A DNA stretch of 64,000 nucleotides from positions 248,001-312,000 of the IMG/VR virus record IMGVR_UViG_3300036770_003657; one strand, given 5' to 3'. The DNA comes from a virus. This document shows positions 1 to 64,000 of the stretch, one piece after another (the stretch's first letter is position 1; each line of letters begins with the position of its first letter). The position numbers were made by a program, and so were the translations under genes. The notes below the pieces were generated by a model, which saw only the letters and a program-made list of their open reading frames with translations, was not told the DNA's origin and did not search any database.

Positions 1-244
1 CTAAGTCTATAGTGCTTGTTAAAAATAATAATTGTAAAGGACTTGTAATATTATTAAGTTGAATTTTACCAAAATCAAACTCGTTTACACTGTTAGCACC
101 ATTTATGGCAGCAACATTAAATGTTAAATCTTCTACAATATTATCTAAGTCTTGAAAGTTCTTATTAATTTTATCAAATGCTGTACGAATTGGATCCCCA
201 TTACCCTTATCAGCCTGTCCAATATTAACTATTCTTACGGTCAT
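1..244 (-). CDS. Virion structural protein, N-terminal part (3' end cut by window)
   Basis: The N-terminal 81 residues are visible; the rest runs off the left edge. The protein opens [10 protein letters not shown], followed by GNGDPIRTAFDKINKNFQDL. This is the same module as the start of the neighbouring 2379-residue protein (IDIG...[15 protein letters not shown]), which is typical of T4-like marine phage structural proteins. The ATG shares one base with the TAA stop of the upstream gene (TAATG), so the two are probably translationally coupled. It is likely a baseplate or tail-fibre component; the exact role is unknown. Confidence 0.75.
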   Translation of the reverse strand, partial: MTVRIVNIGQADKGNGDPIRTAFDKINKNFQDLDNIVEDLTFNVAAINGANSVNEFDFGKIQLNNITSPLQLLFLTSTIDL

Positions 245-3200
245 TACATTCTCCCTACAGCCACTTCAATAACACCTGTACCTAAGCTATCTTTATCTTC
301 AAGAGCTTTACCTATAATTGATCCTAATACTGGGTTGCTGGCCTTAATAGCATATCCAGCAGTGGCACTAGTTGTCAATAAGTCTCCTTTTCTTATCCTG
401 CCTATTACACGACAAGGCACTCTACCCTGTAATGCTATACATACTGTATTAGGTTGATCAGCAAGTTTATTATTCATAGTATAAGCAGGATCAGTAGTCA
501 CTATACCTGCTACTCTTGTGTCAGCAAATATGTTTGTACTAGTAGTTTCTCTAGAACCACCAAATATTAATACTACACCTGGTTCATATTTTCCATCACT
601 AGTATACCATTCTGCCAAGTCAGCATAAGTGGCCTGTAAACTACTACCATCAGTTAGAGCCCAAGCACCAGTAATAGTGCCAGCTATACTTGATCCACCT
701 GTACTTATTTCTGTTAAACTTGTTAAACTAGTATGAGTATGTTCTGCACTAGCAGCTCCTAGACTATTATAACTTATGGTTACAGCATTAGAACCATTAA
801 ATGATGAACCACTATTCACACCAGATCCATCATCACTAAATGTTAACGCATTGGCTAGACTAGCCGCAGTACCCACGCTTAGGTCACTAACATTGGCCCA
901 ACTTGGGTCACTATTAGCTCCATTAGTTCTAAGAATTTGTCCTGATGTACCTGGAGCCAGTAATGCAGTAGCATTAGCAGCTGATTGATATAATATTGAA
1001 CCTTGTACACCACCGTTAATATTATTTGCACTTTCGGCACTGGTAGCATGTAGACTAGCACTATCTCCAGCAGTCCATTGACCCATATACACTACTGGAG
1101 TGGCCGTTATATCGTCACCACTAAATGTAAGTACAGGTATTCCATCATTTGTTTCTATGCCAGTTAGTTGGGTACGTCCATTATTTTTTCTTTGAACTAT
1201 TGTATTGGCTGTAGCATTTGTAGTATACTCTACAGCAGCTTGAGTACTATTTTCTTCCTCCGTTAATTGTAAACTGCCCCACACATATCTTCTAGCAGGT
1301 ATTACACCAGCATTAGTTAAGCTATCTCTAAAACCTTTTTGAAACACTGTAGCGAATGGTATACTGGTTGGAGAGCTAGCAGTGCTAGTTTCATTCCCTA
1401 GTACTGATCTTGCGGCAACATCATCTATATCACTGTGTGCTACACCCTTACTTTTTATTCTAACAAATCCGCGATCTACTTCAAAGTTAAGATCACTAAA
1501 GTTAGCTAATCCACAATCTTCTTGATCTTTATCAGTTTTAGCCCAACCATTATCAGCGTCATCTTCTGGAAATGTTTCAGCTAGCCTCATTGATAATTTG
1601 CTTTGTAATATACCGGCATTGACATTTACGTCAGCATTAACTATAGATCCTGCACGAATTTGTTGATTAAGTTCTAGTTTGTTTAAACTAATAACAGTAG
1701 CACCTGTACTGTGTGATCTTGTAAATCCATTATTAAATTTTGCATTAATATCAGCATCTTCTAAGCTCAACCTTGTTACTATTTGAAGATCATTGCCAGT
1801 TTTATTACCGTAATAGAAAACTTCTTCATCTATTAATACATATCCTTCAACTGGGAAATCACTAGCATCAACTAAAGTTATTTCATTAATAGATCCAGTA
1901 GCTGGTATAGCTACATTTAGTGTACTTGTAGCGCCACTAGTTATGCTTGATTCTAAGTCTCCTGCAACTTTGGCACTTGCAAATCCTTTAATTACTTCAC
2001 TACCAATAATATTTCCAAAGCTAACTAAAACATCACCTGATTCAGCAGTATTTGTTATTACATCTATTTTTTTGCTTAAGCTATCAAAGCTACTAACTAA
2101 ATCATCAATGTATCCTTTGTTAGCTGCATCGGATGAGTTAGTAGGACTATCTAAACTTGTTATTTTATATCCACCCCAACTAATATCATTTATAGGACCA
2201 ATTGTTCCATTCAATGGTAAATATCCTGGACCAATTCTTTGCGCAGGTGGTATAATGCTATTATTACGTGTGAGTCCTAGTCTATAACTGATATATCCAT
2301 CAGTAGCAAACTCTGTAGGTACTGCATCATTAGCAACATCTGTAAATCTATCATCGTCACTAAATTCACTAATCTCAGTACCTTTCTTAAAACCTAAACC
2401 ATCTAAATTGCTTAGAGCGATACTGGCAGCAAATTTAACAGTACCAGTACCTTGGTCTACGGTAAAGAATCTACCTACTCTAAAGAAGCCATTTTGATCT
2501 GTACTGACATAAAATACACGACCACTGGTTCTTTCTTCTACTTCCCTAGCTTGACTAGGTGGTGTTGGATTTCCAAATATTTTAGTAGGATAGTTACTAC
2601 TATTATAGCCACCAGTGCCTATATCTAAAAAGTCGTGACCTGTAGCTCTTAATGTACTAATTCTTACTCTAATATTGGCTTGCTCGCCCGCCGCCAATCC
2701 ACAACGTAGTCTTACGGTTCCATCGGTTACTGTAGTAGTGAGAGGACTTTGTATACCAGTAGCCACTGGGCTAGTATTAATGTTTATTGGTATTGCTAGT
2801 TCATCTAGTTCAACTATACCATAATTTACAGGAGTTGATGGAATATTATCTATAGCACTTGTATAGCTTACAACACGGTGCATTTTACCGTCCCATGCAG
2901 TAATCATTTGGCCTGTATTAAGTCTAGCTAGGGTAGTAGGAGATTCTATTTGATCAACAGCTATACGAATATCACCAGCTGTGGCACCTAAAGTTTTACC
3001 AGGGTTAGATAGATCCGAAAATCCAGTTCTTGCAAGATCTATAACTAAAGCTATATAGTTATATGTTGTATCAGTAGTTAATATAGCTTCATCTTGTAAG
3101 GCTGGTGCTGGCGGATTTAACGGCTCACCGATAGGACTCGTAGTATTATATGCTATTACCCTATACACAGGAGCATTTGCTAAGTCTGGATCACCCTCAA

Positions 3201-6200
3201 ATGTAAGTGCTGTACTTGGTCTAACTGGGTTAGTCTCTAAAACATTTAGGAATCGTAAGTTTTGTCCTGATCTGATAATAACATTTTGATTATCAGTTAA
3301 GTCTGCTTTCAAGCCACTTGTGGAACTTTCATTATTGCCGCTGGTATTTAAGTTTACTTTGAGTATAGTTGGGTTGCCACTACCATCAGTTTCTGCCACA
3401 GATACATTACTCATTTCATATCTAACAGCACCTATCTCACCACCGTGCTCAATTTCAACTACACTAACATTATATGGTGCATATTGAAAGTTATCTATGT
3501 AAAATTGTAATGTTGTTTCTAATCCTGAGTTAATATATGGACCAGTCTTTACTACTTTAGCAACTTGAATTAAATTATCAGCTAGGTTAACAGTATCAGG
3601 AACTTCTAACGGATCTGATCCTAAGGCTACTAGACCATATTCACCATTAGCACTACTGCTATTTAAACTACGTATCTGTCCCCCATTAGCACTGAACATA
3701 CTGGTATATGTATAGTAACTGAATACACTAACACATTCTGCCAGACCTTTATTATTAGTTACAATACCATAACCTAAGTCATTAACCTGTGTAAAGTCAT
3801 TACTTAACATACTGGTATTACCAGGGGTTATTAGCGTAATAGTGCTAGGGTTAATACTGGCAAATAGTGAGTTAGCTTCTAATTGTAGTATAAATTCTGG
3901 ATAATCTAAATCATCAGCAACTTCTATACCATCATCGACTATATCATATAAGTTTACCATTAGATTAGTAACAATAGTTCTTGCGTCACTAGTTTCTACA
4001 CTTAATGAAGGTTCTATAACTTGATCAAATATATCTTGATTAGTTGTTACCGTTTCGTCAACGTCATTGGCCAATATAGTAATGTAGCTACTTTTAATAT
4101 AGTTAATTAAAGATAGTAAAAGTATTTTTTGATTAGGTGTTGTTCTTAGGCTTAACTCGTCTAATTTAAAGAGTTTCCTTGCTGCTGCTATTGTTTTAAT
4201 ATTACCTACATAGGTAGTGTCAAATATTAAAGCTTCTATAATTCTATTAATATATATGGTAAATTCACTTAAGCTATATTTTACGTTTAAGGTATTAAGG
4301 TAGCTTATTGTTTGTGCTTGAACAAAATTTTTATTCAAACGCATAATTTGACCAGCATTTACTTTAGCAGTATTACTAGGTAACCAACTATTAACTTTAA
4401 ATCGTTCTCCATTTATAAAAAATGAAGTAGGCATTTCAGGTTCACGTGGAATATCAGTAATTTTTAATCTATAATCACTGAGTTTTTCAACTACTGTTGG
4501 TTTTAAGTTGCCACAAAATCCGTCTATATATTGCCCACCTCTAAAGGCATGTTTGTTCAAACTGGCGCTAAAACTACCACTTTGTTGACAATAAGGACTC
4601 TTTGTTAGTATTTGACCAGCAGGGTCGAGTACCATCATAAACCCGCCATGACCTTGACAAGTAAGTTGTCTAACAATACTGGTATCGTTACATAAAAATA
4701 CATCCATATCTTTATTATTTTTTGGAGTATTATATGCAGGATCAAAACCAAAATACAATCTATCGATCATATTTGATATAAGAGGTCTTTCTGTACTATA
4801 ATCAATATCATTTGGTATATCATCTACTAAAATGTTATCGTTAATGTAAGTAGCTATATATAAAATACCTTGTTTACATTCATCTGTCGACGGAGTATAC
4901 TGAGAGTAAACTTCCTGTAGGTTTACAATTTTTTCATTGCCACCTTCTATCAAATCGGATACAATAGCATCAATGATAAATCCAGTATCTCTTTTACTTT
5001 TTGCTTCATTAATAGCATTTAAAGCGTTACCTGCACCTAATAAAATATTAATTTGTAAAACTACAGCATCTTGAATAAGAATTCTATTAGTTGGATCACT
5101 GATCAGATTAGCAGCATCTAAGAAGTTGCCAGGGTTATCATACTTAGGACCAGGGTTTAATGGTATACCTGGTTTTTTATAATAGTGATGGCTATACCAA
5201 CCTTGTAGATCAGTGTCCACATAGTGTAGTTTTGGTTCAGGATTATTATAATTAACAATACTTAATCCATCAAATTGTGTATTTCTAAAGAACCAAGTAT
5301 CTACCCATGGGCTTTGACTAATACGATCTCGTGGCCTTACCAATACTCTTCTAAATTCATCACCAACTATAGCAGTATTAGGTGGTAGTTTGATTGGGTA
5401 ATCTTCTTCGTATACTCCACTTTCCACGTGAATAGTAATATGTAAGTTACGAACTCTGTTACCAAATTCTAAATTTTCACCAGGAATGTATGTGCCTACT
5501 ACATCTTTAAGTTCAAGATAATCTAAGCCTTGCCCAGTGCCATCATCTCCATAATACTGAGTAACAACACCTTTAGCACCACTTAATCTTCCCACTAATA
5601 ATTTACCAGGGCTGATATCATTTGATGCACCTTGATCTACCTCGCCGCCTGCATTATTAGTAAACTTAATTGTGGCTAAAGATCCAAGACTTGCTGGTGT
5701 ATATGAACTTACTACGCTTAAACTTGCTCCATTGTTATAGGCAATAAGTTGTCTATATGGGCCTGTTTCAACTTCTGCTATACTCATTAAGTATTCAGCT
5801 CTTTCGCAGGCCTTACCTATACTGGCAAAAGCATATGCCCAACTTCGACCTTCTTTACCTGGTGGAGTGTTAGCTTGCAGATCACTTCCATTGGTTGTAA
5901 CATATAAATTAAGTTCGCTGGCAAAACTACTATTGTCTACATAATATTTGGTTGCTGCTTGTAAATCATTTGGCCCATTTGGTGTACCAATTCCTTCAAA
6001 AGGATCTGGATGATCGTATAAAGTAAGTGGACCCGTCATATCATCACCTTGACGGCGTACTACACTTATTCTAGGCAATACCTCAGTGCTTACCCAATTT
6101 CCTTGTAGATAATCTAGTAAGTAAGCGTCTGTCAAAGTTTCTACAGCATCTGGATCAATGGCTGTTACTAATATTTTATTTTTATTATCATTGGCATCAT

Positions 6201-7383
6201 CTGAAGTATAGTGTACGCTAAAGCTATCTTCATCTACAAATCTTAAAAAGTATACAGGTTTGACTTGACCAGTACCTGCTCCTGTGGATGTAGTAGCAAC
6301 AAAAACTTCCCCTACACTATTAGATTTAGCTCCTAATAATGTAAAATTAGTGGTACCAACATTTAATATTTTATAACTTTTACCTGCTTGAAATGTAGCA
6401 TCTGTAGTGTAGATTAAAGTTTTTAACCCAGTAGCATCTACGGTAGATGATGTATATGTATATGCAGCACCATCTATGCCACTGTCATAACCATGATTCT
6501 CTACAACAATATTTCCTGTATTACTGTATTCATCTATTGTTATAGTATATTCGTTTTTGTTTAGAGGTTCACTTCTAGCTCTAATTTGTCCACTAGCACC
6601 TCCACCAGTTTTTCTAATATAGTTTTTATCACCATAGCCTTTAGTTATAGCCACATCGTTTAAAGTGATAAAAACACCGCCATTTTCCGCATTGCCATAT
6701 AAACTATTAAAACTATCAACCTTGGCCTGTGTAGGTGCTCCTAAGTTAGCTATAATATTACCACCAGCATTAAGTGGTACTTGTAGAGTAGGAGTGCCAT
6801 CAGCAGACAGTGTACCACCAACATTACTAATAGTAATTTTATCCTGTTCAGCCATATCAATAGCAATACCAGGACCACTTACCATTACTCTAGGTCTAAC
6901 ATTTTGTCCAGTATTATCAGATGTTAATACTCTATTGATACCTAAACCATCTTGAGTTAATGATATTGTAAAATTGTTAGTGTCAATTACACTATTAATA
7001 TAGTAGGTGTCTCCACTATCAACATTACCGAATACACTGCCAGTAAAAACAATTTTATCATTTACACTAAAATTAATTGTGCTATCACAAGTTATTTGAT
7101 TTGTTGTGTTGTCAGTACTAATAACCTGCCTAGTAAATGATGCACTTCCGTCATTAGGAGTAATTGTGGCTAACATCAATCCACTAGCAGTAGTGATACC
7201 AGTAAATATAGCACGGCCTTCTATTACTACATTGTCTAAGTCTTGAAGCTTTATATTGCCGCCTTGGCCAAAGACAGCATACATTTCCTTAAAGTTATCA
7301 TTAACTTTTCTAAACGCTTCACGAATACTATCACCAGTACCATCGTTGCCAACAATACCGATATCAATTTCTCTTCTAGCCAT
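244..7383 (-). CDS. Giant virion structural protein (tail-fibre/baseplate-like, 2379 aa)
   Basis: The N-terminus carries the DGTGDS motif (residues 14-19) followed by [11 protein letters not shown], a signature of structural proteins in T4-like marine phages. The body is rich in Gly, Thr, Ser and Asn with many beta-rich segments. Around residue 1600 lies a conserved stretch ([16 protein letters not shown], then [12 protein letters not shown]) seen in other large phage structural proteins. The C-terminal ~120 residues ([17 protein letters not shown], then [15 protein letters not shown]) resemble a fibre C-terminal domain in which a self-cleaving chaperone function is known for some relatives; cleavage here is not shown. 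The start overlaps the Fe-S carrier gene by 8 bp. Probably a late-expressed tail fibre or adhesin-type virion protein. Confidence 0.8.
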
Positions 7384-7735
7384 TATAGTCTATGCCATCA
7401 TAAAAGTCATCACTGACATTAAAGCTTGATCCACAACCACAGGTAGTTTGTGCATTAGGATTATGAATAACAAATGACTCACCTTCTAGACTTTCTTTAT
7501 AGTCTATTTCAGCACCATTTAGATATTGCATACTCATTGCATCAACAAGTACTCTAGTTGATCCTATGGGAAATTCAAAATCATCATCTGATTGATCTTC
7601 ATCAAAAGTAAAGCCATAGCTGAACCCACTGCAACCACCACCTTGTACAAATGTTCTTAAGAACAGGTTAGGATTGTTTTCTTCTAATAGAAGTTGTTCT
7701 ATTTTAATACGTGCTGAATCGCTAATGTTTATCAT
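7376..7735 (-). CDS. IscA/ErpA-type Fe-S cluster carrier protein
   Basis: A-type carrier of 119 residues, matching the family's usual ~110-120. The three conserved cysteines are present: Cys35 in QGGGCSGF and Cys99 and Cys101 in TTCGCGSSF, which bind or pass on a [2Fe-2S]/[4Fe-4S] cluster. The ATG at 7735 fits the family N-terminus (ISDSARIKI); a TTG five codons upstream is a weaker option. No Shine-Dalgarno is visible; instead GATAAATA lies 5 nt before the ATG. It overlaps the giant structural gene by 8 bp. A-type carriers are known from other marine T4-like phages; possible clients here are host or phage Fe-S enzymes. Confidence 0.9.
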
Positions 7736-7740
7736 AATTT

Positions 7741-7748
7741 TATTTATC
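7741..7748 (-). promoter_or_regulatory. T4-type late promoter box GATAAATA
   Basis: GATAAATA on the minus strand resembles the T4 late box TATAAATA and lies 5 nt before the ATG of the Fe-S carrier gene. In T4 the start site is about 6 nt past the box, so a transcript would begin at or near the ATG (leaderless). Confidence 0.5.
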
Positions 7749-7773
7749 AAAAGGTTTTTATAATCTTAATGCA

Positions 7774-7781
7774 AGTAAATA
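7774..7781 (+). promoter_or_regulatory. T4-type late promoter box AGTAAATA
   Basis: AGTAAATA lies 4 nt before the ATG at 7786 on the plus strand. With the box at 7741-7748 it forms a divergent pair in a 50-bp intergenic gap. Again no Shine-Dalgarno is visible. Confidence 0.4.
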
Positions 7782-7785
7782 ATGT

Positions 7786-8073
7786 ATGTTTATTAAGATC
7801 ATATATGAGAATAATACTTATAGTAGGCCTAGTAAAACAGGTAGGATTCACGAATACGTAAAAAAACGTGCTATTGTGGTATTACGGTGTGATAATTGTA
7901 ATGAAGTTTTTACTAGAGTTCGTGGATCAATGGACCCAAAAAGACTAAACAATAATTATTTTCATGTATGTAATCGTTGTGATAGTAAACGATTTGCACA
8001 GAAAAAACGTATGCAGAAAACACAAGTATGGGATATGAAGGCTAGTAGCCTAGAAGATATTAGCAAATTATAA
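7786..8073 (+). CDS. Small zinc-ribbon-like protein (95 aa)
   Basis: Two CxxC pairs, CDNC at residues 35-38 and CNRC at 62-65, are placed as in a zinc ribbon, with a basic patch after the second (KRFAQKKRMQK). This suggests a nucleic-acid-binding or nuclease-associated protein, but no catalytic motif is visible. It is one of only two plus-strand genes in the left 46 kb, transcribed away from the structural genes. Function unknown. Confidence 0.65.
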   Translation: MFIKIIYENNTYSRPSKTGRIHEYVKKRAIVVLRCDNCNEVFTRVRGSMDPKRLNNNYFHVCNRCDSKRFAQKKRMQKTQVWDMKASSLEDISKL

Positions 8074-8112
8074 AATAGATATATACTACTATATCCATTC
8101 AAGGAGATTAAG

Positions 8113-8409
8113 ATGTTAAAGAAACTTAAAGAAATTTTTGGCTTCCCTACAGAACAAGAAAAAGCAGCAGCTAAAGAAGAAGTTAAGTCTGTACCAGCCC
8201 CAGTAGCAGATAATATTTTTGCTTTTCCAACAAGTGATAAGCCAGAAGTTGAAACTAAACCTAAGGCCAAAAGAACACCTAAGCCTAAGGTAGTAGCAGA
8301 GAAAGCACCTGTAAAAAAAGCACCAGCTAAAAAGCCAGCAGTCAAAAAGACAGCCCCTAAAGTAGAGGCTGCTGCACCTAAAAGAACACGGAAGCCTAAA
8401 GCTGTTTAA
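8113..8409 (+). CDS. Lys/Ala/Pro-rich basic protein, histone-H1-like tail
   Basis: 98 residues. The N-terminal 30 form a likely amphipathic helix (MLKKLKEIFGF), and residues 50-98 are repeats of KPKAK, KAPVKKAPAKKPAVKK type, resembling histone H1 or bacterial histone-like tails. A strong Shine-Dalgarno (AAGGAG) sits 7 nt before the ATG. It may bind phage DNA or RNA nonspecifically. Its 3' end overlaps the convergent uvdE gene by 14 bp. Confidence 0.7.
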   Translation: MLKKLKEIFGFPTEQEKAAAKEEVKSVPAPVADNIFAFPTSDKPEVETKPKAKRTPKPKVVAEKAPVKKAPAKKPAVKKTAPKVEAAAPKRTRKPKAV

Positions 8410-9412
8410 AGTGTTGGTGTAGTTTAAAACTAGCCAAGTTTTTAGCTTTACTCTCTACCATAAGATCGGCCCACTGCCAGTGAGTATAGGCCCAATCATT
8501 TACGGCAGTATTCCACATAAAATCACTATGTGCCCGTAATTTTTGTTTCTTGAAACCTGATTCTAAGAGAGTCTTATGATCAGGTCGAGTACTAGTACAA
8601 TGATTGACTAATAAATCTTCGCGACTAACGCTATAATGGCAAACAGGGCGCCGGCCGCGCCAACTATCGATAACCCTCTTAACACGATCATCTCCTCTTT
8701 GGATATACTCTCCTTCACGAATCCAATGATGATGTATGTCAAGAACAATAGGAATAACATCGCTAAGTTGAAGGCAATCGTCGAGTCCATAACTAATCTC
8801 CTCATTTTCGATAGTGATACAATTACGTGCTTCTGGGCTTAAACGTTTATAGGCTGCTAGCACACCGTCTGGACCACGACGACCACTGATATGAACATTA
8901 ATTTTAAAGTCTTGAAATTCACGTCCATAGCCCATCCAACGAGCCATATCAGCGTGATATTCAAATTCTTCTATGCTACGGTTAACAATGTCATCATTAT
9001 TTGAAGCCAAAACTGTGAATTGACCTGGATGAAAGCTGAGACGCACATCACGCTGCCTAGCAATGCTACCAACCTCGGCAAAGTGTTTTTCAGCATAGCT
9101 AACAACGTCAGGCTCACGCCAAAACCAACTCCAAGTAGGCTCTGTATATACTGGTAAGAGATCACTTGATAAACGAACCATTCTAAGTTCTCCATCAAGA
9201 GCACCTACCTTTTCTACCAATGTTCGTGCTGCCAGTATATTTTGTTTGACCAAGGTCCATAATTTTTCTACTGCCTTATCCTTTGTTTGACGGTTAAGCC
9301 AGGACACTGTAGTTGCCCCGGTGTTGTATTTTTTACAATCATCTTTAGGATGAATACCATCAACTTGATGGGGGTAATCTATCCACTTACAGGCAAAGCC
9401 AATTCGTTTCAT
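8396..9412 (-). CDS. uvdE: UV-damage endonuclease UvdE (UVDE)
   Basis: 338 residues, full length for UVDE, a TIM-barrel metal-dependent endonuclease that nicks 5' to UV photoproducts. Family motifs are visible: RLSSDLLP (80-87), FHPGQF (127-132), IENEE (201-205) and DIHHHW (225-230), which supply the metal-binding His and Glu residues. It is the last gene of the nucleotide-sugar operon and overlaps the RmlD-like gene by ATGA. It probably repairs phage or host DNA in sunlit water. Confidence 0.93.
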   Translation of the reverse strand: MKRIGFACKWIDYPHQVDGIHPKDDCKKYNTGATTVSWLNRQTKDKAVEKLWTLVKQNILAARTLVEKVGALDGELRMVRLSSDLLPVYTEPTWSWFWREPDVVSYAEKHFAEVGSIARQRDVRLSFHPGQFTVLASNNDDIVNRSIEEFEYHADMARWMGYGREFQDFKINVHISGRRGPDGVLAAYKRLSPEARNCITIENEEISYGLDDCLQLSDVIPIVLDIHHHWIREGEYIQRGDDRVKRVIDSWRGRRPVCHYSVSREDLLVNHCTSTRPDHKTLLESGFKKQKLRAHSDFMWNTAVNDWAYTHWQWADLMVESKAKNLASFKLHQHFKQL

Positions 9413-10191
9413 TTGTAGTCTGCTATAACTTCATAAAGGGTTTCTTGGATGGGTTTGATATCAAATACACTTTCTAACTTCTTGGTACTAAGAACACAAT
9501 TACTGCGTGGTGCTGTGGTTGCTGCCTTAAATTCTTCAATGGTGAACCACTCTTTTTCTAACTTCATCATTGCTGCAATCTCCCTAGCGTTGCTGCTACC
9601 TGGATTACATACATTATAAATGCCAGTAGCCGGTTTAGTCAAGTAAAAATGAACACAGGCACGACCAACATCATCGACAAGTGTTAGACTATTTTCAAAA
9701 CTAATCAACTTTTGATACTTTTCCATCTTGGTTAAAAAGTTTTTGGGATGACGTATACGACCAAAAGGCATACGAATCCTAAACAAATAACTCTTATCCA
9801 TATATGGACTTAATACTGTTTGAGCCAATGCCTTACTGCCACTGTAAAAACTACCAGTCTTGAAGGTAAAGTCTGGCTCATCTTCTTCAGTATATCCACC
9901 TTCTGGGTATCCACCGTATACACAACCACTACTAATGTGAATGATTGGTGTTTGATGATTGGCACGCTCTAGTGCCAAGGGCCAAACTACATTACCATCA
10001 ATACATTCTTGACGATGTATTTCACAGGCATCTACATTTGGTGACCCAGTATATCCAGCAGCATTGATAATAAAGTCAGTGTCCAATGGAATTAGATCAG
10101 TATGATGTATCCAATGATATTGTAATCCTGCCTTAAATAGTTCTCTTGCTATAATTTCGCCAACATAACCGTGGCCAATCAGTGTGATCAT
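9409..10191 (-). CDS. RmlD-like NAD(P)-dependent sugar reductase/epimerase
   Basis: 260-residue extended SDR. GHGYVG near the N-terminus is the Rossmann glycine motif, INAAGYTG follows the second strand, and FYSGSKA carries the catalytic Tyr-xxx-Lys. It is shorter than RmlD (~290) and resembles the epimerase/reductase step of dTDP-rhamnose or related deoxysugar synthesis. It sits directly after rmlB, which fits that role. The start follows the rmlB stop by 1 nt with a GGA-type ribosome site (TAGGACAATAAA). Confidence 0.8.
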   Translation of the reverse strand: MITLIGHGYVGEIIARELFKAGLQYHWIHHTDLIPLDTDFIINAAGYTGSPNVDACEIHRQECIDGNVVWPLALERANHQTPIIHISSGCVYGGYPEGGYTEEDEPDFTFKTGSFYSGSKALAQTVLSPYMDKSYLFRIRMPFGRIRHPKNFLTKMEKYQKLISFENSLTLVDDVGRACVHFYLTKPATGIYNVCNPGSSNAREIAAMMKLEKEWFTIEEFKAATTAPRSNCVLSTKKLESVFDIKPIQETLYEVIADYK

Positions 10192-10192
10192 T

Positions 10193-11140
10193 TTATTGTC
10201 CTATATAAAATTTAATTACTTCATCTAACCCTTGGTTAAATTGAATAGTAGGCTTCCAACCTAAATTAACTAGTTTTGAATTATCAATAGCATATCTAAG
10301 ATCGTGTCCTAATCTATCTTTAACAAAGGTAATATTAGTTTCATATTTTTTCTCTTGCGGTACGAACAGATCTAATCTGTTACATATGTGTGTAACCATA
10401 TCAATATTAGCAACTTCACACATGGTGCCTATATTGTAAGTTTCACCAGGAGTGCCTTTTGAAATTAAGTAGTCAATAGCAGCACAATGATCATCTACAT
10501 GTATCCAATCTCTACGATTCATACCATCACCATATACGGGTATGGGTTGATTTAATAAAGCACGCTCTATGACCTTGGGAATAAGTTTTTCCTTGTGTTG
10601 GTAAGGACCATAATTATTGCTACAATTAGTTATTATGGTCATCAAACCATATGTTTCGTGATAACTACGCACCAAATGATCACTGGCTGCTTTGCTGGCA
10701 CTGTACGGACTATTTGGTTTGTAAGGATGATTCTCTGTAAAAGCAGGATCATCAAACCCCAAACTACCAAATACTTCATCTGTGCTTACATGAATGAACA
10801 GTGTATCTGGGCTGTGCTGTCTAACTGCTTCTAATAAATTAAAAGTTCCTATTACATTTGTATCAACAAATACTCTTGGTCCTTCAATACTGTTATCAAC
10901 ATGACTTTCAGCGGCAAAGTGTACAATAACTCTTGGTTGTAGTTTTACATAATTAACTACCTGTTCATAATCTCTTATGTCTGTTTTAAAGAACAAGTGT
11001 TTATGATTGCTGGGTAAATTACCTTTATTACCGGCGTAGGTAAGTGCATCCAAGTTGATGATATTTTCACCATATTTGTCAAGTACGAACCTAATAAAGT
11101 TGCTACCAATGAACCCTGCACCGCCAGTTACTAATATCAT
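10193..11140 (-). CDS. rmlB: dTDP-glucose 4,6-dehydratase (RmlB)
   Basis: 315-residue extended SDR with all RmlB hallmarks: GGAGFIGSNF at the N-terminus, NLDALTYAGN, the catalytic STDEVFG (Thr, Asp, Glu) and YSASKA (Tyr-xxx-Lys). It converts dTDP-glucose to dTDP-4-keto-6-deoxyglucose, the first committed step toward rhamnose and other deoxysugars. It is slightly shorter than bacterial RmlB (~350). The RmlD-like gene follows; no rmlA or rmlC is certain nearby, although a sugar nucleotidyltransferase lies at 34.7 kb. Confidence 0.92.
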   Translation of the reverse strand: MILVTGGAGFIGSNFIRFVLDKYGENIINLDALTYAGNKGNLPSNHKHLFFKTDIRDYEQVVNYVKLQPRVIVHFAAESHVDNSIEGPRVFVDTNVIGTFNLLEAVRQHSPDTLFIHVSTDEVFGSLGFDDPAFTENHPYKPNSPYSASKAASDHLVRSYHETYGLMTIITNCSNNYGPYQHKEKLIPKVIERALLNQPIPVYGDGMNRRDWIHVDDHCAAIDYLISKGTPGETYNIGTMCEVANIDMVTHICNRLDLFVPQEKKYETNITFVKDRLGHDLRYAIDNSKLVNLGWKPTIQFNQGLDEVIKFYIGQ

Positions 11141-11141
11141 T

Positions 11142-12068
11142 TCAAATCCTATGTTTAAAATACTCTATGGTTCGTTCCAAACCTTCTTTAAGTTGTATGC
11201 TTGGTTGCCAATTTAATTCATTTTTAGCCAAACTGATATCTGGTCTTCGTTGCTTGGGATCATCTGAAGGTAATGTTTCATACTCTATTTTACTTGAACT
11301 ATGTGTTAAATGCAATACCTGCATGGCTAATTCTTTTACCGTAAATTCATTAGGATTACCTAAATTAACGGGTCCTGTAATGTCACTGGCCATCATACTG
11401 GTTAGTCCATTGATCATATCATCTACATAGCAGAAACTGCGTGTTTGACTACCATCACCGTATATAGTAATAGGTTCGCCACTCAGTGCCTGTACAATAA
11501 AATTGCTAACCACTCTACCATCATCTTTGGCCATACGCGGACCATATGTGTTGAATATTCTAACTACTTTTACATCAACATTGTGTTGTCTATAATAGTC
11601 AAAACATAGCGTTTCCGCAGCACGTTTACCTTCATCATAACAGGCACGTATACCAATTGGATTAACATTACCCCAGTATTCTTCATTTTGTGGATGTTCT
11701 TTTGGGTCACCATATATTTCACTAGTGCTAGTATGTAGGATTTTTGCACCCGTGCGTTTGGCTAACCCTAGCATATTGAAAGTGCCTAATATGCTGGTCT
11801 TCATTGTTTGAATAGGATCTTGTTGGTAATACTTAGGGCTTGCTGGACAGGCTAGGTTGTATATTTCATCTACTTCTACATGTAAGGGTTGACATATATC
11901 CTGCCTAATAACTTCAAAATATGGATTAGATATCATATAATCTATGTTACGTTTACTGCCTGTAAAATAGTTATCCACACACAGAACATGGTTTCCTTCT
12001 TTAAGTAGACGATCACATAAGTGACTACCTAAAAATCCTGCACCACCTGTTATTAATATTTTTTTCAT
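11142..12068 (-). CDS. UDP-glucuronate decarboxylase (UXS-type SDR)
   Basis: 308 residues. [10 protein letters not shown] binds [16 protein letters not shown] is the UXS-specific motif near the sugar-binding site; CYDEGKR carries the Tyr/Lys pair and GPRM follows. UXS makes UDP-xylose from UDP-glucuronate. The start at 12068 (ATGA overlap with the glycosyltransferase stop) is preferred over a TTG two codons upstream. It provides a pentose donor for the surrounding glycosyltransferases. Confidence 0.9.
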
Positions 12069-12763
12069 TGCCAATTCTCCACTATTATTTTATCTTGTAC
12101 ATCTTCCAAACTTGGAGTTCCATGAAATGCTAGAACTGCTGTATCTTTATCTATTTCAGGATTCCTTACATTTGAAAATATCCATTTTTTATTAACTCTA
12201 GTTAATTCTTTTGTACTACGAATTTCCCACTTATAACTCATGATCCATTTTGTAGGAAAGAATTCTATATTAGGCTTTTGTATATCCCATATATAAGCTT
12301 GATCTCCTGTAGGATATTTTTTGGCTATTTCAGGATTGGCTATAAAATTATCCCAAATGTTTGAGTGTTTGTGTCCTTGCCAACGCATAACTGCACTGCC
12401 TAGTAGGCCTCTGTTACCAAACACTCTACCTACATCTTCCAATCCTATAAACTTATCTTGTTTGTAATTGACTAATTTATCTATGTTATTAACTATGACC
12501 ATATCTAGATCAAAATATAAATTAACACTAGAATTATTAAAATGTTCTTTAGAAAAGATATAAGTCTTCCACCACCAACCTTCTATGTTGGTATGGTATG
12601 GCAGAGTGATAACATTAATATCTGGATTTAAGTTTGTAGGATTTTCGGTGAAACAATGGAATTTACACGGTATGGTCAAGTGTCTTTTGACCATACTATA
12701 TAATCTGTTTACATGAATTTCGTTATATTTTGTGCCGTGTTTTACACAAATAACATTGAGCAT
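12065..12763 (-). CDS. Putative GT-A glycosyltransferase
   Basis: 232 residues. [10 protein letters not shown] holds a DxD motif, which binds the metal-nucleotide sugar in GT-A glycosyltransferases, and HGTPSLEDV near the C-terminus matches an HG(x)P-type element of this group. A Shine-Dalgarno (GAAGGG) precedes the ATG. It lies between the QueD-like gene and the UXS gene in one operon, so it may use a sugar made by the downstream enzymes. The acceptor is unknown. Confidence 0.7.
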
Positions 12764-12772
12764 TAGACCCTT

Positions 12773-13249
12773 CTATACAAATTCAAGATCGCTCCTATGT
12801 CCCACACGCATAGCCATGTTACTGTTAGTTTCACGTACCTCTACCTTACAGCACCATACACGCTCGGCTTCCCCCTTACCAAATGCTGGTAAGTAGATAG
12901 TGTTAACATACTCGTATAAAAAGTCAGCAATACCTTCGCAGCCTGTTTTCTCTACCATAGTGATCTTGGCCAAACCTTTCTTGCCTAGATCTAGTAGAGT
13001 TTCCTTTTGGGGATCATCTTCTGCCACTAGCAGAGTATGATCAAACCAATCTTCCAGTTTAAATTTTAAGTCCTTAAGTCCACCAAAGTCCATACACCAG
13101 TTACGAGCATCTAGTGTATCGCATTCGAATTCAAAGTGAAAACTTAGTGCGTATCCATGCACCAATCTACAATGACTATCAGCACGCCATTGACGATATG
13201 CTACAGGACCAATTTGATTGTACGTCTTAGTTGAAATATATTTTGCCAT
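12773..13249 (-). CDS. QueD/6-pyruvoyl-tetrahydropterin synthase-like protein
   Basis: 158 residues of the T-fold PTPS/QueD family. Visible elements: SHCRLVHGYAL (His26, Cys27, His31), DFGGLK (54-59), DHTLL (70-74) and the Glu of EVRE (140). The usual zinc motif HGH reads HGY here, so one zinc ligand is replaced, which appears typical of a phage subgroup. Authentic QueD makes 6-carboxytetrahydropterin for queuosine or 7-deazaguanine DNA modification; no queC, queE, queF or dpdA is seen in the window. It is the first gene behind a perfect sigma70 promoter, with ribosome site GGGAGGAGG. Confidence 0.82.
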   Translation of the reverse strand: MAKYISTKTYNQIGPVAYRQWRADSHCRLVHGYALSFHFEFECDTLDARNWCMDFGGLKDLKFKLEDWFDHTLLVAEDDPQKETLLDLGKKGLAKITMVEKTGCEGIADFLYEYVNTIYLPAFGKGEAERVWCCKVEVRETNSNMAMRVGHRSDLEFV

Positions 13250-13297
13250 CTCTTGCCTCCTCCCTTGAGTAAGTGTGATGACATGCAGAGTATTTAA

Positions 13298-13322
13298 AGA
13301 GGGATGAACGTCTTAGTCCTCT
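13298..13322 (-). promoter_or_regulatory. 5'-leader hairpin ahead of the QueD-like gene
   Basis: In the ~75-nt leader the minus strand reads AGAGG, a ~14-nt loop, then CCTCT (stem 13318-13322 with 13298-13302), starting within a few bases of the predicted transcript start. A short 5' AGAGG/CCUCU hairpin followed by an A-rich stretch is the general shape of a class-I preQ1 aptamer, but the loop sequence does not match the consensus well. Function unproven. Confidence 0.3.
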
Positions 13323-13330
13323 AACTGTTT

Positions 13331-13358
13331 ATTATATATTCTTTCTTTATATTGTCAA
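13331..13358 (-). promoter_or_regulatory. Perfect sigma70 promoter (QueD-like/nucleotide-sugar operon)
   Basis: Minus strand TTGACA (13353-13358), 16-bp spacer, TATAAT (13331-13336). It reads into the operon 13249 to 8396. Confidence 0.85.
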
Positions 13359-13365
13359 GAATTAT

Positions 13366-14820
13366 TTAGGTCCTATCATTAATAATATTACCAAAAGGAG
13401 CCCAACGACCAGGAGTACCTGATTGAACACATACCCAACCAATATAGTTTCCAATAGTTGGTTCTTGGTTAAAGCATATGTCTCCACTTTTCCAAGTACC
13501 ACTGGCTGGTTTATCATTATTGTAAACTATTTGTTTACTATTGATACTAAATGTACCTTTGACATTAACATGACCATGTAGGTTTAGTTGTCTCTGTGTG
13601 TTTTCATTATGTCCAATTGTTATATCCCCAGTATCTTCAATTGATACTTCCTCAATATTTCCTATAACAATTTTAAAATTATTATCATTTTTAACTAATG
13701 ATGTTGACAAACTAGTAGCATTTATATCTTCGAAATGGCTAGGGCCTGAAACATTCAATTCACGAAGTTGGCCTAGTTTTTCTAAGTTACTTTCTGTTAC
13801 ACTATTACCCAATGTTGTTCTACTTAACACCATAGATTGGTCAATACTGTACCATTTACCATTTTTCAAATCTATTATTTCACTGGTATATATTCTATCT
13901 GGGTTTAGGGCATAGGTAAATTGCCTATTTTTACTACCGTGCTTCCATAAAAATCCGGTTCCGTTTATAGTGCTTATATCATTAGTAGAAAAAATTATAG
14001 GAAGAAGTGCATTATCTTGACCGCTAGTAATTAACTGATCTACTTCTAAAATACCATTAATCTTAACTCTAGCATTTTTAAATTTTTCACTGCCTATATG
14101 TATGTCGCCTGTGTTCTTAATACTGATTCTTGAAACATTATCAGTTAATATATTAAGGTCATTGCTGGTTAAAGTTCCAATGGCTACTGCACTATCTCTG
14201 TCATCAATGGTAAACTCCGCAGCATTCTCTAAGGCTATTCCTATTGTGCCATTTGGACTTTCTGTATTGATGCCCAACCTGTTTAGGTTATTGTTAAAGA
14301 ATACCCAATCATCAAATACTACTGGTCCGTTCACTGTGAGTTCGTTTAGTTTACCAATCTTTTTCAAACTACTACTAGTAACACTGGGTCCTAGTGAAGT
14401 TTGGCTAAGAACAGAAATACTATTGATTTGGTATGAATTATTCTTTTCTAAATCAAGATTCATACTGCTGTACATTCTATTGCCCTGTCTATAGACAAAT
14501 TGTTTAGCTCCGTTTTCGTCTACAAAGGTAAGACCTTTATCTTGTAGTTGGGCTTCATTTCTAGCACGAAATGTATAATCTTTAGCAGGACTCGCACTCG
14601 CAGAAATATCATTTTCTGATACAAGATTTTTTACTTTTAGTGTATCTACAGTAAGTGTGCCAGCAACCTCAAGATTCTTACTAGCTTTTATATCCTTATC
14701 TACTGATAAGGTTCCTTTTACACTGAAATTATCTGTGGCCTGTACTGGGCCTTCTAGTGTTTGAACACTGAGTTTTTTAATTACTAGACCATCGTCGACA
14801 ATGCTGAGTAGTTGATTCAT
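13366..14820 (-). CDS. Fibre-like virion structural protein with internal duplication
   Basis: 484 residues, beta-rich. Two copies of one module are visible: SYQINSISVLSQTSLG...SLKKIGKLNELTVNGP (about 148-185) and WYSIDQSMVLSRTTLG...NLEKLGQLRELNVSGP (about 325-362). The C-terminus (GDICFNQ, GWVCVQSGTPGRWAPFG) resembles the end domain of phage fibre proteins. The ATG at 14820 is chosen because AGGA lies 6 nt upstream and a late box further up; a start ten codons earlier lacks both. Probably a tail or whisker fibre expressed late. Confidence 0.75.
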   Translation of the reverse strand: MNQLLSIVDDGLVIKKLSVQTLEGPVQATDNFSVKGTLSVDKDIKASKNLEVAGTLTVDTLKVKNLVSENDISASASPAKDYTFRARNEAQLQDKGLTFVDENGAKQFVYRQGNRMYSSMNLDLEKNNSYQINSISVLSQTSLGPSVTSSSLKKIGKLNELTVNGPVVFDDWVFFNNNLNRLGINTESPNGTIGIALENAAEFTIDDRDSAVAIGTLTSNDLNILTDNVSRISIKNTGDIHIGSEKFKNARVKINGILEVDQLITSGQDNALLPIIFSTNDISTINGTGFLWKHGSKNRQFTYALNPDRIYTSEIIDLKNGKWYSIDQSMVLSRTTLGNSVTESNLEKLGQLRELNVSGPSHFEDINATSLSTSLVKNDNNFKIVIGNIEEVSIEDTGDITIGHNENTQRQLNLHGHVNVKGTFSINSKQIVYNNDKPASGTWKSGDICFNQEPTIGNYIGWVCVQSGTPGRWAPFGNIINDRT

Positions 14821-14840
14821 AAGATTTCCTGGGGTTTTGA

Positions 14841-14848
14841 TATTTATC
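14841..14848 (-). promoter_or_regulatory. T4-type late promoter box GATAAATA
   Basis: GATAAATA lies 20 nt before the fibre-like gene, leaving room for the AGGA ribosome site. This fits late expression of a structural gene. Confidence 0.6.
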
Positions 14849-14876
14849 AAAAGACACTATCAAAACCCCACTCAAT

Positions 14877-16037
14877 CTATGCTACTTTTAACAGTACTGT
14901 ATCCTCATTAATACGACCATTCATCTTGGTATCTGTAGCATTAATTTCTTCTAAGAACTTGCGTAAAGCTACTTTACCCGCAGTCTTGAACTCTTTTAGT
15001 TTGTCCTCAGGTTTACGTATAGTTTTCTGTATACTGAGATCCTCGTTGAATCCAGTAATAGTGGTACCTTTAATGCCCAAGTCTGCGAACTCTGCGGCTA
15101 CATACTTGCCTAACTTACGAGTTTTAGTATTGTAGATCCATAGCTCCTTGCTACCAATAATCTCCGCAGGATCAATACTAACTAGTCTCAATGCCTCATC
15201 AGTCTTTTTGTACTTGATTTTAGCAACTAATTTTTCCTTGCTTACTGTCTTGGGCTTGCGTACTTTACGAGTGACCTTAGCCTCTTGGTTAAGCATGGTA
15301 CAGGCATTTTGAATCTCTTGTAAGAACTCAATAATCTTTTTGACATTTTTACGAGCAAGATGACTGTGTGCCTCACGCAGATCCGCATCCGCTTTACCAC
15401 TGGCCAGTTCAGTTAGTTCTTCCAACCACCGACCATAAAAGTCTTTGATGTGACGAGCATGAGCGGGTTTGGCCTGCTTGCCCCGTAGAATACTGCTGAT
15501 CTTAAAAGCCTTGGGATCAAAACTGTTTGGGTCCGTATGCCACTGTTCAATAGCATCCTCAATCTCTGCTGTCATGGCCATACTAGCATCACGCACACGG
15601 TCTTGAATACTGATCACAGGACCTTGTACCTTTTCCGCTTTTTGGGGTGTGTCGTATTTGCCCTCAATCATAACCTTGTCTATGGCTTGTCTAAGCCAAG
15701 TATCTGATGATCTTCCGCCATTAAAGTCTTCCCTAACACTTGGCATACCGCGAGTAAGACAACTGGCAAGAGCACCCATGGTAATAACACAACGCCAATC
15801 TTTAGTTTCCTTGAAGGCTTGTACTTGTTTTTTGGTATAGCCATTATCTGACATCCATTTTACTACTGCTGGTTTAAGATCCTTACTGGAGTAGGTAAGG
15901 TTGTAGTATTGCATGGCCTCACGGAAACGGCGACTAAATTCATCAGTAGTCCAAGTTTCGTGTCCATCCCAAACTGGAGCACTATCTTTCTTGGGGGCGG
16001 CACTAGCCAATTTTTTAGCGATTTTACTACGGGCCAT
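14877..16037 (-). CDS. Conserved phage protein of unknown function (386 aa)
   Basis: Not recognised. The N-terminus is basic (ARSKIAKKLASAAPKK). The middle is helical (residues 100-250, e.g. IEDAIEQWHTD, IIEFLQEIQNAC), a Lys/Arg-rich linker follows (KVTRKVRKPKTVSKEK), and then a compact domain (ELWIYNTKTRKLGKYVA). The basic, nucleic-acid-like composition could suit a replication or packaging accessory role, but there is no catalytic motif. Ribosome site AGGAG; driven by the sigma70 promoter at 16070-16098. Confidence 0.7.
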   Translation of the reverse strand: MARSKIAKKLASAAPKKDSAPVWDGHETWTTDEFSRRFREAMQYYNLTYSSKDLKPAVVKWMSDNGYTKKQVQAFKETKDWRCVITMGALASCLTRGMPSVREDFNGGRSSDTWLRQAIDKVMIEGKYDTPQKAEKVQGPVISIQDRVRDASMAMTAEIEDAIEQWHTDPNSFDPKAFKISSILRGKQAKPAHARHIKDFYGRWLEELTELASGKADADLREAHSHLARKNVKKIIEFLQEIQNACTMLNQEAKVTRKVRKPKTVSKEKLVAKIKYKKTDEALRLVSIDPAEIIGSKELWIYNTKTRKLGKYVAAEFADLGIKGTTITGFNEDLSIQKTIRKPEDKLKEFKTAGKVALRKFLEEINATDTKMNGRINEDTVLLKVA

Positions 16038-16069
16038 ACGTTACTCCTATTGTGTTAAGCAATACTAGT

Positions 16070-16098
16070 ATTATATAGGGATTCAGTTGGGTTGTCAA
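16070..16098 (-). promoter_or_regulatory. Perfect sigma70 promoter
   Basis: Minus strand TTGACA (16093-16098), 17-bp spacer, TATAAT (16070-16075). It overlaps the 3' end of the upstream gene and reads into the 386-residue unknown. Confidence 0.85.
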
Positions 16099-16937
16099 GT
16101 CCAAAGACTTTCGCGGATTTTAATCAAACGAATCATCATTTCGGTATCTTCGTCTTGTTGTTCTTTTTCAATCTTTTGGCATAGATCCAAAATTTTCATA
16201 GTTTCCTTACGTTCATCTTCGGTTTCGCTTTCGCTGCCCAAAAATGCCAAATCACCATACCCTTGTTCTCTGGCTTTTTCTCTACCCAATTCACATCTAG
16301 CACTCCAACCACTGGCATCGTGTGGGTCTGGACGGTTGGGATAGACTTCTTTCCACCAAGTGTATAGTTCGAGAATTTCTTTTGCTACTATGGCTTGATG
16401 AGTGGGTTCTTCCTTTTCGCCCTCTTCAATAAAGTCTTTATTGGTCAAAGTCATTGCCCATTTAAGATGATCTACACCGGCTTCTGGACAACGCCAAGTA
16501 CGCCAACGGAACCATCCTGTGGCATACCAAGGACTCTTATATTTCTCACGAGCTTCCTTGTCCCAGGCTATGTGACTCCAAGCAGACTCAACTTCAACAA
16601 AATCAACGAGCTCATTGAAAAGACAAGGCAGAAAACGATTACCAACATCACGCCACTGCCCCCGTGGAATATCTCTTGGGTGTGCAGTAAGAGCGTGAGT
16701 GCGAGTGATCCAACGATTATTAATATAATACTTAAGGTCATAAACACGATCAATGGGCCACCATAAAAAACTCTGTACGTAGTCAAGACCTTCCTCAGCA
16801 ATCCAATATCTTATGGGATATTTTTCCTTGGAGACTTTGTGCCATTTGGCCCAACCTAAACTGGTTTCGGCAGTGGGCTTGTCTGATCCACGTAGCCAAT
16901 CAGCGAACTTGCTGCAACTCCAATAATGTTTTCTCAT
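16095..16937 (-). CDS. Conserved phage hypothetical, Trp-rich (280 aa)
   Basis: Not recognised. It is unusually rich in Trp (e.g. WYATGWFRWRTWRCPE, ELYTWWKEVY). It opens CSKFADWLRGSDKP and ends in an acidic, probably helical tail. No membrane segment or known catalytic motif is visible. The start lies 1 nt after the stop of the 149-residue gene, in one operon with the Bax-inhibitor-like gene and ligase. Confidence 0.65.
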   Translation of the reverse strand: MRKHYWSCSKFADWLRGSDKPTAETSLGWAKWHKVSKEKYPIRYWIAEEGLDYVQSFLWWPIDRVYDLKYYINNRWITRTHALTAHPRDIPRGQWRDVGNRFLPCLFNELVDFVEVESAWSHIAWDKEAREKYKSPWYATGWFRWRTWRCPEAGVDHLKWAMTLTNKDFIEEGEKEEPTHQAIVAKEILELYTWWKEVYPNRPDPHDASGWSARCELGREKAREQGYGDLAFLGSESETEDERKETMKILDLCQKIEKEQQDEDTEMMIRLIKIRESLWT

Positions 16938-16938
16938 T

Positions 16939-17388
16939 TTACACCTTTTCGTATGTCTGTGCGAATATATCTTTTTTAACTACACCGTAATCGTTTTCAC
17001 CGTGACGAACAATGACATCTTCACCTTTATGGTAGGCCAATTGACTACCATTATATTGTAAGGTAACTTCACCATCGTGATCTGCTAGTTTACAAAGTTT
17101 TACAATCTTCTTAGGACTAGCAGTTCCATCACCGTTATCACTTTTTAATTTTTCAAATGTTTCAGGACCAATAGGATATTCCTCACCTTTTGGTCCAGTC
17201 ATAATATAGTCACCTGGACCATATTTAACTGGACCTTCCAGAGTATCTATAACACCACCATCTTTGGCTATACGGAATGGCTCACGTTTATCTGGTCGTT
17301 TATATGCTTTAAAAGCACCGTTTTTAAACCAAGCATCTGTAATGCCGCCACCTTCCACGATGTTAATATACTCTCTCAATGTTTTCAT
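16939..17388 (-). CDS. Conserved phage protein with PGDYIMTGPKGEEYPI motif (149 aa)
   Basis: The N-terminus (MKTLREYINIVEG) is of a type shared by many small proteins of marine T4-like phages. Residues 53-75 (YGPGDYIMTGPKGEEYPI) match a small barrel-like motif found in bacterial and phage proteins of unknown role. The C-terminal half has a second beta-rich segment. It overlaps the membrane-protein gene by ATGA. Function unknown. Confidence 0.65.
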   Translation of the reverse strand: MKTLREYINIVEGGGITDAWFKNGAFKAYKRPDKREPFRIAKDGGVIDTLEGPVKYGPGDYIMTGPKGEEYPIGPETFEKLKSDNGDGTASPKKIVKLCKLADHDGEVTLQYNGSQLAYHKGEDVIVRHGENDYGVVKKDIFAQTYEKV

Positions 17389-18083
17389 TCGTTTTTACTT
17401 CCTGTAAGTTGTAGTAGGCTTAGGAATATATTAATGAAATCCAAGTATAATGTCAAGGCTCCTCGGACTTCTGCACTGGGATGAACATCCACATATTGTA
17501 ATTCTTCCCTAATCTTTTGAGTATCGTAGGCAGTTAGAGCTGTAAAAATAATAATAGCAAGAGCGCTAATAACCATACCAAGAGGCCCACTACCGATGAA
17601 TATATTAGCAATGGAAGCAATAATAATAGCAATAAGCCCAATAAACATAAACTTACCGAGGCTATCAAGACTCCTTTTAGTAAAGTAACCATAAAAACTC
17701 ATAACTCCAAATAACACTGCCGCACCCATAAAAGCACTAACAATACTGCCCAATTTAAACACTACAAAAATGGTAGCAAAACTTAGGCCCATAATAGCGG
17801 CAAATCCGTGTAATAAGAGTAGGGCAACTTCTCTTGGTGGATTATTGGCTAAGGCAAAACCAATACCAAATACTGCAATCAATGGTAGGAACATAATGAC
17901 CCACTTCATAGCACCAGTAAAGAAAAAGGCGAGTAGTGCGGGACTGCTGGCTACTAACATACTGACCACCATTGAGGTCAGCACAGCCAATCCCATATGA
18001 AGGTACACTCTACCCATGGCCTCATTAATTTGTGTGGCATCTCTATAGGTTAGAGGGTTTTCAAAGTATGTAGATCCAAACAT
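17385..18083 (-). CDS. Bax inhibitor-1 (TMBIM/YccA) family membrane protein
   Basis: 232 residues with about seven hydrophobic segments, the normal size and topology for the family. Hallmarks near the C-terminus are TALTAYDTQKI (the conserved Asp-bearing motif) and LYLDFINIFLSLLQL. Bacterial relatives include pH-sensitive calcium leak channels and FtsH-associated YccA. In a phage it could alter membrane ion balance or host protease control; this is inference. A strong Shine-Dalgarno (AAAGGAG) precedes the ATG. Confidence 0.9.
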   Translation of the reverse strand: MFGSTYFENPLTYRDATQINEAMGRVYLHMGLAVLTSMVVSMLVASSPALLAFFFTGAMKWVIMFLPLIAVFGIGFALANNPPREVALLLLHGFAAIMGLSFATIFVVFKLGSIVSAFMGAAVLFGVMSFYGYFTKRSLDSLGKFMFIGLIAIIIASIANIFIGSGPLGMVISALAIIIFTALTAYDTQKIREELQYVDVHPSAEVRGALTLYLDFINIFLSLLQLTGSKNE

Positions 18084-18118
18084 ATATTAATCTCCTTTAA
18101 GTGTGTTTGTATGCTTAT

Positions 18119-18331
18119 TTAATCTCTTAAAGCATCCATAGTAAGTTCTTTACCATATACGTAAGCCACGCAGGTAATATATCCTTGTGTCACACCCCAA
18201 TTAAGTGTTTCACGAACATTACTAGGACATTCAGGAGCAACTTGAATAGTAGCACGTGGGTAGATTACTACGCCATCGTTCAAATAGAATTTAGCATCAC
18301 CCTGCTTAATCTTTTTTATGTCTTTACTCAC
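18119..18331 (-). CDS. Small hypothetical protein (70 aa)
   Basis: Not recognised. A compact sequence with ATIQVAPECPSNVRET and ITCVAYVYGKELTMDALRD; two cysteines, no membrane segment. It is coupled to the DNA ligase by an ATGA overlap, so it is translated from the same message. Function unknown. Confidence 0.6.
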   Translation of the reverse strand: MSKDIKKIKQGDAKFYLNDGVVIYPRATIQVAPECPSNVRETLNWGVTQGYITCVAYVYGKELTMDALRD

Positions 18332-19641
18332 AGTTTTTCTCCAACCTCAAATCCACGAAAGCGAACAAAGCGTGGAAAGCGTAGGCTATAACTTCCGTCT
18401 TGGTTTTGGGTTATGACATCTGCTCTAACTTCCACTACTTGACCAAGTAGCGAATCACGCCCCACCCAAAATGTATCACGCTGACTATCACTATAACCGC
18501 TACCGACGTTGACTCGAATTTGTTTCCCAGCATCGACACCTTCGCAGACAAATGCACCAAGACGTCCCAAGTTTCTACCAGTGCCCTCTTCCACGGCGAC
18601 GATGTTGAGTGATACCTCGATAACGGGCTTTTGCTTAAGCCAGCTAGCGGATCTTTTACATTCATATTTGGCATTTGGATCCTTAATCATAATACCTTCG
18701 TAGCCACCTTCAAGGGCACGACGGTTAATTTCACTATATTTGGCCTGGCCTTGTTCAGTGTCAAAGTCCACCATTTCCTGTGTTAGGATTTGAACATTGG
18801 GCAAATCATTGCTATTGTCGTTAAACCAAGTGTTCAATGTAAAACTACGATCAATCTGTTTGGCCTTACATACACCACGCTCAAAATCTTCTAAAGGTAG
18901 CATATCAAACAAGTGTAATATAGCATCATTGGCCTTAACATTGCTCTTACGATGTACCTGCTTCATAAGGTCTTGGAAACTTGAACTCATTACTTCACCA
19001 TCAAACACCATGGGTTCAGTAAGGCAGTGAGCAGTCTTCTTAAACTGTTCTTTGATGTGTTCAAAGTTTACAAGTTCCTTACCATTACGACTATACTGTA
19101 CTACAACGCCTTCAGGGTATACAATGGTGATAACACGAACACCATCCAATTTAACTTCTACAAGTTTTGGTCCAGCAACTTTTTTTGGATGCTCATCTAC
19201 GCCGTGTGCTAATTGACAGGCAAATACAGGCACACCAGGAATTTTTTTGAATTTCTTCAAAACCTTATTCACAGTTTTTTCACTGACACCACAGCGTAGG
19301 TCCTTAATAAGGATACGACGATACCAGTTATTCCACTGCTTTTTAGTAGCCTTGGCCATCAATTCTTTTACTGTATCACGGGCAGTATTGCCAGTAATAT
19401 TACGACTACAAAAGCCTGTACAGATTAGGGCAAAACTATCCCAATCTAATCCTTGACCTGAGTCCTCAGTTTTTTCTGGAACTTTCTTAATACCAAAAGT
19501 TACATATGGGCTCAATGCCATACGTACACCTTCAAAAAACTCTGTGTTGCCTGCCTCAGCCTGTGCCTCAATAATGGCTTCTTTGTTAAGACGACTGGGG
19601 TGATCTTCAAGAGCACTGATTACATATTCTGGACGATCCAT
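18328..19641 (-). CDS. ATP-dependent DNA ligase (phage type)
   Basis: 437 residues. Nucleotidyltransferase motifs are visible: VEVKLDGVR with the adenylated Lys164, MVFDGEVM (motif III), EGIMIKD (motif IV) and WLKQKP (motif V), followed by an OB-fold-like C-terminus. It seals nicks during phage replication and repair, like T4 gp30 (487 residues), and is a little shorter. It is driven by a sigma70 promoter just upstream, so it is probably expressed early. Confidence 0.93.
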   Translation of the reverse strand: MDRPEYVISALEDHPSRLNKEAIIEAQAEAGNTEFFEGVRMALSPYVTFGIKKVPEKTEDSGQGLDWDSFALICTGFCSRNITGNTARDTVKELMAKATKKQWNNWYRRILIKDLRCGVSEKTVNKVLKKFKKIPGVPVFACQLAHGVDEHPKKVAGPKLVEVKLDGVRVITIVYPEGVVVQYSRNGKELVNFEHIKEQFKKTAHCLTEPMVFDGEVMSSSFQDLMKQVHRKSNVKANDAILHLFDMLPLEDFERGVCKAKQIDRSFTLNTWFNDNSNDLPNVQILTQEMVDFDTEQGQAKYSEINRRALEGGYEGIMIKDPNAKYECKRSASWLKQKPVIEVSLNIVAVEEGTGRNLGRLGAFVCEGVDAGKQIRVNVGSGYSDSQRDTFWVGRDSLLGQVVEVRADVITQNQDGSYSLRFPRFVRFRGFEVGEKL

Positions 19642-19671
19642 TACTATATCCGTGTTAGTTACAATACAGCA

Positions 19672-19700
19672 AGTATACGACCATTTTACTACATTGTCAA
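19672..19700 (-). promoter_or_regulatory. sigma70 promoter for the ligase operon
   Basis: Minus strand TTGACA (19695-19700), 17-bp spacer, TATACT (19672-19677). It reads into ligase, the 70-residue protein, the Bax-inhibitor-like protein and followers. Confidence 0.8.
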
Positions 19701-20414
19701 GTATTTGCTAGTTCGAAATGGCTTATCAATATAGTAATTGGTCAAATATCTACGGGCGTGTTTTTTAAGTTTTTGGATAACAGGATGATTATGATCACCA
19801 TCAAAAGCTATCATATATTGGTGCATTTGGCTCATTGGGCTAGATACCCATTTATCACTGTCCAACCAACGAGTACTTCTAGTAATATTATTACCAAATC
19901 GATCCCAAAGTTCGCAGGCTATGTTAAAAGCATATGCTTCTACTTCGTCCTTGTCACCTAAGTATTCTTGTTGAGTACGCTGTTCTGGATCTTCTGCCTT
20001 GCTAATGTAACAGGTTATATCCGAAAAGTCTCTATGCCTATACTGCTTAAGATGTATGATTTCGTGTAAGATTACATCTGCCACTAGGGTACATATTTTA
20101 CTCAATTGATCTTGTATTAAATCAATATGTGTTTGTTTTGGACAATAGGCTAGATTTATCTCTATTGGTGATAATCCATCTTGGTCACGTTCACTGTAGT
20201 AAAATCCACCTACGTAAATTTCGTTAGTTTGAACTATTTTTTTTCTACAACTGGTGACGCTTACAGGCATTAAACTTTTAAGAGTTTTACGCAGTGTAGC
20301 CTGTATTAGTTTAATGGGTACTTGTTTTGTTCCAAGGATAGAAACAGCGTCGAACAGTGCGTAATACACTGCTCGGCGGGTTATAATACTCCAATCAAAG
20401 TACACTGGATCCAT
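19689..20414 (-). CDS. Putative zinc metalloprotease-like protein (HExxH)
   Basis: 241 residues. LHEIIHLKQ carries HExxH at 117-121 and a downstream DEVEAYAFNIA (Glu157 or Glu159) could give the third zinc ligand, as in gluzincin-type or SprT-like folds. No signal peptide. A ribosome site (GGGAG) precedes the ATG and a GATAAATA late box lies about 16 nt up, so it may be late, perhaps for virion maturation. Family assignment beyond HExxH is uncertain. Confidence 0.65.
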   Translation of the reverse strand: MDPVYFDWSIITRRAVYYALFDAVSILGTKQVPIKLIQATLRKTLKSLMPVSVTSCRKKIVQTNEIYVGGFYYSERDQDGLSPIEINLAYCPKQTHIDLIQDQLSKICTLVADVILHEIIHLKQYRHRDFSDITCYISKAEDPEQRTQQEYLGDKDEVEAYAFNIACELWDRFGNNITRSTRWLDSDKWVSSPMSQMHQYMIAFDGDHNHPVIQKLKKHARRYLTNYYIDKPFRTSKYLTM

Positions 20415-20429
20415 ATAACTCTCCCAGTG

Positions 20430-20437
20430 TATTTATC
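20430..20437 (-). promoter_or_regulatory. T4-type late promoter box GATAAATA
   Basis: The box lies 15 nt before the ATG of the HExxH protein, with GGGAG between. Confidence 0.55.
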
Positions 20438-20443
20438 ATACAT

Positions 20444-21037
20444 CTACGGACGTTTATTTACTATTTCGTCTACTAACCCATAGTCTAGTGCTTCTTGGGC
20501 ACTCATAAACTTATCCCGTTCCATATCTGCTAGGATTTGTTCATAAGTCTTGCCCTTGCTATTATGTTTGACATAGATCTCAGTAAGATTCTTTTTCATT
20601 TTCAAAATCTCCTCAACCTGAATCAACATATCTGTAGCCTGTCCACGAGCACCGCCACTAGGTTGATGTATCATATGACGTGCATTTGGCAGCATTTTAC
20701 GCTTGCCAGCCGCACCCGCCTGTGCTAACAAACTTCCCATACTACAGGCCTGTCCCATAACAATAGTTTGTACATCACACTTTATAAACTGCATAGTATC
20801 GTAAATAGCCATACCAGCAGTGACTAAGCCACCTGGACTATTAATGTAGAAGAAAATATCCTTCTCACTGTCCTCACTTTCAAGGAACAACATTTGAGCC
20901 ACAATAAGGCTGGCGCTATGTTCGCTTACATCATTGTCCAACATAACAATACGATCTTTGAGCAAACGGCTGTAAATGTCATAAGCACGTTCACCCCTGG
21001 CTTCTTGCTCAATTACCATGGGTACTAAATTAGGCAT
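20444..21037 (-). CDS. clpP: ATP-dependent Clp protease proteolytic subunit
   Basis: 197 residues, a full ClpP serine protease. The catalytic triad is intact: Ser99 in GQACSMGS, His124 in HMIHQPSGG and Asp175 in [14 protein letters not shown] (65-70) forms the oxyanion region. It needs a host ClpA/ClpX partner, as none is seen here. ClpP genes occur in other tailed phages, sometimes as prohead protease, but this one looks like housekeeping ClpP. Ribosome site AAGGA lies inside the overlapping upstream 49-residue gene. Confidence 0.95.
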
Positions 21038-21179
21038 TTTTTTGTTCCTTATCTTCTAATTGTTTTTCTAACTGTGCTACTTTATATTCCAAAGTTTCAA
21101 CATGATCTGCCAACCTGTTCAGTAATTCAGTCATATTAGCAGTGGTCATTCTAAGCATGTCTGCTAAACTTTTATCCAT
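21030..21179 (-). CDS. Small coiled-coil protein ahead of clpP (49 aa)
   Basis: It begins [20 protein letters not shown] and continues as a heptad-rich helix ([23 protein letters not shown]). Its stop overlaps the clpP start by 8 bp and it carries the clpP ribosome site, so the two are probably coupled. It could be a ClpP adaptor or simply a leader; there is no direct evidence for either. Confidence 0.65.
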
Positions 21180-21181
21180 TT

Positions 21182-21700
21182 TTAATCCTCAAAAAATTTT
21201 TCGTAAATATTTTTTCTAATTGCAGTTTTTTTACTAACATAGTCCATTTCATCTTCATTACCAATAGGGACTATACCATTAAATTTTTTATAATTATCTA
21301 TTAGTTCTTTTTCTGCTTTTAATATTTCTACATCTTCATGAATGGTTTCAAATGGATAATTATCAAAACTCCATATTTGTATTGTAATGTTTTTATGATC
21401 CATATATTGACCATATCTTTTTTTAAATTTTTCATCAATAGCTTCAAAGGTAATATCATTTGGGCCCAATAGTCTATTGCGACCCCAGCTGAATAGTTTA
21501 CCAATTTGTCTATAAATCCTTTCACCATGTAATGGTCTATTATCATCACTCATACCATATTTTACTACATATGCCTCGTGAGTAATTCCATAGGTGTAAC
21601 GATCTATTTTAAGACTTTTTACCATTTGACAAATTTCTTTAGGAGATTCCATACCTCTACAGGTAAAAGTAAAGGTAGGAACTTTGGTCCAATCTATCAT
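21182..21700 (-). CDS. Possible GIY-YIG-like phage protein (172 aa)
   Basis: Weak recognition. YVVKYGMSDDN, then GERIYRQIG and the C-terminal AEKELIDNYKKFNGIVPIGNE resemble the order of motifs in GIY-YIG-fold proteins (YIG-like strand, Arg helix, Glu helix, then N..P.GN). The canonical GIY strand is not clear. It might instead be an unrelated conserved phage protein. It sits two bases downstream of the phosphoesterase stop. Confidence 0.45.
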   Translation of the reverse strand: MIDWTKVPTFTFTCRGMESPKEICQMVKSLKIDRYTYGITHEAYVVKYGMSDDNRPLHGERIYRQIGKLFSWGRNRLLGPNDITFEAIDEKFKKRYGQYMDHKNITIQIWSFDNYPFETIHEDVEILKAEKELIDNYKKFNGIVPIGNEDEMDYVSKKTAIRKNIYEKFFED

Positions 21701-21701
21701 A

Positions 21702-22556
21702 TTATATTTCCAAAATTAAGTTAGGGTTCCAGCCACTGGGATCTTCGTATCCTTCATAGCCACGTGGGTTACATACAACTCTAGTACCACCAATCATATA
21801 GTCATATACATCATGAGTATGTCCATGTGTCCATAACTTGATCTGTGGGCGACTTTCAATAAATTCTACTAGGTTACTACTATATCCACCATTTAGGTGA
21901 AAGTCCTTTTCATACTTAGGTTTAGTGCTTTGCTTACTGGGAGCATGATGCCCTACCACTACATACGTACGAGTGGGGTCACTGTCAACAACCTGACGTA
22001 TATATTCTAAGGTTTCACGATGGCGGCCTAGTGTAGTGCTGGGATGTAATTTGCCATAACCATTAGTACTATCTCTAATCACACGATAGTCATTTAACAT
22101 GGCCTTTACCATATTCATAGTAAGGGTATCACCCTGGTTCATATCAGTCCAAAGAGTAGCGCCTACGAATACCACATCATCAATTTCCTTAATGTCATTT
22201 TCTAAAAAATAGATGTTAGGATAGGCACTGACTTCGTCACGCAGATATTGTATACTATCTGGCCATTTGCCGTGATAGTATTCGTGGTTACCTGCAATGT
22301 AGATAACATGGGGGAATTGAAAGCTCACTCGTTTTAGAAAGTCTCTAAAATGTTGAGCCTTTTCCTGCCTACGACCTAACCCTTGGCCATTAGCGATCAT
22401 TGCTCGTTCAATAGCACTAGCAGGTTGAGGATGATCATGCAGGTCCTGAGCCACCATAATATCTCCACCAAGGATTAGGACATCAGCATCTTGTTCATTT
22501 GTAAGGTTAACATCGCTAAATTCAAGATGTAGATCTGATACTAGAGTAATTTTCAT
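21702..22556 (-). CDS. Calcineurin-like metallophosphoesterase
   Basis: 284 residues. All five family blocks are visible: SDLHLEF, GGDI, GNHEYYHG, the His pair in VVGHHAP and GHTHD, which together bind two metals. The start at 22556 overlaps the preceding stop (ATGA); a longer version starting 15 codons upstream would use another gene's coding region. Substrate unknown; relatives hydrolyse phosphodiesters, nucleotides or protein phosphates. Confidence 0.88.
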   Translation of the reverse strand: MKITLVSDLHLEFSDVNLTNEQDADVLILGGDIMVAQDLHDHPQPASAIERAMIANGQGLGRRQEKAQHFRDFLKRVSFQFPHVIYIAGNHEYYHGKWPDSIQYLRDEVSAYPNIYFLENDIKEIDDVVFVGATLWTDMNQGDTLTMNMVKAMLNDYRVIRDSTNGYGKLHPSTTLGRHRETLEYIRQVVDSDPTRTYVVVGHHAPSKQSTKPKYEKDFHLNGGYSSNLVEFIESRPQIKLWTHGHTHDVYDYMIGGTRVVCNPRGYEGYEDPSGWNPNLILEI

Positions 22557-23227
22557 TGTGCTACCTTTACATAATTCAAACGTGTTTCTGTTATACGCCA
22601 ATTGTAACTGGATCGTACTTCTTTAATCTTTGCCTTGACTAATACAGCAGGCCCAGTTTGTACAGCATCTTTTTGGAACCAACTAACAAGTTTATTGTCT
22701 ATTATACATTCAATGTTAAAGGCGTCAAAGTTTTTTGACTTTTTACAACCTACTATTTCACAATCCAAATCCTGTAGTCTAGTACCTGGGGATCCATATG
22801 CTACATCGTCCAAGGTCTTTACTAGTTTGATCATTTTGTTTTTGGCTACTTCACGATCATATACACTGGGCAAACAGGCAATAAAACCAAGATTATTAGT
22901 AGCAACTTCTTCTTTGTTAAGAATTTGGAACAAGTCAGTCATAAAGCCCTCTTCACCTGCCACTGCTGTAAAGATAAGCCTACGAAAGTATTTCTGAATT
23001 TCTTCAGCCAACAACTTATCCTCATCTAACACATTTACTCTAACTGCTGGTACATTACTACCAAGAGCAGTGTTTATGATGTAGGTTTTATTGCTGTATT
23101 TGGTATAGAGATGGTTACCCTGATCATCATAGACCTGTTCAGTTTCCTTAAGATAGTCACCATTTACACGTTGAGCAGCACAGGCTAGTTCAAGAGCCAA
23201 CTGGGTTGGGATCAGTTTCCTTTCCAT
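22553..23227 (-). CDS. Conserved phage protein, possible OB-fold C-terminus (224 aa)
   Basis: Not recognised with confidence. The last ~60 residues (LVSWFQKDA, GPAVLVKAKIKEV, WRITETRLNYVKV) have the strand pattern of a small OB-fold, hinting at nucleic-acid binding. The N-terminal part is mixed alpha/beta without motifs. It overlaps the AbrB-like gene by 38 bp and the phosphoesterase by ATGA. Confidence 0.55.
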   Translation of the reverse strand: MERKLIPTQLALELACAAQRVNGDYLKETEQVYDDQGNHLYTKYSNKTYIINTALGSNVPAVRVNVLDEDKLLAEEIQKYFRRLIFTAVAGEEGFMTDLFQILNKEEVATNNLGFIACLPSVYDREVAKNKMIKLVKTLDDVAYGSPGTRLQDLDCEIVGCKKSKNFDAFNIECIIDNKLVSWFQKDAVQTGPAVLVKAKIKEVRSSYNWRITETRLNYVKVAQ

Positions 23228-23399
23228 TATCTACCTTTCGTATGCGTAGAGCGTTATCAATGACTTCAATGTGTACAGTATCACCTGGCACAACACCCAT
23301 TATATTACACACTTCTTCAGGTATTGTCAATAGAACATTATCAGGGTCACCTTCAATGTCTTGGAAAATATCTTCGTAGTTATATGTCTTTGTCTTCAT
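23190..23399 (-). CDS. AbrB/SpoVT-like DNA-binding protein
   Basis: 69 residues. VLLTIPEEVCNIMGVVPGD followed by TVHIEVIDNALRIRKV matches the swapped-hairpin AbrB domain (IP...LGL..GD.V.....D..L.I). Such proteins bind DNA as dimers and regulate transition-state genes or serve as antitoxins; here it could be a phage transcription regulator. No toxin partner is recognised next to it. It overlaps both neighbours. Confidence 0.75.
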   Translation of the reverse strand: MKTKTYNYEDIFQDIEGDPDNVLLTIPEEVCNIMGVVPGDTVHIEVIDNALRIRKVDNGKETDPNPVGS

Positions 23400-23949
23400 T
23401 TACCACCATCCATCCTAATTTATATAGATCGTCTCTGATCTCATCGGTTACACAGCCTTCACCCACATAACGGCTATACCTATTTTCGTATTCTCTACGC
23501 TCAAGATCACTCCAACCTTCTTTTACACTATCGTCAAGATCATTTCTAATACCACTACAATACCAATCAATGTAGTCGCCCTTTTGTTGCATATCAGCAA
23601 TGATACCGCCGGCATATCTCCAACTACAACCCCAAGTGGACTCTTTTAGAATAGGCCACATTTCACGCTTTCTAAAGTCATTATTACACATGGCAGCATA
23701 GAGGTTTTGAGCATAGGCAGCATCATTACGCACCTTTTCCAAAATCCAAGCATTAGTAAGTAAGTCGTATTCCATATTATGCTCACGACTTTTGGGATCA
23801 TCAAACCTACGCTTATGATGCTCCGCACTATCTTCGTAAATAGCAAGATAGTCAGCCCTAGGTTCTTCACCTTTTTCCCGTGCTCGTTTAATAATGTTAT
23901 CACGTTGGAAGGTAAAACGATCCTTACTTTCACTAATCTTCTTGTCCAT
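23380..23949 (-). CDS. Conserved phage hypothetical (189 aa)
   Basis: Not recognised. Charged N-terminus (MDKKISESKDRFTFQRDNII), then a Trp/Cys/Tyr-rich middle (STWGCSWRYAGGIIAD, GDYIDWYCSGIRND) and EGCVTDEIRDDLYKLGW near the end. The ATG at 23949 is chosen because GGAG lies 7 nt upstream; an earlier start would run into the tRNA gene. First protein gene after the tRNA. Confidence 0.65.
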   Translation of the reverse strand: MDKKISESKDRFTFQRDNIIKRAREKGEEPRADYLAIYEDSAEHHKRRFDDPKSREHNMEYDLLTNAWILEKVRNDAAYAQNLYAAMCNNDFRKREMWPILKESTWGCSWRYAGGIIADMQQKGDYIDWYCSGIRNDLDDSVKEGWSDLERREYENRYSRYVGEGCVTDEIRDDLYKLGWMVVNEDKDI

Positions 23950-23968
23950 TATTGCTCCAAGATTAATC

Positions 23969-24078
23969 TGGTGTGGTCGGCAGGAGTCGAACCTGCAAAG
24001 CACGACAATGTCGGATGCCCTTCACCAGCTATCCAATTAAGGGTAAGCGGCAGGTCTACCTATTCCACTCACAACCAC
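23969..24078 (-). tRNA. Oversized class-II (Leu-like) tRNA, 110 nt, anticodon unclear
   Basis: Acceptor stem GTGGTTG (24072-24078) pairs with CGACCAC, followed by an encoded ACCA end. The T-arm GCAGG-TTCGACT-CCTGC is perfect, a CGAC-ATT-GTCG variable arm follows the anticodon domain, and GGAATAGGTAGAC matches a leucine D-loop. The predicted transcript start coincides with the 5' base. The anticodon region is about 20-25 nt longer than in any normal tRNA (two nested stems, TGCC/GGCA and CCCTT/AAGGG), so no anticodon can be read with confidence. It may hold a short insertion or be degenerate. Confidence 0.6.
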
Positions 24079-24080
24079 GA

Positions 24081-25184
24081 TTATATTATATGCTCTTTAT
24101 CTAACAATGTCAACTGATCTTGTTGTCCTGCTCGTAGCATTCTACCAACATCGTGTACTGTATCAACCAAAACCTTAACGTTTTCTGGATCTGTGAATTG
24201 GCTGATTCCGTGTCCAAGATTGAATACGTGTCCTGTATTATGATGTCCAAATTCCTGCATAATACGAATAGCCTCCTTGGCCACTGCTTCTGGTGTGCTG
24301 CGTAGTATGGTTGGATCCATATTACCCTGTAGAGCAACCCTATGACCTATAAGTTGATTAGCATATTTGATGCTTATGGTCCAATCTAAACCAACACCAG
24401 TACATCCACTCTGTGCTATCCAATGTAGCCATTGTCCCCCACCTTTGGTGAATATAATACTGGGTACAGTTTCTCCATCCTGTTCTTTGATCAAGCCATC
24501 TACAATTTGTTTCATGTAAGGTAAACTAAATGTAAGGTAAGCATTATCACTTAAGTATCCGCCCCAACTATCAAATATCATAACTGCCTGTGCACCAGCC
24601 CTAATTTGAGCATTGAGGTAATCTGTAACTGCCCTTGCGTTTATGTCTAGTATAGTATGCATGAGATCAGGTCTAGAGTACATCATATTCTTAGCAGTGG
24701 CATAGTCTTCACTGCCTCCACCCTCAATCATATATGAGGCCAGAGTCCATGGGCTTCCCGCAAATCCAATTAGGGGCACTCGCTGATTAAGACTATGTCT
24801 AAGTAGGCTCACAGTGTCCGTAACGTAACTGAGTTCGGTACCTACATCTGGAACATAAAGACGTTTGATATCTTCTTCTGTACGTATGGGATTGGATAAT
24901 TTAGGACCCTCGCCTTCAATAAAGTGTAAGCCGAGACCCATGGCATCTGGTACGGTAAGGATATCACTGAAAAGGATGGCAGCATCCAAGTCATATCTAT
25001 CCAATGGTTGTAGTGTAACTTCACAGGCATATTCTGGTGTTTTCATTAGGCCAAGGAAACTACCAGCCTTTTGACGGGTAGCACGATATTCTGGTAAGTA
25101 GCGTCCTGCTTGACGCATGATCCAAATTGGTGTCGTGTCTGTGGGTTCTTTTCGTAGTGCTTGTAAAAATCTCGTATTTTTCAT
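24081..25184 (-). CDS. hemE: Uroporphyrinogen decarboxylase
   Basis: 367 residues (family ~340-360). It decarboxylates the four acetate side chains of uroporphyrinogen III to coproporphyrinogen III. Active-site motifs are present: [14 protein letters not shown] (Arg24, Arg28), LFSDIL (Asp74), [12 protein letters not shown] and FNLGHGI (His). Nothing looks truncated. It is coupled to hemC by an ATGA overlap. The intermediate enzymes hemB, hemD and hemF/hemN/hemG are not seen in the window, so the phage would boost, not replace, the host heme pathway. Confidence 0.96.
24085..24113 (-). promoter_or_regulatory. Perfect sigma70 promoter at the oversized tRNA
   Basis: Minus strand TTGACA (24108-24113), 17-bp spacer, TATAAT (24085-24090), inside the 3' end of hemE. 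The expected start is at about 24078, the tRNA's first base. Confidence 0.85.
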
Positions 25185-26113
25185 TGTAATTGATTACCTG
25201 TTAATAATTCTATAATTTTTTTGCCACCTCTTTTAAGTATAGCTTCAGCAGTTTGGGTAGCTAATTCATCTAGTTTACGCCATGGTCCTTTACATTTGGC
25301 CGTCATCATTCTACTACCATCTGGCATACAGAGTACTACATTCATAGTGAACATTTCTCTAGGTAAGATCTCAGCATGGGCAGCTATGGGTAAACGACAA
25401 CTACCACCTAGTCTACGACTAAATGCACGTTCAGCCATTACACATACTGTACTTTCAATATGAGTAAGTGTTCCCAAAGATTCAACTAGATCATCTCTAT
25501 TCCGTAGTATTTCAATTCCCAATGCTCCTTGTCCTGGACTAGTAACTATAATGCTAGTATCAATCAGACTTCGTATACGATTTTCTAATCCTAATCTTTT
25601 TAATCCAGCAGCAGCTAAAATAATGGCATCATATTCATTATCATCTAATTTGCGTAGCCTAGTGTCTAAATTACCACGCAATGGTAAGATTTGTAGTTTA
25701 GGAAACTTTTTAAGAATCTGCGCTTGTCTACGCAGACTACTAGTGCCTACTCTAGCACCATCAGGTAATGATTCCAAATTTTCAAAGTTATTGCTAACAA
25801 AGGCGTCTCTAACATCCTCACGTTCAGTAATAGCTACAATACGGAAATCTTCCCCCATTTCCATAGGCACATCTTTCATACTGTGTACTGCTAGATCAGC
25901 ACGACCATCTAGTAAAGCCTGCTCTAGTTCTTTGATGAATAGGCCCTTACCACCAATTTCATTTAAGGTAACATCCAATCTACGATCACCTTCTGTGGTC
26001 ATACCTATAATATCTACTTCAAACCCATTTTGTTCTAGTAAGTTTTTAATGTGGTTAGCTTGCCACATAGCCAATCTACTTTCTCTGCTGGCTATAGTTA
26101 GTTTTTTATTCAT
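25181..26113 (-). CDS. hemC: Porphobilinogen deaminase (hydroxymethylbilane synthase)
   Basis: 310 residues, the normal family length. It joins four porphobilinogens into hydroxymethylbilane using a dipyrromethane cofactor on Cys239 ([12 protein letters not shown]). The catalytic Asp81 lies in HSMKDVP, and GTSSLRRQ and LRGNLDTRL are the substrate-binding arginine motifs. The ATG at 26113 fits the family start ([12 protein letters not shown]); upstream in-frame codons would translate the terminator. It sits 20 nt after a leader terminator, has an AATAAATA box 5 nt upstream, and is coupled to hemE. Confidence 0.96.
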
Positions 26114-26118
26114 GCTGA

Positions 26119-26126
26119 TATTTATT
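26119..26126 (-). promoter_or_regulatory. T4-type late box AATAAATA at hemC
   Basis: AATAAATA lies 5 nt before the hemC ATG with no Shine-Dalgarno between. If used, the message would be leaderless. Confidence 0.4.
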
Positions 26127-26132
26127 AGAGCC

Positions 26133-26158
26133 AAAAAAAAGCCCTGACTAAACAGGGC
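26133..26158 (-). terminator. Intrinsic terminator in front of hemC
   Basis: The minus strand reads GCCCTG-TTTAGT-CAGGGC followed by eight T (26133-26140). A GC-rich hairpin with a U-tract is a classical intrinsic terminator, placed 20 nt upstream of the hemC ATG, so it can end the leader RNA or act as an attenuator. Confidence 0.85.
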
Positions 26159-26419
26159 AGACATAGCAGTGAGGTCAAGTAATAGACTAAACAAATGTCA
26201 ACAGCCGCATCAATTATCAGCAGCACACAATGTTCAATCTACAAAGCACAAAATCTGTATATGGTCTCCAACAATTGACAATTTTGAAATGGAGATTACA
26301 CACAGAGGAGGCTTTCAAGGCCGGCGTATTTCACCATACGGTAAAAGTTGTCTCAATGAGACTGTCCATCCTAATCTACCCCACATACTACGGCCAGTTT
26401 TAAGAAACTGGCAAAAACC
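26137..26419 (-). ncRNA. Structured non-coding leader or small RNA upstream of hemC
   Basis: This 283-nt gene-free stretch ends in the terminator at 26133-26158. On the minus strand it has many nested stems: CCAGTTT-CTTA-AAACTGG, GGCCG...CGGCC enclosing GTCTC-ATT-GAGAC and ACC-GTAT-GGT, and TCTCC...GGAGA. No tmRNA tag, RNase P, SRP or known riboswitch consensus is recognised. No clear promoter of its own is seen, so it may be read through from upstream. Either a stable small RNA or a cis-acting attenuator of hemC-hemE. Confidence 0.5.
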
Positions 26420-26983
26420 TTATAAAATACCCTCATCCTTCAAGGTCTTTTCAACCTCGCTGGTAATGGTGATGGTAGTTTTAACATTTAATTCAAGAAT
26501 TTCGTCTTGAATTTTTTGACGCTTTTTACGAGCAAAGTTTACAATGCTCTTAAAATTAGTCAAATCCTGCTGTGAGAAAATACTGGTATCAATAACTTCA
26601 TCACGATATAAACGGCTGTTGCTATCAGCATTTTTAATTTTACTGAGTTTACCATCAATTACTTCCTGGCTCAGTTTAGTGCGAGCACCGAACAAGGGAG
26701 TATAAAATTGAATCTGCTTTTCCAAATGAGCAGCATCAGCCATTCTAATATCAATACCTTCTTTTAGATTAGCAGTGCCCACGTTTTTACGAATAGCGTA
26801 GAGTGCTTCTAAAAGACGCTCACGACGTCTAATGCTATCGTTAAATTTTTCTGTAAGTTCACTGATAACTTTTTCGCTATCCTCATATTCTGAGATACGA
26901 GCGGTATAATCAAAGTTTAAACCTTTAACGGCTTCGTTAATACTATTTTGAATTGCTGTTGCCTTGCGTAATGAAATTTCCAT
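26420..26983 (-). CDS. Conserved coiled-coil phage protein (187 aa)
   Basis: It starts MEISLRKATAIQNSINEA and is almost entirely helical (EDSEKVISELTEKFNDSIRR, LLEALYAIRKNVG). The N-terminal LRKA..IQ..I pattern recurs in tailed-phage proteins of unknown function. No membrane segment. It follows the small membrane protein by 9 nt. Function unknown. Confidence 0.6.
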   Translation of the reverse strand: MEISLRKATAIQNSINEAVKGLNFDYTARISEYEDSEKVISELTEKFNDSIRRRERLLEALYAIRKNVGTANLKEGIDIRMADAAHLEKQIQFYTPLFGARTKLSQEVIDGKLSKIKNADSNSRLYRDEVIDTSIFSQQDLTNFKSIVNFARKKRQKIQDEILELNVKTTITITSEVEKTLKDEGIL

Positions 26984-26992
26984 TTTTATTCC

Positions 26993-27361
26993 TTAGATAG
27001 TTTGTTTATTAATAGCCTGTAATTTTTCTTCGTCAGTTAATTCGTAACACTTAGGTAAACGATTTGGATCCCTTAGTAAATCATATTCAGTGCGTTCAGT
27101 GTAGGTCTGTTTGAAATGTCTAAATACTAGCCAAGTAATGCACACCATACTTACCACTGCAAAATGTCCAATGATATTATAACCTAAATACCAAAGCTCC
27201 CCAGTATATAAGCTAAATGCTAATGCCCAAAAACTTGCTAAGAATACACTGGTAATATACTTAATTTGTGGTGGAGCGTGTTTAAGAGCATTACGATCTG
27301 GATCTAAAATTTGTAAGCCTGCTTTAAATAGCGCAATAAGAAATTTAATTAATCCAAACAT
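26993..27361 (-). CDS. Small membrane protein (122 aa)
   Basis: Two hydrophobic segments after residue 38 (TSVFLASFWALAFSLY, IIGHFAVVSMVCITWLV) and an N-terminal amphipathic stretch (MFGLIKFLIALFKAGLQIL), then a charged cytoplasmic tail (DPNRLPKCYELTDEEK). The ATG at 27361 has AAGGA 6 nt upstream, located in the end of the preceding small gene. Could be a holin-like or inner-membrane accessory protein; unproven. Confidence 0.6.
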   Translation of the reverse strand: MFGLIKFLIALFKAGLQILDPDRNALKHAPPQIKYITSVFLASFWALAFSLYTGELWYLGYNIIGHFAVVSMVCITWLVFRHFKQTYTERTEYDLLRDPNRLPKCYELTDEEKLQAINKQTI

Positions 27362-27363
27362 AA

Positions 27364-27534
27364 TTATTCCTTCTTTTCTTCTACTTGAGTTTTGCCACAA
27401 AGATCTGGGTAGAATTGTTCGTTACAAACATTAGTAACACCAAAGTGTTTATCACGAATACTGTATAAGCCAACTGCAACTACTGTACAGCCTACAATCA
27501 TTAATAGCCAACAAGCAATAACTTCTTTTCTCAT
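27364..27534 (-). CDS. Small membrane-anchored protein (56 aa)
   Basis: MRKEVIACWLLMIVGCTVVA forms a single N-terminal membrane segment or lipoprotein-like signal, followed by a short soluble tail with two Cys (VCNEQFYPDLCGK) and a charged end. Ribosome site AAGGA precedes the ATG. Its stop is 2 nt before the next gene's ATG, so the two are probably coupled. A one-segment partner next to a two-segment protein recalls holin/spanin pairs, but the evidence is weak. Confidence 0.6.
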   Translation of the reverse strand: MRKEVIACWLLMIVGCTVVAVGLYSIRDKHFGVTNVCNEQFYPDLCGKTQVEEKKE

Positions 27535-27550
27535 AGTGTGTCCTTGTGTA

Positions 27551-27625
27551 TGGTGCGGGATGAGAGGGTCGAACTCCCGACATTCGCCGTGTAAAGGCGC
27601 TACTCTACCACTGAGTTAATCCCGC
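27551..27625 (-). tRNA. tRNA-Val (anticodon UAC)
   Basis: 75 nt including an encoded CCA. Acceptor GCGGGAT/ATCCCGC, D-arm ACTC-AGTGGTA-GAGT, anticodon loop TTTACAC, T-arm GGGAG-TTCGACC-CTCTC. Reads GUA. Confidence 0.95.
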
Positions 27626-27632
27626 TATATAT

Positions 27633-27911
27633 CTATAATACTTTCTTTTTAGGTGCCTTGTCAAACTTTTTGGATGGTTTATTTACGTGACTGATACGTT
27701 TGGCCAACATTTCTTCTGTGTCTAACTTATTGGCCTGTAGATCCATTAATGCTTCCACAGTATAGTTATGACGCTCATTAGGATTTTGCCTACGTAGTTC
27801 ACGAGCACGTTGAGCAGCAATAAGTACTAGTTCAAACTTATTACCACCAACGATGCGTGTACATTGTTGAATATCAATCTCTGGGCCACGACTTAAAATT
27901 AATTTTTTCAT
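27633..27911 (-). CDS. rpoZ: RNA polymerase omega subunit homologue (RpoZ)
   Basis: 92 residues, the size of bacterial omega. The core signature is present: NKFELVLIAAQRARELRR (24-41) followed by TVEALMDL, as in bacterial RpoZ (..RF.LVL.AA.RAR......T..AL.E..). The basic C-terminal tail (KPSKKFDKAPKKKVL) is extra. Omega latches the beta' subunit and helps assembly and ppGpp response. A phage copy could join host RNA polymerase and change its promoter or alarmone behaviour. It is coupled to ppiC by ATGA. Confidence 0.85.
   Translation of the reverse strand: MKKLILSRGPEIDIQQCTRIVGGNKFELVLIAAQRARELRRQNPNERHNYTVEALMDLQANKLDTEEMLAKRISHVNKPSKKFDKAPKKKVL
27635..27664 (-). promoter_or_regulatory. Likely sigma70 promoter for tRNA-Val
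   Basis: Minus strand TTGACA (27659-27664), 18-bp spacer, TATTAT (27635-27640), inside the 3' end of rpoZ; the expected start is just before the tRNA 5' end. Confidence 0.6.
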
Positions 27912-28183
27912 GATTGCCTATAAACTAAATGAAAACCAAATTGTGTACGAACTGGGCCACTAACTGTACCTGGCTCCATGCCAAAAGCTACATCTTCAAA
28001 CTCTTTAACCATTTTACCTCTAGTAAATTGTCCAAGATTACCACCATATTTGCCACTTGGGCATTTGCTATGTTGCTGGGCCAACTGAGCAAACCTTTCA
28101 CCACTAGTAACCTGTTCTAAAATTTCATTTGCAAGTTGTTCAGTTTCTACTAAAATATGACTTGCTGTCACTGCATCACTCAT
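27908..28183 (-). CDS. ppiC: Parvulin-type peptidyl-prolyl isomerase
   Basis: 91 residues, one stand-alone parvulin domain as in PpiC. ASHILVET at the N-terminus, SKCPSGKYGGNLGQFTRGKM in the middle and VSGPVRTQFGFHLVY at the end are the family blocks with the active-site His residues. It speeds proline isomerisation during protein folding. Ribosome site AAGGA; it lies between tRNA-Pro and rpoZ and is coupled to the latter. Confidence 0.93.
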   Translation of the reverse strand: MSDAVTASHILVETEQLANEILEQVTSGERFAQLAQQHSKCPSGKYGGNLGQFTRGKMVKEFEDVAFGMEPGTVSGPVRTQFGFHLVYRQS

Positions 28184-28200
28184 ATATTTTCCTTATGTTA

Positions 28201-28279
28201 TGGTCTCGGAGGTGGGATTCGAACTCACGATCTCCTGCTCCCAAAGCAGGCGCTTTAAGCCAGACTAAGCTACACCGAG
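28201..28279 (-). tRNA. tRNA-Pro (anticodon UGG)
   Basis: 79 nt with encoded CCA. Acceptor CTCGGTG/CTCCGAG has one T-T mismatch; anticodon stem CCTGC/GCAGG with loop TTTGGGA; T-arm GTGAG-TTCGAAT-CCCAC. Reads CCA. Confidence 0.93.
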
Positions 28280-28283
28280 TATT

Positions 28284-28357
28284 TGGTGCCCCTTGACAGA
28301 ATCGAACTGCCAATTGATGATTACAAATCAACCGTTATACCATTTAACTAAAAGGGC
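28284..28357 (-). tRNA. tRNA-Thr (anticodon UGU)
   Basis: 74 nt with encoded CCA. Acceptor GCCCTTT/AAGGGGC, D-arm GTTA-AATGGTA-TAAC, anticodon loop TTTGTAA, T-arm GGCAG-TTCGATT-CTGTC; one mismatch in the anticodon stem. Reads ACA. Confidence 0.93.
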
Positions 28358-28369
28358 TAATTAACTTAT

Positions 28370-28398
28370 ATTATATTTACTTTTCTCTTACTTGTCAA
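28370..28398 (-). promoter_or_regulatory. Perfect sigma70 promoter (tRNA-Thr/Pro, ppiC, rpoZ)
   Basis: Minus strand TTGACA (28393-28398), 17-bp spacer, TATAAT (28370-28375). The transcript begins just ahead of tRNA-Thr. Confidence 0.87.
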
Positions 28399-28404
28399 CC
28401 TTTA

Positions 28405-28716
28405 TTATAGGTGATTTGGCAAACTGGTATCTATTTCTTCTTTTGGCATTAACAACATATTGATATTATCGCCAATATCATATCCCCAATTCCAATTTAT
28501 ACCATTAGCATTTGTCCAAGCATCACTGCCTTCTTCAGCATCAATAAATCCTTCAATGCCCATAGCAAACCAATCAGCAAAAATTTCTGGATCTATATAT
28601 CCATCGTCACCAACTACTCCGTGCTTGGTGAGGATCTCTCTAATCATTTCAATATTACTGACGCCGTCAATACAAGATTCAATTTCATCATCAGTTAGAC
28701 TTGCTGGGGTTCTCAT
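28405..28716 (-). CDS. Acidic hypothetical protein (103 aa)
   Basis: Not recognised. Strongly acidic with a helical N-terminal half (LTDDEIESCIDGVSNIEMI) and a Trp/Asn/Asp-rich C-terminal half (WTNANGINWNWGYDIGDNIN). ATG at 28716 has GGAGG 5 nt upstream. Last gene of the operon starting near 31.15 kb. Confidence 0.6.
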   Translation of the reverse strand: MRTPASLTDDEIESCIDGVSNIEMIREILTKHGVVGDDGYIDPEIFADWFAMGIEGFIDAEEGSDAWTNANGINWNWGYDIGDNINMLLMPKEEIDTSLPNHL

Positions 28717-28717
28717 A

Positions 28718-29122
28718 TTAGCCTCCGTTAATATCTTCACCAGTATCTACATTGGTTAAAAGTAATGGGCCATGTAGCCAAAATTCAGTTTCATCATTGA
28801 TCCAGCCATCACCTTCCAAGCCTTCAAAACTATCTTCATTCCAAAGTTCTTGGATGCGTTCCTGTTCTTCCTCATCCATATCATCGGGGAAAATCCATTC
28901 GACCCAACATCCATCAATCATCTCAATGAATTCCCATTCATCACTATCAGGTTCCCATCCATCTGGATTTTCAAGATCAATGTCAGGTTGTTCATCGCTT
29001 TCGGTTTCCCAAATACCCCAACGGAAACCTTCTTCCTTTACTACAGTGACATCATCCTTGATCCAGATTTGACGTTCAACTGCGTTCTTCTTGTGATAGT
29101 TTTGAATTCTCCAAATTGCCAT
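28718..29122 (-). CDS. Acidic Trp-rich phage hypothetical (134 aa)
   Basis: Not recognised. Very acidic, rich in Trp, Glu and Asp (EWEFIEMIDGCWVEWIF, DDMDEEEQERIQELW). Such acidic Trp-rich proteins occur in related phages with no assigned role; DNA mimicry is possible but unsupported. Overlaps the upstream basic protein gene by 47 bp. Confidence 0.6.
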   Translation of the reverse strand: MAIWRIQNYHKKNAVERQIWIKDDVTVVKEEGFRWGIWETESDEQPDIDLENPDGWEPDSDEWEFIEMIDGCWVEWIFPDDMDEEEQERIQELWNEDSFEGLEGDGWINDETEFWLHGPLLLTNVDTGEDINGG

Positions 29123-29312
29123 TTTTTGCCTTTCTCAGTGTAAGTGTACGAATACGGTTTTGAATTTTACCCTTGTTTTTAGGGCGACTTTCCTTAGCCA
29201 ACATCTCCTCTAATTGTACAAGGTTTAATGGGCCTAGTCTAGTCTTTCCGGTTTTCGTCCTCATTGGATCTCTTGGTTTTAATTTTTTACCACCACCACT
29301 GCCTTTTGCCAT
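29076..29312 (-). CDS. Small basic phage protein (78 aa)
   Basis: Basic, Gly/Lys-rich N-terminus (MAKGSGGGKKLKPRDPMRTK), then a helix (LNLVQLEEMLAKESRPKNKG) and a basic end. Probably nucleic-acid binding or structural; unrecognised. Overlaps the acidic gene. Confidence 0.55.
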   Translation of the reverse strand: MAKGSGGGKKLKPRDPMRTKTGKTRLGPLNLVQLEEMLAKESRPKNKGKIQNRIRTLTLRKAKNGNLENSKLSQEERS

Positions 29313-29315
29313 AAT

Positions 29316-30176
29316 TTACTCCGCAAATAAAAATTGTTGTACTCTTGGTAATTCAAAAATCTTTTCTGGTAATTCTTTAACTTCATACATATGCATGATA
29401 TGATTACTACGACCTAATGGATCCACACTACCTTCCGCTACTTTATGATTACCAATAAATTCTTCAAGTTGTTGTTTATCACCACTACCTGCTGCCATAG
29501 GTATATTATCTTGATAGTGCATAAAGCTACGATATTTGATCTTCATACGCTCTCCGCCACCCATCCAACTAAAGTGCCAACCTGCGTCTTTGATACGACC
29601 TTCATCTACAGTAAAGATATCTTTGTATACTACATTGAATAATCCTCTACTTTGACTTTCACGGATTTCACTTAGGGTATATCGTTCTTTATGATGACCC
29701 ATACATACGAAACCTGGACTCCAACTAATTGGTTGACCAATAGTATCGTATGCTCTCATGTCAGCACGACCCATTAAAAATGCCATGGGTAGTCTTAAAA
29801 TACTATTTGGATTGTTTTGTGCCACCATACTGTAATAAGCAATAAAACTTGGATTCATAATTTCATCGCAGTCGCTGACGAAAGCGATATCACCATAACC
29901 AATATATTCAGCTGCTGCATTACGCTGCATACGCTCTCTGTCATAGTCATCAGGCATAGCTTCTTTATCAGGTAGCTCTACCTTAACTACTCTAATTTTA
30001 TCCAGAGGAATGTTTAACTCATTTAGAGTTTTTTCCAATGTATATTCTTTTGGTATACCACTGTGTGTACGATTGGCTTCGCAAATAACAAACTCATCAA
30101 TATGATCTTTAAGTAAGTTAATGCGTAGTTCTAATAATTCTCGTTCGTTAAAATAAGGAAAGCAATCCTTAATCAT
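29316..30176 (-). CDS. GT17-like glycosyltransferase
   Basis: 286 residues. DCFPYFNERELLELRINLLK and VICEANRTHSG at the N-terminus and FVSDCDEIMNP in the middle are the hallmarks of family GT17 (beta-1,4-mannosyl-glycoprotein N-acetylglucosaminyltransferase type); SDCDEI supplies the DxD-like metal site. It is a cytoplasmic GT with no membrane anchor. It overlaps the GH130-like gene by ATGA, suggesting joint work on one glycan. Confidence 0.85.
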   Translation of the reverse strand: MIKDCFPYFNERELLELRINLLKDHIDEFVICEANRTHSGIPKEYTLEKTLNELNIPLDKIRVVKVELPDKEAMPDDYDRERMQRNAAAEYIGYGDIAFVSDCDEIMNPSFIAYYSMVAQNNPNSILRLPMAFLMGRADMRAYDTIGQPISWSPGFVCMGHHKERYTLSEIRESQSRGLFNVVYKDIFTVDEGRIKDAGWHFSWMGGGERMKIKYRSFMHYQDNIPMAAGSGDKQQLEEFIGNHKVAEGSVDPLGRSNHIMHMYEVKELPEKIFELPRVQQFLFAE

Positions 30177-31153
30177 AGTTCACCCTTTATAAATTTGTCT
30201 AATATATCTGTTTTTATTTTAAGTACATATGCTGCATTATCTTGAAATCCAAAAGTGATCAGCATGTCATCACCACGTTCCACCATACCTGTGGCAAACT
30301 CAACATGGGCATCCATAAAAGCAAAGATTGGACTAAACTTAACAAGATTAAAGTTATCATCCCATAATAAAAATCTATGTCTGTATAACCCATCCTTACG
30401 ACCAACTTCACTTTTAAATAAGCTAACTTCGTGTACTACTGCTAGGTATAGTCCTCTAAACCTAATAACTTGACTACCACCTCTAAAGTCAGCATTAATT
30501 GGAGCACGTTCAGTTAGATAGGCTGTTTCAGCACGACCTGTTATTGGGTCGCACTTGACAACCTCAGTAGGATTGCTCCATTTTACATAGTGAAAAGGTT
30601 TGTCAATTATAGGCATCCAATTCTTTTCACAATAGCTATCTTTAGGTGGCTCAATGCGTACACGACTAATCTCTTTTACATAGTCAGAACCTACATCAAT
30701 TTCACTGAGTTCCATACGGCCTTGACCAATTTTAGTAGTATCTCTGCGTACTCCACTCAAGTATAATTTTCCACCCCAACGGAATATTCGAGCATCCTCT
30801 AAACCTACAAAATCCCATTGTGGTTCATAGGTGTCAAATTTACTGGTATCAACTTTATTATACCTAGTAATGTTTAAGTCATCATCTAATTCCAAATACC
30901 AATTCCATGTACGTAAGTGCATGTCGTGTTCTGGATGTATATAAGTTAGTGGACCCCATTGGTGTTGGAATAATTTTGCTTCACTGTGGTAAAAAGTATA
31001 GTTTACATGACGTAAATTTACTTTAATTACGTTATCTTCATCTACAAATATACTAGGGTTCATCAGCCCAGTACCACCAGTTAAATCTGTAGGAATAATT
31101 AAAGGTTTTATAGAGCCGCCATTGTCAACGGCTAGTTTTGCTAGGTTGTTCAT
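30173..31153 (-). CDS. GH130/GH43-like five-bladed beta-propeller protein
   Basis: 326 residues. FVGLEDARIFRWGGKLYLSGVR, EKNWMPI and MDAHVEFATGMVERGDD are typical of GH130-type mannoside phosphorylases and related five-bladed propellers. The pairing with a GT17-like gene suggests mannose-containing glycans. The sigma70 -10 box is only 6 nt from the ATG, so the message is probably leaderless; a later start at Met31 is possible but would lose the first blade. Confidence 0.75.
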   Translation of the reverse strand: MNNLAKLAVDNGGSIKPLIIPTDLTGGTGLMNPSIFVDEDNVIKVNLRHVNYTFYHSEAKLFQHQWGPLTYIHPEHDMHLRTWNWYLELDDDLNITRYNKVDTSKFDTYEPQWDFVGLEDARIFRWGGKLYLSGVRRDTTKIGQGRMELSEIDVGSDYVKEISRVRIEPPKDSYCEKNWMPIIDKPFHYVKWSNPTEVVKCDPITGRAETAYLTERAPINADFRGGSQVIRFRGLYLAVVHEVSLFKSEVGRKDGLYRHRFLLWDDNFNLVKFSPIFAFMDAHVEFATGMVERGDDMLITFGFQDNAAYVLKIKTDILDKFIKGEL

Positions 31154-31159
31154 ATAGTA

Positions 31160-31187
31160 ATTATATAGGTTTAAATTTGTTTGTCAA
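31160..31187 (-). promoter_or_regulatory. sigma70 promoter giving a leaderless message
   Basis: Minus strand TTGACA (31182-31187), 16-bp spacer, TATAAT (31160-31165), then only TACTAT before the ATG at 31153. Confidence 0.82.
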
Positions 31188-31196
31188 GTAGTTTGA

Positions 31197-31355
31197 TTAA
31201 CCACCACGACCTGCTGCCTTTTTCATAGGCTTGTTTGATGTTGTTTGACTCTTTACCTGAGCCTTAGTGTTTGTATTAGATTTTTTGCCTGGTGCTGATT
31301 GATTTTGTTTTTTGGCTAGAGCCTCTTTCATTGTATCTACAAGTTTAGTTGCCAT
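31197..31355 (-). CDS. Small basic protein (52 aa)
   Basis: MATKLVDTMKEALAKKQNQS then a Lys/Thr/Ser/Asn-rich tail ending KPMKKAAGRGG. A strong Shine-Dalgarno (AAGGAG) precedes the ATG. Similar in flavour to the basic-tailed protein at 8.1 kb. Function unknown; perhaps nucleic-acid binding. Confidence 0.6.
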   Translation of the reverse strand: MATKLVDTMKEALAKKQNQSAPGKKSNTNTKAQVKSQTTSNKPMKKAAGRGG

Positions 31356-31368
31356 TGTTATCTCCTTG

Positions 31369-31812
31369 TTAGATACTTATGTAGTTTAAAGGATAGTCAG
31401 TACAAATTCCGTAAAAGTTAGGCAATGTGTCCCAGTGTCCTTCTGGCATAACTCCAATAGTCTTATTGCCTACTGGTTCTTGTCCAGGATAAGCCCATAT
31501 ATAGCCTCTACTAGTTATAGTGTATGGATCATTCTCGTGTGTGAAATAATGTAAATGTTCCTTTAGACAAAACTCTAATGCCTGTGGATTTTTGGCATGT
31601 ATATAAAGATAGTCGTGCCGTATTCTTAACCAAATTGGGTCCACTAATATTTCTGGTAGGTCATGCCCTAAGAACAACCTACCATTCATCCATCTAAGAT
31701 CAATCTCTACACTGATTTTTAAATCATAGATGCAGTGATCTATAGCCTCAAGACTATTCTCGTGTACACTGTTTGGGCCATTTAGATTAGCTCTATGACT
31801 GATGATTTTCAT
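31369..31812 (-). CDS. Short glycerophosphodiester phosphodiesterase-like protein
   Basis: 147 residues, about 60% of a normal GDPD domain. The N-terminal catalytic features are present: SHRANLNG (His-Arg), HENSLEAI (Glu-Asn), VEIDLRW (Glu, Asp) and LGHDLPE (His). The later barrel strands are reduced. It may hydrolyse a glycerophosphodiester linked to surface sugar or lipid. It overlaps the FkbM gene by 20 bp in the RuBisCO-like operon. Confidence 0.7.
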   Translation of the reverse strand: MKIISHRANLNGPNSVHENSLEAIDHCIYDLKISVEIDLRWMNGRLFLGHDLPEILVDPIWLRIRHDYLYIHAKNPQALEFCLKEHLHYFTHENDPYTITSRGYIWAYPGQEPVGNKTIGVMPEGHWDTLPNFYGICTDYPLNYISI

Positions 31813-32440
31813 AAGTTCTAGTACAGATTAAATTACCTTCATTATAGGGATGTCCAGGAACGGGTATAAAATGTGTTTTGAAACTGTTATTATGTAAAAA
31901 ACTTTCTAAATCATTTTTTAGAATATGTCCGACATAATATGGTTTTGGACTTGCTTCTGTATAGATGCATTTGACATTATCTAAATAGGTACCCATCCCT
32001 TGTAAAACTTTAAGTTCAGTACCTTGCGTATCTAACCACATAACATCAATTTGATCGATACCTAAATCATTTATGATATTGTCAAGTCTTTTTACTGCTA
32101 CTGTGATTTTAGACCATTGTTTTAAACCATAAGGTACATCAATAGGTTCTAATAAACTGCTACATCCGTCGTTACCTATTACACTATAAAAGTCCATTTC
32201 CCCTTCTTCGTCACTAACTGCAACTTCAACTAGCTCTATATTATTATTATTACGCATATTACCTAATCTATGTTTACAATTTTGTATTCCATAAGGATTA
32301 GGTTCAAAGGCTATTATTCTAGCATTTGGATATCTAGCTCCAAATTTAAGACTATGCTCTAAATCTCTACTACCAATATCTAAAATTACTTTTGGTCCAT
32401 TTGGAAAAAACTTATCTATTTCATTTAAAAAATCATTCAT
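31793..32440 (-). CDS. FkbM-family methyltransferase
   Basis: 215 residues. VILDIGSRDLEHS is SAM motif I, FEPNP the acidic motif II, and WLDTQGTELKVLQGM the FkbM signature (D.EG.E..VL.G). It probably O-methylates a sugar. The ATG at 32440 overlaps the RuBisCO-like stop by ATGA, so the two are translationally coupled. Confidence 0.88.
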   Translation of the reverse strand: MNDFLNEIDKFFPNGPKVILDIGSRDLEHSLKFGARYPNARIIAFEPNPYGIQNCKHRLGNMRNNNNIELVEVAVSDEEGEMDFYSVIGNDGCSSLLEPIDVPYGLKQWSKITVAVKRLDNIINDLGIDQIDVMWLDTQGTELKVLQGMGTYLDNVKCIYTEASPKPYYVGHILKNDLESFLHNNSFKTHFIPVPGHPYNEGNLICTRTYENHQS

Positions 32441-33630
32441 ACTCTTATACCCCATAAATCTGTTGCTTGCTTATATTCTACGCCGTATATCCTGTCCACA
32501 GCTTGACGCATAGCCTTAGCACCTGCTAATGTGCCATTTGGATGTCCATGTATAGCACCTCCACTGTTGGCCATATAATCTATACCTATCTTATTAGTTA
32601 CCCAATCCACTATACCTGGGTGAAAGCCACAACTAAGGGCAGGCACAGTATTTCCAGCTCTAAGAATGTTTATACACTGATGTACTTCAACTGGATCATC
32701 ATTACTGTAGCCACCAATCATTCCTGTTTGTATAGTATCCACTCCCATCCAAGTAGCAAGTTGACAAATTATGGGCCAACTTATACTATAAGGATTACGT
32801 ATATCTGTAAGTAATTTTTGTCCACTACTTTGTAAATGTATGTAGATGGGCAAGTCCAAACGTCGTATACTACGATAAACACCTAACCCACCCAATATAT
32901 TAACGTGTACGCCATTACCACCTAATTCCATAACACGTACACATCGTCTTAGAATATCGTATGGATCAGCATTAATAGTATGACAAAATACTAATTTATG
33001 ATTTACCTTACTTAAAAGATTAGCTACACAATCTACACGCTGATCTAAAGTCAAGTGTGGCACATTACTCATGATTTCATCTTCTTTGATAAAATCAACT
33101 CCACCATCAATTAACTCACGTACCATATCTTCTAAAACACTAACATTCTGTATAACTTTAGGTTTGAGAATGCCTCCAAGTAAAGGTTTACCGTAATTTC
33201 CAGTGAGCTTGCGTAGTCCACTTAACCCAAATTTAGGACCTAAGAATTTTGATTTAATATGATCAGGTAATTGTAAACCAACTAGTCTACAACGTTCTAC
33301 AATATTAATGTCAGTATGTCCACCCATTAATTGACATATTAGATGATTGATTCCGTCTTCAATCCAATCTATATTAGCTATTGGAAAAGCAATGTCTATA
33401 AATCCTTCATTAGTCTTTTCCAATATATCTTTATTATTAAGTATGAGACAGCTATGGTTTTCATATAGTTCGTCATTTTCCCATTTATTTCTAATACTAG
33501 GATTGCCTACACTTTGTCCTACAGCAATATCCCATGCTAATGATAATAGGGTAGATACAGACTTAGCTCTATATGTTGCAATAAAATATTTGTTAGAATC
33601 AATTTCTTCTATGGTCCTAAATAGATTCAT
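32437..33630 (-). CDS. RuBisCO-like protein (form IV-type large-subunit fold)
   Basis: 397 residues from the ATG with GGAG upstream. The large-subunit barrel is recognisable: GKPLLGGILKPK (Lys156, Lys158), GGVDFIKEDE with Lys182, Asp184 and Glu185 matching the carbamylated Lys and metal ligands, ANSGGAIHGHP (phosphate loop). But loop 6 (GMIGGYSND) lacks the catalytic Lys334 equivalent, the HRAMHA motif is IHLQSSG, and the small-domain residues differ. So it is almost certainly not a CO2-fixing enzyme but an enolase/isomerase/decarboxylase-type RLP. It sits in a sugar-modification operon. Substrate unknown. Confidence 0.88.
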   Translation of the reverse strand: MNLFRTIEEIDSNKYFIATYRAKSVSTLLSLAWDIAVGQSVGNPSIRNKWENDELYENHSCLILNNKDILEKTNEGFIDIAFPIANIDWIEDGINHLICQLMGGHTDINIVERCRLVGLQLPDHIKSKFLGPKFGLSGLRKLTGNYGKPLLGGILKPKVIQNVSVLEDMVRELIDGGVDFIKEDEIMSNVPHLTLDQRVDCVANLLSKVNHKLVFCHTINADPYDILRRCVRVMELGGNGVHVNILGGLGVYRSIRRLDLPIYIHLQSSGQKLLTDIRNPYSISWPIICQLATWMGVDTIQTGMIGGYSNDDPVEVHQCINILRAGNTVPALSCGFHPGIVDWVTNKIGIDYMANSGGAIHGHPNGTLAGAKAMRQAVDRIYGVEYKQATDLWGIRV

Positions 33631-33940
33631 ATTTGTCTCCAGGCACACTGGGTGTCTTTATGCATAAAACTGTGCAATCCTCTAAAAATATTGGATCAGC
33701 AACTTCGTAAGGATCTATGATAAAGATGTCACCAGGTTCTATTGTCGTTTGTTTAATTATCATTTTGCCAGAAACTAATAAATTATATTCGGTGGCAATA
33801 GCATGGTAGTGTTTAGGCCAATGTTCGCCTTGTTTATGAGTTAATAACCCAACTTCAAAATCTTTGGTATTAAGAACACTAGGGTTAAAATTTCCTATGA
33901 ACCAACCTCTAAAAAACTCTGTAATTTTATGTATTTTCAT
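33617..33940 (-). CDS. Small cupin-domain protein
   Basis: 107 residues, one cupin barrel. HWPKHYHAIATEYN gives the two His and the Glu of cupin motif 1, VSGKM follows, and IEPGDIFIID matches motif 2. Could be a sugar isomerase or epimerase, or a sensor. It overlaps the RuBisCO-like gene by 14 bp and touches the upstream glycosyltransferase-like gene by TAATG-type overlap, so it probably works in the same pathway. Confidence 0.8.
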   Translation of the reverse strand: MKIHKITEFFRGWFIGNFNPSVLNTKDFEVGLLTHKQGEHWPKHYHAIATEYNLLVSGKMIIKQTTIEPGDIFIIDPYEVADPIFLEDCTVLCIKTPSVPGDKYESI

Positions 33941-34689
33941 TAAGAATTTACCCTATAATGTTTTAAGTCTTTATATTCGTGATCTACATAATAACTAGGA
34001 AAATATTCATCGAATACATATTCCAACATATGTTCTGAACTAAAGTTTCTATATCTGCATAAAGTACGACTAACATATTCAAACATGTTGCTCATTGGTG
34101 TTTTAATTATAGGTTTACCATACTGTATATAATTACGTATTTTATACGATTCTTTTTTAGATGGAGATGGTGGACTGACTACTAAATCATAATCCTTAAA
34201 TTCTAAACCTTTGAAGTATAAGATATCAAACCTATTCCTTAATAACACATCATATGAGTCTGGGTTATCTATTAGTTTGAATCCTTCTTGGACACAATAC
34301 CAAGCACTGCTTATCTTAACTATTTCCTCGAAGGTTGTATTGTAAGGAAATAACGGATACTTTTTATTATTCACATCCCATTTACCACTTCTTTTTTCTG
34401 TTTTAGCTAAACCATAAGCTATTTTAGCCATTTCAGCCACTTCTTTAGTATTGCTTATTTTTACAGATTTAACATTAGGATATATGCTTAATCTACTGTT
34501 TATTTCCTCATCTGTCATTTTAACAAGCTTGGCTACTCTCTTGGATTTTATATTATTCATATCCCAAGTGCTAATATAAGTATCAACATCATGATGATCT
34601 AAAATACATTTTTTAAGATTTTCAAAATTTTCTTTATAATTTCTTAAATGCCCAGTTAAGACCATTGCTACTTTTTTTCTAGGTATCAT
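33940..34689 (-). CDS. Putative glycosyltransferase, paralogue 1 (TGHLR family)
   Basis: 249 residues. VLTGHLRNYKENF, HDVDTYISTWDMN and LLRNRFDILYF recur almost unchanged in the gene at 36.0-36.8 kb, showing a local duplication. The motif set (TGHLR, STWD, R.RFDI) fits a GT-A-like glycosyltransferase family, but the donor is unknown. Located in the RuBisCO-like operon. Confidence 0.6.
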   Translation of the reverse strand: MIPRKKVAMVLTGHLRNYKENFENLKKCILDHHDVDTYISTWDMNNIKSKRVAKLVKMTDEEINSRLSIYPNVKSVKISNTKEVAEMAKIAYGLAKTEKRSGKWDVNNKKYPLFPYNTTFEEIVKISSAWYCVQEGFKLIDNPDSYDVLLRNRFDILYFKGLEFKDYDLVVSPPSPSKKESYKIRNYIQYGKPIIKTPMSNMFEYVSRTLCRYRNFSSEHMLEYVFDEYFPSYYVDHEYKDLKHYRVNS

Positions 34690-35389
34690 ACTTTTTAAGA
34701 TATAATTCTAAATCTTCTGGTGTTCCTACTGCATGATGTTGTTCATTAGGTATATGATAAATGCCTACACTATGCCCATACTGTATCATATAATTGTAGG
34801 TTGGTGCTATATAAAATTCTCCATTAGGTGCTCGATCATCTTGCCCAATCATCATTTCTGCACTATATACAAAGTACTTTCCTTTACGCCAATAGTGTAT
34901 ACCATTTAATCCTATATTACTAATAACAATCTTTTCACGTAGTTCAACACCTAACCCATTACGATCGATTTTAATATAACTATTTTTATCTGTAGTGCTG
35001 TAATAGGTTACCACACAACCTGCATAGTTTTTAGCAACCTGTAGGAAAATTTTACTATCCCATTCCATAATTTGGTCGCAGTTGGCTATAACTAGTTCTT
35101 TGTCGTTGTTAATATAATCTTTAACAAGCAAAGCACTACAGGCTGGACCTTCCGTAGTTTTGTCTATTTCAATAAACGTACTAACTCCCACAGTGTTTTG
35201 AATAAGATCTTTTATTTGATTTTTATTCTCGTCTCTTCTAATTATAAAATAATAATTGCCCTTAAGTTTTAAACTTTCTAAGGCACGTACAATCATAGGC
35301 TTACCATTAATTTCTATTAACGGTTTATGAGGATATAGATCTTTAGGAAACCTAGATCCATTGCCTGCCATAGGAATAATAATATTCAA
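34679..35389 (-). CDS. Sugar-1-phosphate nucleotidyltransferase-like protein
   Basis: 236 residues. IIPMAGNGSRFP is the nucleotide-binding G-rich loop, KPLIEINGKPMI follows, VIANCDQIME gives the metal Asp, and HAVGTPEDLELYL closes the fold. It activates a sugar phosphate (NDP-sugar formation), perhaps for the flanking glycosyltransferases. Overlaps both neighbours, in an operon reading from 46 kb or 39 kb. Confidence 0.85.
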   Translation of the reverse strand: MNIIIPMAGNGSRFPKDLYPHKPLIEINGKPMIVRALESLKLKGNYYFIIRRDENKNQIKDLIQNTVGVSTFIEIDKTTEGPACSALLVKDYINNDKELVIANCDQIMEWDSKIFLQVAKNYAGCVVTYYSTTDKNSYIKIDRNGLGVELREKIVISNIGLNGIHYWRKGKYFVYSAEMMIGQDDRAPNGEFYIAPTYNYMIQYGHSVGIYHIPNEQHHAVGTPEDLELYLKKYDT

Positions 35390-36051
35390 AATTCTTCCTT
35401 TACTATTCTATTATGGTGAACCTGATGATAGAAACTATGGTGTACTTTGTTATGTTTTGCTATGCTACGACCATTGCATACCCAACGACAATGAGGGCGC
35501 ATACGCTTACTCCATTCTGTATCCTCTGCCTGTCCATGAACTAAACTTTCATTTAATGGAAAGCGACGCATAGTGTCTTTCTTTACTACCATGTAGCATC
35601 CATTTTGGTACATGTAATTAGTGATGCTCCAGTTAGTATATGGAACCTGTGTCCAACAAGGATAGTCAGGATGATCTAGTGTTACCCAATCTAAGTAACA
35701 TCTTTGTCCATTATAAAACTGTTGAGCATTACTAGCCACATCCCACTCTTCACCAAACTCTACCCAATGCTTATAAAAGTCTGGTTGAAAAACAAAATAG
35801 TCATTACATATTATGACGTTATCAAATCGTGCTTCCTGTGCCAGTATATTCTTTTTTTTGGTTACCCACCCTTTGCGTTGGCTTTCATCAAAATTAATAT
35901 AATTAATGTTACCTTCTGGATCCTGCTGTTTTGGTCCGATAATTAATATTTCATAGTCTGTTTCTGGAATGCCTTGAGATTTAATGCTATTGATACTTTC
36001 TTCTAGACCTTTGTAATTATGTAAGGTGCTTATACCAAAGGTAAACTTCAT
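35386..36051 (-). CDS. GT2-like glycosyltransferase
   Basis: 221 residues. FGISTLHNYKGLEESINSI is a GT2-type N-terminus, VIICNDYFVF the DxD-like region and QAEDTEWSKRM the acceptor-site ED(x)xW motif. ATG at 36051 overlaps the preceding stop by ATGA. No membrane segment. Sugar and acceptor unknown. Confidence 0.75.
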   Translation of the reverse strand: MKFTFGISTLHNYKGLEESINSIKSQGIPETDYEILIIGPKQQDPEGNINYINFDESQRKGWVTKKKNILAQEARFDNVIICNDYFVFQPDFYKHWVEFGEEWDVASNAQQFYNGQRCYLDWVTLDHPDYPCWTQVPYTNWSITNYMYQNGCYMVVKKDTMRRFPLNESLVHGQAEDTEWSKRMRPHCRWVCNGRSIAKHNKVHHSFYHQVHHNRIVKEEF

Positions 36052-36818
36052 TTCCAAACTCCGTACTCTATCCCTTCTCTAAAATGCTGATCTACAGTAA
36101 GATCAATATTTCTATCATTATTTCTTAATAGATATTCTAGTAGACTATCTGTAGCCAGATCACTAAACTTACAGGTGATTTCTAAATTACGATAATACAC
36201 ATCTTTCATTACTTCTTTAATATATGGAGTTCCGTAAAATATATGGTTTTTAATTGTATATAAATCTGTTTGTAATAGATGGCTACCTGGCCTACGTTTG
36301 GGTCCTGGGTGTACTCCAACAATTGGATCAGAAAGAAACTTTACTGGCTTTAATATGTGTATATCAAATCGTGTACGCATAATTATATCATATTGTTCAG
36401 GCTCTTCTATACTAGCAAATGCTTCTTGTACAGGCCACCATTGCCCTGCATTATAAGGCATAGTTTTACGTTCCACTCTGCCTCCTATATATTTCTTATA
36501 TAGAGGATCGTCGCAAGTGCCAAATTCACCATAACTTTTGATGTAGTCCTCACTAATCTTGTTTACTTTTTTATAGTCTGAAATAATTACTTTTTTTACG
36601 TTTGGATAGATGCTTAGTTTATTGTGCAAATCTTCTTCTTTAGCTTTTGCTAATGTACCACCTGCCATTACTCCTATATGATTCCAATCCCAAGTACTTA
36701 GATATAAATCTACATCATGTAGGTCTAATAAGTGTTTTTGAAAATGTGGGAAGTGCATCTTATAAGTTCTAAGGTGCCCTGTTACTACAACTGCTACACG
36801 TTTTCTTTCAATGTCCAT
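36048..36818 (-). CDS. Putative glycosyltransferase, paralogue 2 (TGHLR family)
   Basis: 256 residues. VVTGHLRTYKMHF, HDVDLYLSTWDWN, LSIYPNVKKV and MRTRFDIHIL align with the gene at 33.9 kb. Both flank the nucleotidyltransferase and the GT2-like gene. Probably a glycosyltransferase; family not named with certainty. Confidence 0.6.
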   Translation of the reverse strand: MDIERKRVAVVVTGHLRTYKMHFPHFQKHLLDLHDVDLYLSTWDWNHIGVMAGGTLAKAKEEDLHNKLSIYPNVKKVIISDYKKVNKISEDYIKSYGEFGTCDDPLYKKYIGGRVERKTMPYNAGQWWPVQEAFASIEEPEQYDIIMRTRFDIHILKPVKFLSDPIVGVHPGPKRRPGSHLLQTDLYTIKNHIFYGTPYIKEVMKDVYYRNLEITCKFSDLATDSLLEYLLRNNDRNIDLTVDQHFREGIEYGVWK

Positions 36819-36819
36819 A

Positions 36820-37149
36820 TTATAATTTTAATTTGTTTAAGGGTCCTTTGCGCCTGTAATTGTCTTCCATACGTTCAATCAATGTTCTATTTTCAAATCT
36901 AACACGATCCATACGGTTTTCACTAGGAGTGCCCCAATATAAATGTTTTGGATTACTACACTTACCATTGTTACAGGCATGACATACTAGGATCATATGA
37001 CCATTAGGTATAGTAGTATGTGTTTCGTGGGCTAGTAGGCCTTTACATAAGGTACTACCACCACCACGTTCAATACAATAGTCGTCAAGATCCAAATGTT
37101 CTTGACGTTCCTGTTTTGGTCTTTTAATATATTCGTATATATTTTCCAC
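36820..37149 (-). CDS. HNH (His-Me finger) endonuclease
   Basis: About 109 residues. HMILVCHACNNGKCSNPKHLYWGT followed by ENRMDR is the HNH finger with Cys pairs and the NP.HL.. GT..EN signature. The only start codons are GTG (37149) or TTG (37152), no ATG, and AATAAATA lies 4 nt upstream. Often such genes are free-standing homing nucleases; here the gene sits between the multidomain protein and the glycosyltransferases. Confidence 0.8.
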   Translation of the reverse strand: MENIYEYIKRPKQERQEHLDLDDYCIERGGGSTLCKGLLAHETHTTIPNGHMILVCHACNNGKCSNPKHLYWGTPSENRMDRVRFENRTLIERMEDNYRRKGPLNKLKL

Positions 37150-37153
37150 CAAC

Positions 37154-37161
37154 TATTTATT
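37154..37161 (-). promoter_or_regulatory. T4-type late box AATAAATA at the HNH gene
   Basis: The box ends 4 nt before the GTG start of the HNH gene, the same spacing as at the Fe-S carrier, hemC and 752-residue genes. Confidence 0.4.
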
Positions 37162-37180
37162 TTGAGCTGGTGGTGAGTGG

Positions 37181-39439
37181 CTAACTTTTCTTAGCCTTAC
37201 CTGCTTTCATATTAGCCATCCAATGTGCCAGTTGTCCTTTACGCCCACCTTGCTTGGCTACCTTACGTAGAGTGCTCACTGATGCCTTAGTTGGAACACC
37301 GTGGCGTTTACTATCACCTTTATCTTGGGGATTACGACCATCAGCAAAGTTTTCCGCTACACCTTGCTTGCCTCTGAGTGTGATGGTGCTATCAGGCGCT
37401 ATGTTGATTAGTCGGTCATTTAATAGACTTTGATAAACACGACGTTGTTCAGGCGAAATACCATTGCGGTCTGGCTTGAATGGCAGGCCATGTTGTTGTG
37501 CTGTTTCTATGGCTTTCAACAACAGCAGTTTGCCAAAACCCTGACCTCGGTATTGGTCAGAATGAATGTAAACATCATTTTCTACATCATCGGTTTCAGG
37601 GAAATATTGATATGAAAAGAACCCTGGGTTGTTGTTGTCTATGACCATTTCAACTTCAAAAGCAGTTTCAAAGTCATCGTATGAACTCACATGAAAGGTT
37701 GGCTGACCGACATCTTCCGCTAAACCTTGCTTTACTAATTGTAATAACGGAATAGGTTTATCAAACATTTTTTTCTCAGCATCTGGTCCGTAGCCCATAC
37801 TGTATCCATATATTGGTCTATCTCTATATCTAGGATCTATTGATAATTTTTTAAGAGCAGCATTGATATCACTGCCGCCTACACTGACACCACCGCCAGC
37901 GGGACTGGTAATTACTAGAAAACTATTTTGTGTTTTACCTCGTTCTTGTTCGCGTTCTTTTTTACGTTGGCTGTAAAGTTGAATAATACGTTTCTTAACC
38001 TGTTCAGGACTAAAGTCTCTACGACCATACACGATAGGCACATTTAATTTGTTAGCATAATCTAAAAACATATTCCTTTGATCGAATCCTTTTGCTCCGC
38101 TGAACAAGTTTATCAATACGTCTGCCAGTTTAGTTATGGGATCTGGGTCTATTTCTTGACTAAAATGTTGGTTACCTACAGGAGCATCTGCGATTACAAT
38201 TCCAGTTATATATTTGTCTAAGTTAGGTAAGTTTTTAACATTTAAATGTTCTTCACTTTCCCATCTACGACTTTGCGTCACAGTTCCTTTTATGATATCC
38301 GTTGGTTCAGCGCCATCATATCTCATACCATTACCTCGACCAGTTTGTTTAACTTTTTCTATTTCACGAGCATTTTTTGGATCAGATAACCAAGCCTGTC
38401 GTTTCTTTTCGTCCCAGCCACTATCTTGTCCGCCGGCCTGTAATTTTCTACCATAATCCCTAGATAGTAATTCTTGATCAAGTCTTATGCCGTATGGCTG
38501 TTTAAATAATTGTCCTTCATGAGGAATAAATTGTCTAGTATAATCTCTAGTGAGATAGATCTTGCCTCCAGGAGACACTAATTGATTAGAATGTAGAATC
38601 CTAATTAGATTATTCCAAGAAGTAAAGTGATACAGTGGTGCTGACTTAGATTCTCTTAAAGTTTTTTTTTTACTTACAGATTCATTTACGCCCGCTGTAC
38701 CACCATCTATTACATCAGTGACTTCACGCTTGGGCAGACTGCTTAAGGCGTGTATCTGCATTGAGTCTAGGTCCTTGAAACTGGGTTCTATTTTCCTAGC
38801 GTGAGCTACAGCCGCCACTCGATCAGGAGCCCTAACCTTAACTGCCACTGTGGGTGTATCTTTATCTAGATTATACACAAACCAAATAGGCATAAAACTA
38901 CCGTGTTGTGGTTTTTGACTACTTTGGAACTTTTCAGGTGCCTCACCCTTGACTATAACAAACATAAAACCATTGCCACTCTTATGCCTATATAAAGGAT
39001 CTTTTTGGATTTCATCAAATGGTAAGACATGCCAACCTACCTGCTTGGCCACACGCTTGGTTATGGTGTCATACATTCTAGCCCTTGACTGTTCATCTGC
39101 TGTGAAGAACAATCTATCTGGTTTATACATTTCTACAAAGTCTTTACAGGCTTGTATAACTGTGGCAAAAATTACACTGGTGTTACCACCACCTGTTATA
39201 GCAAATGATTCGTCTACTTTAAATTGAACTTCATATTCTTTACGCTGTGGATGCGGATATTCACCAAATTCTATTTCTAATTCAACTTCTTCCTCGTTGC
39301 CATATTCACCACCATAGCCATTAGGATTGGTCACAGTGACATAGCCTCTAGCAGCCACATAGTCGCTGCCTTCAGCCCATTCCAGATCTACGGCTAGTTT
39401 AGGGTCAAAAAGTTCTGTGATAATTTCTTTGAAGCGCAT
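37181..39439 (-). CDS. 752-residue multidomain phage protein (ART-like + GNAT-like + basic tail)
   Basis: Four parts are visible. Residues 1-175: conserved phage domain (MRFKEIITELF, then SVIFATVIQACKDFV). About 265-420: a segment opening LYHFTSWNNLIRILHSNQL and GKIYLTRDYTRQF, resembling ADP-ribosyltransferase-fold proteins. About 590-690: a GNAT acetyltransferase-like domain with YRGQGFGKLLLLKAI. The C-terminal 55 residues (FADGRNPQDKGDSKRHG, GRKGQLAHWMANMKAGKAKKS) are a basic tail shared by several marine T4-like phage proteins. It may be a host-modifying effector. CATAAATA lies 4 nt before the ATG. Confidence 0.7.
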   Translation of the reverse strand: MRFKEIITELFDPKLAVDLEWAEGSDYVAARGYVTVTNPNGYGGEYGNEEEVELEIEFGEYPHPQRKEYEVQFKVDESFAITGGGNTSVIFATVIQACKDFVEMYKPDRLFFTADEQSRARMYDTITKRVAKQVGWHVLPFDEIQKDPLYRHKSGNGFMFVIVKGEAPEKFQSSQKPQHGSFMPIWFVYNLDKDTPTVAVKVRAPDRVAAVAHARKIEPSFKDLDSMQIHALSSLPKREVTDVIDGGTAGVNESVSKKKTLRESKSAPLYHFTSWNNLIRILHSNQLVSPGGKIYLTRDYTRQFIPHEGQLFKQPYGIRLDQELLSRDYGRKLQAGGQDSGWDEKKRQAWLSDPKNAREIEKVKQTGRGNGMRYDGAEPTDIIKGTVTQSRRWESEEHLNVKNLPNLDKYITGIVIADAPVGNQHFSQEIDPDPITKLADVLINLFSGAKGFDQRNMFLDYANKLNVPIVYGRRDFSPEQVKKRIIQLYSQRKKEREQERGKTQNSFLVITSPAGGGVSVGGSDINAALKKLSIDPRYRDRPIYGYSMGYGPDAEKKMFDKPIPLLQLVKQGLAEDVGQPTFHVSSYDDFETAFEVEMVIDNNNPGFFSYQYFPETDDVENDVYIHSDQYRGQGFGKLLLLKAIETAQQHGLPFKPDRNGISPEQRRVYQSLLNDRLINIAPDSTITLRGKQGVAENFADGRNPQDKGDSKRHGVPTKASVSTLRKVAKQGGRKGQLAHWMANMKAGKAKKS

Positions 39440-39443
39440 TTAT

Positions 39444-39451
39444 TATTTATG
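39444..39451 (-). promoter_or_regulatory. T4-type late box CATAAATA
   Basis: Located between the tRNA 3' end and the 752-residue gene, 4 nt before its ATG; no Shine-Dalgarno is visible. Confidence 0.45.
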
Positions 39452-39453
39452 CG

Positions 39454-39548
39454 TGGTAGTAGGTAAGGGTTACGATCCCTTCCGTTCCAGCCCATCTGAC
39501 CAGTCTCCAGAGTTTATAAGTCTCCGCCGCACACCAGTGCTACCTACC
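39454..39548 (-). tRNA. Class-II tRNA with odd D- and anticodon arms (95 nt)
   Basis: Acceptor GGTAGGT/ACCTACT with encoded ACCA; T-arm AAGGG-ATCGTAA-CCCTT; a long variable arm gives 95 nt. The D-arm is minimal (GCAC-TGGT-GTGC) and the anticodon stem has an A-A mismatch; centring the loop gives UAU, but class-II tRNAs normally carry Leu, Ser or Tyr, so the identity is uncertain. A sigma70 promoter starts just upstream, so it is probably transcribed. Confidence 0.6.
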
Positions 39549-39556
39549 ATAAACAT

Positions 39557-39585
39557 AGTATATAATAATTAATTAGCAATGTCAA
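39557..39585 (-). promoter_or_regulatory. sigma70 promoter ahead of the class-II tRNA
   Basis: Minus strand TTGACA (39580-39585), 17-bp spacer, TATACT (39557-39562); the expected start is within 2-3 nt of the tRNA 5' base. Confidence 0.8.
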
Positions 39586-39590
39586 TTAGG

Positions 39591-40343
39591 TTATAGTGCG
39601 TGTTTTACCGAATATCCTACAAACTCCCAGCAATTGTTATTATATACATTGTTAGGATTCATACAAGTTTCCCTACGAGCATCATGATAGAAAAACTTTT
39701 GTGCCTTACACTTATCCAATACACTGTCAATCAAATGAAAAGGTCCACCTGGAACACAATGTATTTCTTCCGCATCATAAATTATTGGAAGCCATTCAAA
39801 TATATTGCTAGTTTTTTTAGGGGTAATTTCAACAATGTCAAGACCAGAGCTTATTTTATCCTTTTGTATATGTTTAACAGTTCCATTTGTAAACTTGTCC
39901 CAAAAGAAACACAGTGCATAAGGATTCTTAGGCTTTATAGTGTTTATAAATTCCTCATTGTATAGTTCTCTTTTAGGTAATTGGAATTTATTGTATCTGT
40001 ACTCGAATGGATGTCCTACACTTTTGTAAAAATATTCTTGATACTTTCTTAAGTCTACATTGGTAGTTGCTACGCTATAATATTTTAAGTCCAATTTAGC
40101 TGCTAGTTTTTGGAGATGCTGTTCATGACTTACTCCTAATAAGGCTATTTGCTCGCCTGGGTGTAAAATAACATTATCTGCATCCTCATATAGATAAGTT
40201 AAAGGTATTTCCCATTGTGGGTAACATACTATATGAACTTCTCTATGATCATATACTTCAGACCTAAGATGATGAATAAGACCATTAGAAATAATATGAT
40301 CACCTAACCCACCTCTAGTGGCCAATAATAATCCTTGTGTCAT
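39591..40343 (-). CDS. GT9/heptosyltransferase-like glycosyltransferase
   Basis: 250 residues. LLLATRGGLGDHIISNGLI is the N-terminal GT-B loop of ADP-heptose/GT9-type enzymes, and EEIHCVPGGPFHLIDSV resembles their donor-site motif. Last gene of the long operon headed by ferrochelatase. Probably adds a sugar to a surface glycan. Confidence 0.72.
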   Translation of the reverse strand: MTQGLLLATRGGLGDHIISNGLIHHLRSEVYDHREVHIVCYPQWEIPLTYLYEDADNVILHPGEQIALLGVSHEQHLQKLAAKLDLKYYSVATTNVDLRKYQEYFYKSVGHPFEYRYNKFQLPKRELYNEEFINTIKPKNPYALCFFWDKFTNGTVKHIQKDKISSGLDIVEITPKKTSNIFEWLPIIYDAEEIHCVPGGPFHLIDSVLDKCKAQKFFYHDARRETCMNPNNVYNNNCWEFVGYSVKHAL

Positions 40344-40344
40344 A

Positions 40345-40944
40345 TTATCTCACTATAAGTACAGCATCGTCCGCACGATTGCCTTTATACCAACCATGTA
40401 TTTCAACAGTAAGTGATGGATTGTATTCTTTAATGTATTGATCAATGTGTGCTGCTAATTGATGAATATGACCCACATCCTCAATAATATAAACTCCACC
40501 CCATTCTAGGTATGGAATAAAATTTTTAAATGTTTGTAGTTGTGCTTCCAGGCTATGATCACCGTCATCAATAATGAACTTAAATTTGACACCACCTAAT
40601 CTTTGACTTACTTCAGTTGTGTTGGTACTATCACAGGTTTTTAAATGAACTCTTGGATAGTTATTATTGATGTCTTGAATAATTTGATTTACATCAATTC
40701 CTTTATTGGCTAATAGATGCCCAATATGATCCGTATTTTGTGCCCAATTATCTATTCCATAGATATGTGCATCTGTAAAGAACTCGTTGAACATTTTGAT
40801 ACTACCACAAGTCAAACACCCTATCTCTAAAAAATTTAGTTGTTCGTACTTGTAAGGTCCAAATATTTCATCATATTTTTCTATGTATGAATGATAGGTC
40901 CCTTTATCTGTATCATACTTGTGGTGTATATCTGCTAATTTCAT
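40345..40944 (-). CDS. Class-I SAM-dependent methyltransferase (macrocin-O-methyltransferase-like)
   Basis: 199 residues. NFLEIGCLTCGS is SAM motif I; FIIDDGDHSLEAQL and WGGVYIIEDVG are motifs of the sugar O-methyltransferase group that acts on macrolide or glycan hydroxyls. It probably methylates a sugar in the neighbouring pathway. One base separates it from the GT9-like gene. Confidence 0.82.
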   Translation of the reverse strand: MKLADIHHKYDTDKGTYHSYIEKYDEIFGPYKYEQLNFLEIGCLTCGSIKMFNEFFTDAHIYGIDNWAQNTDHIGHLLANKGIDVNQIIQDINNNYPRVHLKTCDSTNTTEVSQRLGGVKFKFIIDDGDHSLEAQLQTFKNFIPYLEWGGVYIIEDVGHIHQLAAHIDQYIKEYNPSLTVEIHGWYKGNRADDAVLIVR

Positions 40945-40955
40945 TTTTTACCTTT

Positions 40956-41567
40956 TTAAAATTGTTGAATAGTCGCTAAGAACTCGTCTTTATCTAAATT
41001 AAAAATACTGTTAGTAGTTTTCTTTATTGCTACACTACGATTAAAATTCAATAATTCGTTACTTATTATCTCATAGCCTAATTTAGTAACTAAATTTTCA
41101 AAGAATTCTGTACTAAAATAGTTATGACAATGGCCATACCATCTTAGATACAATTGACATTCTTCTGCATCTGGCATAATATGTATCATAACTCCATTTA
41201 CTTTAGTTATTTCGTGCATAATTTGCCACGCTTCATACTGATTATTAAAATGCTCAACAGTTCCTATATTAGTTATTACGTCATAAGTGTTAGCCATATC
41301 GGCAAAGTCCTCACTTACTTCAAAGTTTTTTCCAATATAAGGGTTGATTAATCTACGCATTAGAGGATTACCATCTGCTCCAATTGGTTGAATTATTGTA
41401 TTAATAGTACCCTTGCTAGTAAAATGACTTGAGTTATAAGTACTATCTTCGTCACCTATTTCTGCTATTTTAAGGCCATTCCAATTTGATCCATGTACCC
41501 TAGTAATAGCATCACTAATAAACTCTATATAACTTTCTGGAAAAGTTCCGTTAACCTTGTATCCCAT
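40956..41567 (-). CDS. SAM-dependent methyltransferase-like protein
   Basis: 203 residues. KIAEIGDEDSTYNSSHF stands at motif I, YDVITNIGTVEHFNNQYEAW is the Methyltransf_11-type motif IV region, and VNGVMIHIMPD follows. The glycine motif is atypical (EIGDED), so activity is less sure. Part of the same operon. Confidence 0.7.
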   Translation of the reverse strand: MGYKVNGTFPESYIEFISDAITRVHGSNWNGLKIAEIGDEDSTYNSSHFTSKGTINTIIQPIGADGNPLMRRLINPYIGKNFEVSEDFADMANTYDVITNIGTVEHFNNQYEAWQIMHEITKVNGVMIHIMPDAEECQLYLRWYGHCHNYFSTEFFENLVTKLGYEIISNELLNFNRSVAIKKTTNSIFNLDKDEFLATIQQF

Positions 41568-41590
41568 GATTCTGCTCCTTTGTACTATAT

Positions 41591-42445
41591 TTACACATTA
41601 GCAAATCGTTTAAGTAACAGGGCAGTTTGTAAAAATGTGCTGCGATGATCAGTGTTTATGACTGTGCTACGGCTTAATACCAATAAATCTACCATGGCTT
41701 CTATAACGCTAAGCCTAGATCTTTTTACATTAAAAGCAAATTGATGGCCAAACTCGTCACGAGTAACAGTATTCCATCCACCATTTGGATCAAGCATTTC
41801 TACATAACTTTTTTTATCGTAGGTTCTAACATTGGTGCAGGAATTTTTAAACTTATCTTCTGCACTGCGATCATCACTACAAACAAAATAAAGTTTATCT
41901 TGATTAGCGTTCATTTGTGCTATAAAATCTTCTTCATTTAGTTGATATGCATGATCAGTTCTACGCACATGTAATCCGTAATACTCGTAAGGACCAAAAT
42001 TAGTGTTAATAAATTGTCTAGCAGTACTTACAATATCATCTCTAAAAGGGATCATATCAACTATTGGCATTAGGTTATTGACGTCAACCCATGGACAAAT
42101 TATACTAGTATAAAATAAGATATTCCTATCATCTCTATCTTTAAGAAATTGATCAATACCCATGTAAATACCCATACAATTATGCTGTTCAACATTGGCG
42201 CCCCAAGGATTCCAATGTACTAAATTGATAGGATCATATTCTGTGAAAAAAGTATCTTTATCAAAGTCTTTAAATTCAGGTATTCTGGAATTAAAAATAT
42301 CAGTAAAACTAGCTTCAGTCCATCTAGTTTGAGGCCATATAATATAAGGGTCTCTATCACAGGCCCATGCTAAAAATAAGCCACTAATTAAACTATTGTA
42401 CCTATTCCCAAAACCACCATCACAATAGATAAATGCTTTAGACAT
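41591..42445 (-). CDS. Fucosyltransferase-like glycosyltransferase (GT-B)
   Basis: 284 residues. YCDGGFGNRYNSLISGL at the N-terminus and GLHVRRTDHAYQ in the middle are the motifs of NodZ/alpha-fucosyltransferase-type enzymes (H.RR.D), and FVCSDDRSAEDKF is the donor-binding block. Donor would be GDP-fucose or a related GDP-sugar; the GDP-mannose 3,5-epimerase two genes upstream could make GDP-galactose instead. Confidence 0.78.
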   Translation of the reverse strand: MSKAFIYCDGGFGNRYNSLISGLFLAWACDRDPYIIWPQTRWTEASFTDIFNSRIPEFKDFDKDTFFTEYDPINLVHWNPWGANVEQHNCMGIYMGIDQFLKDRDDRNILFYTSIICPWVDVNNLMPIVDMIPFRDDIVSTARQFINTNFGPYEYYGLHVRRTDHAYQLNEEDFIAQMNANQDKLYFVCSDDRSAEDKFKNSCTNVRTYDKKSYVEMLDPNGGWNTVTRDEFGHQFAFNVKRSRLSVIEAMVDLLVLSRSTVINTDHRSTFLQTALLLKRFANV

Positions 42446-42971
42446 ATGCCACTATGATATCGTTAGGTTCGCATCCGTCTGCCAAGTATATTTGATAGTT
42501 AGGATTAATAGTTAAAATTTTACTTTTAACATCATCTTCACTTGTTCCTACACCCCAATATACTCCAAACATTCTTCTATCATCAACTAGTATAGTATGA
42601 GTATTAATACCATGATCACGAATTTGTTCTAGTTCGTCAATAACTGGGCACGTTGATTTACCTATGATACCAGCATCAGCATGAGCGTCTAACCAAAAGG
42701 TTACAGGTTCATCAATATATTTTAAAATGTCTTTTAACATAAGGGCGCTATCACCAATGAATAATTCAACTCTTCCTTGTTCAATTTCTCGTTTAAACTT
42801 TATTGAACCTTCATGATGAAATTTACTATCAATATCAATACTGTAAATTTTTTCAAACCCACATTCAAGGGCTACTTCAATTCCATAACCGTGCTGTGTA
42901 CCTGTTTCTATGAATACTCTATTTGGGTGTTTTAATAATAATTCTTTACTTAATGATTTAAAAATGACCAT
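42438..42971 (-). CDS. Class-I methyltransferase-like protein
   Basis: 177 residues. FIETGTQHGYGIEVALECGF resembles SAM motif I, IYSIDIDSKFH is motif II and FWLDAHADAG a later block. The ATG at 42971 follows the epimerase stop by 2 nt with a GGA-type ribosome site; an earlier start would overlap the epimerase. Probably a sugar or small-molecule methyltransferase. Confidence 0.65.
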   Translation of the reverse strand: MVIFKSLSKELLLKHPNRVFIETGTQHGYGIEVALECGFEKIYSIDIDSKFHHEGSIKFKREIEQGRVELFIGDSALMLKDILKYIDEPVTFWLDAHADAGIIGKSTCPVIDELEQIRDHGINTHTILVDDRRMFGVYWGVGTSEDDVKSKILTINPNYQIYLADGCEPNDIIVAYV

Positions 42972-42973
42972 GT

Positions 42974-43942
42974 TTATTCCACTTGACTCTTTATCCAACG
43001 ATAAGTTTGTTCTATACCTTTATTTAACGCATACTTAGGAGCCCAATTTAATTTCTCATATATTAGTTTATTGTCACTATTACGTCCACGTACACCAGTA
43101 GGTCCATCAATATGTATAACCTTTAACTGTTTATTTTCTACACTGCATGCCATAGCAACAAGATCATTTATAGTGACCATTTCATCACTGCCTATATTAA
43201 CAGGTCCCGTAAAGTCACTTTGCATGAGTCTACGTACACCTTCTACACATTCATCAATATAAAGAAAGCTACGAGTTTGTAAACCATCGCCCCAAATTTC
43301 TATACTATCCTTAGCCTCAATAACCTTACGACATATGGCAGCAGGTGCTTTTTCCTTACCACCCCGCCATGTACCCTCTGGTCCATATATGTTATGAAAT
43401 CTAGCAATACGCACTTCTAAGTTAAAGTTCCTAGCATAGGCCAAGTACATACGCTCGCTGAATAACTTTTCCCATCCATATTCACTATCTGGGTTGGCAG
43501 GGTATGCGCTGGATTCTTCGCAGTTAGGATTATCGGGATCTAGTTGATTATGCTCGGGGTACATACAGGCACTAGAGCTATAAAATATTCTTGGCTTTGG
43601 ACCAAAGCTATGCTTGACTATTTGATCTAGTACCATAAGATTTATACTGGCACTGTTATGCATGATGTCAGCATCGTTATTGCCTGTAAAAATATATCCA
43701 GCACCCCCCATATCTGCTGCTAGTTGATATATTTCGTTAAATTGTTCTCCATCAAGATCTAGTACATATTTGACATCTGCTTCTCTACGTAGGTCACATA
43801 GTACAAAATCGTCAGCACAGTGATCGCTAAATTCAGGGTTCTTAAGATCAGCTCCTCTAACCCAATATCCTTCATTTTTTAATCTGCGTACAAGGTGACT
43901 ACCTATAAAACCACCTGCTCCCATTACTAGTGCTGTTTTCAT
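42974..43942 (-). CDS. GDP-mannose 3,5-epimerase-like SDR
   Basis: 322 residues. GAGGFIGSHLVRRL binds NAD; AADMGGAGYIF, YGWEKLFSERMY with the Tyr-xxx-Lys pair, RFHNIYGPEGTWRGG and KAPAA are nearly diagnostic for GDP-mannose 3,5-epimerase, which makes GDP-L-galactose (and GDP-L-gulose). It supplies an unusual GDP-sugar to the fucosyltransferase-like neighbour. Confidence 0.9.
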   Translation of the reverse strand: MKTALVMGAGGFIGSHLVRRLKNEGYWVRGADLKNPEFSDHCADDFVLCDLRREADVKYVLDLDGEQFNEIYQLAADMGGAGYIFTGNNDADIMHNSASINLMVLDQIVKHSFGPKPRIFYSSSACMYPEHNQLDPDNPNCEESSAYPANPDSEYGWEKLFSERMYLAYARNFNLEVRIARFHNIYGPEGTWRGGKEKAPAAICRKVIEAKDSIEIWGDGLQTRSFLYIDECVEGVRRLMQSDFTGPVNIGSDEMVTINDLVAMACSVENKQLKVIHIDGPTGVRGRNSDNKLIYEKLNWAPKYALNKGIEQTYRWIKSQVE

Positions 43943-45247
43943 TTAAAATCCTGTCTTAACTCCTGGTTGATAAGGATAATTATTCCTCATCAAGTATTCA
44001 TCTATACAACTCTTATACTTACTATTTTTTAAATCAGCAGTGAGCCATAAAAACTCCTGCACTACATCTCGATCTAAAAATGGATAACGACCTTCTATGC
44101 CATATGCTCCACTAACATATTCCTCTTTGGCTAGATAACTTTCCATAGTGCTGCCATAAAAACTGGCCCAAGGAAATATAGTGCTGAGATCCTCTGGAAA
44201 TAATCCACCAAAGTTACTATGGGGGAATATTTTATTACCACTAAATCCGTAATCACTGACGATCTCATCTGCTCCACTACCACTGAGATAGATCTTGAAT
44301 CCTTCCTTACGGGCTTGGTCACATATTAGGGCTAATCCTCTACTACCACTATCATGTGTTAGGCTACGATGATACTCGTTATAATCACTAGTGCTACTGT
44401 GTATAGTATATTTGAATTCTTCTGTGTTTAATATAATGTGCCTAAAACTAGATTCCCACTCTGGTGTATTACGATCTAGGTATTGGTGATGCTGTCTAAT
44501 ACGCTGATTTAATATATTGACATCTTCACTACCACTTACACTATACGCTTTATAATCTACACCACGACGATCTAGAGCACAGGCTATACTGCCACTATCA
44601 TATCCAGCACTGAGCCCAATGAAGATACGCTCTCTTAGTCTGCTGGTACGCTTTTCTATACTACGCTCAAAGGCACTAATCCAATCGTCAAATGTTTTTT
44701 TATGCTGTCGTAGATCCCAATCATATACACTGCCTACACTAGTCAATGTATATGTTGTCAAACATAACTTTATTATAGTATTAGCAGGCATCTTTTGTAT
44801 TTCTACAAAGCCCAGTCTCTGTAAGGGTGTATGATATGTACTAATGCCAAATTCATTACCATTTACCGCATAGAACAAAGGTTTGGTTTTAAACAAGTCT
44901 GTGCTGAATATGATATAGTTTTGATCAAAGTCCGCTAGTACTACAGCAAACTCTCCATCAAATTCTCTAGTAAAACTTGTGCCTTTATCCTTATAGGTAG
45001 GAATAATTACTAATCCGTCACTGGCATAGTCACCGTAGTTATATATTTCTCCATTGTGTAAGGCCACTATATTACCCTCTACAAATGGTTGTGGAGTAAA
45101 GGCGCCACTGATACTTAATAGATTATGTACAAAAGTCACACCGTTTTGCTTATGTATACTAGTATGATCTGGACCACGTAGTTTTAAAAAGTAGTTGATA
45201 CCATCAAAGTTTTGTATATTACGATTGGTGACTAATATGCTACACAT
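43943..45247 (-). CDS. Asparagine-synthetase-like amidotransferase with intact Cys2
   Basis: 434 residues, shorter than AsnB (~550). The N-terminal glutaminase keeps Cys2 (MCSILV), RGPDHT and HNGEIYNY; the PP-loop ATPase is GLSAGYDSGS (211-220), with SGSGADEIVSDYG as the second nucleotide site. Such enzymes form amides on sugars, peptides or other acids. Located between ferrochelatase and the GDP-sugar epimerase, so an amidated surface sugar (e.g. a uronamide) is a reasonable guess. Confidence 0.85.
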   Translation of the reverse strand: MCSILVTNRNIQNFDGINYFLKLRGPDHTSIHKQNGVTFVHNLLSISGAFTPQPFVEGNIVALHNGEIYNYGDYASDGLVIIPTYKDKGTSFTREFDGEFAVVLADFDQNYIIFSTDLFKTKPLFYAVNGNEFGISTYHTPLQRLGFVEIQKMPANTIIKLCLTTYTLTSVGSVYDWDLRQHKKTFDDWISAFERSIEKRTSRLRERIFIGLSAGYDSGSIACALDRRGVDYKAYSVSGSEDVNILNQRIRQHHQYLDRNTPEWESSFRHIILNTEEFKYTIHSSTSDYNEYHRSLTHDSGSRGLALICDQARKEGFKIYLSGSGADEIVSDYGFSGNKIFPHSNFGGLFPEDLSTIFPWASFYGSTMESYLAKEEYVSGAYGIEGRYPFLDRDVVQEFLWLTADLKNSKYKSCIDEYLMRNNYPYQPGVKTGF

Positions 45248-46329
45248 TAGAGTTTGGCTCCTAATTCAATAGCCAACTTATTTGTTTTAGCGTCATGATA
45301 GTGCTGCCATCCTGCTATGTTTTCTTCAACTACATCTGCTAGAACATAGCCAAGTTCTACACTGTCATTTAGACAAGGAATATAGTTAAACTCTTGTCCA
45401 CCGTTAGTAATAAAAGCATCACGGATTTCTATTTTAACTTCTTCTAATGTTTCCAAACAGTCACTGACAAAGCCAGGACATACTATGTCCAACCGTTTTA
45501 TACCTTGTTTGGCCAGTTCAATCACTGTAGGTTCCGTATATGGTTGAAGCCATTCAGCACGACCAAATCTACTTTGGAATGTTACCATATATTCGTCTTT
45601 ACTTAGATTTAAATTATCAGCGACTAGTCTAGCAGTCTTATAACATTCACAATGATAAGGATCGCCTAACATTAAGTTACGCTTGGGTACACCGTGGAAA
45701 CTCATAATTAATTTTTCACCTCTGCCATTCTTATCCCAGTGTCGTCTAATATTAGTGCTCAATGCTTCTATGTACATGGGATTATCATGGAAGTTACGTA
45801 CAAACCTAAACTCTGGTAGGTTACGCCAGGTGCTAAACTCTCTAGCTACAGCATCAAAGGTAGTAGCTGTAGTGGCTCCGCTGTAGTGTGGATATAAAGG
45901 TAATAGTAATAATTTGGTAACTCCTTGTTCACGCAGTAGGTTAAGTTTACTATGTATGCTAGGGTTGCCATAACGCATAGCATAGTCCACTATGACATCA
46001 TCGTATCCTCTATTTTTAAGTTCTATTCTAAGGTTACTGGCCTGTGCCTCTGTATATATTTTAAGTGGACTACCATCCTTAGTCCAAATACTGGCATACT
46101 TTTTAGCACTTTGACGGGGTCTAGTATTTAGGATAATACCGTTTAGTATAATACTCCAAAGCAGGCGTGGTATCTCTACCACTCTAGGATCACTTAAGAA
46201 TTCTTTTAAGTATCTACGCACTGCTTTAGGTGTAGCGTCATCTGGTGTGCCCAGTTGAACTAAGAGTACTGCCGTTTTAGTTTTTTGTCCGTGTATGAAA
46301 TTAGTTTGGCTTGAATAGTTGTTAAACAT
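45247..46329 (-). CDS. hemH: Ferrochelatase (HemH)
   Basis: 360 residues, the bacterial length. It inserts Fe2+ into protoporphyrin IX, the last heme step. His212 in SFHGVPKR and Glu293 in CLETLEE are the metal-site residues; QLGTPD and FQSRFGRAEWLQPYT are family blocks. It heads a surface-sugar operon, 19 kb from hemC-hemE. No strong Shine-Dalgarno is visible. Its stop overlaps the next start (TAATG). Confidence 0.95.
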   Translation of the reverse strand: MFNNYSSQTNFIHGQKTKTAVLLVQLGTPDDATPKAVRRYLKEFLSDPRVVEIPRLLWSIILNGIILNTRPRQSAKKYASIWTKDGSPLKIYTEAQASNLRIELKNRGYDDVIVDYAMRYGNPSIHSKLNLLREQGVTKLLLLPLYPHYSGATTATTFDAVAREFSTWRNLPEFRFVRNFHDNPMYIEALSTNIRRHWDKNGRGEKLIMSFHGVPKRNLMLGDPYHCECYKTARLVADNLNLSKDEYMVTFQSRFGRAEWLQPYTEPTVIELAKQGIKRLDIVCPGFVSDCLETLEEVKIEIRDAFITNGGQEFNYIPCLNDSVELGYVLADVVEENIAGWQHYHDAKTNKLAIELGAKL

Positions 46330-46353
46330 AGGTGTGGTCTCTAAGTAGTATAC

Positions 46354-46956
46354 TTAGTCGACCACAGGCCCATTACCACTGCGAAATCCTACGACACCGC
46401 CTTGTTCAACAATCTTCTTACAGACTTCCTCTAGAGTAATTGGAGTGTAGTCAGTGTGTTCTACACAGGCACACCAATACCTAGGATCGATCTCATCACT
46501 GTAGGTAAACGCACCAGCGCTATCAACACCAACGATTTTCTTTACTCGTTGATAGTGTAAGTGTCCGTGTATGTTACAACCAAAGCGTCCAAGACTTTCT
46601 GGGTGTACAGGCACGTGACTGAATATCATACCATTCATAACGTGATATCCACGAACATCCCTAAAGTATTTGGTGTAATCCTCCAGTTTGAAGATGTCGT
46701 GGTTGCCACGGATCAGTACCTTGTCACCGTTTAGTCTTTCTAAAATTTTAAGACTTTTTCTGGCAATGGCCACATCTCCCAAAAAATAGCACTTATCTTT
46801 GGGACGAACTCGTTCGTTATGGCGTTTTATTAATTCTTCATCCATTTCTTCAGCACAACTGAAGGGACGAAGTGGACTTCCGTCTGCCCTTTTAAAGGCG
46901 GTACATGTTTTTTCATGTCCGAAATGATGATCGGAAGCAAGATAAATTGTTGGCAT
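46354..46956 (-). CDS. Calcineurin-like metallophosphoesterase, intact copy
   Basis: 200 residues. ASDHHFGHEKT, FLGDVAIA, IRGNHDIF, FSHVPVHP and IHGHLHY are the five metal-binding blocks. Ribosome site AGGAG. Its first ~31 residues are repeated as a truncated reading frame at 47641-47760 on the other side of the homing endonuclease, so this gene was probably rebuilt when the endonuclease inserted. Confidence 0.88.
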   Translation of the reverse strand: MPTIYLASDHHFGHEKTCTAFKRADGSPLRPFSCAEEMDEELIKRHNERVRPKDKCYFLGDVAIARKSLKILERLNGDKVLIRGNHDIFKLEDYTKYFRDVRGYHVMNGMIFSHVPVHPESLGRFGCNIHGHLHYQRVKKIVGVDSAGAFTYSDEIDPRYWCACVEHTDYTPITLEEVCKKIVEQGGVVGFRSGNGPVVD

Positions 46957-46973
46957 AATAACATCTCCTAAAT

Positions 46974-46981
46974 GATAAATA
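46974..46981 (+). promoter_or_regulatory. T4-type late box GATAAATA for the homing endonuclease
   Basis: GATAAATA lies 22 nt before the ATG at 47004, with AAGGA between. Confidence 0.5.
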
Positions 46982-47003
46982 GATAAACTAAGGAAAATAA
47001 TTT

Positions 47004-47654
47004 ATGATCGAAGCCTATGTTTATCGAATTACAAACAACATCACTAATCAGTTTTATTTCGGTTACCGTTATAGAAATCAAACTTTAGAAATCGAACCAG
47101 AAAATGACCTTTGGCTAAATTATTTTACTTCGTCAAACAGAATAAAAAAAGATATAAAAATTTACGGCAAAGAATCTTTCACTGTTAGTATTATATACAG
47201 AAATATTGATTCTGTCAAGTGCTGGCAAAAAGAACAAATTGAAATTCAAAAGGAATGGAATAATCCTCTTTTATTAAATGGTAAGTATCATAATCCTGAT
47301 AACCCAGAAATAGAAATATTTCGTAGAGTAAATCTACTAACCGAAACCACCCGCCAAAAAATGTCAGCAGCAGGGAAAGGTAGACCCAAGACTGAAGAAC
47401 ATAAGAAAAAAATTGCGGCTGCCAACACAGGAAATGTAGGATCCGCACAAAAACGAGCTAAAATATCTGCGGCAAGAAAAGGAAAATTACCATCTAACAA
47501 AGGAATTTCTCCGACCAAATATCAATGTTTAAATTGTAAATCGTTAGTATCTAAAGCAAATTTGAATAGATGGCATGGTAATAATTGTAAATCAATTGAT
47601 CCTATAGGACATTTAAAAAGAACTTCGCAAGTTGCTTCCATTAACAAAAAATAA
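47004..47654 (+). CDS. GIY-YIG homing endonuclease (Seg/Mob-like)
   Basis: 216 residues, antisense to its neighbours. AYVYRITNNITNQFYFGYR is the GIY-YIG start (VYR...YFG). The C-terminal half has NUMOD3-type DNA-binding repeats (MSAAGKGRPKTEEHKKKI, ISAARKGKLPSNKG) and a possible Cys/His zinc element (CLNCKSLVS, WHGNNC). Such genes spread by cutting a homologous locus. Its ends coincide with a duplicated phosphoesterase start, marking the insertion site. Confidence 0.88.
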   Translation: MIEAYVYRITNNITNQFYFGYRYRNQTLEIEPENDLWLNYFTSSNRIKKDIKIYGKESFTVSIIYRNIDSVKCWQKEQIEIQKEWNNPLLLNGKYHNPDNPEIEIFRRVNLLTETTRQKMSAAGKGRPKTEEHKKKIAAANTGNVGSAQKRAKISAARKGKLPSNKGISPTKYQCLNCKSLVSKANLNRWHGNNCKSIDPIGHLKRTSQVASINKK

Positions 47655-47760
47655 AATTATGATATTTTCGTAAAGGAGTGCCATCTGCTCGTTTGAACAC
47701 GGTGCAGGTTTTTTCGTGACCAAAATGAGTATCACTTACCAGAAATGTTGCTGGCATCAT
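47641..47760 (-). pseudogene. Truncated phosphoesterase 5' fragment
   Basis: A 39-residue frame whose first 31 residues (PATFLVSDTHFGHEKTCTVF, then KRADGTPLR) match the N-terminus of the intact phosphoesterase at 46956 (IYLASDHHFGHEKTCTAFKR). Identity ends at the endonuclease gene and it stops soon after. The protein is similar but the DNA is clearly diverged, so the two copies come from different alleles, not a recent tandem copy. It still has a ribosome site (AAGGAG) and a sigma70 promoter. Confidence 0.85.
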
Positions 47761-47777
47761 AGTCTCCTTAATTGTTT

Positions 47778-47806
47778 ATTATATGGGAATTTTAAAACTT
47801 TGTCAA
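47778..47806 (-). promoter_or_regulatory. Perfect sigma70 promoter of the interrupted phosphoesterase
   Basis: Minus strand TTGACA (47801-47806), 17-bp spacer, TATAAT (47778-47783), reading into the truncated fragment. Confidence 0.85.
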
Positions 47807-47827
47807 GAATGGCCTTAGCCATTCTTG
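47804..47827 (-). promoter_or_regulatory. Perfect 10-bp palindrome overlapping the -35 box
   Basis: CAAGAATGGC-loop of 4-GCCATTCTTG overlaps the TTGACA box by 3 bases. There is no T-tract, so a terminator is unlikely; a repressor operator is the simplest reading. Confidence 0.5.
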
Positions 47828-47840
47828 ACTGGTTGACAGT

Positions 47841-47966
47841 TTATTCTTGAGGGGTTTTTTTAAACATACCCATAACACGGGCTTGTATGTTTTTGGCAAA
47901 TTCAGGTTGTGGAAAATTCCAACCTATAAATGCCCCTACTGCTAACCATATTAACATTTCAATCAT
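47841..47966 (-). CDS. Small membrane protein (41 aa)
   Basis: One N-terminal membrane segment (MIEMLIWLAVGAFIGWNFPQ) then PEFAKNIQARVMGMFKKTPQ-like amphipathic basic end. Strong ribosome site (AAGGAG). Small proteins with a similar (G)WN.PQP motif are common in marine T4-like phages; role unknown. Confidence 0.7.
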   Translation of the reverse strand: MIEMLIWLAVGAFIGWNFPQPEFAKNIQARVMGMFKKTPQE

Positions 47967-47976
47967 AATACGCTCC

Positions 47977-48609
47977 TTATTTGTTGGCTAATGGGTTATC
48001 CAAGGCCTTCTTGATCTTTTCATTCATATCTCGATCAAGTGCCTTAATTTTGGCATCGACTTCTTTGTTTTGTGCTTTAAGATTTCGATCCATTTCCTTT
48101 GTCATGTTATTTACCGTAGCATCCGCCTGTTTTTGTATACTGCGAACATTAGCATCCATGGCCTGTAGGCTTTTATCCACTTGTCTTTGTTGATCTTTAT
48201 TACTACGTTCTACTTCTTCAACTACCTTTTCCAATCTACGTATATCATTCTTAAGATCGTTTTTAATATCACGGGTATATTCTGCTGTTTTATCACTGCC
48301 CTCTTGTACAGCCTTTTGTGTCTTGTTGGCATTTTCTTCTATTAGGGCTAGACGTTTATCAAATTCTGTAAGATCAGGTGCCACATACTTGGCTATTTTT
48401 TCTTTCATTCCAATATAATCTTGATATACTTCAAAGGCTCCATATAGTCCACCTAATATACTACTGACTAGAGTAAATGCCACCATAAGTTTGGCTGGTG
48501 TAAATTCATAGCCACCTATGCTGATTACAGTATCTTTACTGGCATACTTTTTTACTGCTGCTTCTGCGTCATCAATTTTAGCATCGACGTCTTTAATTTC
48601 TTCGCCCAT
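47977..48609 (-). CDS. Membrane-anchored long coiled-coil protein (210 aa)
   Basis: A membrane segment at about residues 36-60 (LMVAFTLVSSILGGLYGAF) is followed by a ~130-residue charged coiled coil (VEEVERSNKDQQRQVDKSLQ, ALDRDMNEKIKKALD). Preceded by a GGGG-type ribosome site. It could span from the membrane into the cytoplasm or periplasm, e.g. as a lysis or tail-linked factor; unproven. Confidence 0.65.
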   Translation of the reverse strand: MGEEIKDVDAKIDDAEAAVKKYASKDTVISIGGYEFTPAKLMVAFTLVSSILGGLYGAFEVYQDYIGMKEKIAKYVAPDLTEFDKRLALIEENANKTQKAVQEGSDKTAEYTRDIKNDLKNDIRRLEKVVEEVERSNKDQQRQVDKSLQAMDANVRSIQKQADATVNNMTKEMDRNLKAQNKEVDAKIKALDRDMNEKIKKALDNPLANK

Positions 48610-48610
48610 A

Positions 48611-48694
48611 TTATTCTTTCCCCTTAAAATCTATACAGGCTATGATCCATAGCAAAAATATAAATCCAATTACATGTATTAAAGGCATATCCAT
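48611..48694 (-). CDS. Very small membrane peptide (27 aa)
   Basis: MDMPLIHVIGFIFLLWIIAC then a short charged end. AGGAG lies 5 nt upstream and the gene fits exactly between its neighbours (stop one base before the coiled-coil gene's start). Typical of phage mini-membrane proteins. Confidence 0.6.
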   Translation of the reverse strand: MDMPLIHVIGFIFLLWIIACIDFKGKE

Positions 48695-48696
48695 TA

Positions 48697-50418
48697 TTAT
48701 CTCCTATACTGCTGATCCACCATTTCTTGGTGTAGTCTGTCACTGCCCAATTGACGCAGTGCTCTGGCATTATCAACTGTGCGTTGATTGCGATATATTT
48801 CTCGTGGTGCGTAAAATGCTACATCTTTTAAGGCTATGTTATATGCTTCAAAGCCTACTGGCGTACGAGCCATTTGTGCTATGCTAACACCACCAACAGC
48901 ATCATTGTCCTGTGCCTTTTGATTTACTGTAGGTCCACTAAATGTAGGCATACTAGCCATTTGTGGCTGTAGTGTAACTATATCATTTATGGGATTAGTC
49001 TTGTCAGTTAACATGTTACTAGGCAATGATGTAGTGGCTTCCTGTGCCTGTACATCCACTTTGGCCAACACTGGTTGTTCAATGACCTGTACATTTTCTA
49101 CACTGGTTGTAGGTTGTACTTGTACAGGTTGTGGTAGTGTATATAGCGTACTTGGTTGTACTAATGCTAGATCAACCTGCGGCTTAACTTGTTCCATTTG
49201 TGGTGGCTGTGGTATATCCACTTGTATCTGTGCTTGACTGGGTACGTCTGGAAGTTTTATTGTGGCAACTTGTACGCTAACAGGTTCTGGTTCTGCTTGT
49301 TGACTAGGCGGTGGGTTTGGCAATATTATGCTGGTAGTATCTACACTGGCCGTAGTCGATGTATTTGTACTAGTAGTTTGTACTGCTGATGTGGTTTGTA
49401 CCTGCTCCTGTGACTGTTTATTAGTTGTGCCAGTAGGTTGATCCATTTGCTGGTTATCTATACTAGTGGCTACTTCAACATTTTGACTTGTTGTTCGTAC
49501 TTGAGTTTTAGATTGTTGACTAGTTCTAGTTTGTTCTACTGCTGTAGATATTGCTTGGCTTGTAGTCTTTGATTCTGTGCTGATGTTTTCAGTGGTTTGT
49601 TCTGGGCCAGCCTGTGTTATTTTAACTTCATCACGTTGTTTTGCCTTAGCCACTGCCTGTGCTGTAGACTCAATCTTTTTAATATCAACGCTGACTGGTT
49701 GATTAATAGTGCTAGTAGATACAGGTGATTCTGCTATTACTTCTGCCTGCTTGGGTACAGCACTGACTTTAGATATAGCCTCCATAAATCCAGGACACTG
49801 TGGACTGACCAGTTGACTACTTAAACAAGGGTCACGTTGATAGTTTAGAGTAAAACTAACATTAGTAATTTCTGGACCATATGGTCCTTCAAATCCATTG
49901 TAGTCCTGACCTATAAAACCAAATCCAACTCTTGTAAGATTTTCTGTAGTATATCTTGAGGTTAGAGGACTATAACTATTGGCCAAGTTAAAGGTATACC
50001 AATCGTGCGTACTAGTATGAACAAAGTTGGCCTGCTCTATAAGGGTATTACCTTTGCCAACTATGTTAACATAACTTCTTAAGTAATCATATGCACCATC
50101 ATCCCAACCATTACCCACTTTGGCAGTATATTGAAAGTGCCAACCAGTGACCACTAAGCCTGTTCCACTATAGGGTAGTACATTGGCTACATTATGATAC
50201 TGTGATATATCCGTCATACCATAACTATAATTAATAGTACCACCTGGTCTCAAGTATGGAATGCCTGGGCTACAATTAGGATCTCCGGGTTGCCAACAGA
50301 CTAACTCGTTTACACGATATACATTGGTCCAACTACCATCATTCAAATTACCTGTAGTGCTAGTTTGAGCAAGTACAGGTATAAACAATGAAGCAATTAT
50401 AACTGCTAATCTTTTCAT
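48697..50418 (-). CDS. Secreted Gln/Thr/Pro-rich phage protein (573 aa)
   Basis: A signal peptide is clear (MKRLAVIIASLFIPVLAQTS, cleavage after VLA). Residues 20-205 form a Trp/Tyr-rich globular domain (VVTGWHFQYTAKVGNGWDDG). Then ~260 residues of low-complexity Gln/Thr/Val/Pro. The C-terminus (RTPVGFEAYNIALKDVAFYA, RALRQLGSDRLHQEMVDQQY) is a compact conserved tail. Export to the periplasm or beyond is unusual for phage and fits surface attachment. Coupled to the Asn-rich gene by ATGA. Confidence 0.7.
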   Translation of the reverse strand: MKRLAVIIASLFIPVLAQTSTTGNLNDGSWTNVYRVNELVCWQPGDPNCSPGIPYLRPGGTINYSYGMTDISQYHNVANVLPYSGTGLVVTGWHFQYTAKVGNGWDDGAYDYLRSYVNIVGKGNTLIEQANFVHTSTHDWYTFNLANSYSPLTSRYTTENLTRVGFGFIGQDYNGFEGPYGPEITNVSFTLNYQRDPCLSSQLVSPQCPGFMEAISKVSAVPKQAEVIAESPVSTSTINQPVSVDIKKIESTAQAVAKAKQRDEVKITQAGPEQTTENISTESKTTSQAISTAVEQTRTSQQSKTQVRTTSQNVEVATSIDNQQMDQPTGTTNKQSQEQVQTTSAVQTTSTNTSTTASVDTTSIILPNPPPSQQAEPEPVSVQVATIKLPDVPSQAQIQVDIPQPPQMEQVKPQVDLALVQPSTLYTLPQPVQVQPTTSVENVQVIEQPVLAKVDVQAQEATTSLPSNMLTDKTNPINDIVTLQPQMASMPTFSGPTVNQKAQDNDAVGGVSIAQMARTPVGFEAYNIALKDVAFYAPREIYRNQRTVDNARALRQLGSDRLHQEMVDQQYRR

Positions 50419-51824
50419 CTATCTGATCTAGCAACGTCTACAGGCTTAGGAACAAGGTGTGGGTTCTGTTCCCAAAACTCACGAGCCTTATCACCAATCA
50501 TTCCATTTACAGGACAAGGTGTGCCTGCTGCTATCATAGCATCAAACACTCTACGATCTTGACACATAGTGGCCACTGCTGCTACCTTCATACCCATATC
50601 ATATAAGGTTTTGCTTAACTTTAAGCGTTCGCAATTAGCATCACGTAGTGTGCTACCAAAACTTAGGCCAATGACCTGTGTTTGAGCAGCACCACTAACA
50701 CCTGTAATACATAGGTCAGTGCCCATACTCATCATACTTGGTGCTATGGCAGTTGGTGGTGGCTGTATGACCTTTTGTGTGATTTCACTACGATTTATGT
50801 TAGTATTAACATTGTCTGTCTTTACTGTTTGATCACTTACACTTTGACTAATGTTAGTGTTTACATTGACATTTTTATTGTCACTTACACTGGCACTGGT
50901 GTTAATATTACGATTAGTCATATCACCAGTCTGTATGTTATTATTGGTGCTCACACTATTGTTCTGATTAACATTAGTGTTAGTGCTGGTACTATTACTA
51001 TTATTGGTATTAACATTATTACTGGTGCTGACATTGTTGGCATTTACCGTACTAGTGTTTATGCTGCGGTTAGTCATATCACCATACTGAAAGTTTGTAT
51101 TGCTGCTGGTGCTATTGTTAGTGTTTACATTATTGCTGGTTGTAGTGTTAACATTATTATTGTTATAGTTCACTGTACCACTCATAATATTACGGTTAGT
51201 ATTGTCACTAGTCGTATTATTATTGTTATTGTATGTCATAGTACCAGTGTTTATATTTTGGTTAATATTATTGCTACTGGTAGTGTTTACATTGTTGTTA
51301 TTATAGGTAACACTACCACTCATAATATTACGGTTAGTATTGTCAGTGGCTGACGTATTTTGATTGATGTTGGTCAATGTTCCACTTTGTACATTGTTAT
51401 TGTTGTAGGTCACCGTACCACTGTTTACATTATTGTTGTTATTGGTGTAGGTCACACTACCACTCTGTATATTATTGTTAGTATTAGTGTTGGTACTAGT
51501 GCTGGTTGTAGTGTTTTGGTTAATGTTGGTGGCTGTTCCACTTTGTACATTATTGTTGGTGTAGGTCACACTGCCACTCATCACATTGTTATTAGTCACC
51601 GTACCACTTTGTATATTGTTATTAGTATTGGTACTAGTGGTGGTACTAGTGTTTGTATTGGTGTTAGTACTGGTGGTAGTTGAATTCACCGTGTTGGTGC
51701 TATTACTGGTACTGTTAGTATCAACCAAACTAGAACTGGTATATCCACCTTGATTGATCAATGTCTGTGCTTGTAGCCCAGAGAATGCCGCCCCGATAAG
51801 TGCTGCTAGTAGGGTTTTTTTCAT
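50415..51824 (-). CDS. Secreted Asn/Thr-rich repeat protein (469 aa)
   Basis: Signal peptide MKKTLLAALIGAAFSGLQAQ. Residues 30-340 are imperfect repeats of an Asn/Thr/Ser-rich unit with recurring IQSGTVT/NNNNVQSG/TNRNIMSGSVTYN motifs, a pattern like beta-helical or amyloid-type secreted proteins. A conserved C-terminal domain (CITGVSGAAQTQVIGLSFGS, ATMCQDRRVFDAMI) follows. It probably forms an extracellular or surface structure with its coupled partner. Ribosome site GGGGGAG. Confidence 0.7.
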   Translation of the reverse strand: MKKTLLAALIGAAFSGLQAQTLINQGGYTSSSLVDTNSTSNSTNTVNSTTTSTNTNTNTSTTTSTNTNNNIQSGTVTNNNVMSGSVTYTNNNVQSGTATNINQNTTTSTSTNTNTNNNIQSGSVTYTNNNNNVNSGTVTYNNNNVQSGTLTNINQNTSATDNTNRNIMSGSVTYNNNNVNTTSSNNINQNINTGTMTYNNNNNTTSDNTNRNIMSGTVNYNNNNVNTTTSNNVNTNNSTSSNTNFQYGDMTNRSINTSTVNANNVSTSNNVNTNNSNSTSTNTNVNQNNSVSTNNNIQTGDMTNRNINTSASVSDNKNVNVNTNISQSVSDQTVKTDNVNTNINRSEITQKVIQPPPTAIAPSMMSMGTDLCITGVSGAAQTQVIGLSFGSTLRDANCERLKLSKTLYDMGMKVAAVATMCQDRRVFDAMIAAGTPCPVNGMIGDKAREFWEQNPHLVPKPVDVARSDR

Positions 51825-51842
51825 AGATTCGCTCCCCCTTTT

Positions 51843-51856
51843 ACTAAATATTTACT
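51843..51856. promoter_or_regulatory. Bidirectional late promoter between divergent genes
   Basis: The palindrome TAAATATTTA (51845-51854) gives ACTAAATA on plus and AGTAAATA on minus, i.e. a late-type box in both directions, between the secreted proteins and the plus-strand glycosyltransferases. Confidence 0.5.
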
Positions 51857-51887
51857 AGGTTCAACCCAATATTAAAGTACATAGTAA

Positions 51888-52628
51888 ATGATTATAGGAA
51901 ACACCACAGAAGATTTTACCCTTTTAGCCAGTTGTGATAGTGTATATTTGCGTGATCATGCTAAAGGTTTCGTAACAAGTTGTGCCATACATAAAAATAA
52001 TGTCCATATTCATGTAACTAACCCTACAGAACACGATCACAAATATTTGACATTTTTAGGGGAAGGGTATAAAATACTATATCCAGAAGGTAGTATAACG
52101 ACTAGTTATGATACTATTGATATCACGAAGTATACAAAAGATGAGCGTAAAACATTCTACGCTTGTAATAGATTTGTAATTGGTGAGTCTGTAATTAAAT
52201 CCGATGTGTTAATTTTAGATGTAGACTGCTATATAAGAGATAATATAGGACCATTTGAAGGCGATGTTGGATTATTTTTTAGGACTCCTATTGGTAAAGG
52301 ATGGTATAAAGAAGGAACTAAGGTAGCTGCTGGTGCTGTATTTTGCAAGTATAAGCATATTGATTTTTTAAAAACTGTTACAGATATAATCAATGAAAAT
52401 AAACTTGTATGGCTAGTAGATCAAGTTGCACTGTATGAAGCCTATAAAAAACATCCAGAAAAAGTTTTCACTAAATTAGATAAAAAATTCTTAGACTGGG
52501 AGTTTAAGCAGGATTCAAAAATTTGGACTGGCAAGGGTCCTAGAAAAACTTCTGATCGTAACTATACAGAAGAACATATAAAATTAAAAAATATTTTCCC
52601 CATAGATGAAATAGATTATTTTAAATGA
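51888..52628 (+). CDS. Putative GT-A glycosyltransferase
   Basis: 246 residues. VLILDVDCYIRDN has the DxD motif and LVDQVALYEAYKK a later donor-site block. The N-terminal half is beta-rich. First of three plus-strand glycosyltransferases. Weak ribosome site; the upstream region is duplicated ahead of the next gene. Confidence 0.65.
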   Translation: MIIGNTTEDFTLLASCDSVYLRDHAKGFVTSCAIHKNNVHIHVTNPTEHDHKYLTFLGEGYKILYPEGSITTSYDTIDITKYTKDERKTFYACNRFVIGESVIKSDVLILDVDCYIRDNIGPFEGDVGLFFRTPIGKGWYKEGTKVAAGAVFCKYKHIDFLKTVTDIINENKLVWLVDQVALYEAYKKHPEKVFTKLDKKFLDWEFKQDSKIWTGKGPRKTSDRNYTEEHIKLKNIFPIDEIDYFK

Positions 52629-52770
52629 AAAAGCATCTATTCTTATCATCTGGACTAGATACAACTTTTGGTAGTAAACTGCTGCTAGGTTTTTCATTTT
52701 GCTCTTCCCTTTTTACTAAATATTTACTAGGGCTAGATTGAACGTTGAGTGCATAGTAAACTATTTTAGG
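52629..52770. repeat. Degenerate duplicate of the 51.8-kb promoter/signal-peptide region
   Basis: The segment from about 52666 aligns with 51796-51900: TGCTGCTAG...GTTTTT, a C/T-rich stretch, the identical TTTTTACTAAATATTTACTAGG core and GT(A/G)CATAGTAAA...ATTTTAGGA. On the minus strand it would start a peptide like the signal peptide of the Asn-rich protein (MKNLAAVYY). It is a decayed copy of the divergent gene start and promoter. No gene is seen in the rest of the gap. Confidence 0.7.
52715..52728. promoter_or_regulatory. Second bidirectional late box
   Basis: ACTAAATA (plus, 52715-52722) and AGTAAATA (minus, 52721-52728), the same TAAATATTTA palindrome as at 51845. Confidence 0.45.
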
Positions 52771-53586
52771 ATGAACATGGGTTGGGGTGACGATTTAATA
52801 TGGTTAGGTGAAGCCAAGCATCAGTACTTAAAAGATGGCAAACCAAGGCGTCCTACTAGAGAATGGGTACCGCAGCCCATAAAAGAAGCATATTTGTATA
52901 GTCCATACGTTAATATGCGAGGCGGTTATGCTATGGAAGAAAGACATCTTGGAAAACGACCTTATCAAGGTAATATTGATTATGTACTAAAACCAGCTGA
53001 GATAACACTGAGCAAAGAAGAATTAGACTTAGGTGATATAGAATTAGCCAAAGGATCTTACTGGATAGTGTGCCCTGATAATAAACCTGAACAAGCTTAT
53101 GGCAATAACAAAATTTGGGGCGTAGGGTTCCCAAACTGGTTAAGGTTAGTTGAACTGATTAAGGCTAAATGGCCTAATCAAAGAATCTTAAGATTACGAC
53201 CCGATTACGCTAGAGAAAATATGCCATTAGTTGAACAATTGGATAGTCCTGGTTTTAGATATGCAGCAAGCATGGCTAGGCAAGCCAATTTAATTATTAC
53301 AACAGAAGGATTTTGGCATCATTTGGCCGCGGCTTGGAGTGTTCCAGCAGTGGTCATTTATGGCGGATCAACAAGTCCTCACCCATCAGTCAAAAGAAAT
53401 CATAGCGGCACTGGGTATCAAGGTCAATGCAATATTATTGATACAGAAGAACCTGAAACACCTTGTTATAATACTAAACCAAATTGCCCACATTGTAAAA
53501 AGGTATGGGCTAAAATAACTCCTGAAGTAGTTATGTCCAGATTAGAAGAATACGTTAATGAAAAAAATATTATTATTAGCTCCTAG
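52771..53586 (+). CDS. GT9-like glycosyltransferase
   Basis: 271 residues. NMGWGDDLIWLGEAK is a GT-B opening of the GT9 type, and IITTEGFWHHLAAAWSVPAVV plus VIYGGSTSPHPSV matches the ADP-heptose donor site. The ATG at 52771 fits that opening; a TTG at 52738 would add an unlikely N-terminus. Overlaps the next gene. Confidence 0.75.
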   Translation: MNMGWGDDLIWLGEAKHQYLKDGKPRRPTREWVPQPIKEAYLYSPYVNMRGGYAMEERHLGKRPYQGNIDYVLKPAEITLSKEELDLGDIELAKGSYWIVCPDNKPEQAYGNNKIWGVGFPNWLRLVELIKAKWPNQRILRLRPDYARENMPLVEQLDSPGFRYAASMARQANLIITTEGFWHHLAAAWSVPAVVIYGGSTSPHPSVKRNHSGTGYQGQCNIIDTEEPETPCYNTKPNCPHCKKVWAKITPEVVMSRLEEYVNEKNIIISS

Positions 53587-54532
53587 ATTGGATCTATACT
53601 TTAAACCTAATCCTAGTAACACTCTAATACCCAAAAAAGTAGGACCACCAAAACCCGGCAAAGAGTTATGGCAAGATTTTTTTAACAATTTAGAACAGGA
53701 ATATAAATCTAGACCTAACATAGAATTTTCTAAATTAGAACTTCCTTTATGGCAATTTAGTCCTAAACTATTAAAAAACTATGACTATGATATAGTATAT
53801 GTACCTCATAAAGAACGTCACAATTTTCCAATAAAAGATAAAGAAGTTTATTACTATATGCAAACAACTTTTCCATGGATATTCAGTGTAGATCCAAAGG
53901 GCTGGGCAGGAGGTGCTAGTGTATATCCTTATAGTAGTTTGTACACTGACAAAGTTGATAGTACAGTTTTTGATACCTTAAGAACTAGAGCTTTAGAAAA
54001 TAAAAGTAAATTTAATCAACCTAAATATACTGATATATCTTTACCTGAAAATTTTATATTGTTTACCTGTCAAATACCACATGATGAAACTATAAAGTAT
54101 CATAGTAAAGTAAGCGTAGGCAAAGCTTTAGTTTGGACCTGTGAAGCTACTAAAAAATTAGGAATACCTCTAGTGGTTAAAGGTCATCCTGTGAATAAAG
54201 ATAGTATGATTGGTCTAAAGAATAGTCTCGTTAATTATAAACACGTGACATACTTAGATAATGTTAGTATACATCAATTAATAAGTTTATCCAAATGTGT
54301 GGTTACAGTGAATTCTGGAACTGGAATGGAAGCATTGTTGCATAAAAAACCAGTAGTAACATTTGGACATGCTGAATACGATTGTGTAACTAACCATGCT
54401 ACCAAGGATAATATTACAGATGTATTGCTAAACCTAACTTTTAATGAAGATAATGTTATTAGATTTTTTGATGCTTGGTATAACTGGTGTTATGATATAA
54501 CTAATTATAAAACTTTTAGTAAATTAATTTAG
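53558..54532 (+). CDS. Capsule-polysaccharide-type glycosyltransferase (KpsC/KpsS-like)
   Basis: 324 residues. LVVKGHPVNKDS and VTVNSGTGMEALLHKKPVVT are the hallmark blocks of Kdo/capsule glycosyltransferases (VK.HP ... NS..G.EAL...KPV...G). It ends at the convergent desaturase gene with a 4-bp overlap. Probably extends a capsule- or LPS-like glycan. Confidence 0.82.
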   Translation: MKKILLLAPRLDLYFKPNPSNTLIPKKVGPPKPGKELWQDFFNNLEQEYKSRPNIEFSKLELPLWQFSPKLLKNYDYDIVYVPHKERHNFPIKDKEVYYYMQTTFPWIFSVDPKGWAGGASVYPYSSLYTDKVDSTVFDTLRTRALENKSKFNQPKYTDISLPENFILFTCQIPHDETIKYHSKVSVGKALVWTCEATKKLGIPLVVKGHPVNKDSMIGLKNSLVNYKHVTYLDNVSIHQLISLSKCVVTVNSGTGMEALLHKKPVVTFGHAEYDCVTNHATKDNITDVLLNLTFNEDNVIRFFDAWYNWCYDITNYKTFSKLI

Positions 54533-55299
54533 ATATCTTTTTTTCGAATTAATTTCACAAAAATTTGATAGGCGGGGTCAAACTCCCACCATTTTACACT
54601 ACCGTAGTCTGCTAAAGCAGGGTTAGCATGATGATTATTATGCCAACCTTGGCCCCAACAAAATATTCCAGTTATCCAATTATTTGAGCTATTGTCATTA
54701 GTTTCAAAGTTTCTGTATCCAAATCTAGTAGTATGTCCTAGTATATTTACAATATTGTCTTGATGAAATGCTAATAAACATCCTGGAATTAGTATGGCCA
54801 AAGCAAACATAGGAGAAATAATAAATCCTATTAGGATAAAAATCCAAAATATTTTTTTATAATGTTCATGTTGAAATGCGATAAATTTATCTTTTAATAA
54901 GTCTCTTGCATACATTAGGTTTACAGACTTGTTATCTAAATGATTATGCCATAATATGTATGAATGCAATAATCCATGTCTAGGACTATGTATGTCATTT
55001 TCGGTATCACTATACCTATGATGTATTCCTCTATGTACAGATACCCAAAAAAGTAAACTGCCTTGAAGGCTCAATGTTCCTAAAATTATAATCATTTTAG
55101 ATATGAAATTGTTAGTTTTAAAACTTTTATGACTGAACAATTTATGATAACCTGTAGCTACACCTAATCCGCCTACTAATGACCAAACTATAAAAATTCC
55201 TAAAAAGTAAATTGCTTCCCATTTAACAATAAAAAAAGATAGCATAAGTAATACGTGCATAGGAATTGTAATAAATTTAGTTTGATCAGATAGTTTCAT
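54529..55299 (-). CDS. Fatty acyl desaturase 1 (membrane, three His boxes)
   Basis: 256 residues with four hydrophobic stretches. The histidine boxes HKLFSH (52-57), HRGIHH (89-94) and HNNHH (220-224) bind the di-iron centre of Delta9-type acyl desaturases. It uses O2 to introduce a double bond into a fatty acyl chain. A close paralogue lies at 61.4-62.2 kb. It overlaps the oxygenase-like gene in a four-gene operon starting with the TctC-like protein. Confidence 0.92.
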   Translation of the reverse strand: MKLSDQTKFITIPMHVLLMLSFFIVKWEAIYFLGIFIVWSLVGGLGVATGYHKLFSHKSFKTNNFISKMIIILGTLSLQGSLLFWVSVHRGIHHRYSDTENDIHSPRHGLLHSYILWHNHLDNKSVNLMYARDLLKDKFIAFQHEHYKKIFWIFILIGFIISPMFALAILIPGCLLAFHQDNIVNILGHTTRFGYRNFETNDNSSNNWITGIFCWGQGWHNNHHANPALADYGSVKWWEFDPAYQIFVKLIRKKDI

Positions 55300-55858
55300 A
55301 ATATTCTTTACTTAAGTTATCCCAAGAGATTGCAGGAAAAAAAGTAGCAGTGATAGTGAGCCTTGAAGTTTTGGTATTAGTTAAATCTAAAGAGTGAGGT
55401 ACCGATGTTTTAATAATAGCCGATTTACAATCTAAAATTGTAGAAAATATAATTTTTCCTTCGGATTCATTATATCTATATGCTTTTGAATCAGAGTTAT
55501 AAACAGGGTCATGGTCCATATTATACCAGGAAATTATACCTGGTTCCCCTTCTGTATAAAAAGTTAACCGCCACTGATTGTAACTATTAGGATCACCATC
55601 TATATGTATAGGAACTATTGTTCCTGGAATTGCCGTTAGTGCTGCTAGCACACCTAACTTTGTGTTATATTTTTTAGCAAATGTTTTTAAATCATTAGCA
55701 AAATTAGTTCGTAAAATCTTTTTATTGCCAAAAAAACTCTGATAATCTAAAAATCTTTTGTTATCATGATTACGCATTTCAGATTTAATTATAGCAATAT
55801 CTTCTGTAGAGATTATTATATCGTCAAAAGGTAAACAATATTCTTTATGATATTTCAT
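55286..55858 (-). CDS. 2OG-Fe(II)-oxygenase-like protein 1
   Basis: 190 residues. PIHIDGDPNSYNQWRLTFY gives HxD (His85, Asp87), VPHSLDLTNTKTSRLTI gives the distal His155 and Arg166 that would bind 2-oxoglutarate. Fold-level match to aspartyl/prolyl hydroxylase-like enzymes; substrate unknown. A paralogue occurs at 63.2 kb in the second cassette. Confidence 0.7.
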   Translation of the reverse strand: MKYHKEYCLPFDDIIISTEDIAIIKSEMRNHDNKRFLDYQSFFGNKKILRTNFANDLKTFAKKYNTKLGVLAALTAIPGTIVPIHIDGDPNSYNQWRLTFYTEGEPGIISWYNMDHDPVYNSDSKAYRYNESEGKIIFSTILDCKSAIIKTSVPHSLDLTNTKTSRLTITATFFPAISWDNLSKEYYETI

Positions 55859-56393
55859 TTTTATAATGTATTCTTATAACAACATCATTGGTAAATATAT
55901 CCTGTCCTGCTATTTTTCTACTTAATGGATGCTTTATAGGTTGATTTTTATCATATTGATACAAAGTAAAACTTGAGTAAGTTTGAAGTTTTTTACTTAC
56001 ATTTCGTAATTTGATATTAGAAGATTTCATATAACTTTTTGGTTGTATATATGTAAATGTAGTTATACCAAATGATTCCCAATAATTTATTGCATAATCG
56101 TACAAAGCAGCTATTCCGTTAGATTCAGGTTTATAAATTTTATCTTTAGGTCTTGTAACAATTAATCTCATGACCCAAATAGGTAATTCATATAATTTAT
56201 ATGTAATCATATATGAATTAACCACATTATTAGGTTCATACAAAAAAATTACAATATTACTATTCAGTTTATTTATAAAGTTTTGAAAAGATATAAATTC
56301 AGTTTGAGAATCTTTACCAATTCTTTTATGAACAAACAGCAGATCATACAAAGTACGATAGTCTGTAGGATCTGCTAATCTTATTTCGCTCAT
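55845..56393 (-). CDS. GNAT-like acyltransferase 1
   Basis: 182 residues. It opens EIRLADPTDYRTLYDLL and has a GNAT-type middle (VNSYMITYKL, ELPIWVMRLIV, GIAALYDYAINYWESFG). The canonical R/QxxGxG/A loop is not clear. N-acyl amino acid synthases and phage GNAT-like proteins share this layout. Overlaps tctC-like gene by ATGA and the oxygenase gene by 14 bp. Confidence 0.55.
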   Translation of the reverse strand: MSEIRLADPTDYRTLYDLLFVHKRIGKDSQTEFISFQNFINKLNSNIVIFLYEPNNVVNSYMITYKLYELPIWVMRLIVTRPKDKIYKPESNGIAALYDYAINYWESFGITTFTYIQPKSYMKSSNIKLRNVSKKLQTYSSFTLYQYDKNQPIKHPLSRKIAGQDIFTNDVVIRIHYKNEIS

Positions 56394-57268
56394 TGTAACT
56401 TATACAACTGAATCTGCATTTCTAGTGATTCTTTTCCTAAAGGAGTTGACATCATTAATGTATGACGCCATTCTTTCTGAATATCTGAATTTGTTGAGTA
56501 AGAAGATACTATGTTCAACCAATGTTTCTCTATGTTTTTATCGATGTTAGGTGGTAAAGCTAAAGCAAACCCACCAAATTTGGTCCAATTTTTGTAGCGT
56601 TTGGGTAAACTAACAGCCTCATACCCATCAATAGCTGTATCATTATCATGAGCTAATAATATAGCCTTTTTAGAATCTATCATGGTTTTTCCAATACTCA
56701 TTGGAATCACTGAAACGTCTATATTGTCACCGCCTAAATCTTGTAACATTTGAGGTACTGATTTATAAGCAACTGGTTCTAAACTATAGTCTTTATTAAT
56801 TTTAGTATAAAATTCTTTAAAAAATCTAATTTGATCTGGAGCAGTGTATCCTAAAATAATTCTCTTATTATTTTTAATAGCGTTTTCTAGTTCTTCAAAA
56901 GTTTTTATCTTATTTGAAATTATTGACATAACTGGGTTTCGTATTAAAGAAACATTTGAAACTTTTTTATTTGTATTTTTATTTTCAAACTCAGCAAGTG
57001 TAGTCACAGTTCCTATATAGATAGTATAACCATCTGGTTCTGATTTAAAGAGTTCATTACCTGCGATTACTCCGTTTGCCCCTGGTTTGTATATGGGTAC
57101 CATTTTTACGTTTTGATTTAATAAAAATTTTTCTAAACTTCTAAAAGTTTGATCAACTCCACCTCCAGCTCCAAATGGCATAATAACATTGATTGGCTTC
57201 GAGGCCATGTCAAAAGCAAAAGTCATTTTAAAAAATAATAATAAAAAAAGGGATATTAAAGTTTTCAT
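56390..57268 (-). CDS. TctC/Bug-type periplasmic binding protein
   Basis: 292 residues, slightly shorter than Bug proteins (~320). Signal peptide MKTLISLFLLLFFKMTFA, then PINVIMPFGAGGGVDQTFRS and KPGANGVIAGNELFKSEPDGY, the two beta-strand-loop motifs that hold carboxylate ligands. In bacteria it feeds a tripartite tricarboxylate transporter or a sensor; no tctA/tctB is present. A phage copy could supply a ligand to a host system. Ribosome site AGGAG. Confidence 0.87.
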   Translation of the reverse strand: MKTLISLFLLLFFKMTFAFDMASKPINVIMPFGAGGGVDQTFRSLEKFLLNQNVKMVPIYKPGANGVIAGNELFKSEPDGYTIYIGTVTTLAEFENKNTNKKVSNVSLIRNPVMSIISNKIKTFEELENAIKNNKRIILGYTAPDQIRFFKEFYTKINKDYSLEPVAYKSVPQMLQDLGGDNIDVSVIPMSIGKTMIDSKKAILLAHDNDTAIDGYEAVSLPKRYKNWTKFGGFALALPPNIDKNIEKHWLNIVSSYSTNSDIQKEWRHTLMMSTPLGKESLEMQIQLYKLQ

Positions 57269-57304
57269 ATTTTCTCCTAAATATAATTCATGTGTATTTA
57301 ATGA

Positions 57305-57312
57305 TATAAATA
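57305..57312 (+). promoter_or_regulatory. Exact T4 late box TATAAATA
   Basis: TATAAATA on plus, 16 nt before the ATG at 57329, with GAGG between. It shares the divergent gap 57269-57328 with the tctC-like gene. Confidence 0.65.
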
Positions 57313-57328
57313 ATCACGAGGTTAAAAT

Positions 57329-58759
57329 ATGAATTTTATAAACGCTGATAATATTTTCACTGAATACAAAAAAACAGAAATTGAGTTTTATTATTATGGA
57401 GAGTTTGATACTTCTGTAGAATCTATAATCTATCTACTAGAAAATGATAAGTTTCCAACCAATTTAAAAGGAAATTTTGCTTTTTTTTATAAAGACCCCA
57501 ACAGAGTAGTTATTGCTGTTGATCATGCTCCTACAATAAATCTATTTTATACTGATAATGAAGTTAGTCACATTTTTGATGTACTTAAAAAACCTTCTAT
57601 GTCACCTAATAAAGAAATTGAAATGCAGTCTAGATTTTTTCACGGAGCAACATTCGGATCAGGTACTTCAATGTATGAAATTAATAGACTCAAGCAAGGA
57701 ACTTATTTTGAAAAAAATCTAAAAACAGGACAATGCTATATTGTTGAATATATTGATTTATATAGTCATACTATAGATGAAAGTATGACGTTATATGATT
57801 TTGGTGATATTTTAGAAAAAATAATTGATAAGCATACTAATTCTAAATTTAATTTACTATATAGTAGTGGAACTGATAGTAATTGTATATTAGGATATAT
57901 TAGAAAATTAAAAAAAATCAATCTGTGTAATTTAGTATCGTTATATACCAACGGTGCTCTTTACAATGAAAAAGATCAAATTGAAGAAATACTAAAGATT
58001 TATGGATATAAGACAACATTTTATAATATAGGTCAATTTGGAGGGAAAAGTTCTAAAGCTACTAATAGATATAATGATCCAAATGAAACTGTAATATATA
58101 AAAAGAATTATGAAAGAATGTTTTCAGGAAATTGGCATGATTCTACTATTTGGCAAAAGTTTGAAGCACTTCATGACACAGGAAATTTAGACAATATTAC
58201 TATTACAGGTGAGATAGGAGATGAGTTATTTGGTCCAGGTCCTACACTAAAAATGTTACGATATATTATTCAGAATCCTAAATTTACTTCAAGAGAAGTT
58301 GCTATATTATTTTTAACCATTCATATTTTCAGAAACAGAGAAACCTTTGTTAAAGAATATGATCAATGGCTTGTAAATGTAAATGCTGATGAGTCTCGAT
58401 TAGCTGCATGGGAAAACACAATAGAATATTTTATAAAATTATGGGACCGTTTAAACAAAGATGATATTCTAAATGCAGGAAAGCTAATGCAATATCATTT
58501 AATGACACCTTGGCGTTTACTTCCTTACTCACAATTTTCTAATGTAAAGTTTTTGCATCCCTTTCAAGATTATAGGTTATATTTTAATATTTGGAAAATT
58601 CCAGGGACTGATATGTTTAGTACTACTGGAATAGCACGTAAAGGTAGTTATGAAATTATTAAAGACTACATAACATCTATACCGTGGCAATATAAAAAGA
58701 TTGGACCTACATATTTGGCAGTAGAGGAACGACTTAATAAATTTAGAGATATTTCATGA
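57329..58759 (+). CDS. Asparagine-synthetase-like ATPase without glutaminase Cys
   Basis: 476 residues. The N-terminal third has the Ntn-like layout but starts MNFI, so Cys2 is missing and it cannot use glutamine directly, as in beta-lactam synthetases. The PP-loop is LLYSSGTDSNCIL (SSGTDS at 179-184) and GEIGDELFG (294-302) is the second nucleotide block. Expected to adenylate a carboxylate and form an amide or ring. Head of the plus-strand half of cassette A. Confidence 0.82.
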   Translation: MNFINADNIFTEYKKTEIEFYYYGEFDTSVESIIYLLENDKFPTNLKGNFAFFYKDPNRVVIAVDHAPTINLFYTDNEVSHIFDVLKKPSMSPNKEIEMQSRFFHGATFGSGTSMYEINRLKQGTYFEKNLKTGQCYIVEYIDLYSHTIDESMTLYDFGDILEKIIDKHTNSKFNLLYSSGTDSNCILGYIRKLKKINLCNLVSLYTNGALYNEKDQIEEILKIYGYKTTFYNIGQFGGKSSKATNRYNDPNETVIYKKNYERMFSGNWHDSTIWQKFEALHDTGNLDNITITGEIGDELFGPGPTLKMLRYIIQNPKFTSREVAILFLTIHIFRNRETFVKEYDQWLVNVNADESRLAAWENTIEYFIKLWDRLNKDDILNAGKLMQYHLMTPWRLLPYSQFSNVKFLHPFQDYRLYFNIWKIPGTDMFSTTGIARKGSYEIIKDYITSIPWQYKKIGPTYLAVEERLNKFRDIS

Positions 58760-59217
58760 TAGAAAAAAAACATATTGATGCCATAAGAATAGAAAGTGTT
58801 GTGCTATTAGATACTGATAAAGCAGGATCTTTGTATATGGAAAGATTATTTCCATTATGGGTAGATCCAATTGTTTTTACCATAGAAGGAAAATATCCTT
58901 TAAATAATGAATTAAGGGATAGAACTATAACTGAGTTATCTCAAAATAAAAATATTAGATGTATTTTATTTGGGGCTCAGTCTGAAAAGTATAAAACAGC
59001 TACGGATAGAAAATTGTCTATGGCTCCGTTTTTTATACAAGACTTAACATCTTATTTTTGGCAGAAGCCAATGTTTGAATTTTATGATCAGCGTATAATA
59101 GAATTAATGAAAGAATTTTGTGAAAAAGTTGATATTGATAGAATAGGATCTTATGAATCAATCCTGAATTATAACAAACGATCAACGGTTAAATGGTATC
59201 ATAGTCTCATCATTTGA
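58756..59217 (+). CDS. Hypothetical protein (153 aa)
   Basis: Not recognised. Alpha/beta pattern (VVLLDTDKAGSLYMERLF, IRCILFGAQSEKYKT, MFEFYDQRIIELMKEFC). It overlaps the ATPase gene by 4 bp, so it is probably co-translated and part of the same pathway. Confidence 0.55.
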   Translation: MIEKKHIDAIRIESVVLLDTDKAGSLYMERLFPLWVDPIVFTIEGKYPLNNELRDRTITELSQNKNIRCILFGAQSEKYKTATDRKLSMAPFFIQDLTSYFWQKPMFEFYDQRIIELMKEFCEKVDIDRIGSYESILNYNKRSTVKWYHSLII

Positions 59218-59415
59218 AATATCAATTAATTCTCCAATTTTTGATAAAATTATGAAAGATAACTTCATTGAAAATTTATTATCTATAATACAACTATAAC
59301 TAGTAGATCCAAAATCATCCCCAAATACTATTCCATTATTGACAATAATGTTTTGTTTTTTACACATTTCCAAAAATTCAGGAAGCACAGATATAGGTAT
59401 TTTGATTTTATACAT
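59182..59415 (-). CDS. Small hypothetical protein (77 aa)
   Basis: Not recognised. Beta-rich with a central YSCIIDNKFSMKLSF; no membrane segment. Its 3' end overlaps the convergent gene by 36 bp; it follows the SDR by 1 nt, so it belongs to the cassette-B operon. Confidence 0.45.
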   Translation of the reverse strand: MYKIKIPISVLPEFLEMCKKQNIIVNNGIVFGDDFGSTSYSCIIDNKFSMKLSFIILSKIGELIDISNDETMIPFNR

Positions 59416-59416
59416 T

Positions 59417-60136
59417 CTATTCTGTATAATATCTATTGCCTAACGGACTAATAACAAGCTCATTTATGACAACGTTATTAGGAGTTGATGCGATATAAAA
59501 AATAGAATCTGCTACTTGTGATGCTTTTAACATCTTATTTTTTTCTTTAGACGTGAGAGGTTCTTCTCTATCCATTAACATAGGAGTGTTTACTTCTGCT
59601 GGAAGTATCACTGAAGATTTTATCCCATTAAGTTGTTCTTCTTGATTTATGCTAGTATTTAGAGCTAATATACCTTGTTTAGCAGCAGAATAAGCAGCAC
59701 CTAAAACTTTAAGATTCCATCTAGCAGTCCATGAACTAATGTGTATAAATTGACCATATCTCTGTCGACGCATTATAGGTAAAACAGAAGTAGTTATGTA
59801 AAATAAACTCTTTAAATTTGTATCAATAAGTTCATCTATACCACTTGGTGTTAGCGCAGAAAGAGACCTATGTTCAATATTGGTACCTGCATTGTTAACC
59901 ACAATATCTATTCTTCCATACTTTTTAACGATTCTATCTACTATAGCATGACATATATCAATATTTGTCAAATCCCCAGCTTCTAAATGTAAATTATCAT
60001 GGGATTCTAATTTGTTCAGCTTTTTTTTATTCTTTGATGTGGCAATAACATAAGCTCCATTGGATAAAAATTTTGTTACTGCTGATAACCCAATGCCCGA
60101 TGATGCACCAGTTATCCAAATAATTTTATTTTCCAT
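59417..60136 (-). CDS. Classical short-chain dehydrogenase/reductase
   Basis: 239 residues, standard SDR. TGASSGIGLSA (cofactor), VVNNAGTN, SSWTARW with catalytic Ser and YSAAKQG (Tyr-xxx-Lys). It would reduce or oxidise a hydroxyl/keto group. It shares a base with the upstream gene (TAATG). Confidence 0.9.
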   Translation of the reverse strand: MENKIIWITGASSGIGLSAVTKFLSNGAYVIATSKNKKKLNKLESHDNLHLEAGDLTNIDICHAIVDRIVKKYGRIDIVVNNAGTNIEHRSLSALTPSGIDELIDTNLKSLFYITTSVLPIMRRQRYGQFIHISSWTARWNLKVLGAAYSAAKQGILALNTSINQEEQLNGIKSSVILPAEVNTPMLMDREEPLTSKEKNKMLKASQVADSIFYIASTPNNVVINELVISPLGNRYYTE

Positions 60137-60435
60137 TATTCTAGATCTTCTGTTTGAGTTTCGTCAGCTATAATTCCATTTAATTGGTTATGCTCATCTC
60201 TCAATCTAAAATATTCAATCATAATTGGATCTTGTCTATGCTCTTCCCACAGCTCTTTATTTTGCCAATATGCTTCATGATAAAATAGTAGTCCGTCTGC
60301 ACTAACTTGATTATTTAAAAAAATGCATTTTCCTGATTCTAAATAGGTTGTTCTAAAATAGCTTCCATCTAATACTTGAAAATGCCATAATACTTCAGTA
60401 TTTGGTCTAGTAAAAGTTCTTGTAACTCTAAACAT
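60136..60435 (-). CDS. Possible ABM-like ferredoxin-fold protein (99 aa)
   Basis: Weak recognition. FRVTRTFTRPNTEVLWHF then YFRTTYLESGKC and LLFYHEAYWQNKELWEEHRQ show the beta-alpha-beta pattern of antibiotic-biosynthesis-monooxygenase-like proteins. No catalytic residues can be assigned. Ribosome site AAAGGA; coupled to the SDR. Confidence 0.5.
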   Translation of the reverse strand: MFRVTRTFTRPNTEVLWHFQVLDGSYFRTTYLESGKCIFLNNQVSADGLLFYHEAYWQNKELWEEHRQDPIMIEYFRLRDEHNQLNGIIADETQTEDLE

Positions 60436-60445
60436 GTCTTTTCCT

Positions 60446-61408
60446 TTAAGGTGTTAGGAGATCTAATAAGTTTTGGTACGTTGTAGCTTTGTAAATTAGA
60501 TTATCTCTACCATTATATAACCTATTTATTTCTAAAAAAATTTGATAGCAATAATCTTTGGGGTCTTTATTACGCAAAAATTCTACATTTTCCAATCCAG
60601 TGTACTTAGGTCTATTTTCTAATTCAGGCCAATGGCGGAAGGTCATGAATCTTTTTATTTGCTCACAATTAATATTTCCAAATTTAGCATCTCTAGTAAA
60701 AAAAGAATCTGCATATTTGATCCAATGAGCCACATCTTTATCTAAAATATAACTAAGCATTAATTCCGGAGTAAACATAAACAATCTCCTTACAGAATGT
60801 ATACCTAATTCTCTTGCCTTAAAATGAGTATGCATAGTTCCAATATCATCTATTAAAATAAGACCATCTTGTTCTATGTTTACGTCTCTGTATCGTGATA
60901 GTGAAAATCTGCCATCACCATATAGATTTAAACTATCTGGAAAAAATTTAATTAGTTCACTATGTAGTAGCATTCCTAGTCGATAAGTTTTATATTTGTG
61001 TGCTTCTTCTAATAATGTATTCTTTACATAATGTTCTAGATCTATTCTATTAACCTTATAAGGAATATCGTGTTTTTTTATAAATTTGTAAATATAACGA
61101 TTTTCATGCTCATTACAGTTCTTATTATTTTTATAATCTATTTCTAAAATAGATATTGTATATGGTAAATCTAATTCATTTAAAGTAAGACATACTACTT
61201 CACTATCTATTCCTCCAGAAGCATGAACTACTATAGATTTTTTAGATAAATCTGTAGCCAATAATATTGCTTTTTTAAATTCCTCCTTAAAATTACAAGG
61301 TACATACTTCGCTTTATCGTAATGAATCCAATATTTTTCTATCGGATTATCCACATTAAAAGAGTCTTTACCCCATCCATATTTAAGGTGAGTATTATAT
61401 ATTATCAT
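60446..61408 (-). CDS. Asparagine-synthase-like PP-loop ATPase, glutaminase absent
   Basis: 320 residues. SIVVHASGGIDSEVVC carries the PP-loop SGGIDS (64-69). The N-terminal glutaminase domain is missing altogether. Expected to activate a carboxylate (or sulfur/nitrogen acceptor) with ATP. It overlaps the second desaturase by 14 bp in cassette B. Confidence 0.8.
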   Translation of the reverse strand: MIIYNTHLKYGWGKDSFNVDNPIEKYWIHYDKAKYVPCNFKEEFKKAILLATDLSKKSIVVHASGGIDSEVVCLTLNELDLPYTISILEIDYKNNKNCNEHENRYIYKFIKKHDIPYKVNRIDLEHYVKNTLLEEAHKYKTYRLGMLLHSELIKFFPDSLNLYGDGRFSLSRYRDVNIEQDGLILIDDIGTMHTHFKARELGIHSVRRLFMFTPELMLSYILDKDVAHWIKYADSFFTRDAKFGNINCEQIKRFMTFRHWPELENRPKYTGLENVEFLRNKDPKDYCYQIFLEINRLYNGRDNLIYKATTYQNLLDLLTP

Positions 61409-62189
61409 GTTTTCTAATTAATTTAATTAACCAATAAGTAGGATCAATTTCCCACTTACATACATGCCCAAAATTAGGATTTCTACTATCGCCGTGATGA
61501 TTATTGTGCCATGCTTCACCTAAAATAAATGGAAATAACCAAGGACAATTGGTACTATTGTCTTTAGTTTCATAATTTCTATACCCTAGACTTTTATAAT
61601 GTGTGAAACTTGTTGTAAATAAAAATGTATGTAAAGCAATAAAAGATGGAAATCCTAATAGGTATAACCAAATATTAAAATCTATTAGTGCTAGTCCAAT
61701 ATGTGATATCCAAAGTATTTTTATATAATGTTTATGAGCGAATACTATATCTTTATCTTTAATTAAGTCAGGTAATGATTTTAGGCTAATATTGTGCTTT
61801 TTAAACATCCACCCCATATAGCTATGCCAAAAACCATCTTTAGGGCTGTGAGGGTCTCCTTCTTTATCTGCGCACCTATGGTGATATCCTCGATGAACAC
61901 CTGCCCAGAAAATAGGGCTACCCTGTCCGCCTAGAGTGCCTAAGTAGATTAGTATGCGTTTAACAACTATATTTGTTTCGAAGCTTTTGTGGCTTATAAA
62001 TCTATGATAGCCTATACTTATTCCTAACAAGGTTATACACACATACCCAATTATTGAATATAGGAACCACCATTCTGTAGTATTATTGGTGCCTATATTG
62101 AAAATAGCCAAAGCTCCTATTACTTGCATAGGAACTATACTAGCCCATAAATTTTTGAGTTTAAAAAAATTTATAATTTTCTTTTCCAT
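61395..62189 (-). CDS. Fatty acyl desaturase 2
   Basis: 264 residues. Histidine boxes HRFISH (62-67), HRGYHH (99-104) and WHNNHHGD near residue 240 are in place with four hydrophobic regions. A clear paralogue of the enzyme at 54.5 kb (shared GYH..F/ISHKSFxTN, LGTL..QGS..FW..VHRG). Acts on an acyl chain in the host membrane or on a carrier. Confidence 0.92.
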   Translation of the reverse strand: MEKKIINFFKLKNLWASIVPMQVIGALAIFNIGTNNTTEWWFLYSIIGYVCITLLGISIGYHRFISHKSFETNIVVKRILIYLGTLGGQGSPIFWAGVHRGYHHRCADKEGDPHSPKDGFWHSYMGWMFKKHNISLKSLPDLIKDKDIVFAHKHYIKILWISHIGLALIDFNIWLYLLGFPSFIALHTFLFTTSFTHYKSLGYRNYETKDNSTNCPWLFPFILGEAWHNNHHGDSRNPNFGHVCKWEIDPTYWLIKLIRKHDNI

Positions 62190-62710
62190 TTTTTTAATAA
62201 ACTATACTTCCCTTGATAAATTATTTTTTGCCAACAGGTATTATCTGTTTCGTTAGGGCAGGTCAAGTAAAAATACTTATCAGTTTTAAAATCAAGTCCA
62301 TAAAAATTTAAATTCGATGATAACCACTCGTCCCAATTAAGTGTTTGTCTACTAATAAATGAAATTTTACTGTCAGTATTTTCTTTAAGCCACGTTAATT
62401 GACTTTTTGCAGTTTCGGCTATAGATTGGCTCAGCCTTCTTGAAAACCTTATCTTCTCGTTGGGCTTCCAGGTTCTATTTAAGATTCTATAAAAGTCAGT
62501 TGGCCAACAATCTCTATAAGATATACTTGAACATATTATTGGTGTTTCATTATCAAAGCAGATGGTTAGTGCTAGACAATATTTTAGGAAATCTTTATCG
62601 TAATTTTTCCATAACCTGTGAGTTCTGTCATTAAATTGTATGATTCGTAATTCGTCAAACAAACTATCTAAGTAATTGTCTGCACCTGGGGACCATGTAA
62701 CAGTATTCAT
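62171..62710 (-). CDS. GNAT-like acyltransferase 2
   Basis: 179 residues from the ATG that shares a base with the previous stop (TAATG). ICSSISYRDCWPTDFYRILN and KIRFSRRLSQSIAETAKSQL resemble GNAT strand-helix pairs but the acetyl-CoA loop is not canonical. It corresponds in position to GNAT-like acyltransferase 1 of cassette A. Overlaps the desaturase gene by 19 bp. Confidence 0.5.
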   Translation of the reverse strand: MNTVTWSPGADNYLDSLFDELRIIQFNDRTHRLWKNYDKDFLKYCLALTICFDNETPIICSSISYRDCWPTDFYRILNRTWKPNEKIRFSRRLSQSIAETAKSQLTWLKENTDSKISFISRQTLNWDEWLSSNLNFYGLDFKTDKYFYLTCPNETDNTCWQKIIYQGKYSLLKKWKRKL

Positions 62711-63150
62711 TACGCTATTTTCATCCAATAAAATTTTTCTTTTCTTTTATCAAGCCATTCTAAATACCCATGCGGTTCTATTGATGATGGATCATCTACT
62801 GATTCATGTATACTATACAATAGTTTTTTATACCCTTGTTTCCTTAAATAGTCACAAAAAGACGCAATTAATGATCTTGTTAAAGATCCATGCCTATACT
62901 CTTTGATAACATATATCCATGTTGCTAATGGGATAGTATTTTGAAAAATATAATCCCATGTTATCATACCGCATATATTAGAATCTATCTCTGCAATTAA
63001 AATTCTTTTACCTTCTATGGCTTCTCTTAACCATATATCTATATCATGTGTATAGATTAGTGTGTTACATTTGCTTAATTCTTTAATAATAAAAGATTCG
63101 GATTGAGTAGGAAACCTTATTATAAGATCAGCTATGCTATTATTGTTCAT
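62710..63150 (-). CDS. GNAT acetyltransferase-like protein
   Basis: 146 residues, usual GNAT size. ILIAEIDSNICGMITWDYIF, PLATWIYVIKEYRHGSLTRS and LIASFCDYLRKQGYKKLLY are the strand 4, motif A (R-x-G-x-x-x-R loop) and strand 6 regions. Acyl-CoA-dependent transfer to an amine is expected; substrate unknown. Confidence 0.72.
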   Translation of the reverse strand: MNNNSIADLIIRFPTQSESFIIKELSKCNTLIYTHDIDIWLREAIEGKRILIAEIDSNICGMITWDYIFQNTIPLATWIYVIKEYRHGSLTRSLIASFCDYLRKQGYKKLLYSIHESVDDPSSIEPHGYLEWLDKRKEKFYWMKIA

Positions 63151-63176
63151 AAATTTTCAATAAGAAAATATTAATT

Positions 63177-63761
63177 TTAAAAATGTTTGATATCGTCTAA
63201 TGACCATATGGATCCTGTAATAGAAATACGGGAATGTTTTAAATGATCTACATCATGCATAACTAATCCATTTAATAATACCCAAGTACATTTTTCGAAT
63301 TTTATAGAGCCAATATTGACCAAAGAATTATAATCATTAGCAACGTCACCATATTCTCTCAATATAGGTTTATCTTCTTCTTGATAAAAATTAGTAAATA
63401 TACCTTCACCACCTAAATCTAAAATGTAAAGAATAGTCCATCGTCTAGGTTCCTTATCACAATGTGCTAGTAATTTAGTTTTTTCAATTACAGGCTCAAT
63501 TTTTTGAATTCCTACTTGGTTAAAATTACATGGAATATTTTCTTCTATCCAAGTGCTAAGAGGAGAAAGTAAAGGCCACCTTTTATATAATGAATTTTTA
63601 TACTTAATATCTTTATAATGTCCAACTCTTAATCCTTTACCCTCATATTGCAGTTCATCATTATTATAGTTAGAAATATCTAACAATAAATTATCAGGTA
63701 TTTTTGGCCAATCTTTTAATATAGCCCATAAAATTACGTCGTTATATCGAATAGTGTTCAT
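63177..63761 (-). CDS. 2OG-Fe(II)-oxygenase-like protein 2
   Basis: 194 residues. LLAHCDKEPRRWTILYIL gives HxD (His100, Asp102), then VMHDVDHLKHSRISITGSI gives a distal His (169 or 173) and Arg178. First gene of the cassette-B operon, with ribosome site AAGGA, just downstream of tRNA-Gly. Probable hydroxylase or cyclase of unknown substrate. Confidence 0.72.
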   Translation of the reverse strand: MNTIRYNDVILWAILKDWPKIPDNLLLDISNYNNDELQYEGKGLRVGHYKDIKYKNSLYKRWPLLSPLSTWIEENIPCNFNQVGIQKIEPVIEKTKLLAHCDKEPRRWTILYILDLGGEGIFTNFYQEEDKPILREYGDVANDYNSLVNIGSIKFEKCTWVLLNGLVMHDVDHLKHSRISITGSIWSLDDIKHF

Positions 63762-63781
63762 ATGTCCTTAATAAAAAATAT

Positions 63782-63854
63782 TGGAGCGGGTAGTCGGATT
63801 CGAACCGGCTTCATTAGCTTGGAAGGCTAAGTCCTCTCCCAGGAGAATACCCGC
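63782..63854 (-). tRNA. tRNA-Gly (anticodon UCC)
   Basis: 73 nt with encoded CCA. Acceptor GCGGGTA/TACCCGC, anticodon stem TTAGC/GCTAA with loop CTTCCAA, T-arm with GGTTCGAATCC. Discriminator is U. Reads GGA. Confidence 0.95.
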
Positions 63855-63856
63855 AT

Positions 63857-63978
63857 ACTTTATTAAAACACACTACCACCGAACTTTTTCACCTAGGGTT
63901 ATTAGTTTGTCTGCTAGGCAGAACATTGACTACGTACCGTCGGGCTTTGACTAGTCTTCAAGTGTGCTTTAATAAAGT
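63857..63978 (-). ncRNA. Candidate structured RNA upstream of tRNA-Gly
   Basis: An 18-bp stem closes the element: 63857-63874 pairs with 63961-63978, with one non-Watson-Crick position that is a G-U pair only in the minus-strand RNA, supporting minus-strand transcription. The 86-nt interior holds further short stems (GACTA...TAGTC). No known RNA family is recognised. It lies directly ahead of tRNA-Gly and could be processed with it. Confidence 0.45.
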
Positions 63979-64000
63979 GTAGGCCACTAGTTCCCACTAG

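Follow-up and report, generated by a model that had tools for sequence, protein, structure and literature searches.

Two gene cassettes of a giant uncultured bacteriophage, which lie in a window of 64,000 nucleotides (positions 248,001 to 312,000 of the viral record IMGVR_UViG_3300036770_003657), are probably two versions of a mobile phage biosynthesis module for making or tailoring a small molecule derived from a fatty acyl chain; an acyl amide is the likeliest candidate. The module shows conserved synteny, intact catalytic motifs and purifying selection, and in relatives it is linked to genes for an acyl carrier protein (ACP), a holo-ACP synthase (AcpS) and a ketoacyl synthase. An earlier sequence-only reading of this DNA had considered a small-molecule or lipid-tailoring cluster plausible. 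A real multi-gene unit of that kind was upheld by the conserved gene order and residues and strengthened by the three additional genes in relatives, whereas the parallel with beta-lactam pathways, the joint translation of cassette 1 and the relation of the two cassettes by duplication were not.

Gene content and layout

Open reading frames were called mechanically, so neighbour counts are approximate, and record positions 1-228000 were covered by whole-record family searches only. Every open reading frame of the sequence-only reading was found at the position given there. The features of the region are as follows.

54529-55299, minus strand: membrane-bound fatty-acid desaturase, cassette 1 (PF00487, 70.5 bits; HKLFSH, HRGIHH, HNNHH; in a clade with L012/L013, support 100)
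55286-55858, minus strand: 2-oxoglutarate (2OG)-Fe(II) Asp/Asn-hydroxylase-like oxygenase, cassette 1 (HID ... H ... R; iterative HMM family, motif conservation, Beta-hydroxylase profile match)
55845-56393, minus strand: GN1, GNAT-fold acyltransferase, cassette 1 (AlphaFold2, Foldseek, profile match to GNAT structures)
56390-57268, minus strand: TctC-like periplasmic solute-binding protein, cassette 1 (PF03401, 27.2 bits against a cut-off of 27)
57329-58759, plus strand: long AsnB-like PP-loop ATPase (SSGTDS) with a remnant N-terminal glutaminase-like domain without Cys, cassette 1 (GATase_7, E 2.7e-4; hhalign)
58756-59217, plus strand: 153-aa protein (open reading frame; 4 bp overlap with the long ATPase)
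59417-60136, minus strand: short-chain dehydrogenase/reductase (SDR), downstream of cassette 2 (PF00106, 136.6 bits)
60136-60435, minus strand: P99, small protein family (present in 17 desaturase loci)
60446-61408, minus strand: short PP-loop ATPase (SGGIDS) without glutaminase domain, cassette 2 (Pfam ATP_bind_3/QueC; AlphaFold2; Foldseek)
61395-62189, minus strand: membrane-bound fatty-acid desaturase, cassette 2 (PF00487, 59.7 bits; GN2-associated clade)
62171-62728, minus strand: GN2, probable GNAT-like acyltransferase, cassette 2 (20-member viral family; weak profile match to a 182-aa GNAT-like family)
62710-63150, minus strand: GNAT acetyltransferase-family protein, cassette 2 (PF00583, 25.0 bits against a cut-off of 20.7)
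63177-63761, minus strand: 2OG-Fe(II) Asp/Asn-hydroxylase-like oxygenase, cassette 2 (HCD ... H ... R; HMM family, motif conservation, Beta-hydroxylase profile match)

Neighbouring minus-strand genes overlap by 4-19 bp, as the proposal that each set is translated together had assumed; the ATPase of cassette 1, however, is on the plus strand and divergent from the remaining genes, so that the proposal fails for this cassette. The TctC-like gene, which the sequence-only reading had passed over, lies between GN1 and the long ATPase and opens the minus-strand operon of cassette 1; it has a signal-peptide-like start (judged by eye) and adjoins the long ATPase in several relatives (e.g., L021, L029, and L039). 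Relatives of the 153-aa protein were absent from the viral loci searched iteratively. The GC content of the island is about 0.28-0.33, compared with 0.36-0.37 in the backbone. The island also contains a nitroreductase-like gene (identified by eye), and a Capsule_synth-like gene and a weak GT9-like gene directly adjoin cassette 1; a second copy of the capsule-type gene is located at G000 314085-315053.

Enzyme families

Both desaturases score above the Pfam FA_desaturase cut-off of 29.7 bits, and the histidines of the three boxes, together with an extra histidine, are present in both and 0.99-1.00 conserved among 124 homologues, which bears out the assignment of a three-His-box acyl desaturase to each cassette. 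Both ATPases contain the PP-loop [SG][SG]GxDS, with residues 0.93-1.00 conserved among 76 homologues. Scans for close relatives with the single window ATPases yielded no match, and profile alignments were needed. The long and short families are homologous (hhalign probability 98.9). Compared with asparagine synthetase B, the PP-loop SGGxDS is present and the N-terminal glutaminase with its Cys nucleophile is absent: no ATPase open reading frame starts with Met-Cys, the weak GATase_7 match of the long ATPase begins after the Cys position, and the short form has no such domain. Pfam Asn_synthase was matched by 6 of 39 ATPase members, and profile or fold matches of the family included QueC, TtuA, MnmA, NAD synthetase, and LarE. 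In Foldseek, the AlphaFold2 model of the short ATPase (pTM 0.88) matched LarE, NAD synthetase, beta-lactam synthetase, and AsnB about equally well, and a viral homologue was found at TM 0.81. The short ATPase belongs to the PP-loop enzymes and stands close to AsnB, beta-lactam synthetase, and LarE. Of the AsnB-like ATPases lacking the glutaminase Cys or domain that had been described, the lack is therefore confirmed, while the AsnB identity of the short enzyme is not proven. Achromobacter phage Motura, a weak fold match, was matched by neither the desaturase family nor the long-ATPase profile.

The predicted structure of GN1 (AlphaFold2 pLDDT 90.7) is a GNAT fold, with Foldseek matches to acetyltransferases at E 4e-9 and a profile match to GNAT structures at 7.5e-6. 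Foldseek placed it closer to ordinary acetyl-CoA GNATs than to LuxI/FeeM-type acyl-ACP enzymes, a likeness that we count against the explanation favored here. The 20 viral members of the GN2 family gave no meaningful match in a PDB profile search; hhalign aligned them weakly with the 182-aa GNAT-like family, which itself matches one GNAT structure (E 7e-4). A GNAT-like acyltransferase in each cassette is thus supported by the fold of GN1 and the Pfam match of 62710-63150, GN2 being matched only weakly. The 2OG proteins of the window had no Pfam match on their own, but the motif HxD...H...R is 0.93-1.00 conserved among 119 homologues and the family profile matches PDB entries named Beta-hydroxylase (best E 3e-4), in agreement with the 2OG-oxygenase-like protein noted in each cassette. 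This family, in which paralogues are numerous and variable, is weakly Asp_Arg_Hydrox-like; the Pfam family of that name includes LpxO and OlsC.

Synteny, selection, and distribution

Viral contigs were retrieved with one of two independent baits, the ATPase and the GNAT, and the order ATPase-GNAT-desaturase recurred among them. At loci anchored on the ATPase, the GNAT followed directly in 55 of 56, a desaturase lay within 3 kb in 55 of 56, and a 2OG oxygenase within 5 kb in 40 of 56. At those anchored on the GNAT, the ATPase was the preceding gene in 43 of 45 and a desaturase lay within 3 kb in all 45. Median dN/dS was 0.083 for the ATPase, 0.072 for the GNAT, and 0.064 for the desaturase; the three genes are under strong purifying selection. 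The cassette recurs in dozens of other uncultured phages, mostly with the same gene order, and its genes are grouped beyond coincidence. Conserved synteny in other phages had been named beforehand as a check, and unrelated distributions of the members or non-conservation of the PP-loop, HxD, and His-box residues as possible refutations; neither was observed, as the order is retained from both baits, and the residues are conserved at 0.93-1.00 within their families.

Counterparts were found in two bacteria, and the chromosome of Duganella sacchari carries a short ATPase, GNAT, desaturase, GNAT, 210-aa protein, long ATPase, and cupin. A genome-contig scan with the desaturase recovered Duganella; one with the ATPase found no bacterial relatives. 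In a protein search of 50,697 phage records, the core ATPase and GNAT (the window ATPases tried, and GN1) had no match; for the desaturases, the sole matches were Pelagibacter phage Mosig and an Acinetobacter record whose genes look bacterial.

Two lineages, and ACP genes in relatives

In the desaturase tree the two window copies fall into separate clades with different partners, and no similarity was found between GN1 and GN2; on these grounds recent duplication of one cassette was rejected. The description as two related cassettes is thus wrong in the sense of duplication; cassettes 1 and 2 represent two distinct lineages. The clade of the cassette 2 desaturase is GN2-associated, and several of its members carry ACP and AcpS.

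New in this analysis is that many relatives, including those nearest to cassette 2, carry an ACP, and some also a holo-ACP synthase or ketoacyl synthase, beside the cassette genes. Among 62 distinct ATPase-GNAT operons, 26 have an upstream ACP, which scores above the Pfam cut-off and has a conserved DSL motif. AcpS and ACP adjoin GN2-desaturase in L034, L042, L043, L044, and L051; the clade of the cassette 2 desaturase contains rows for four of these five. A ketoacyl synthase (PF00109/PF02801) abuts a second ACP in L034 and L044 and accompanies five tandem desaturases in L090; three tandem desaturases occur in L058 and four in L066. Ketoacyl synthase matches in the phage collection (e.g., annotated fab genes) look largely like bacterial DNA. 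An ACP-dependent pathway is the best reading for the relatives, and the 36 of 62 operons with no recognized ACP within 1.5 kb upstream count against it. No ACP, AcpS, or AMP-binding enzyme was recognized in the present record, so the carrier step would here rely on the host or not apply.

Proposed pathway and alternative explanations

We infer the following scheme, from the reaction steps and their sequence to the product and the part it plays during infection. A fatty acyl chain would be held as a thioester on an ACP, phage-encoded in many relatives and presumably the host's in this phage, and oxidized by the membrane desaturase. The GNAT may pass this chain to an amine, for example an amino acid, or may do so with a second acyl group instead. 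The PP-loop ATPase would convert a carboxylate to an acyl-adenylate that is then joined to a nitrogen nucleophile, and the 2OG oxygenase would hydroxylate the product.

Alternatively, the desaturase, an LpxO/OlsC-like hydroxylase, and the GNAT might remodel existing lipids or aminolipids of the host membrane in the style of ornithine lipid or lipid A, either to adjust fluidity or as a barrier to other phages; the product would remain in the membrane. The three-box membrane desaturase and the Asp_Arg_Hydrox likeness fit this reading, as does the proposal that virus-encoded desaturases act on membrane lipids (PMC7300359), but it leaves the PP-loop ATPase of 55 of 56 loci, the ACP, AcpS, and ketoacyl synthase unexplained, and we consider it unlikely while giving it real weight. 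Transfer of acyl or amide groups onto LPS or capsule sugars of the host is improbable: it would employ the capsule-type (duplicated) and GT9-like glycosyltransferase genes beside cassette 1, yet an iterative search found no homologues of these two in desaturase-anchored viral loci, which places them outside the conserved unit, and membrane desaturases are not usual sugar modifiers.

Modification of RNA, a cofactor, or a protein by a PP-loop enzyme acting like QueC, LarE, or TilS would accord with the QueC, TtuA, MnmA, NAD synthetase, and LarE matches, but is made very improbable by the constant membrane desaturase partner, the ACP linkage, and the Asn_synthase matches. Hardly any credence can be given to a carbapenem or clavam pathway, the parallel drawn by the sequence-only reading. 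The fold search with the short ATPase ranks beta-lactam and carbapenam synthetases among its best matches, the glutaminase Cys is missing, and a 2OG oxygenase is nearby; however, a crotonase-family gene (CarB type, PF00378) was found in none of 17 viral records, the 2OG enzymes are Asp_Arg_Hydrox-like, LarE matches equally well, and the desaturase and ACP have no place in such a pathway. That unrelated auxiliary genes met by chance in a hypervariable island, as its low GC and the many variable 2OG paralogues might suggest, is highly improbable, and for the ATPase-GNAT-desaturase core it is refuted by the fixed order from two independent baits and the bacterial counterpart; chance co-location is possible for the TctC, P99, SDR, and 153-aa protein genes.

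Comparison with known systems

The JamABC alkyne cassette and the bacterial polyyne clusters for caryoynencin, cepacin, and protegencin (PMC8406139) likewise have membrane-bound desaturases beside an ACP, an adjacency found in relatives (some with tandem desaturases) but not in this phage record. Their fatty acyl-AMP ligase (PF00501) is absent from 15 of 17 viral records including this one, with AMP-binding matches in G003 and G701; the phage module has a PP-loop ATPase, GNAT, and 2OG oxygenase instead. FeeM/NasY N-acyl amino acid synthase clusters transfer an acyl group from acyl-ACP to an amino acid and have oxidative tailoring genes nearby (PMC8762209, PMC12479983), to which the nitroreductase-like gene is a parallel; GN1 appears to differ in its ordinary GNAT fold, in that only 1 of 39 members touches the Autoind_synth model, and in the absence of FeeM among its PDB sequence matches. 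Beta-lactam and carbapenam synthetases (1mbz, 1q15) appear to share an AsnB-type PP-loop synthetase without glutaminase activity, but the short ATPase lacks the entire N-terminal domain and the carbapenem crotonase partner is absent from the 17 viral records.

Virus-encoded fatty acid desaturases have been described as membrane-fluidity genes (PMC7300359, which cites Roitman et al. 2018 on such desaturases); those reported here are of the same family with conserved His boxes, but lie within a multi-enzyme module. Close to tail-fibre genes in the island of Pelagibacter phage Mosig EXVC030M (MT647606), a 2OG oxygenase adjoins several enzymes, a desaturase and a GNAT among them, and homologues of the PP-loop ATPase and GN1 families are absent from the fetched locus. 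Lone phage ACPs occur, e.g., in an Erythrobacter phage (PMC5463345), and phage-carried biosynthetic clusters have been treated by Dragos et al. 2021 (as cited in PMC10452541); neither a linked ACP, PP-loop ATPase, GNAT, and desaturase module nor any publication on the present one was found in the literature searched.

Significance

Phage desaturases have until now been read as membrane-fluidity genes. Their fixed partnership with an ATPase, GNAT, and oxygenase, and often an ACP, points to a multi-step pathway kept by selection in uncultured phages, and the recurrent cassette, often with its own ACP, suggests that a fatty-acyl small molecule or a lipid is produced or modified by these phages within their hosts. 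We tentatively entertain the further possibility that uncultured phages, some of them jumbo, carry a transferable, ACP-linked, virus-adapted module of a kind undescribed so far, composed of a PP-loop amide synthetase, GNAT, desaturase, and 2OG hydroxylase, which in some phages are joined by a ketoacyl synthase and a holo-ACP synthase. Such a module would yield a dedicated acyl natural product in infection, which could act, for instance, in signalling, as an inhibitor, or to block superinfection. If phages do synthesize acyl small molecules, signalling, competition, and self-protection by phage metabolites would become directly testable, and phage genomes would be a source of unusual amide-forming and oxidative enzymes.

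Gene layout and genomic setting

The virus record (G000) comprises 399,796 bases, of which the window covers bases 248001-312000. A large tailed phage is the setting, since nearby proteins match those of phages: DNA ligase, endonuclease, and virion and tail proteins. Every gene called in the sequence-only reading was found where that reading had placed it; its layout of cassette 1, as a set translated together, was revised because the long ATPase lies on the plus strand and the other genes on the minus strand. The minus-strand operon of cassette 1 consists of a TctC-like solute-binding protein gene, absent from the earlier account, followed by GN1, the oxygenase, and the desaturase, with overlaps of 4-14 bp. 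In cassette 2 the oxygenase, GNAT, GN2, desaturase, and ATPase genes form a single minus-strand run; neighbours overlap by 14-19 bp, and only the oxygenase is separated from the gene behind it, by a short gap. In several relatives (e.g., loci L021, L029, and L039) a TctC-like gene directly adjoins a long ATPase.

Features of the window
47004-47654: gene resembling GIY-YIG/NUMOD3 homing endonucleases, located upstream of the low-GC island
48697-51824: two large low complexity proteins that begin like signal peptides and match no Pfam family
53558-54532: capsule-synthesis-like gene, 71% identical to a second copy at G000 314085-315053; the two flank the cassettes, one per side
55845-56393, minus strand: GN1, GNAT-fold acyltransferase of cassette 1
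56390-57268, minus strand: TctC-like gene
57329-58759, plus strand: long ATPase, AsnB-like with a PP-loop
60136-60435: P99, a small conserved family with an RPN motif near the start, present in 17 desaturase loci
62171-62728, minus strand: GN2, putative acyltransferase of cassette 2

The low-GC island (GC about 0.28-0.33, versus 0.36-0.37 in the backbone) extends beyond the window end, where G000 312426-322732 (L007) encodes four further 2OG-like proteins; inspection by eye also suggests a nitroreductase-like protein (G000 318496-319107) and methyltransferase-like, CxxCxxCC, and GNAT-like proteins. Heme-oxygenase-like, ClpS-like, Hsp20-like, DnaK-like, and Fe-S assembly-like genes were recognized by eye at G000 340360-351046 (L008). 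A third, divergent desaturase is encoded at G000 380556-381257 (L010), near a 5-aminolevulinate synthase-like gene (by eye; G000 382589-383785); a phage scaffold carrying AlaS and a desaturase has been reported (PMC11480375).

Conservation of the module in viruses

An alignment scan of viral contigs with the desaturase gave at least 582 stretches encoding relatives, and homologues of cassette proteins were found repeatedly in the 80 loci kept. To guard against bait bias, loci were also collected with the ATPase and, independently, with GN1, and duplicates and contig edges were taken out before counting. The expected conserved synteny was borne out: GN1 followed the ATPase immediately in 55 of the 56 loci anchored on the ATPase, and 55/56 had a desaturase within 3 kb on the same strand. 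With GN1 as bait, the preceding gene was the ATPase in 43 of 45 loci and a desaturase lay within 3 kb in 45/45. A 182-aa family, which matches one GNAT structure (E 7e-4), was found upstream in 85 loci. No description of this module was found in the literature searched; the neighbourhood may have been mentioned before.

Both window desaturases score well above the Pfam cut-off and retain the His of the three boxes. The catalytic residues proposed from the sequence proved conserved within each family, at 0.99-1.00 for the His boxes (124 viral desaturases), 0.93-1.00 for HxD...H...R (119 viral oxygenases), and 0.93-1.00 for the PP-loop (76 viral ATPases). Median dN/dS between close homologues was 0.083 for the ATPase, 0.072 for GN1, 0.064 for the desaturase, and 0.185, from six pairs only, for the oxygenase.

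By its predicted fold, GN1 is a GNAT. The model of the short ATPase (pLDDT 83, pTM 0.88) matches LarE, beta-lactam synthetase, AsnB, and carbapenam synthetase with similar E-values and low TM-scores, and its match to an uncharacterised protein from an uncultured phage reaches a TM-score of 0.81; on this model, PP-loop ATPase of the AsnB-like kind should be its proper label. For GN2, profile comparison gave no meaningful PDB hit and a weak match to the 182-aa family.

Carrier protein and fatty-acid genes

A gene of 71-82 aa immediately upstream of the ATPase (a cluster in 36 loci) encodes an acyl carrier protein (ACP), which scores above the Pfam cut-off and has a conserved DSL motif. Of 62 distinct ATPase-GN1 operons, 26 have this gene within 1.5 kb upstream. 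Holo-ACP synthase (AcpS) genes occur in six distinct forms in relatives, AcpS and ACP adjoin the GN2-desaturase pair in L034, L042, L043, L044, and L051, and a ketoacyl synthase lies against a second ACP in L034 and L044. A ketoacyl synthase is followed by five desaturases in L090 (4485-9584), and tandem desaturases stand beside GN2 in L066 (four; 7980-10908) and L058 (three; 7950-10154); such sets of three to five different desaturases, side by side on viral contigs, recall polyyne gene clusters. No ACP, AcpS, AMP-binding enzyme, or crotonase was recognised in the phage record, which may be incomplete, and we assume that the phage with the window cassettes uses host ACP. The phage G003 (record of L013), which carries one of the closest desaturases to that of cassette 1, has an AMP-binding (adenylating) enzyme match at G003:C1:221869-222711, roughly 20 kb from its cassette.

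Origin of the cassettes and bacterial counterparts

In the desaturase tree, which has no row for L043 (near-identical to L042), the cassette 1 desaturase groups with L012 and L013 (support 100), where the gene order is oxygenase, GN1, desaturase, and long ATPase. The cassette 2 desaturase belongs to the GN2-associated clade, with L034, L042, L044, and L051 (support 98-99). The long and short ATPase families are distantly related, and no relatedness of GN1 to GN2 was detectable by comparison. Recent duplication of one cassette is rejected on the separate desaturase groupings and the undetectable GN1-GN2 relatedness; the cassettes are instead two variants that came together.

A bacterial genome scan with the desaturase turned up Duganella sacchari, which has consecutive genes for a short ATPase, a GN1 homologue (E 1.5e-10), a desaturase, a GNAT, a 210-aa protein, a second ATPase, and a cupin. 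One more genome, among 295 sampled from the Duganella family, has two such ATPases together with a cupin, a PhyH oxygenase, and a weak match to ATP-grasp. Large RHS-like repeat proteins (by eye; L224 12674-16621 and L233 1-4001) adjoin the counterparts in both genomes. With so few matches in the family, and none in any further genome when 399 were sampled across the phylum, the module is rare among the bacteria sampled and is not an ordinary host pathway.
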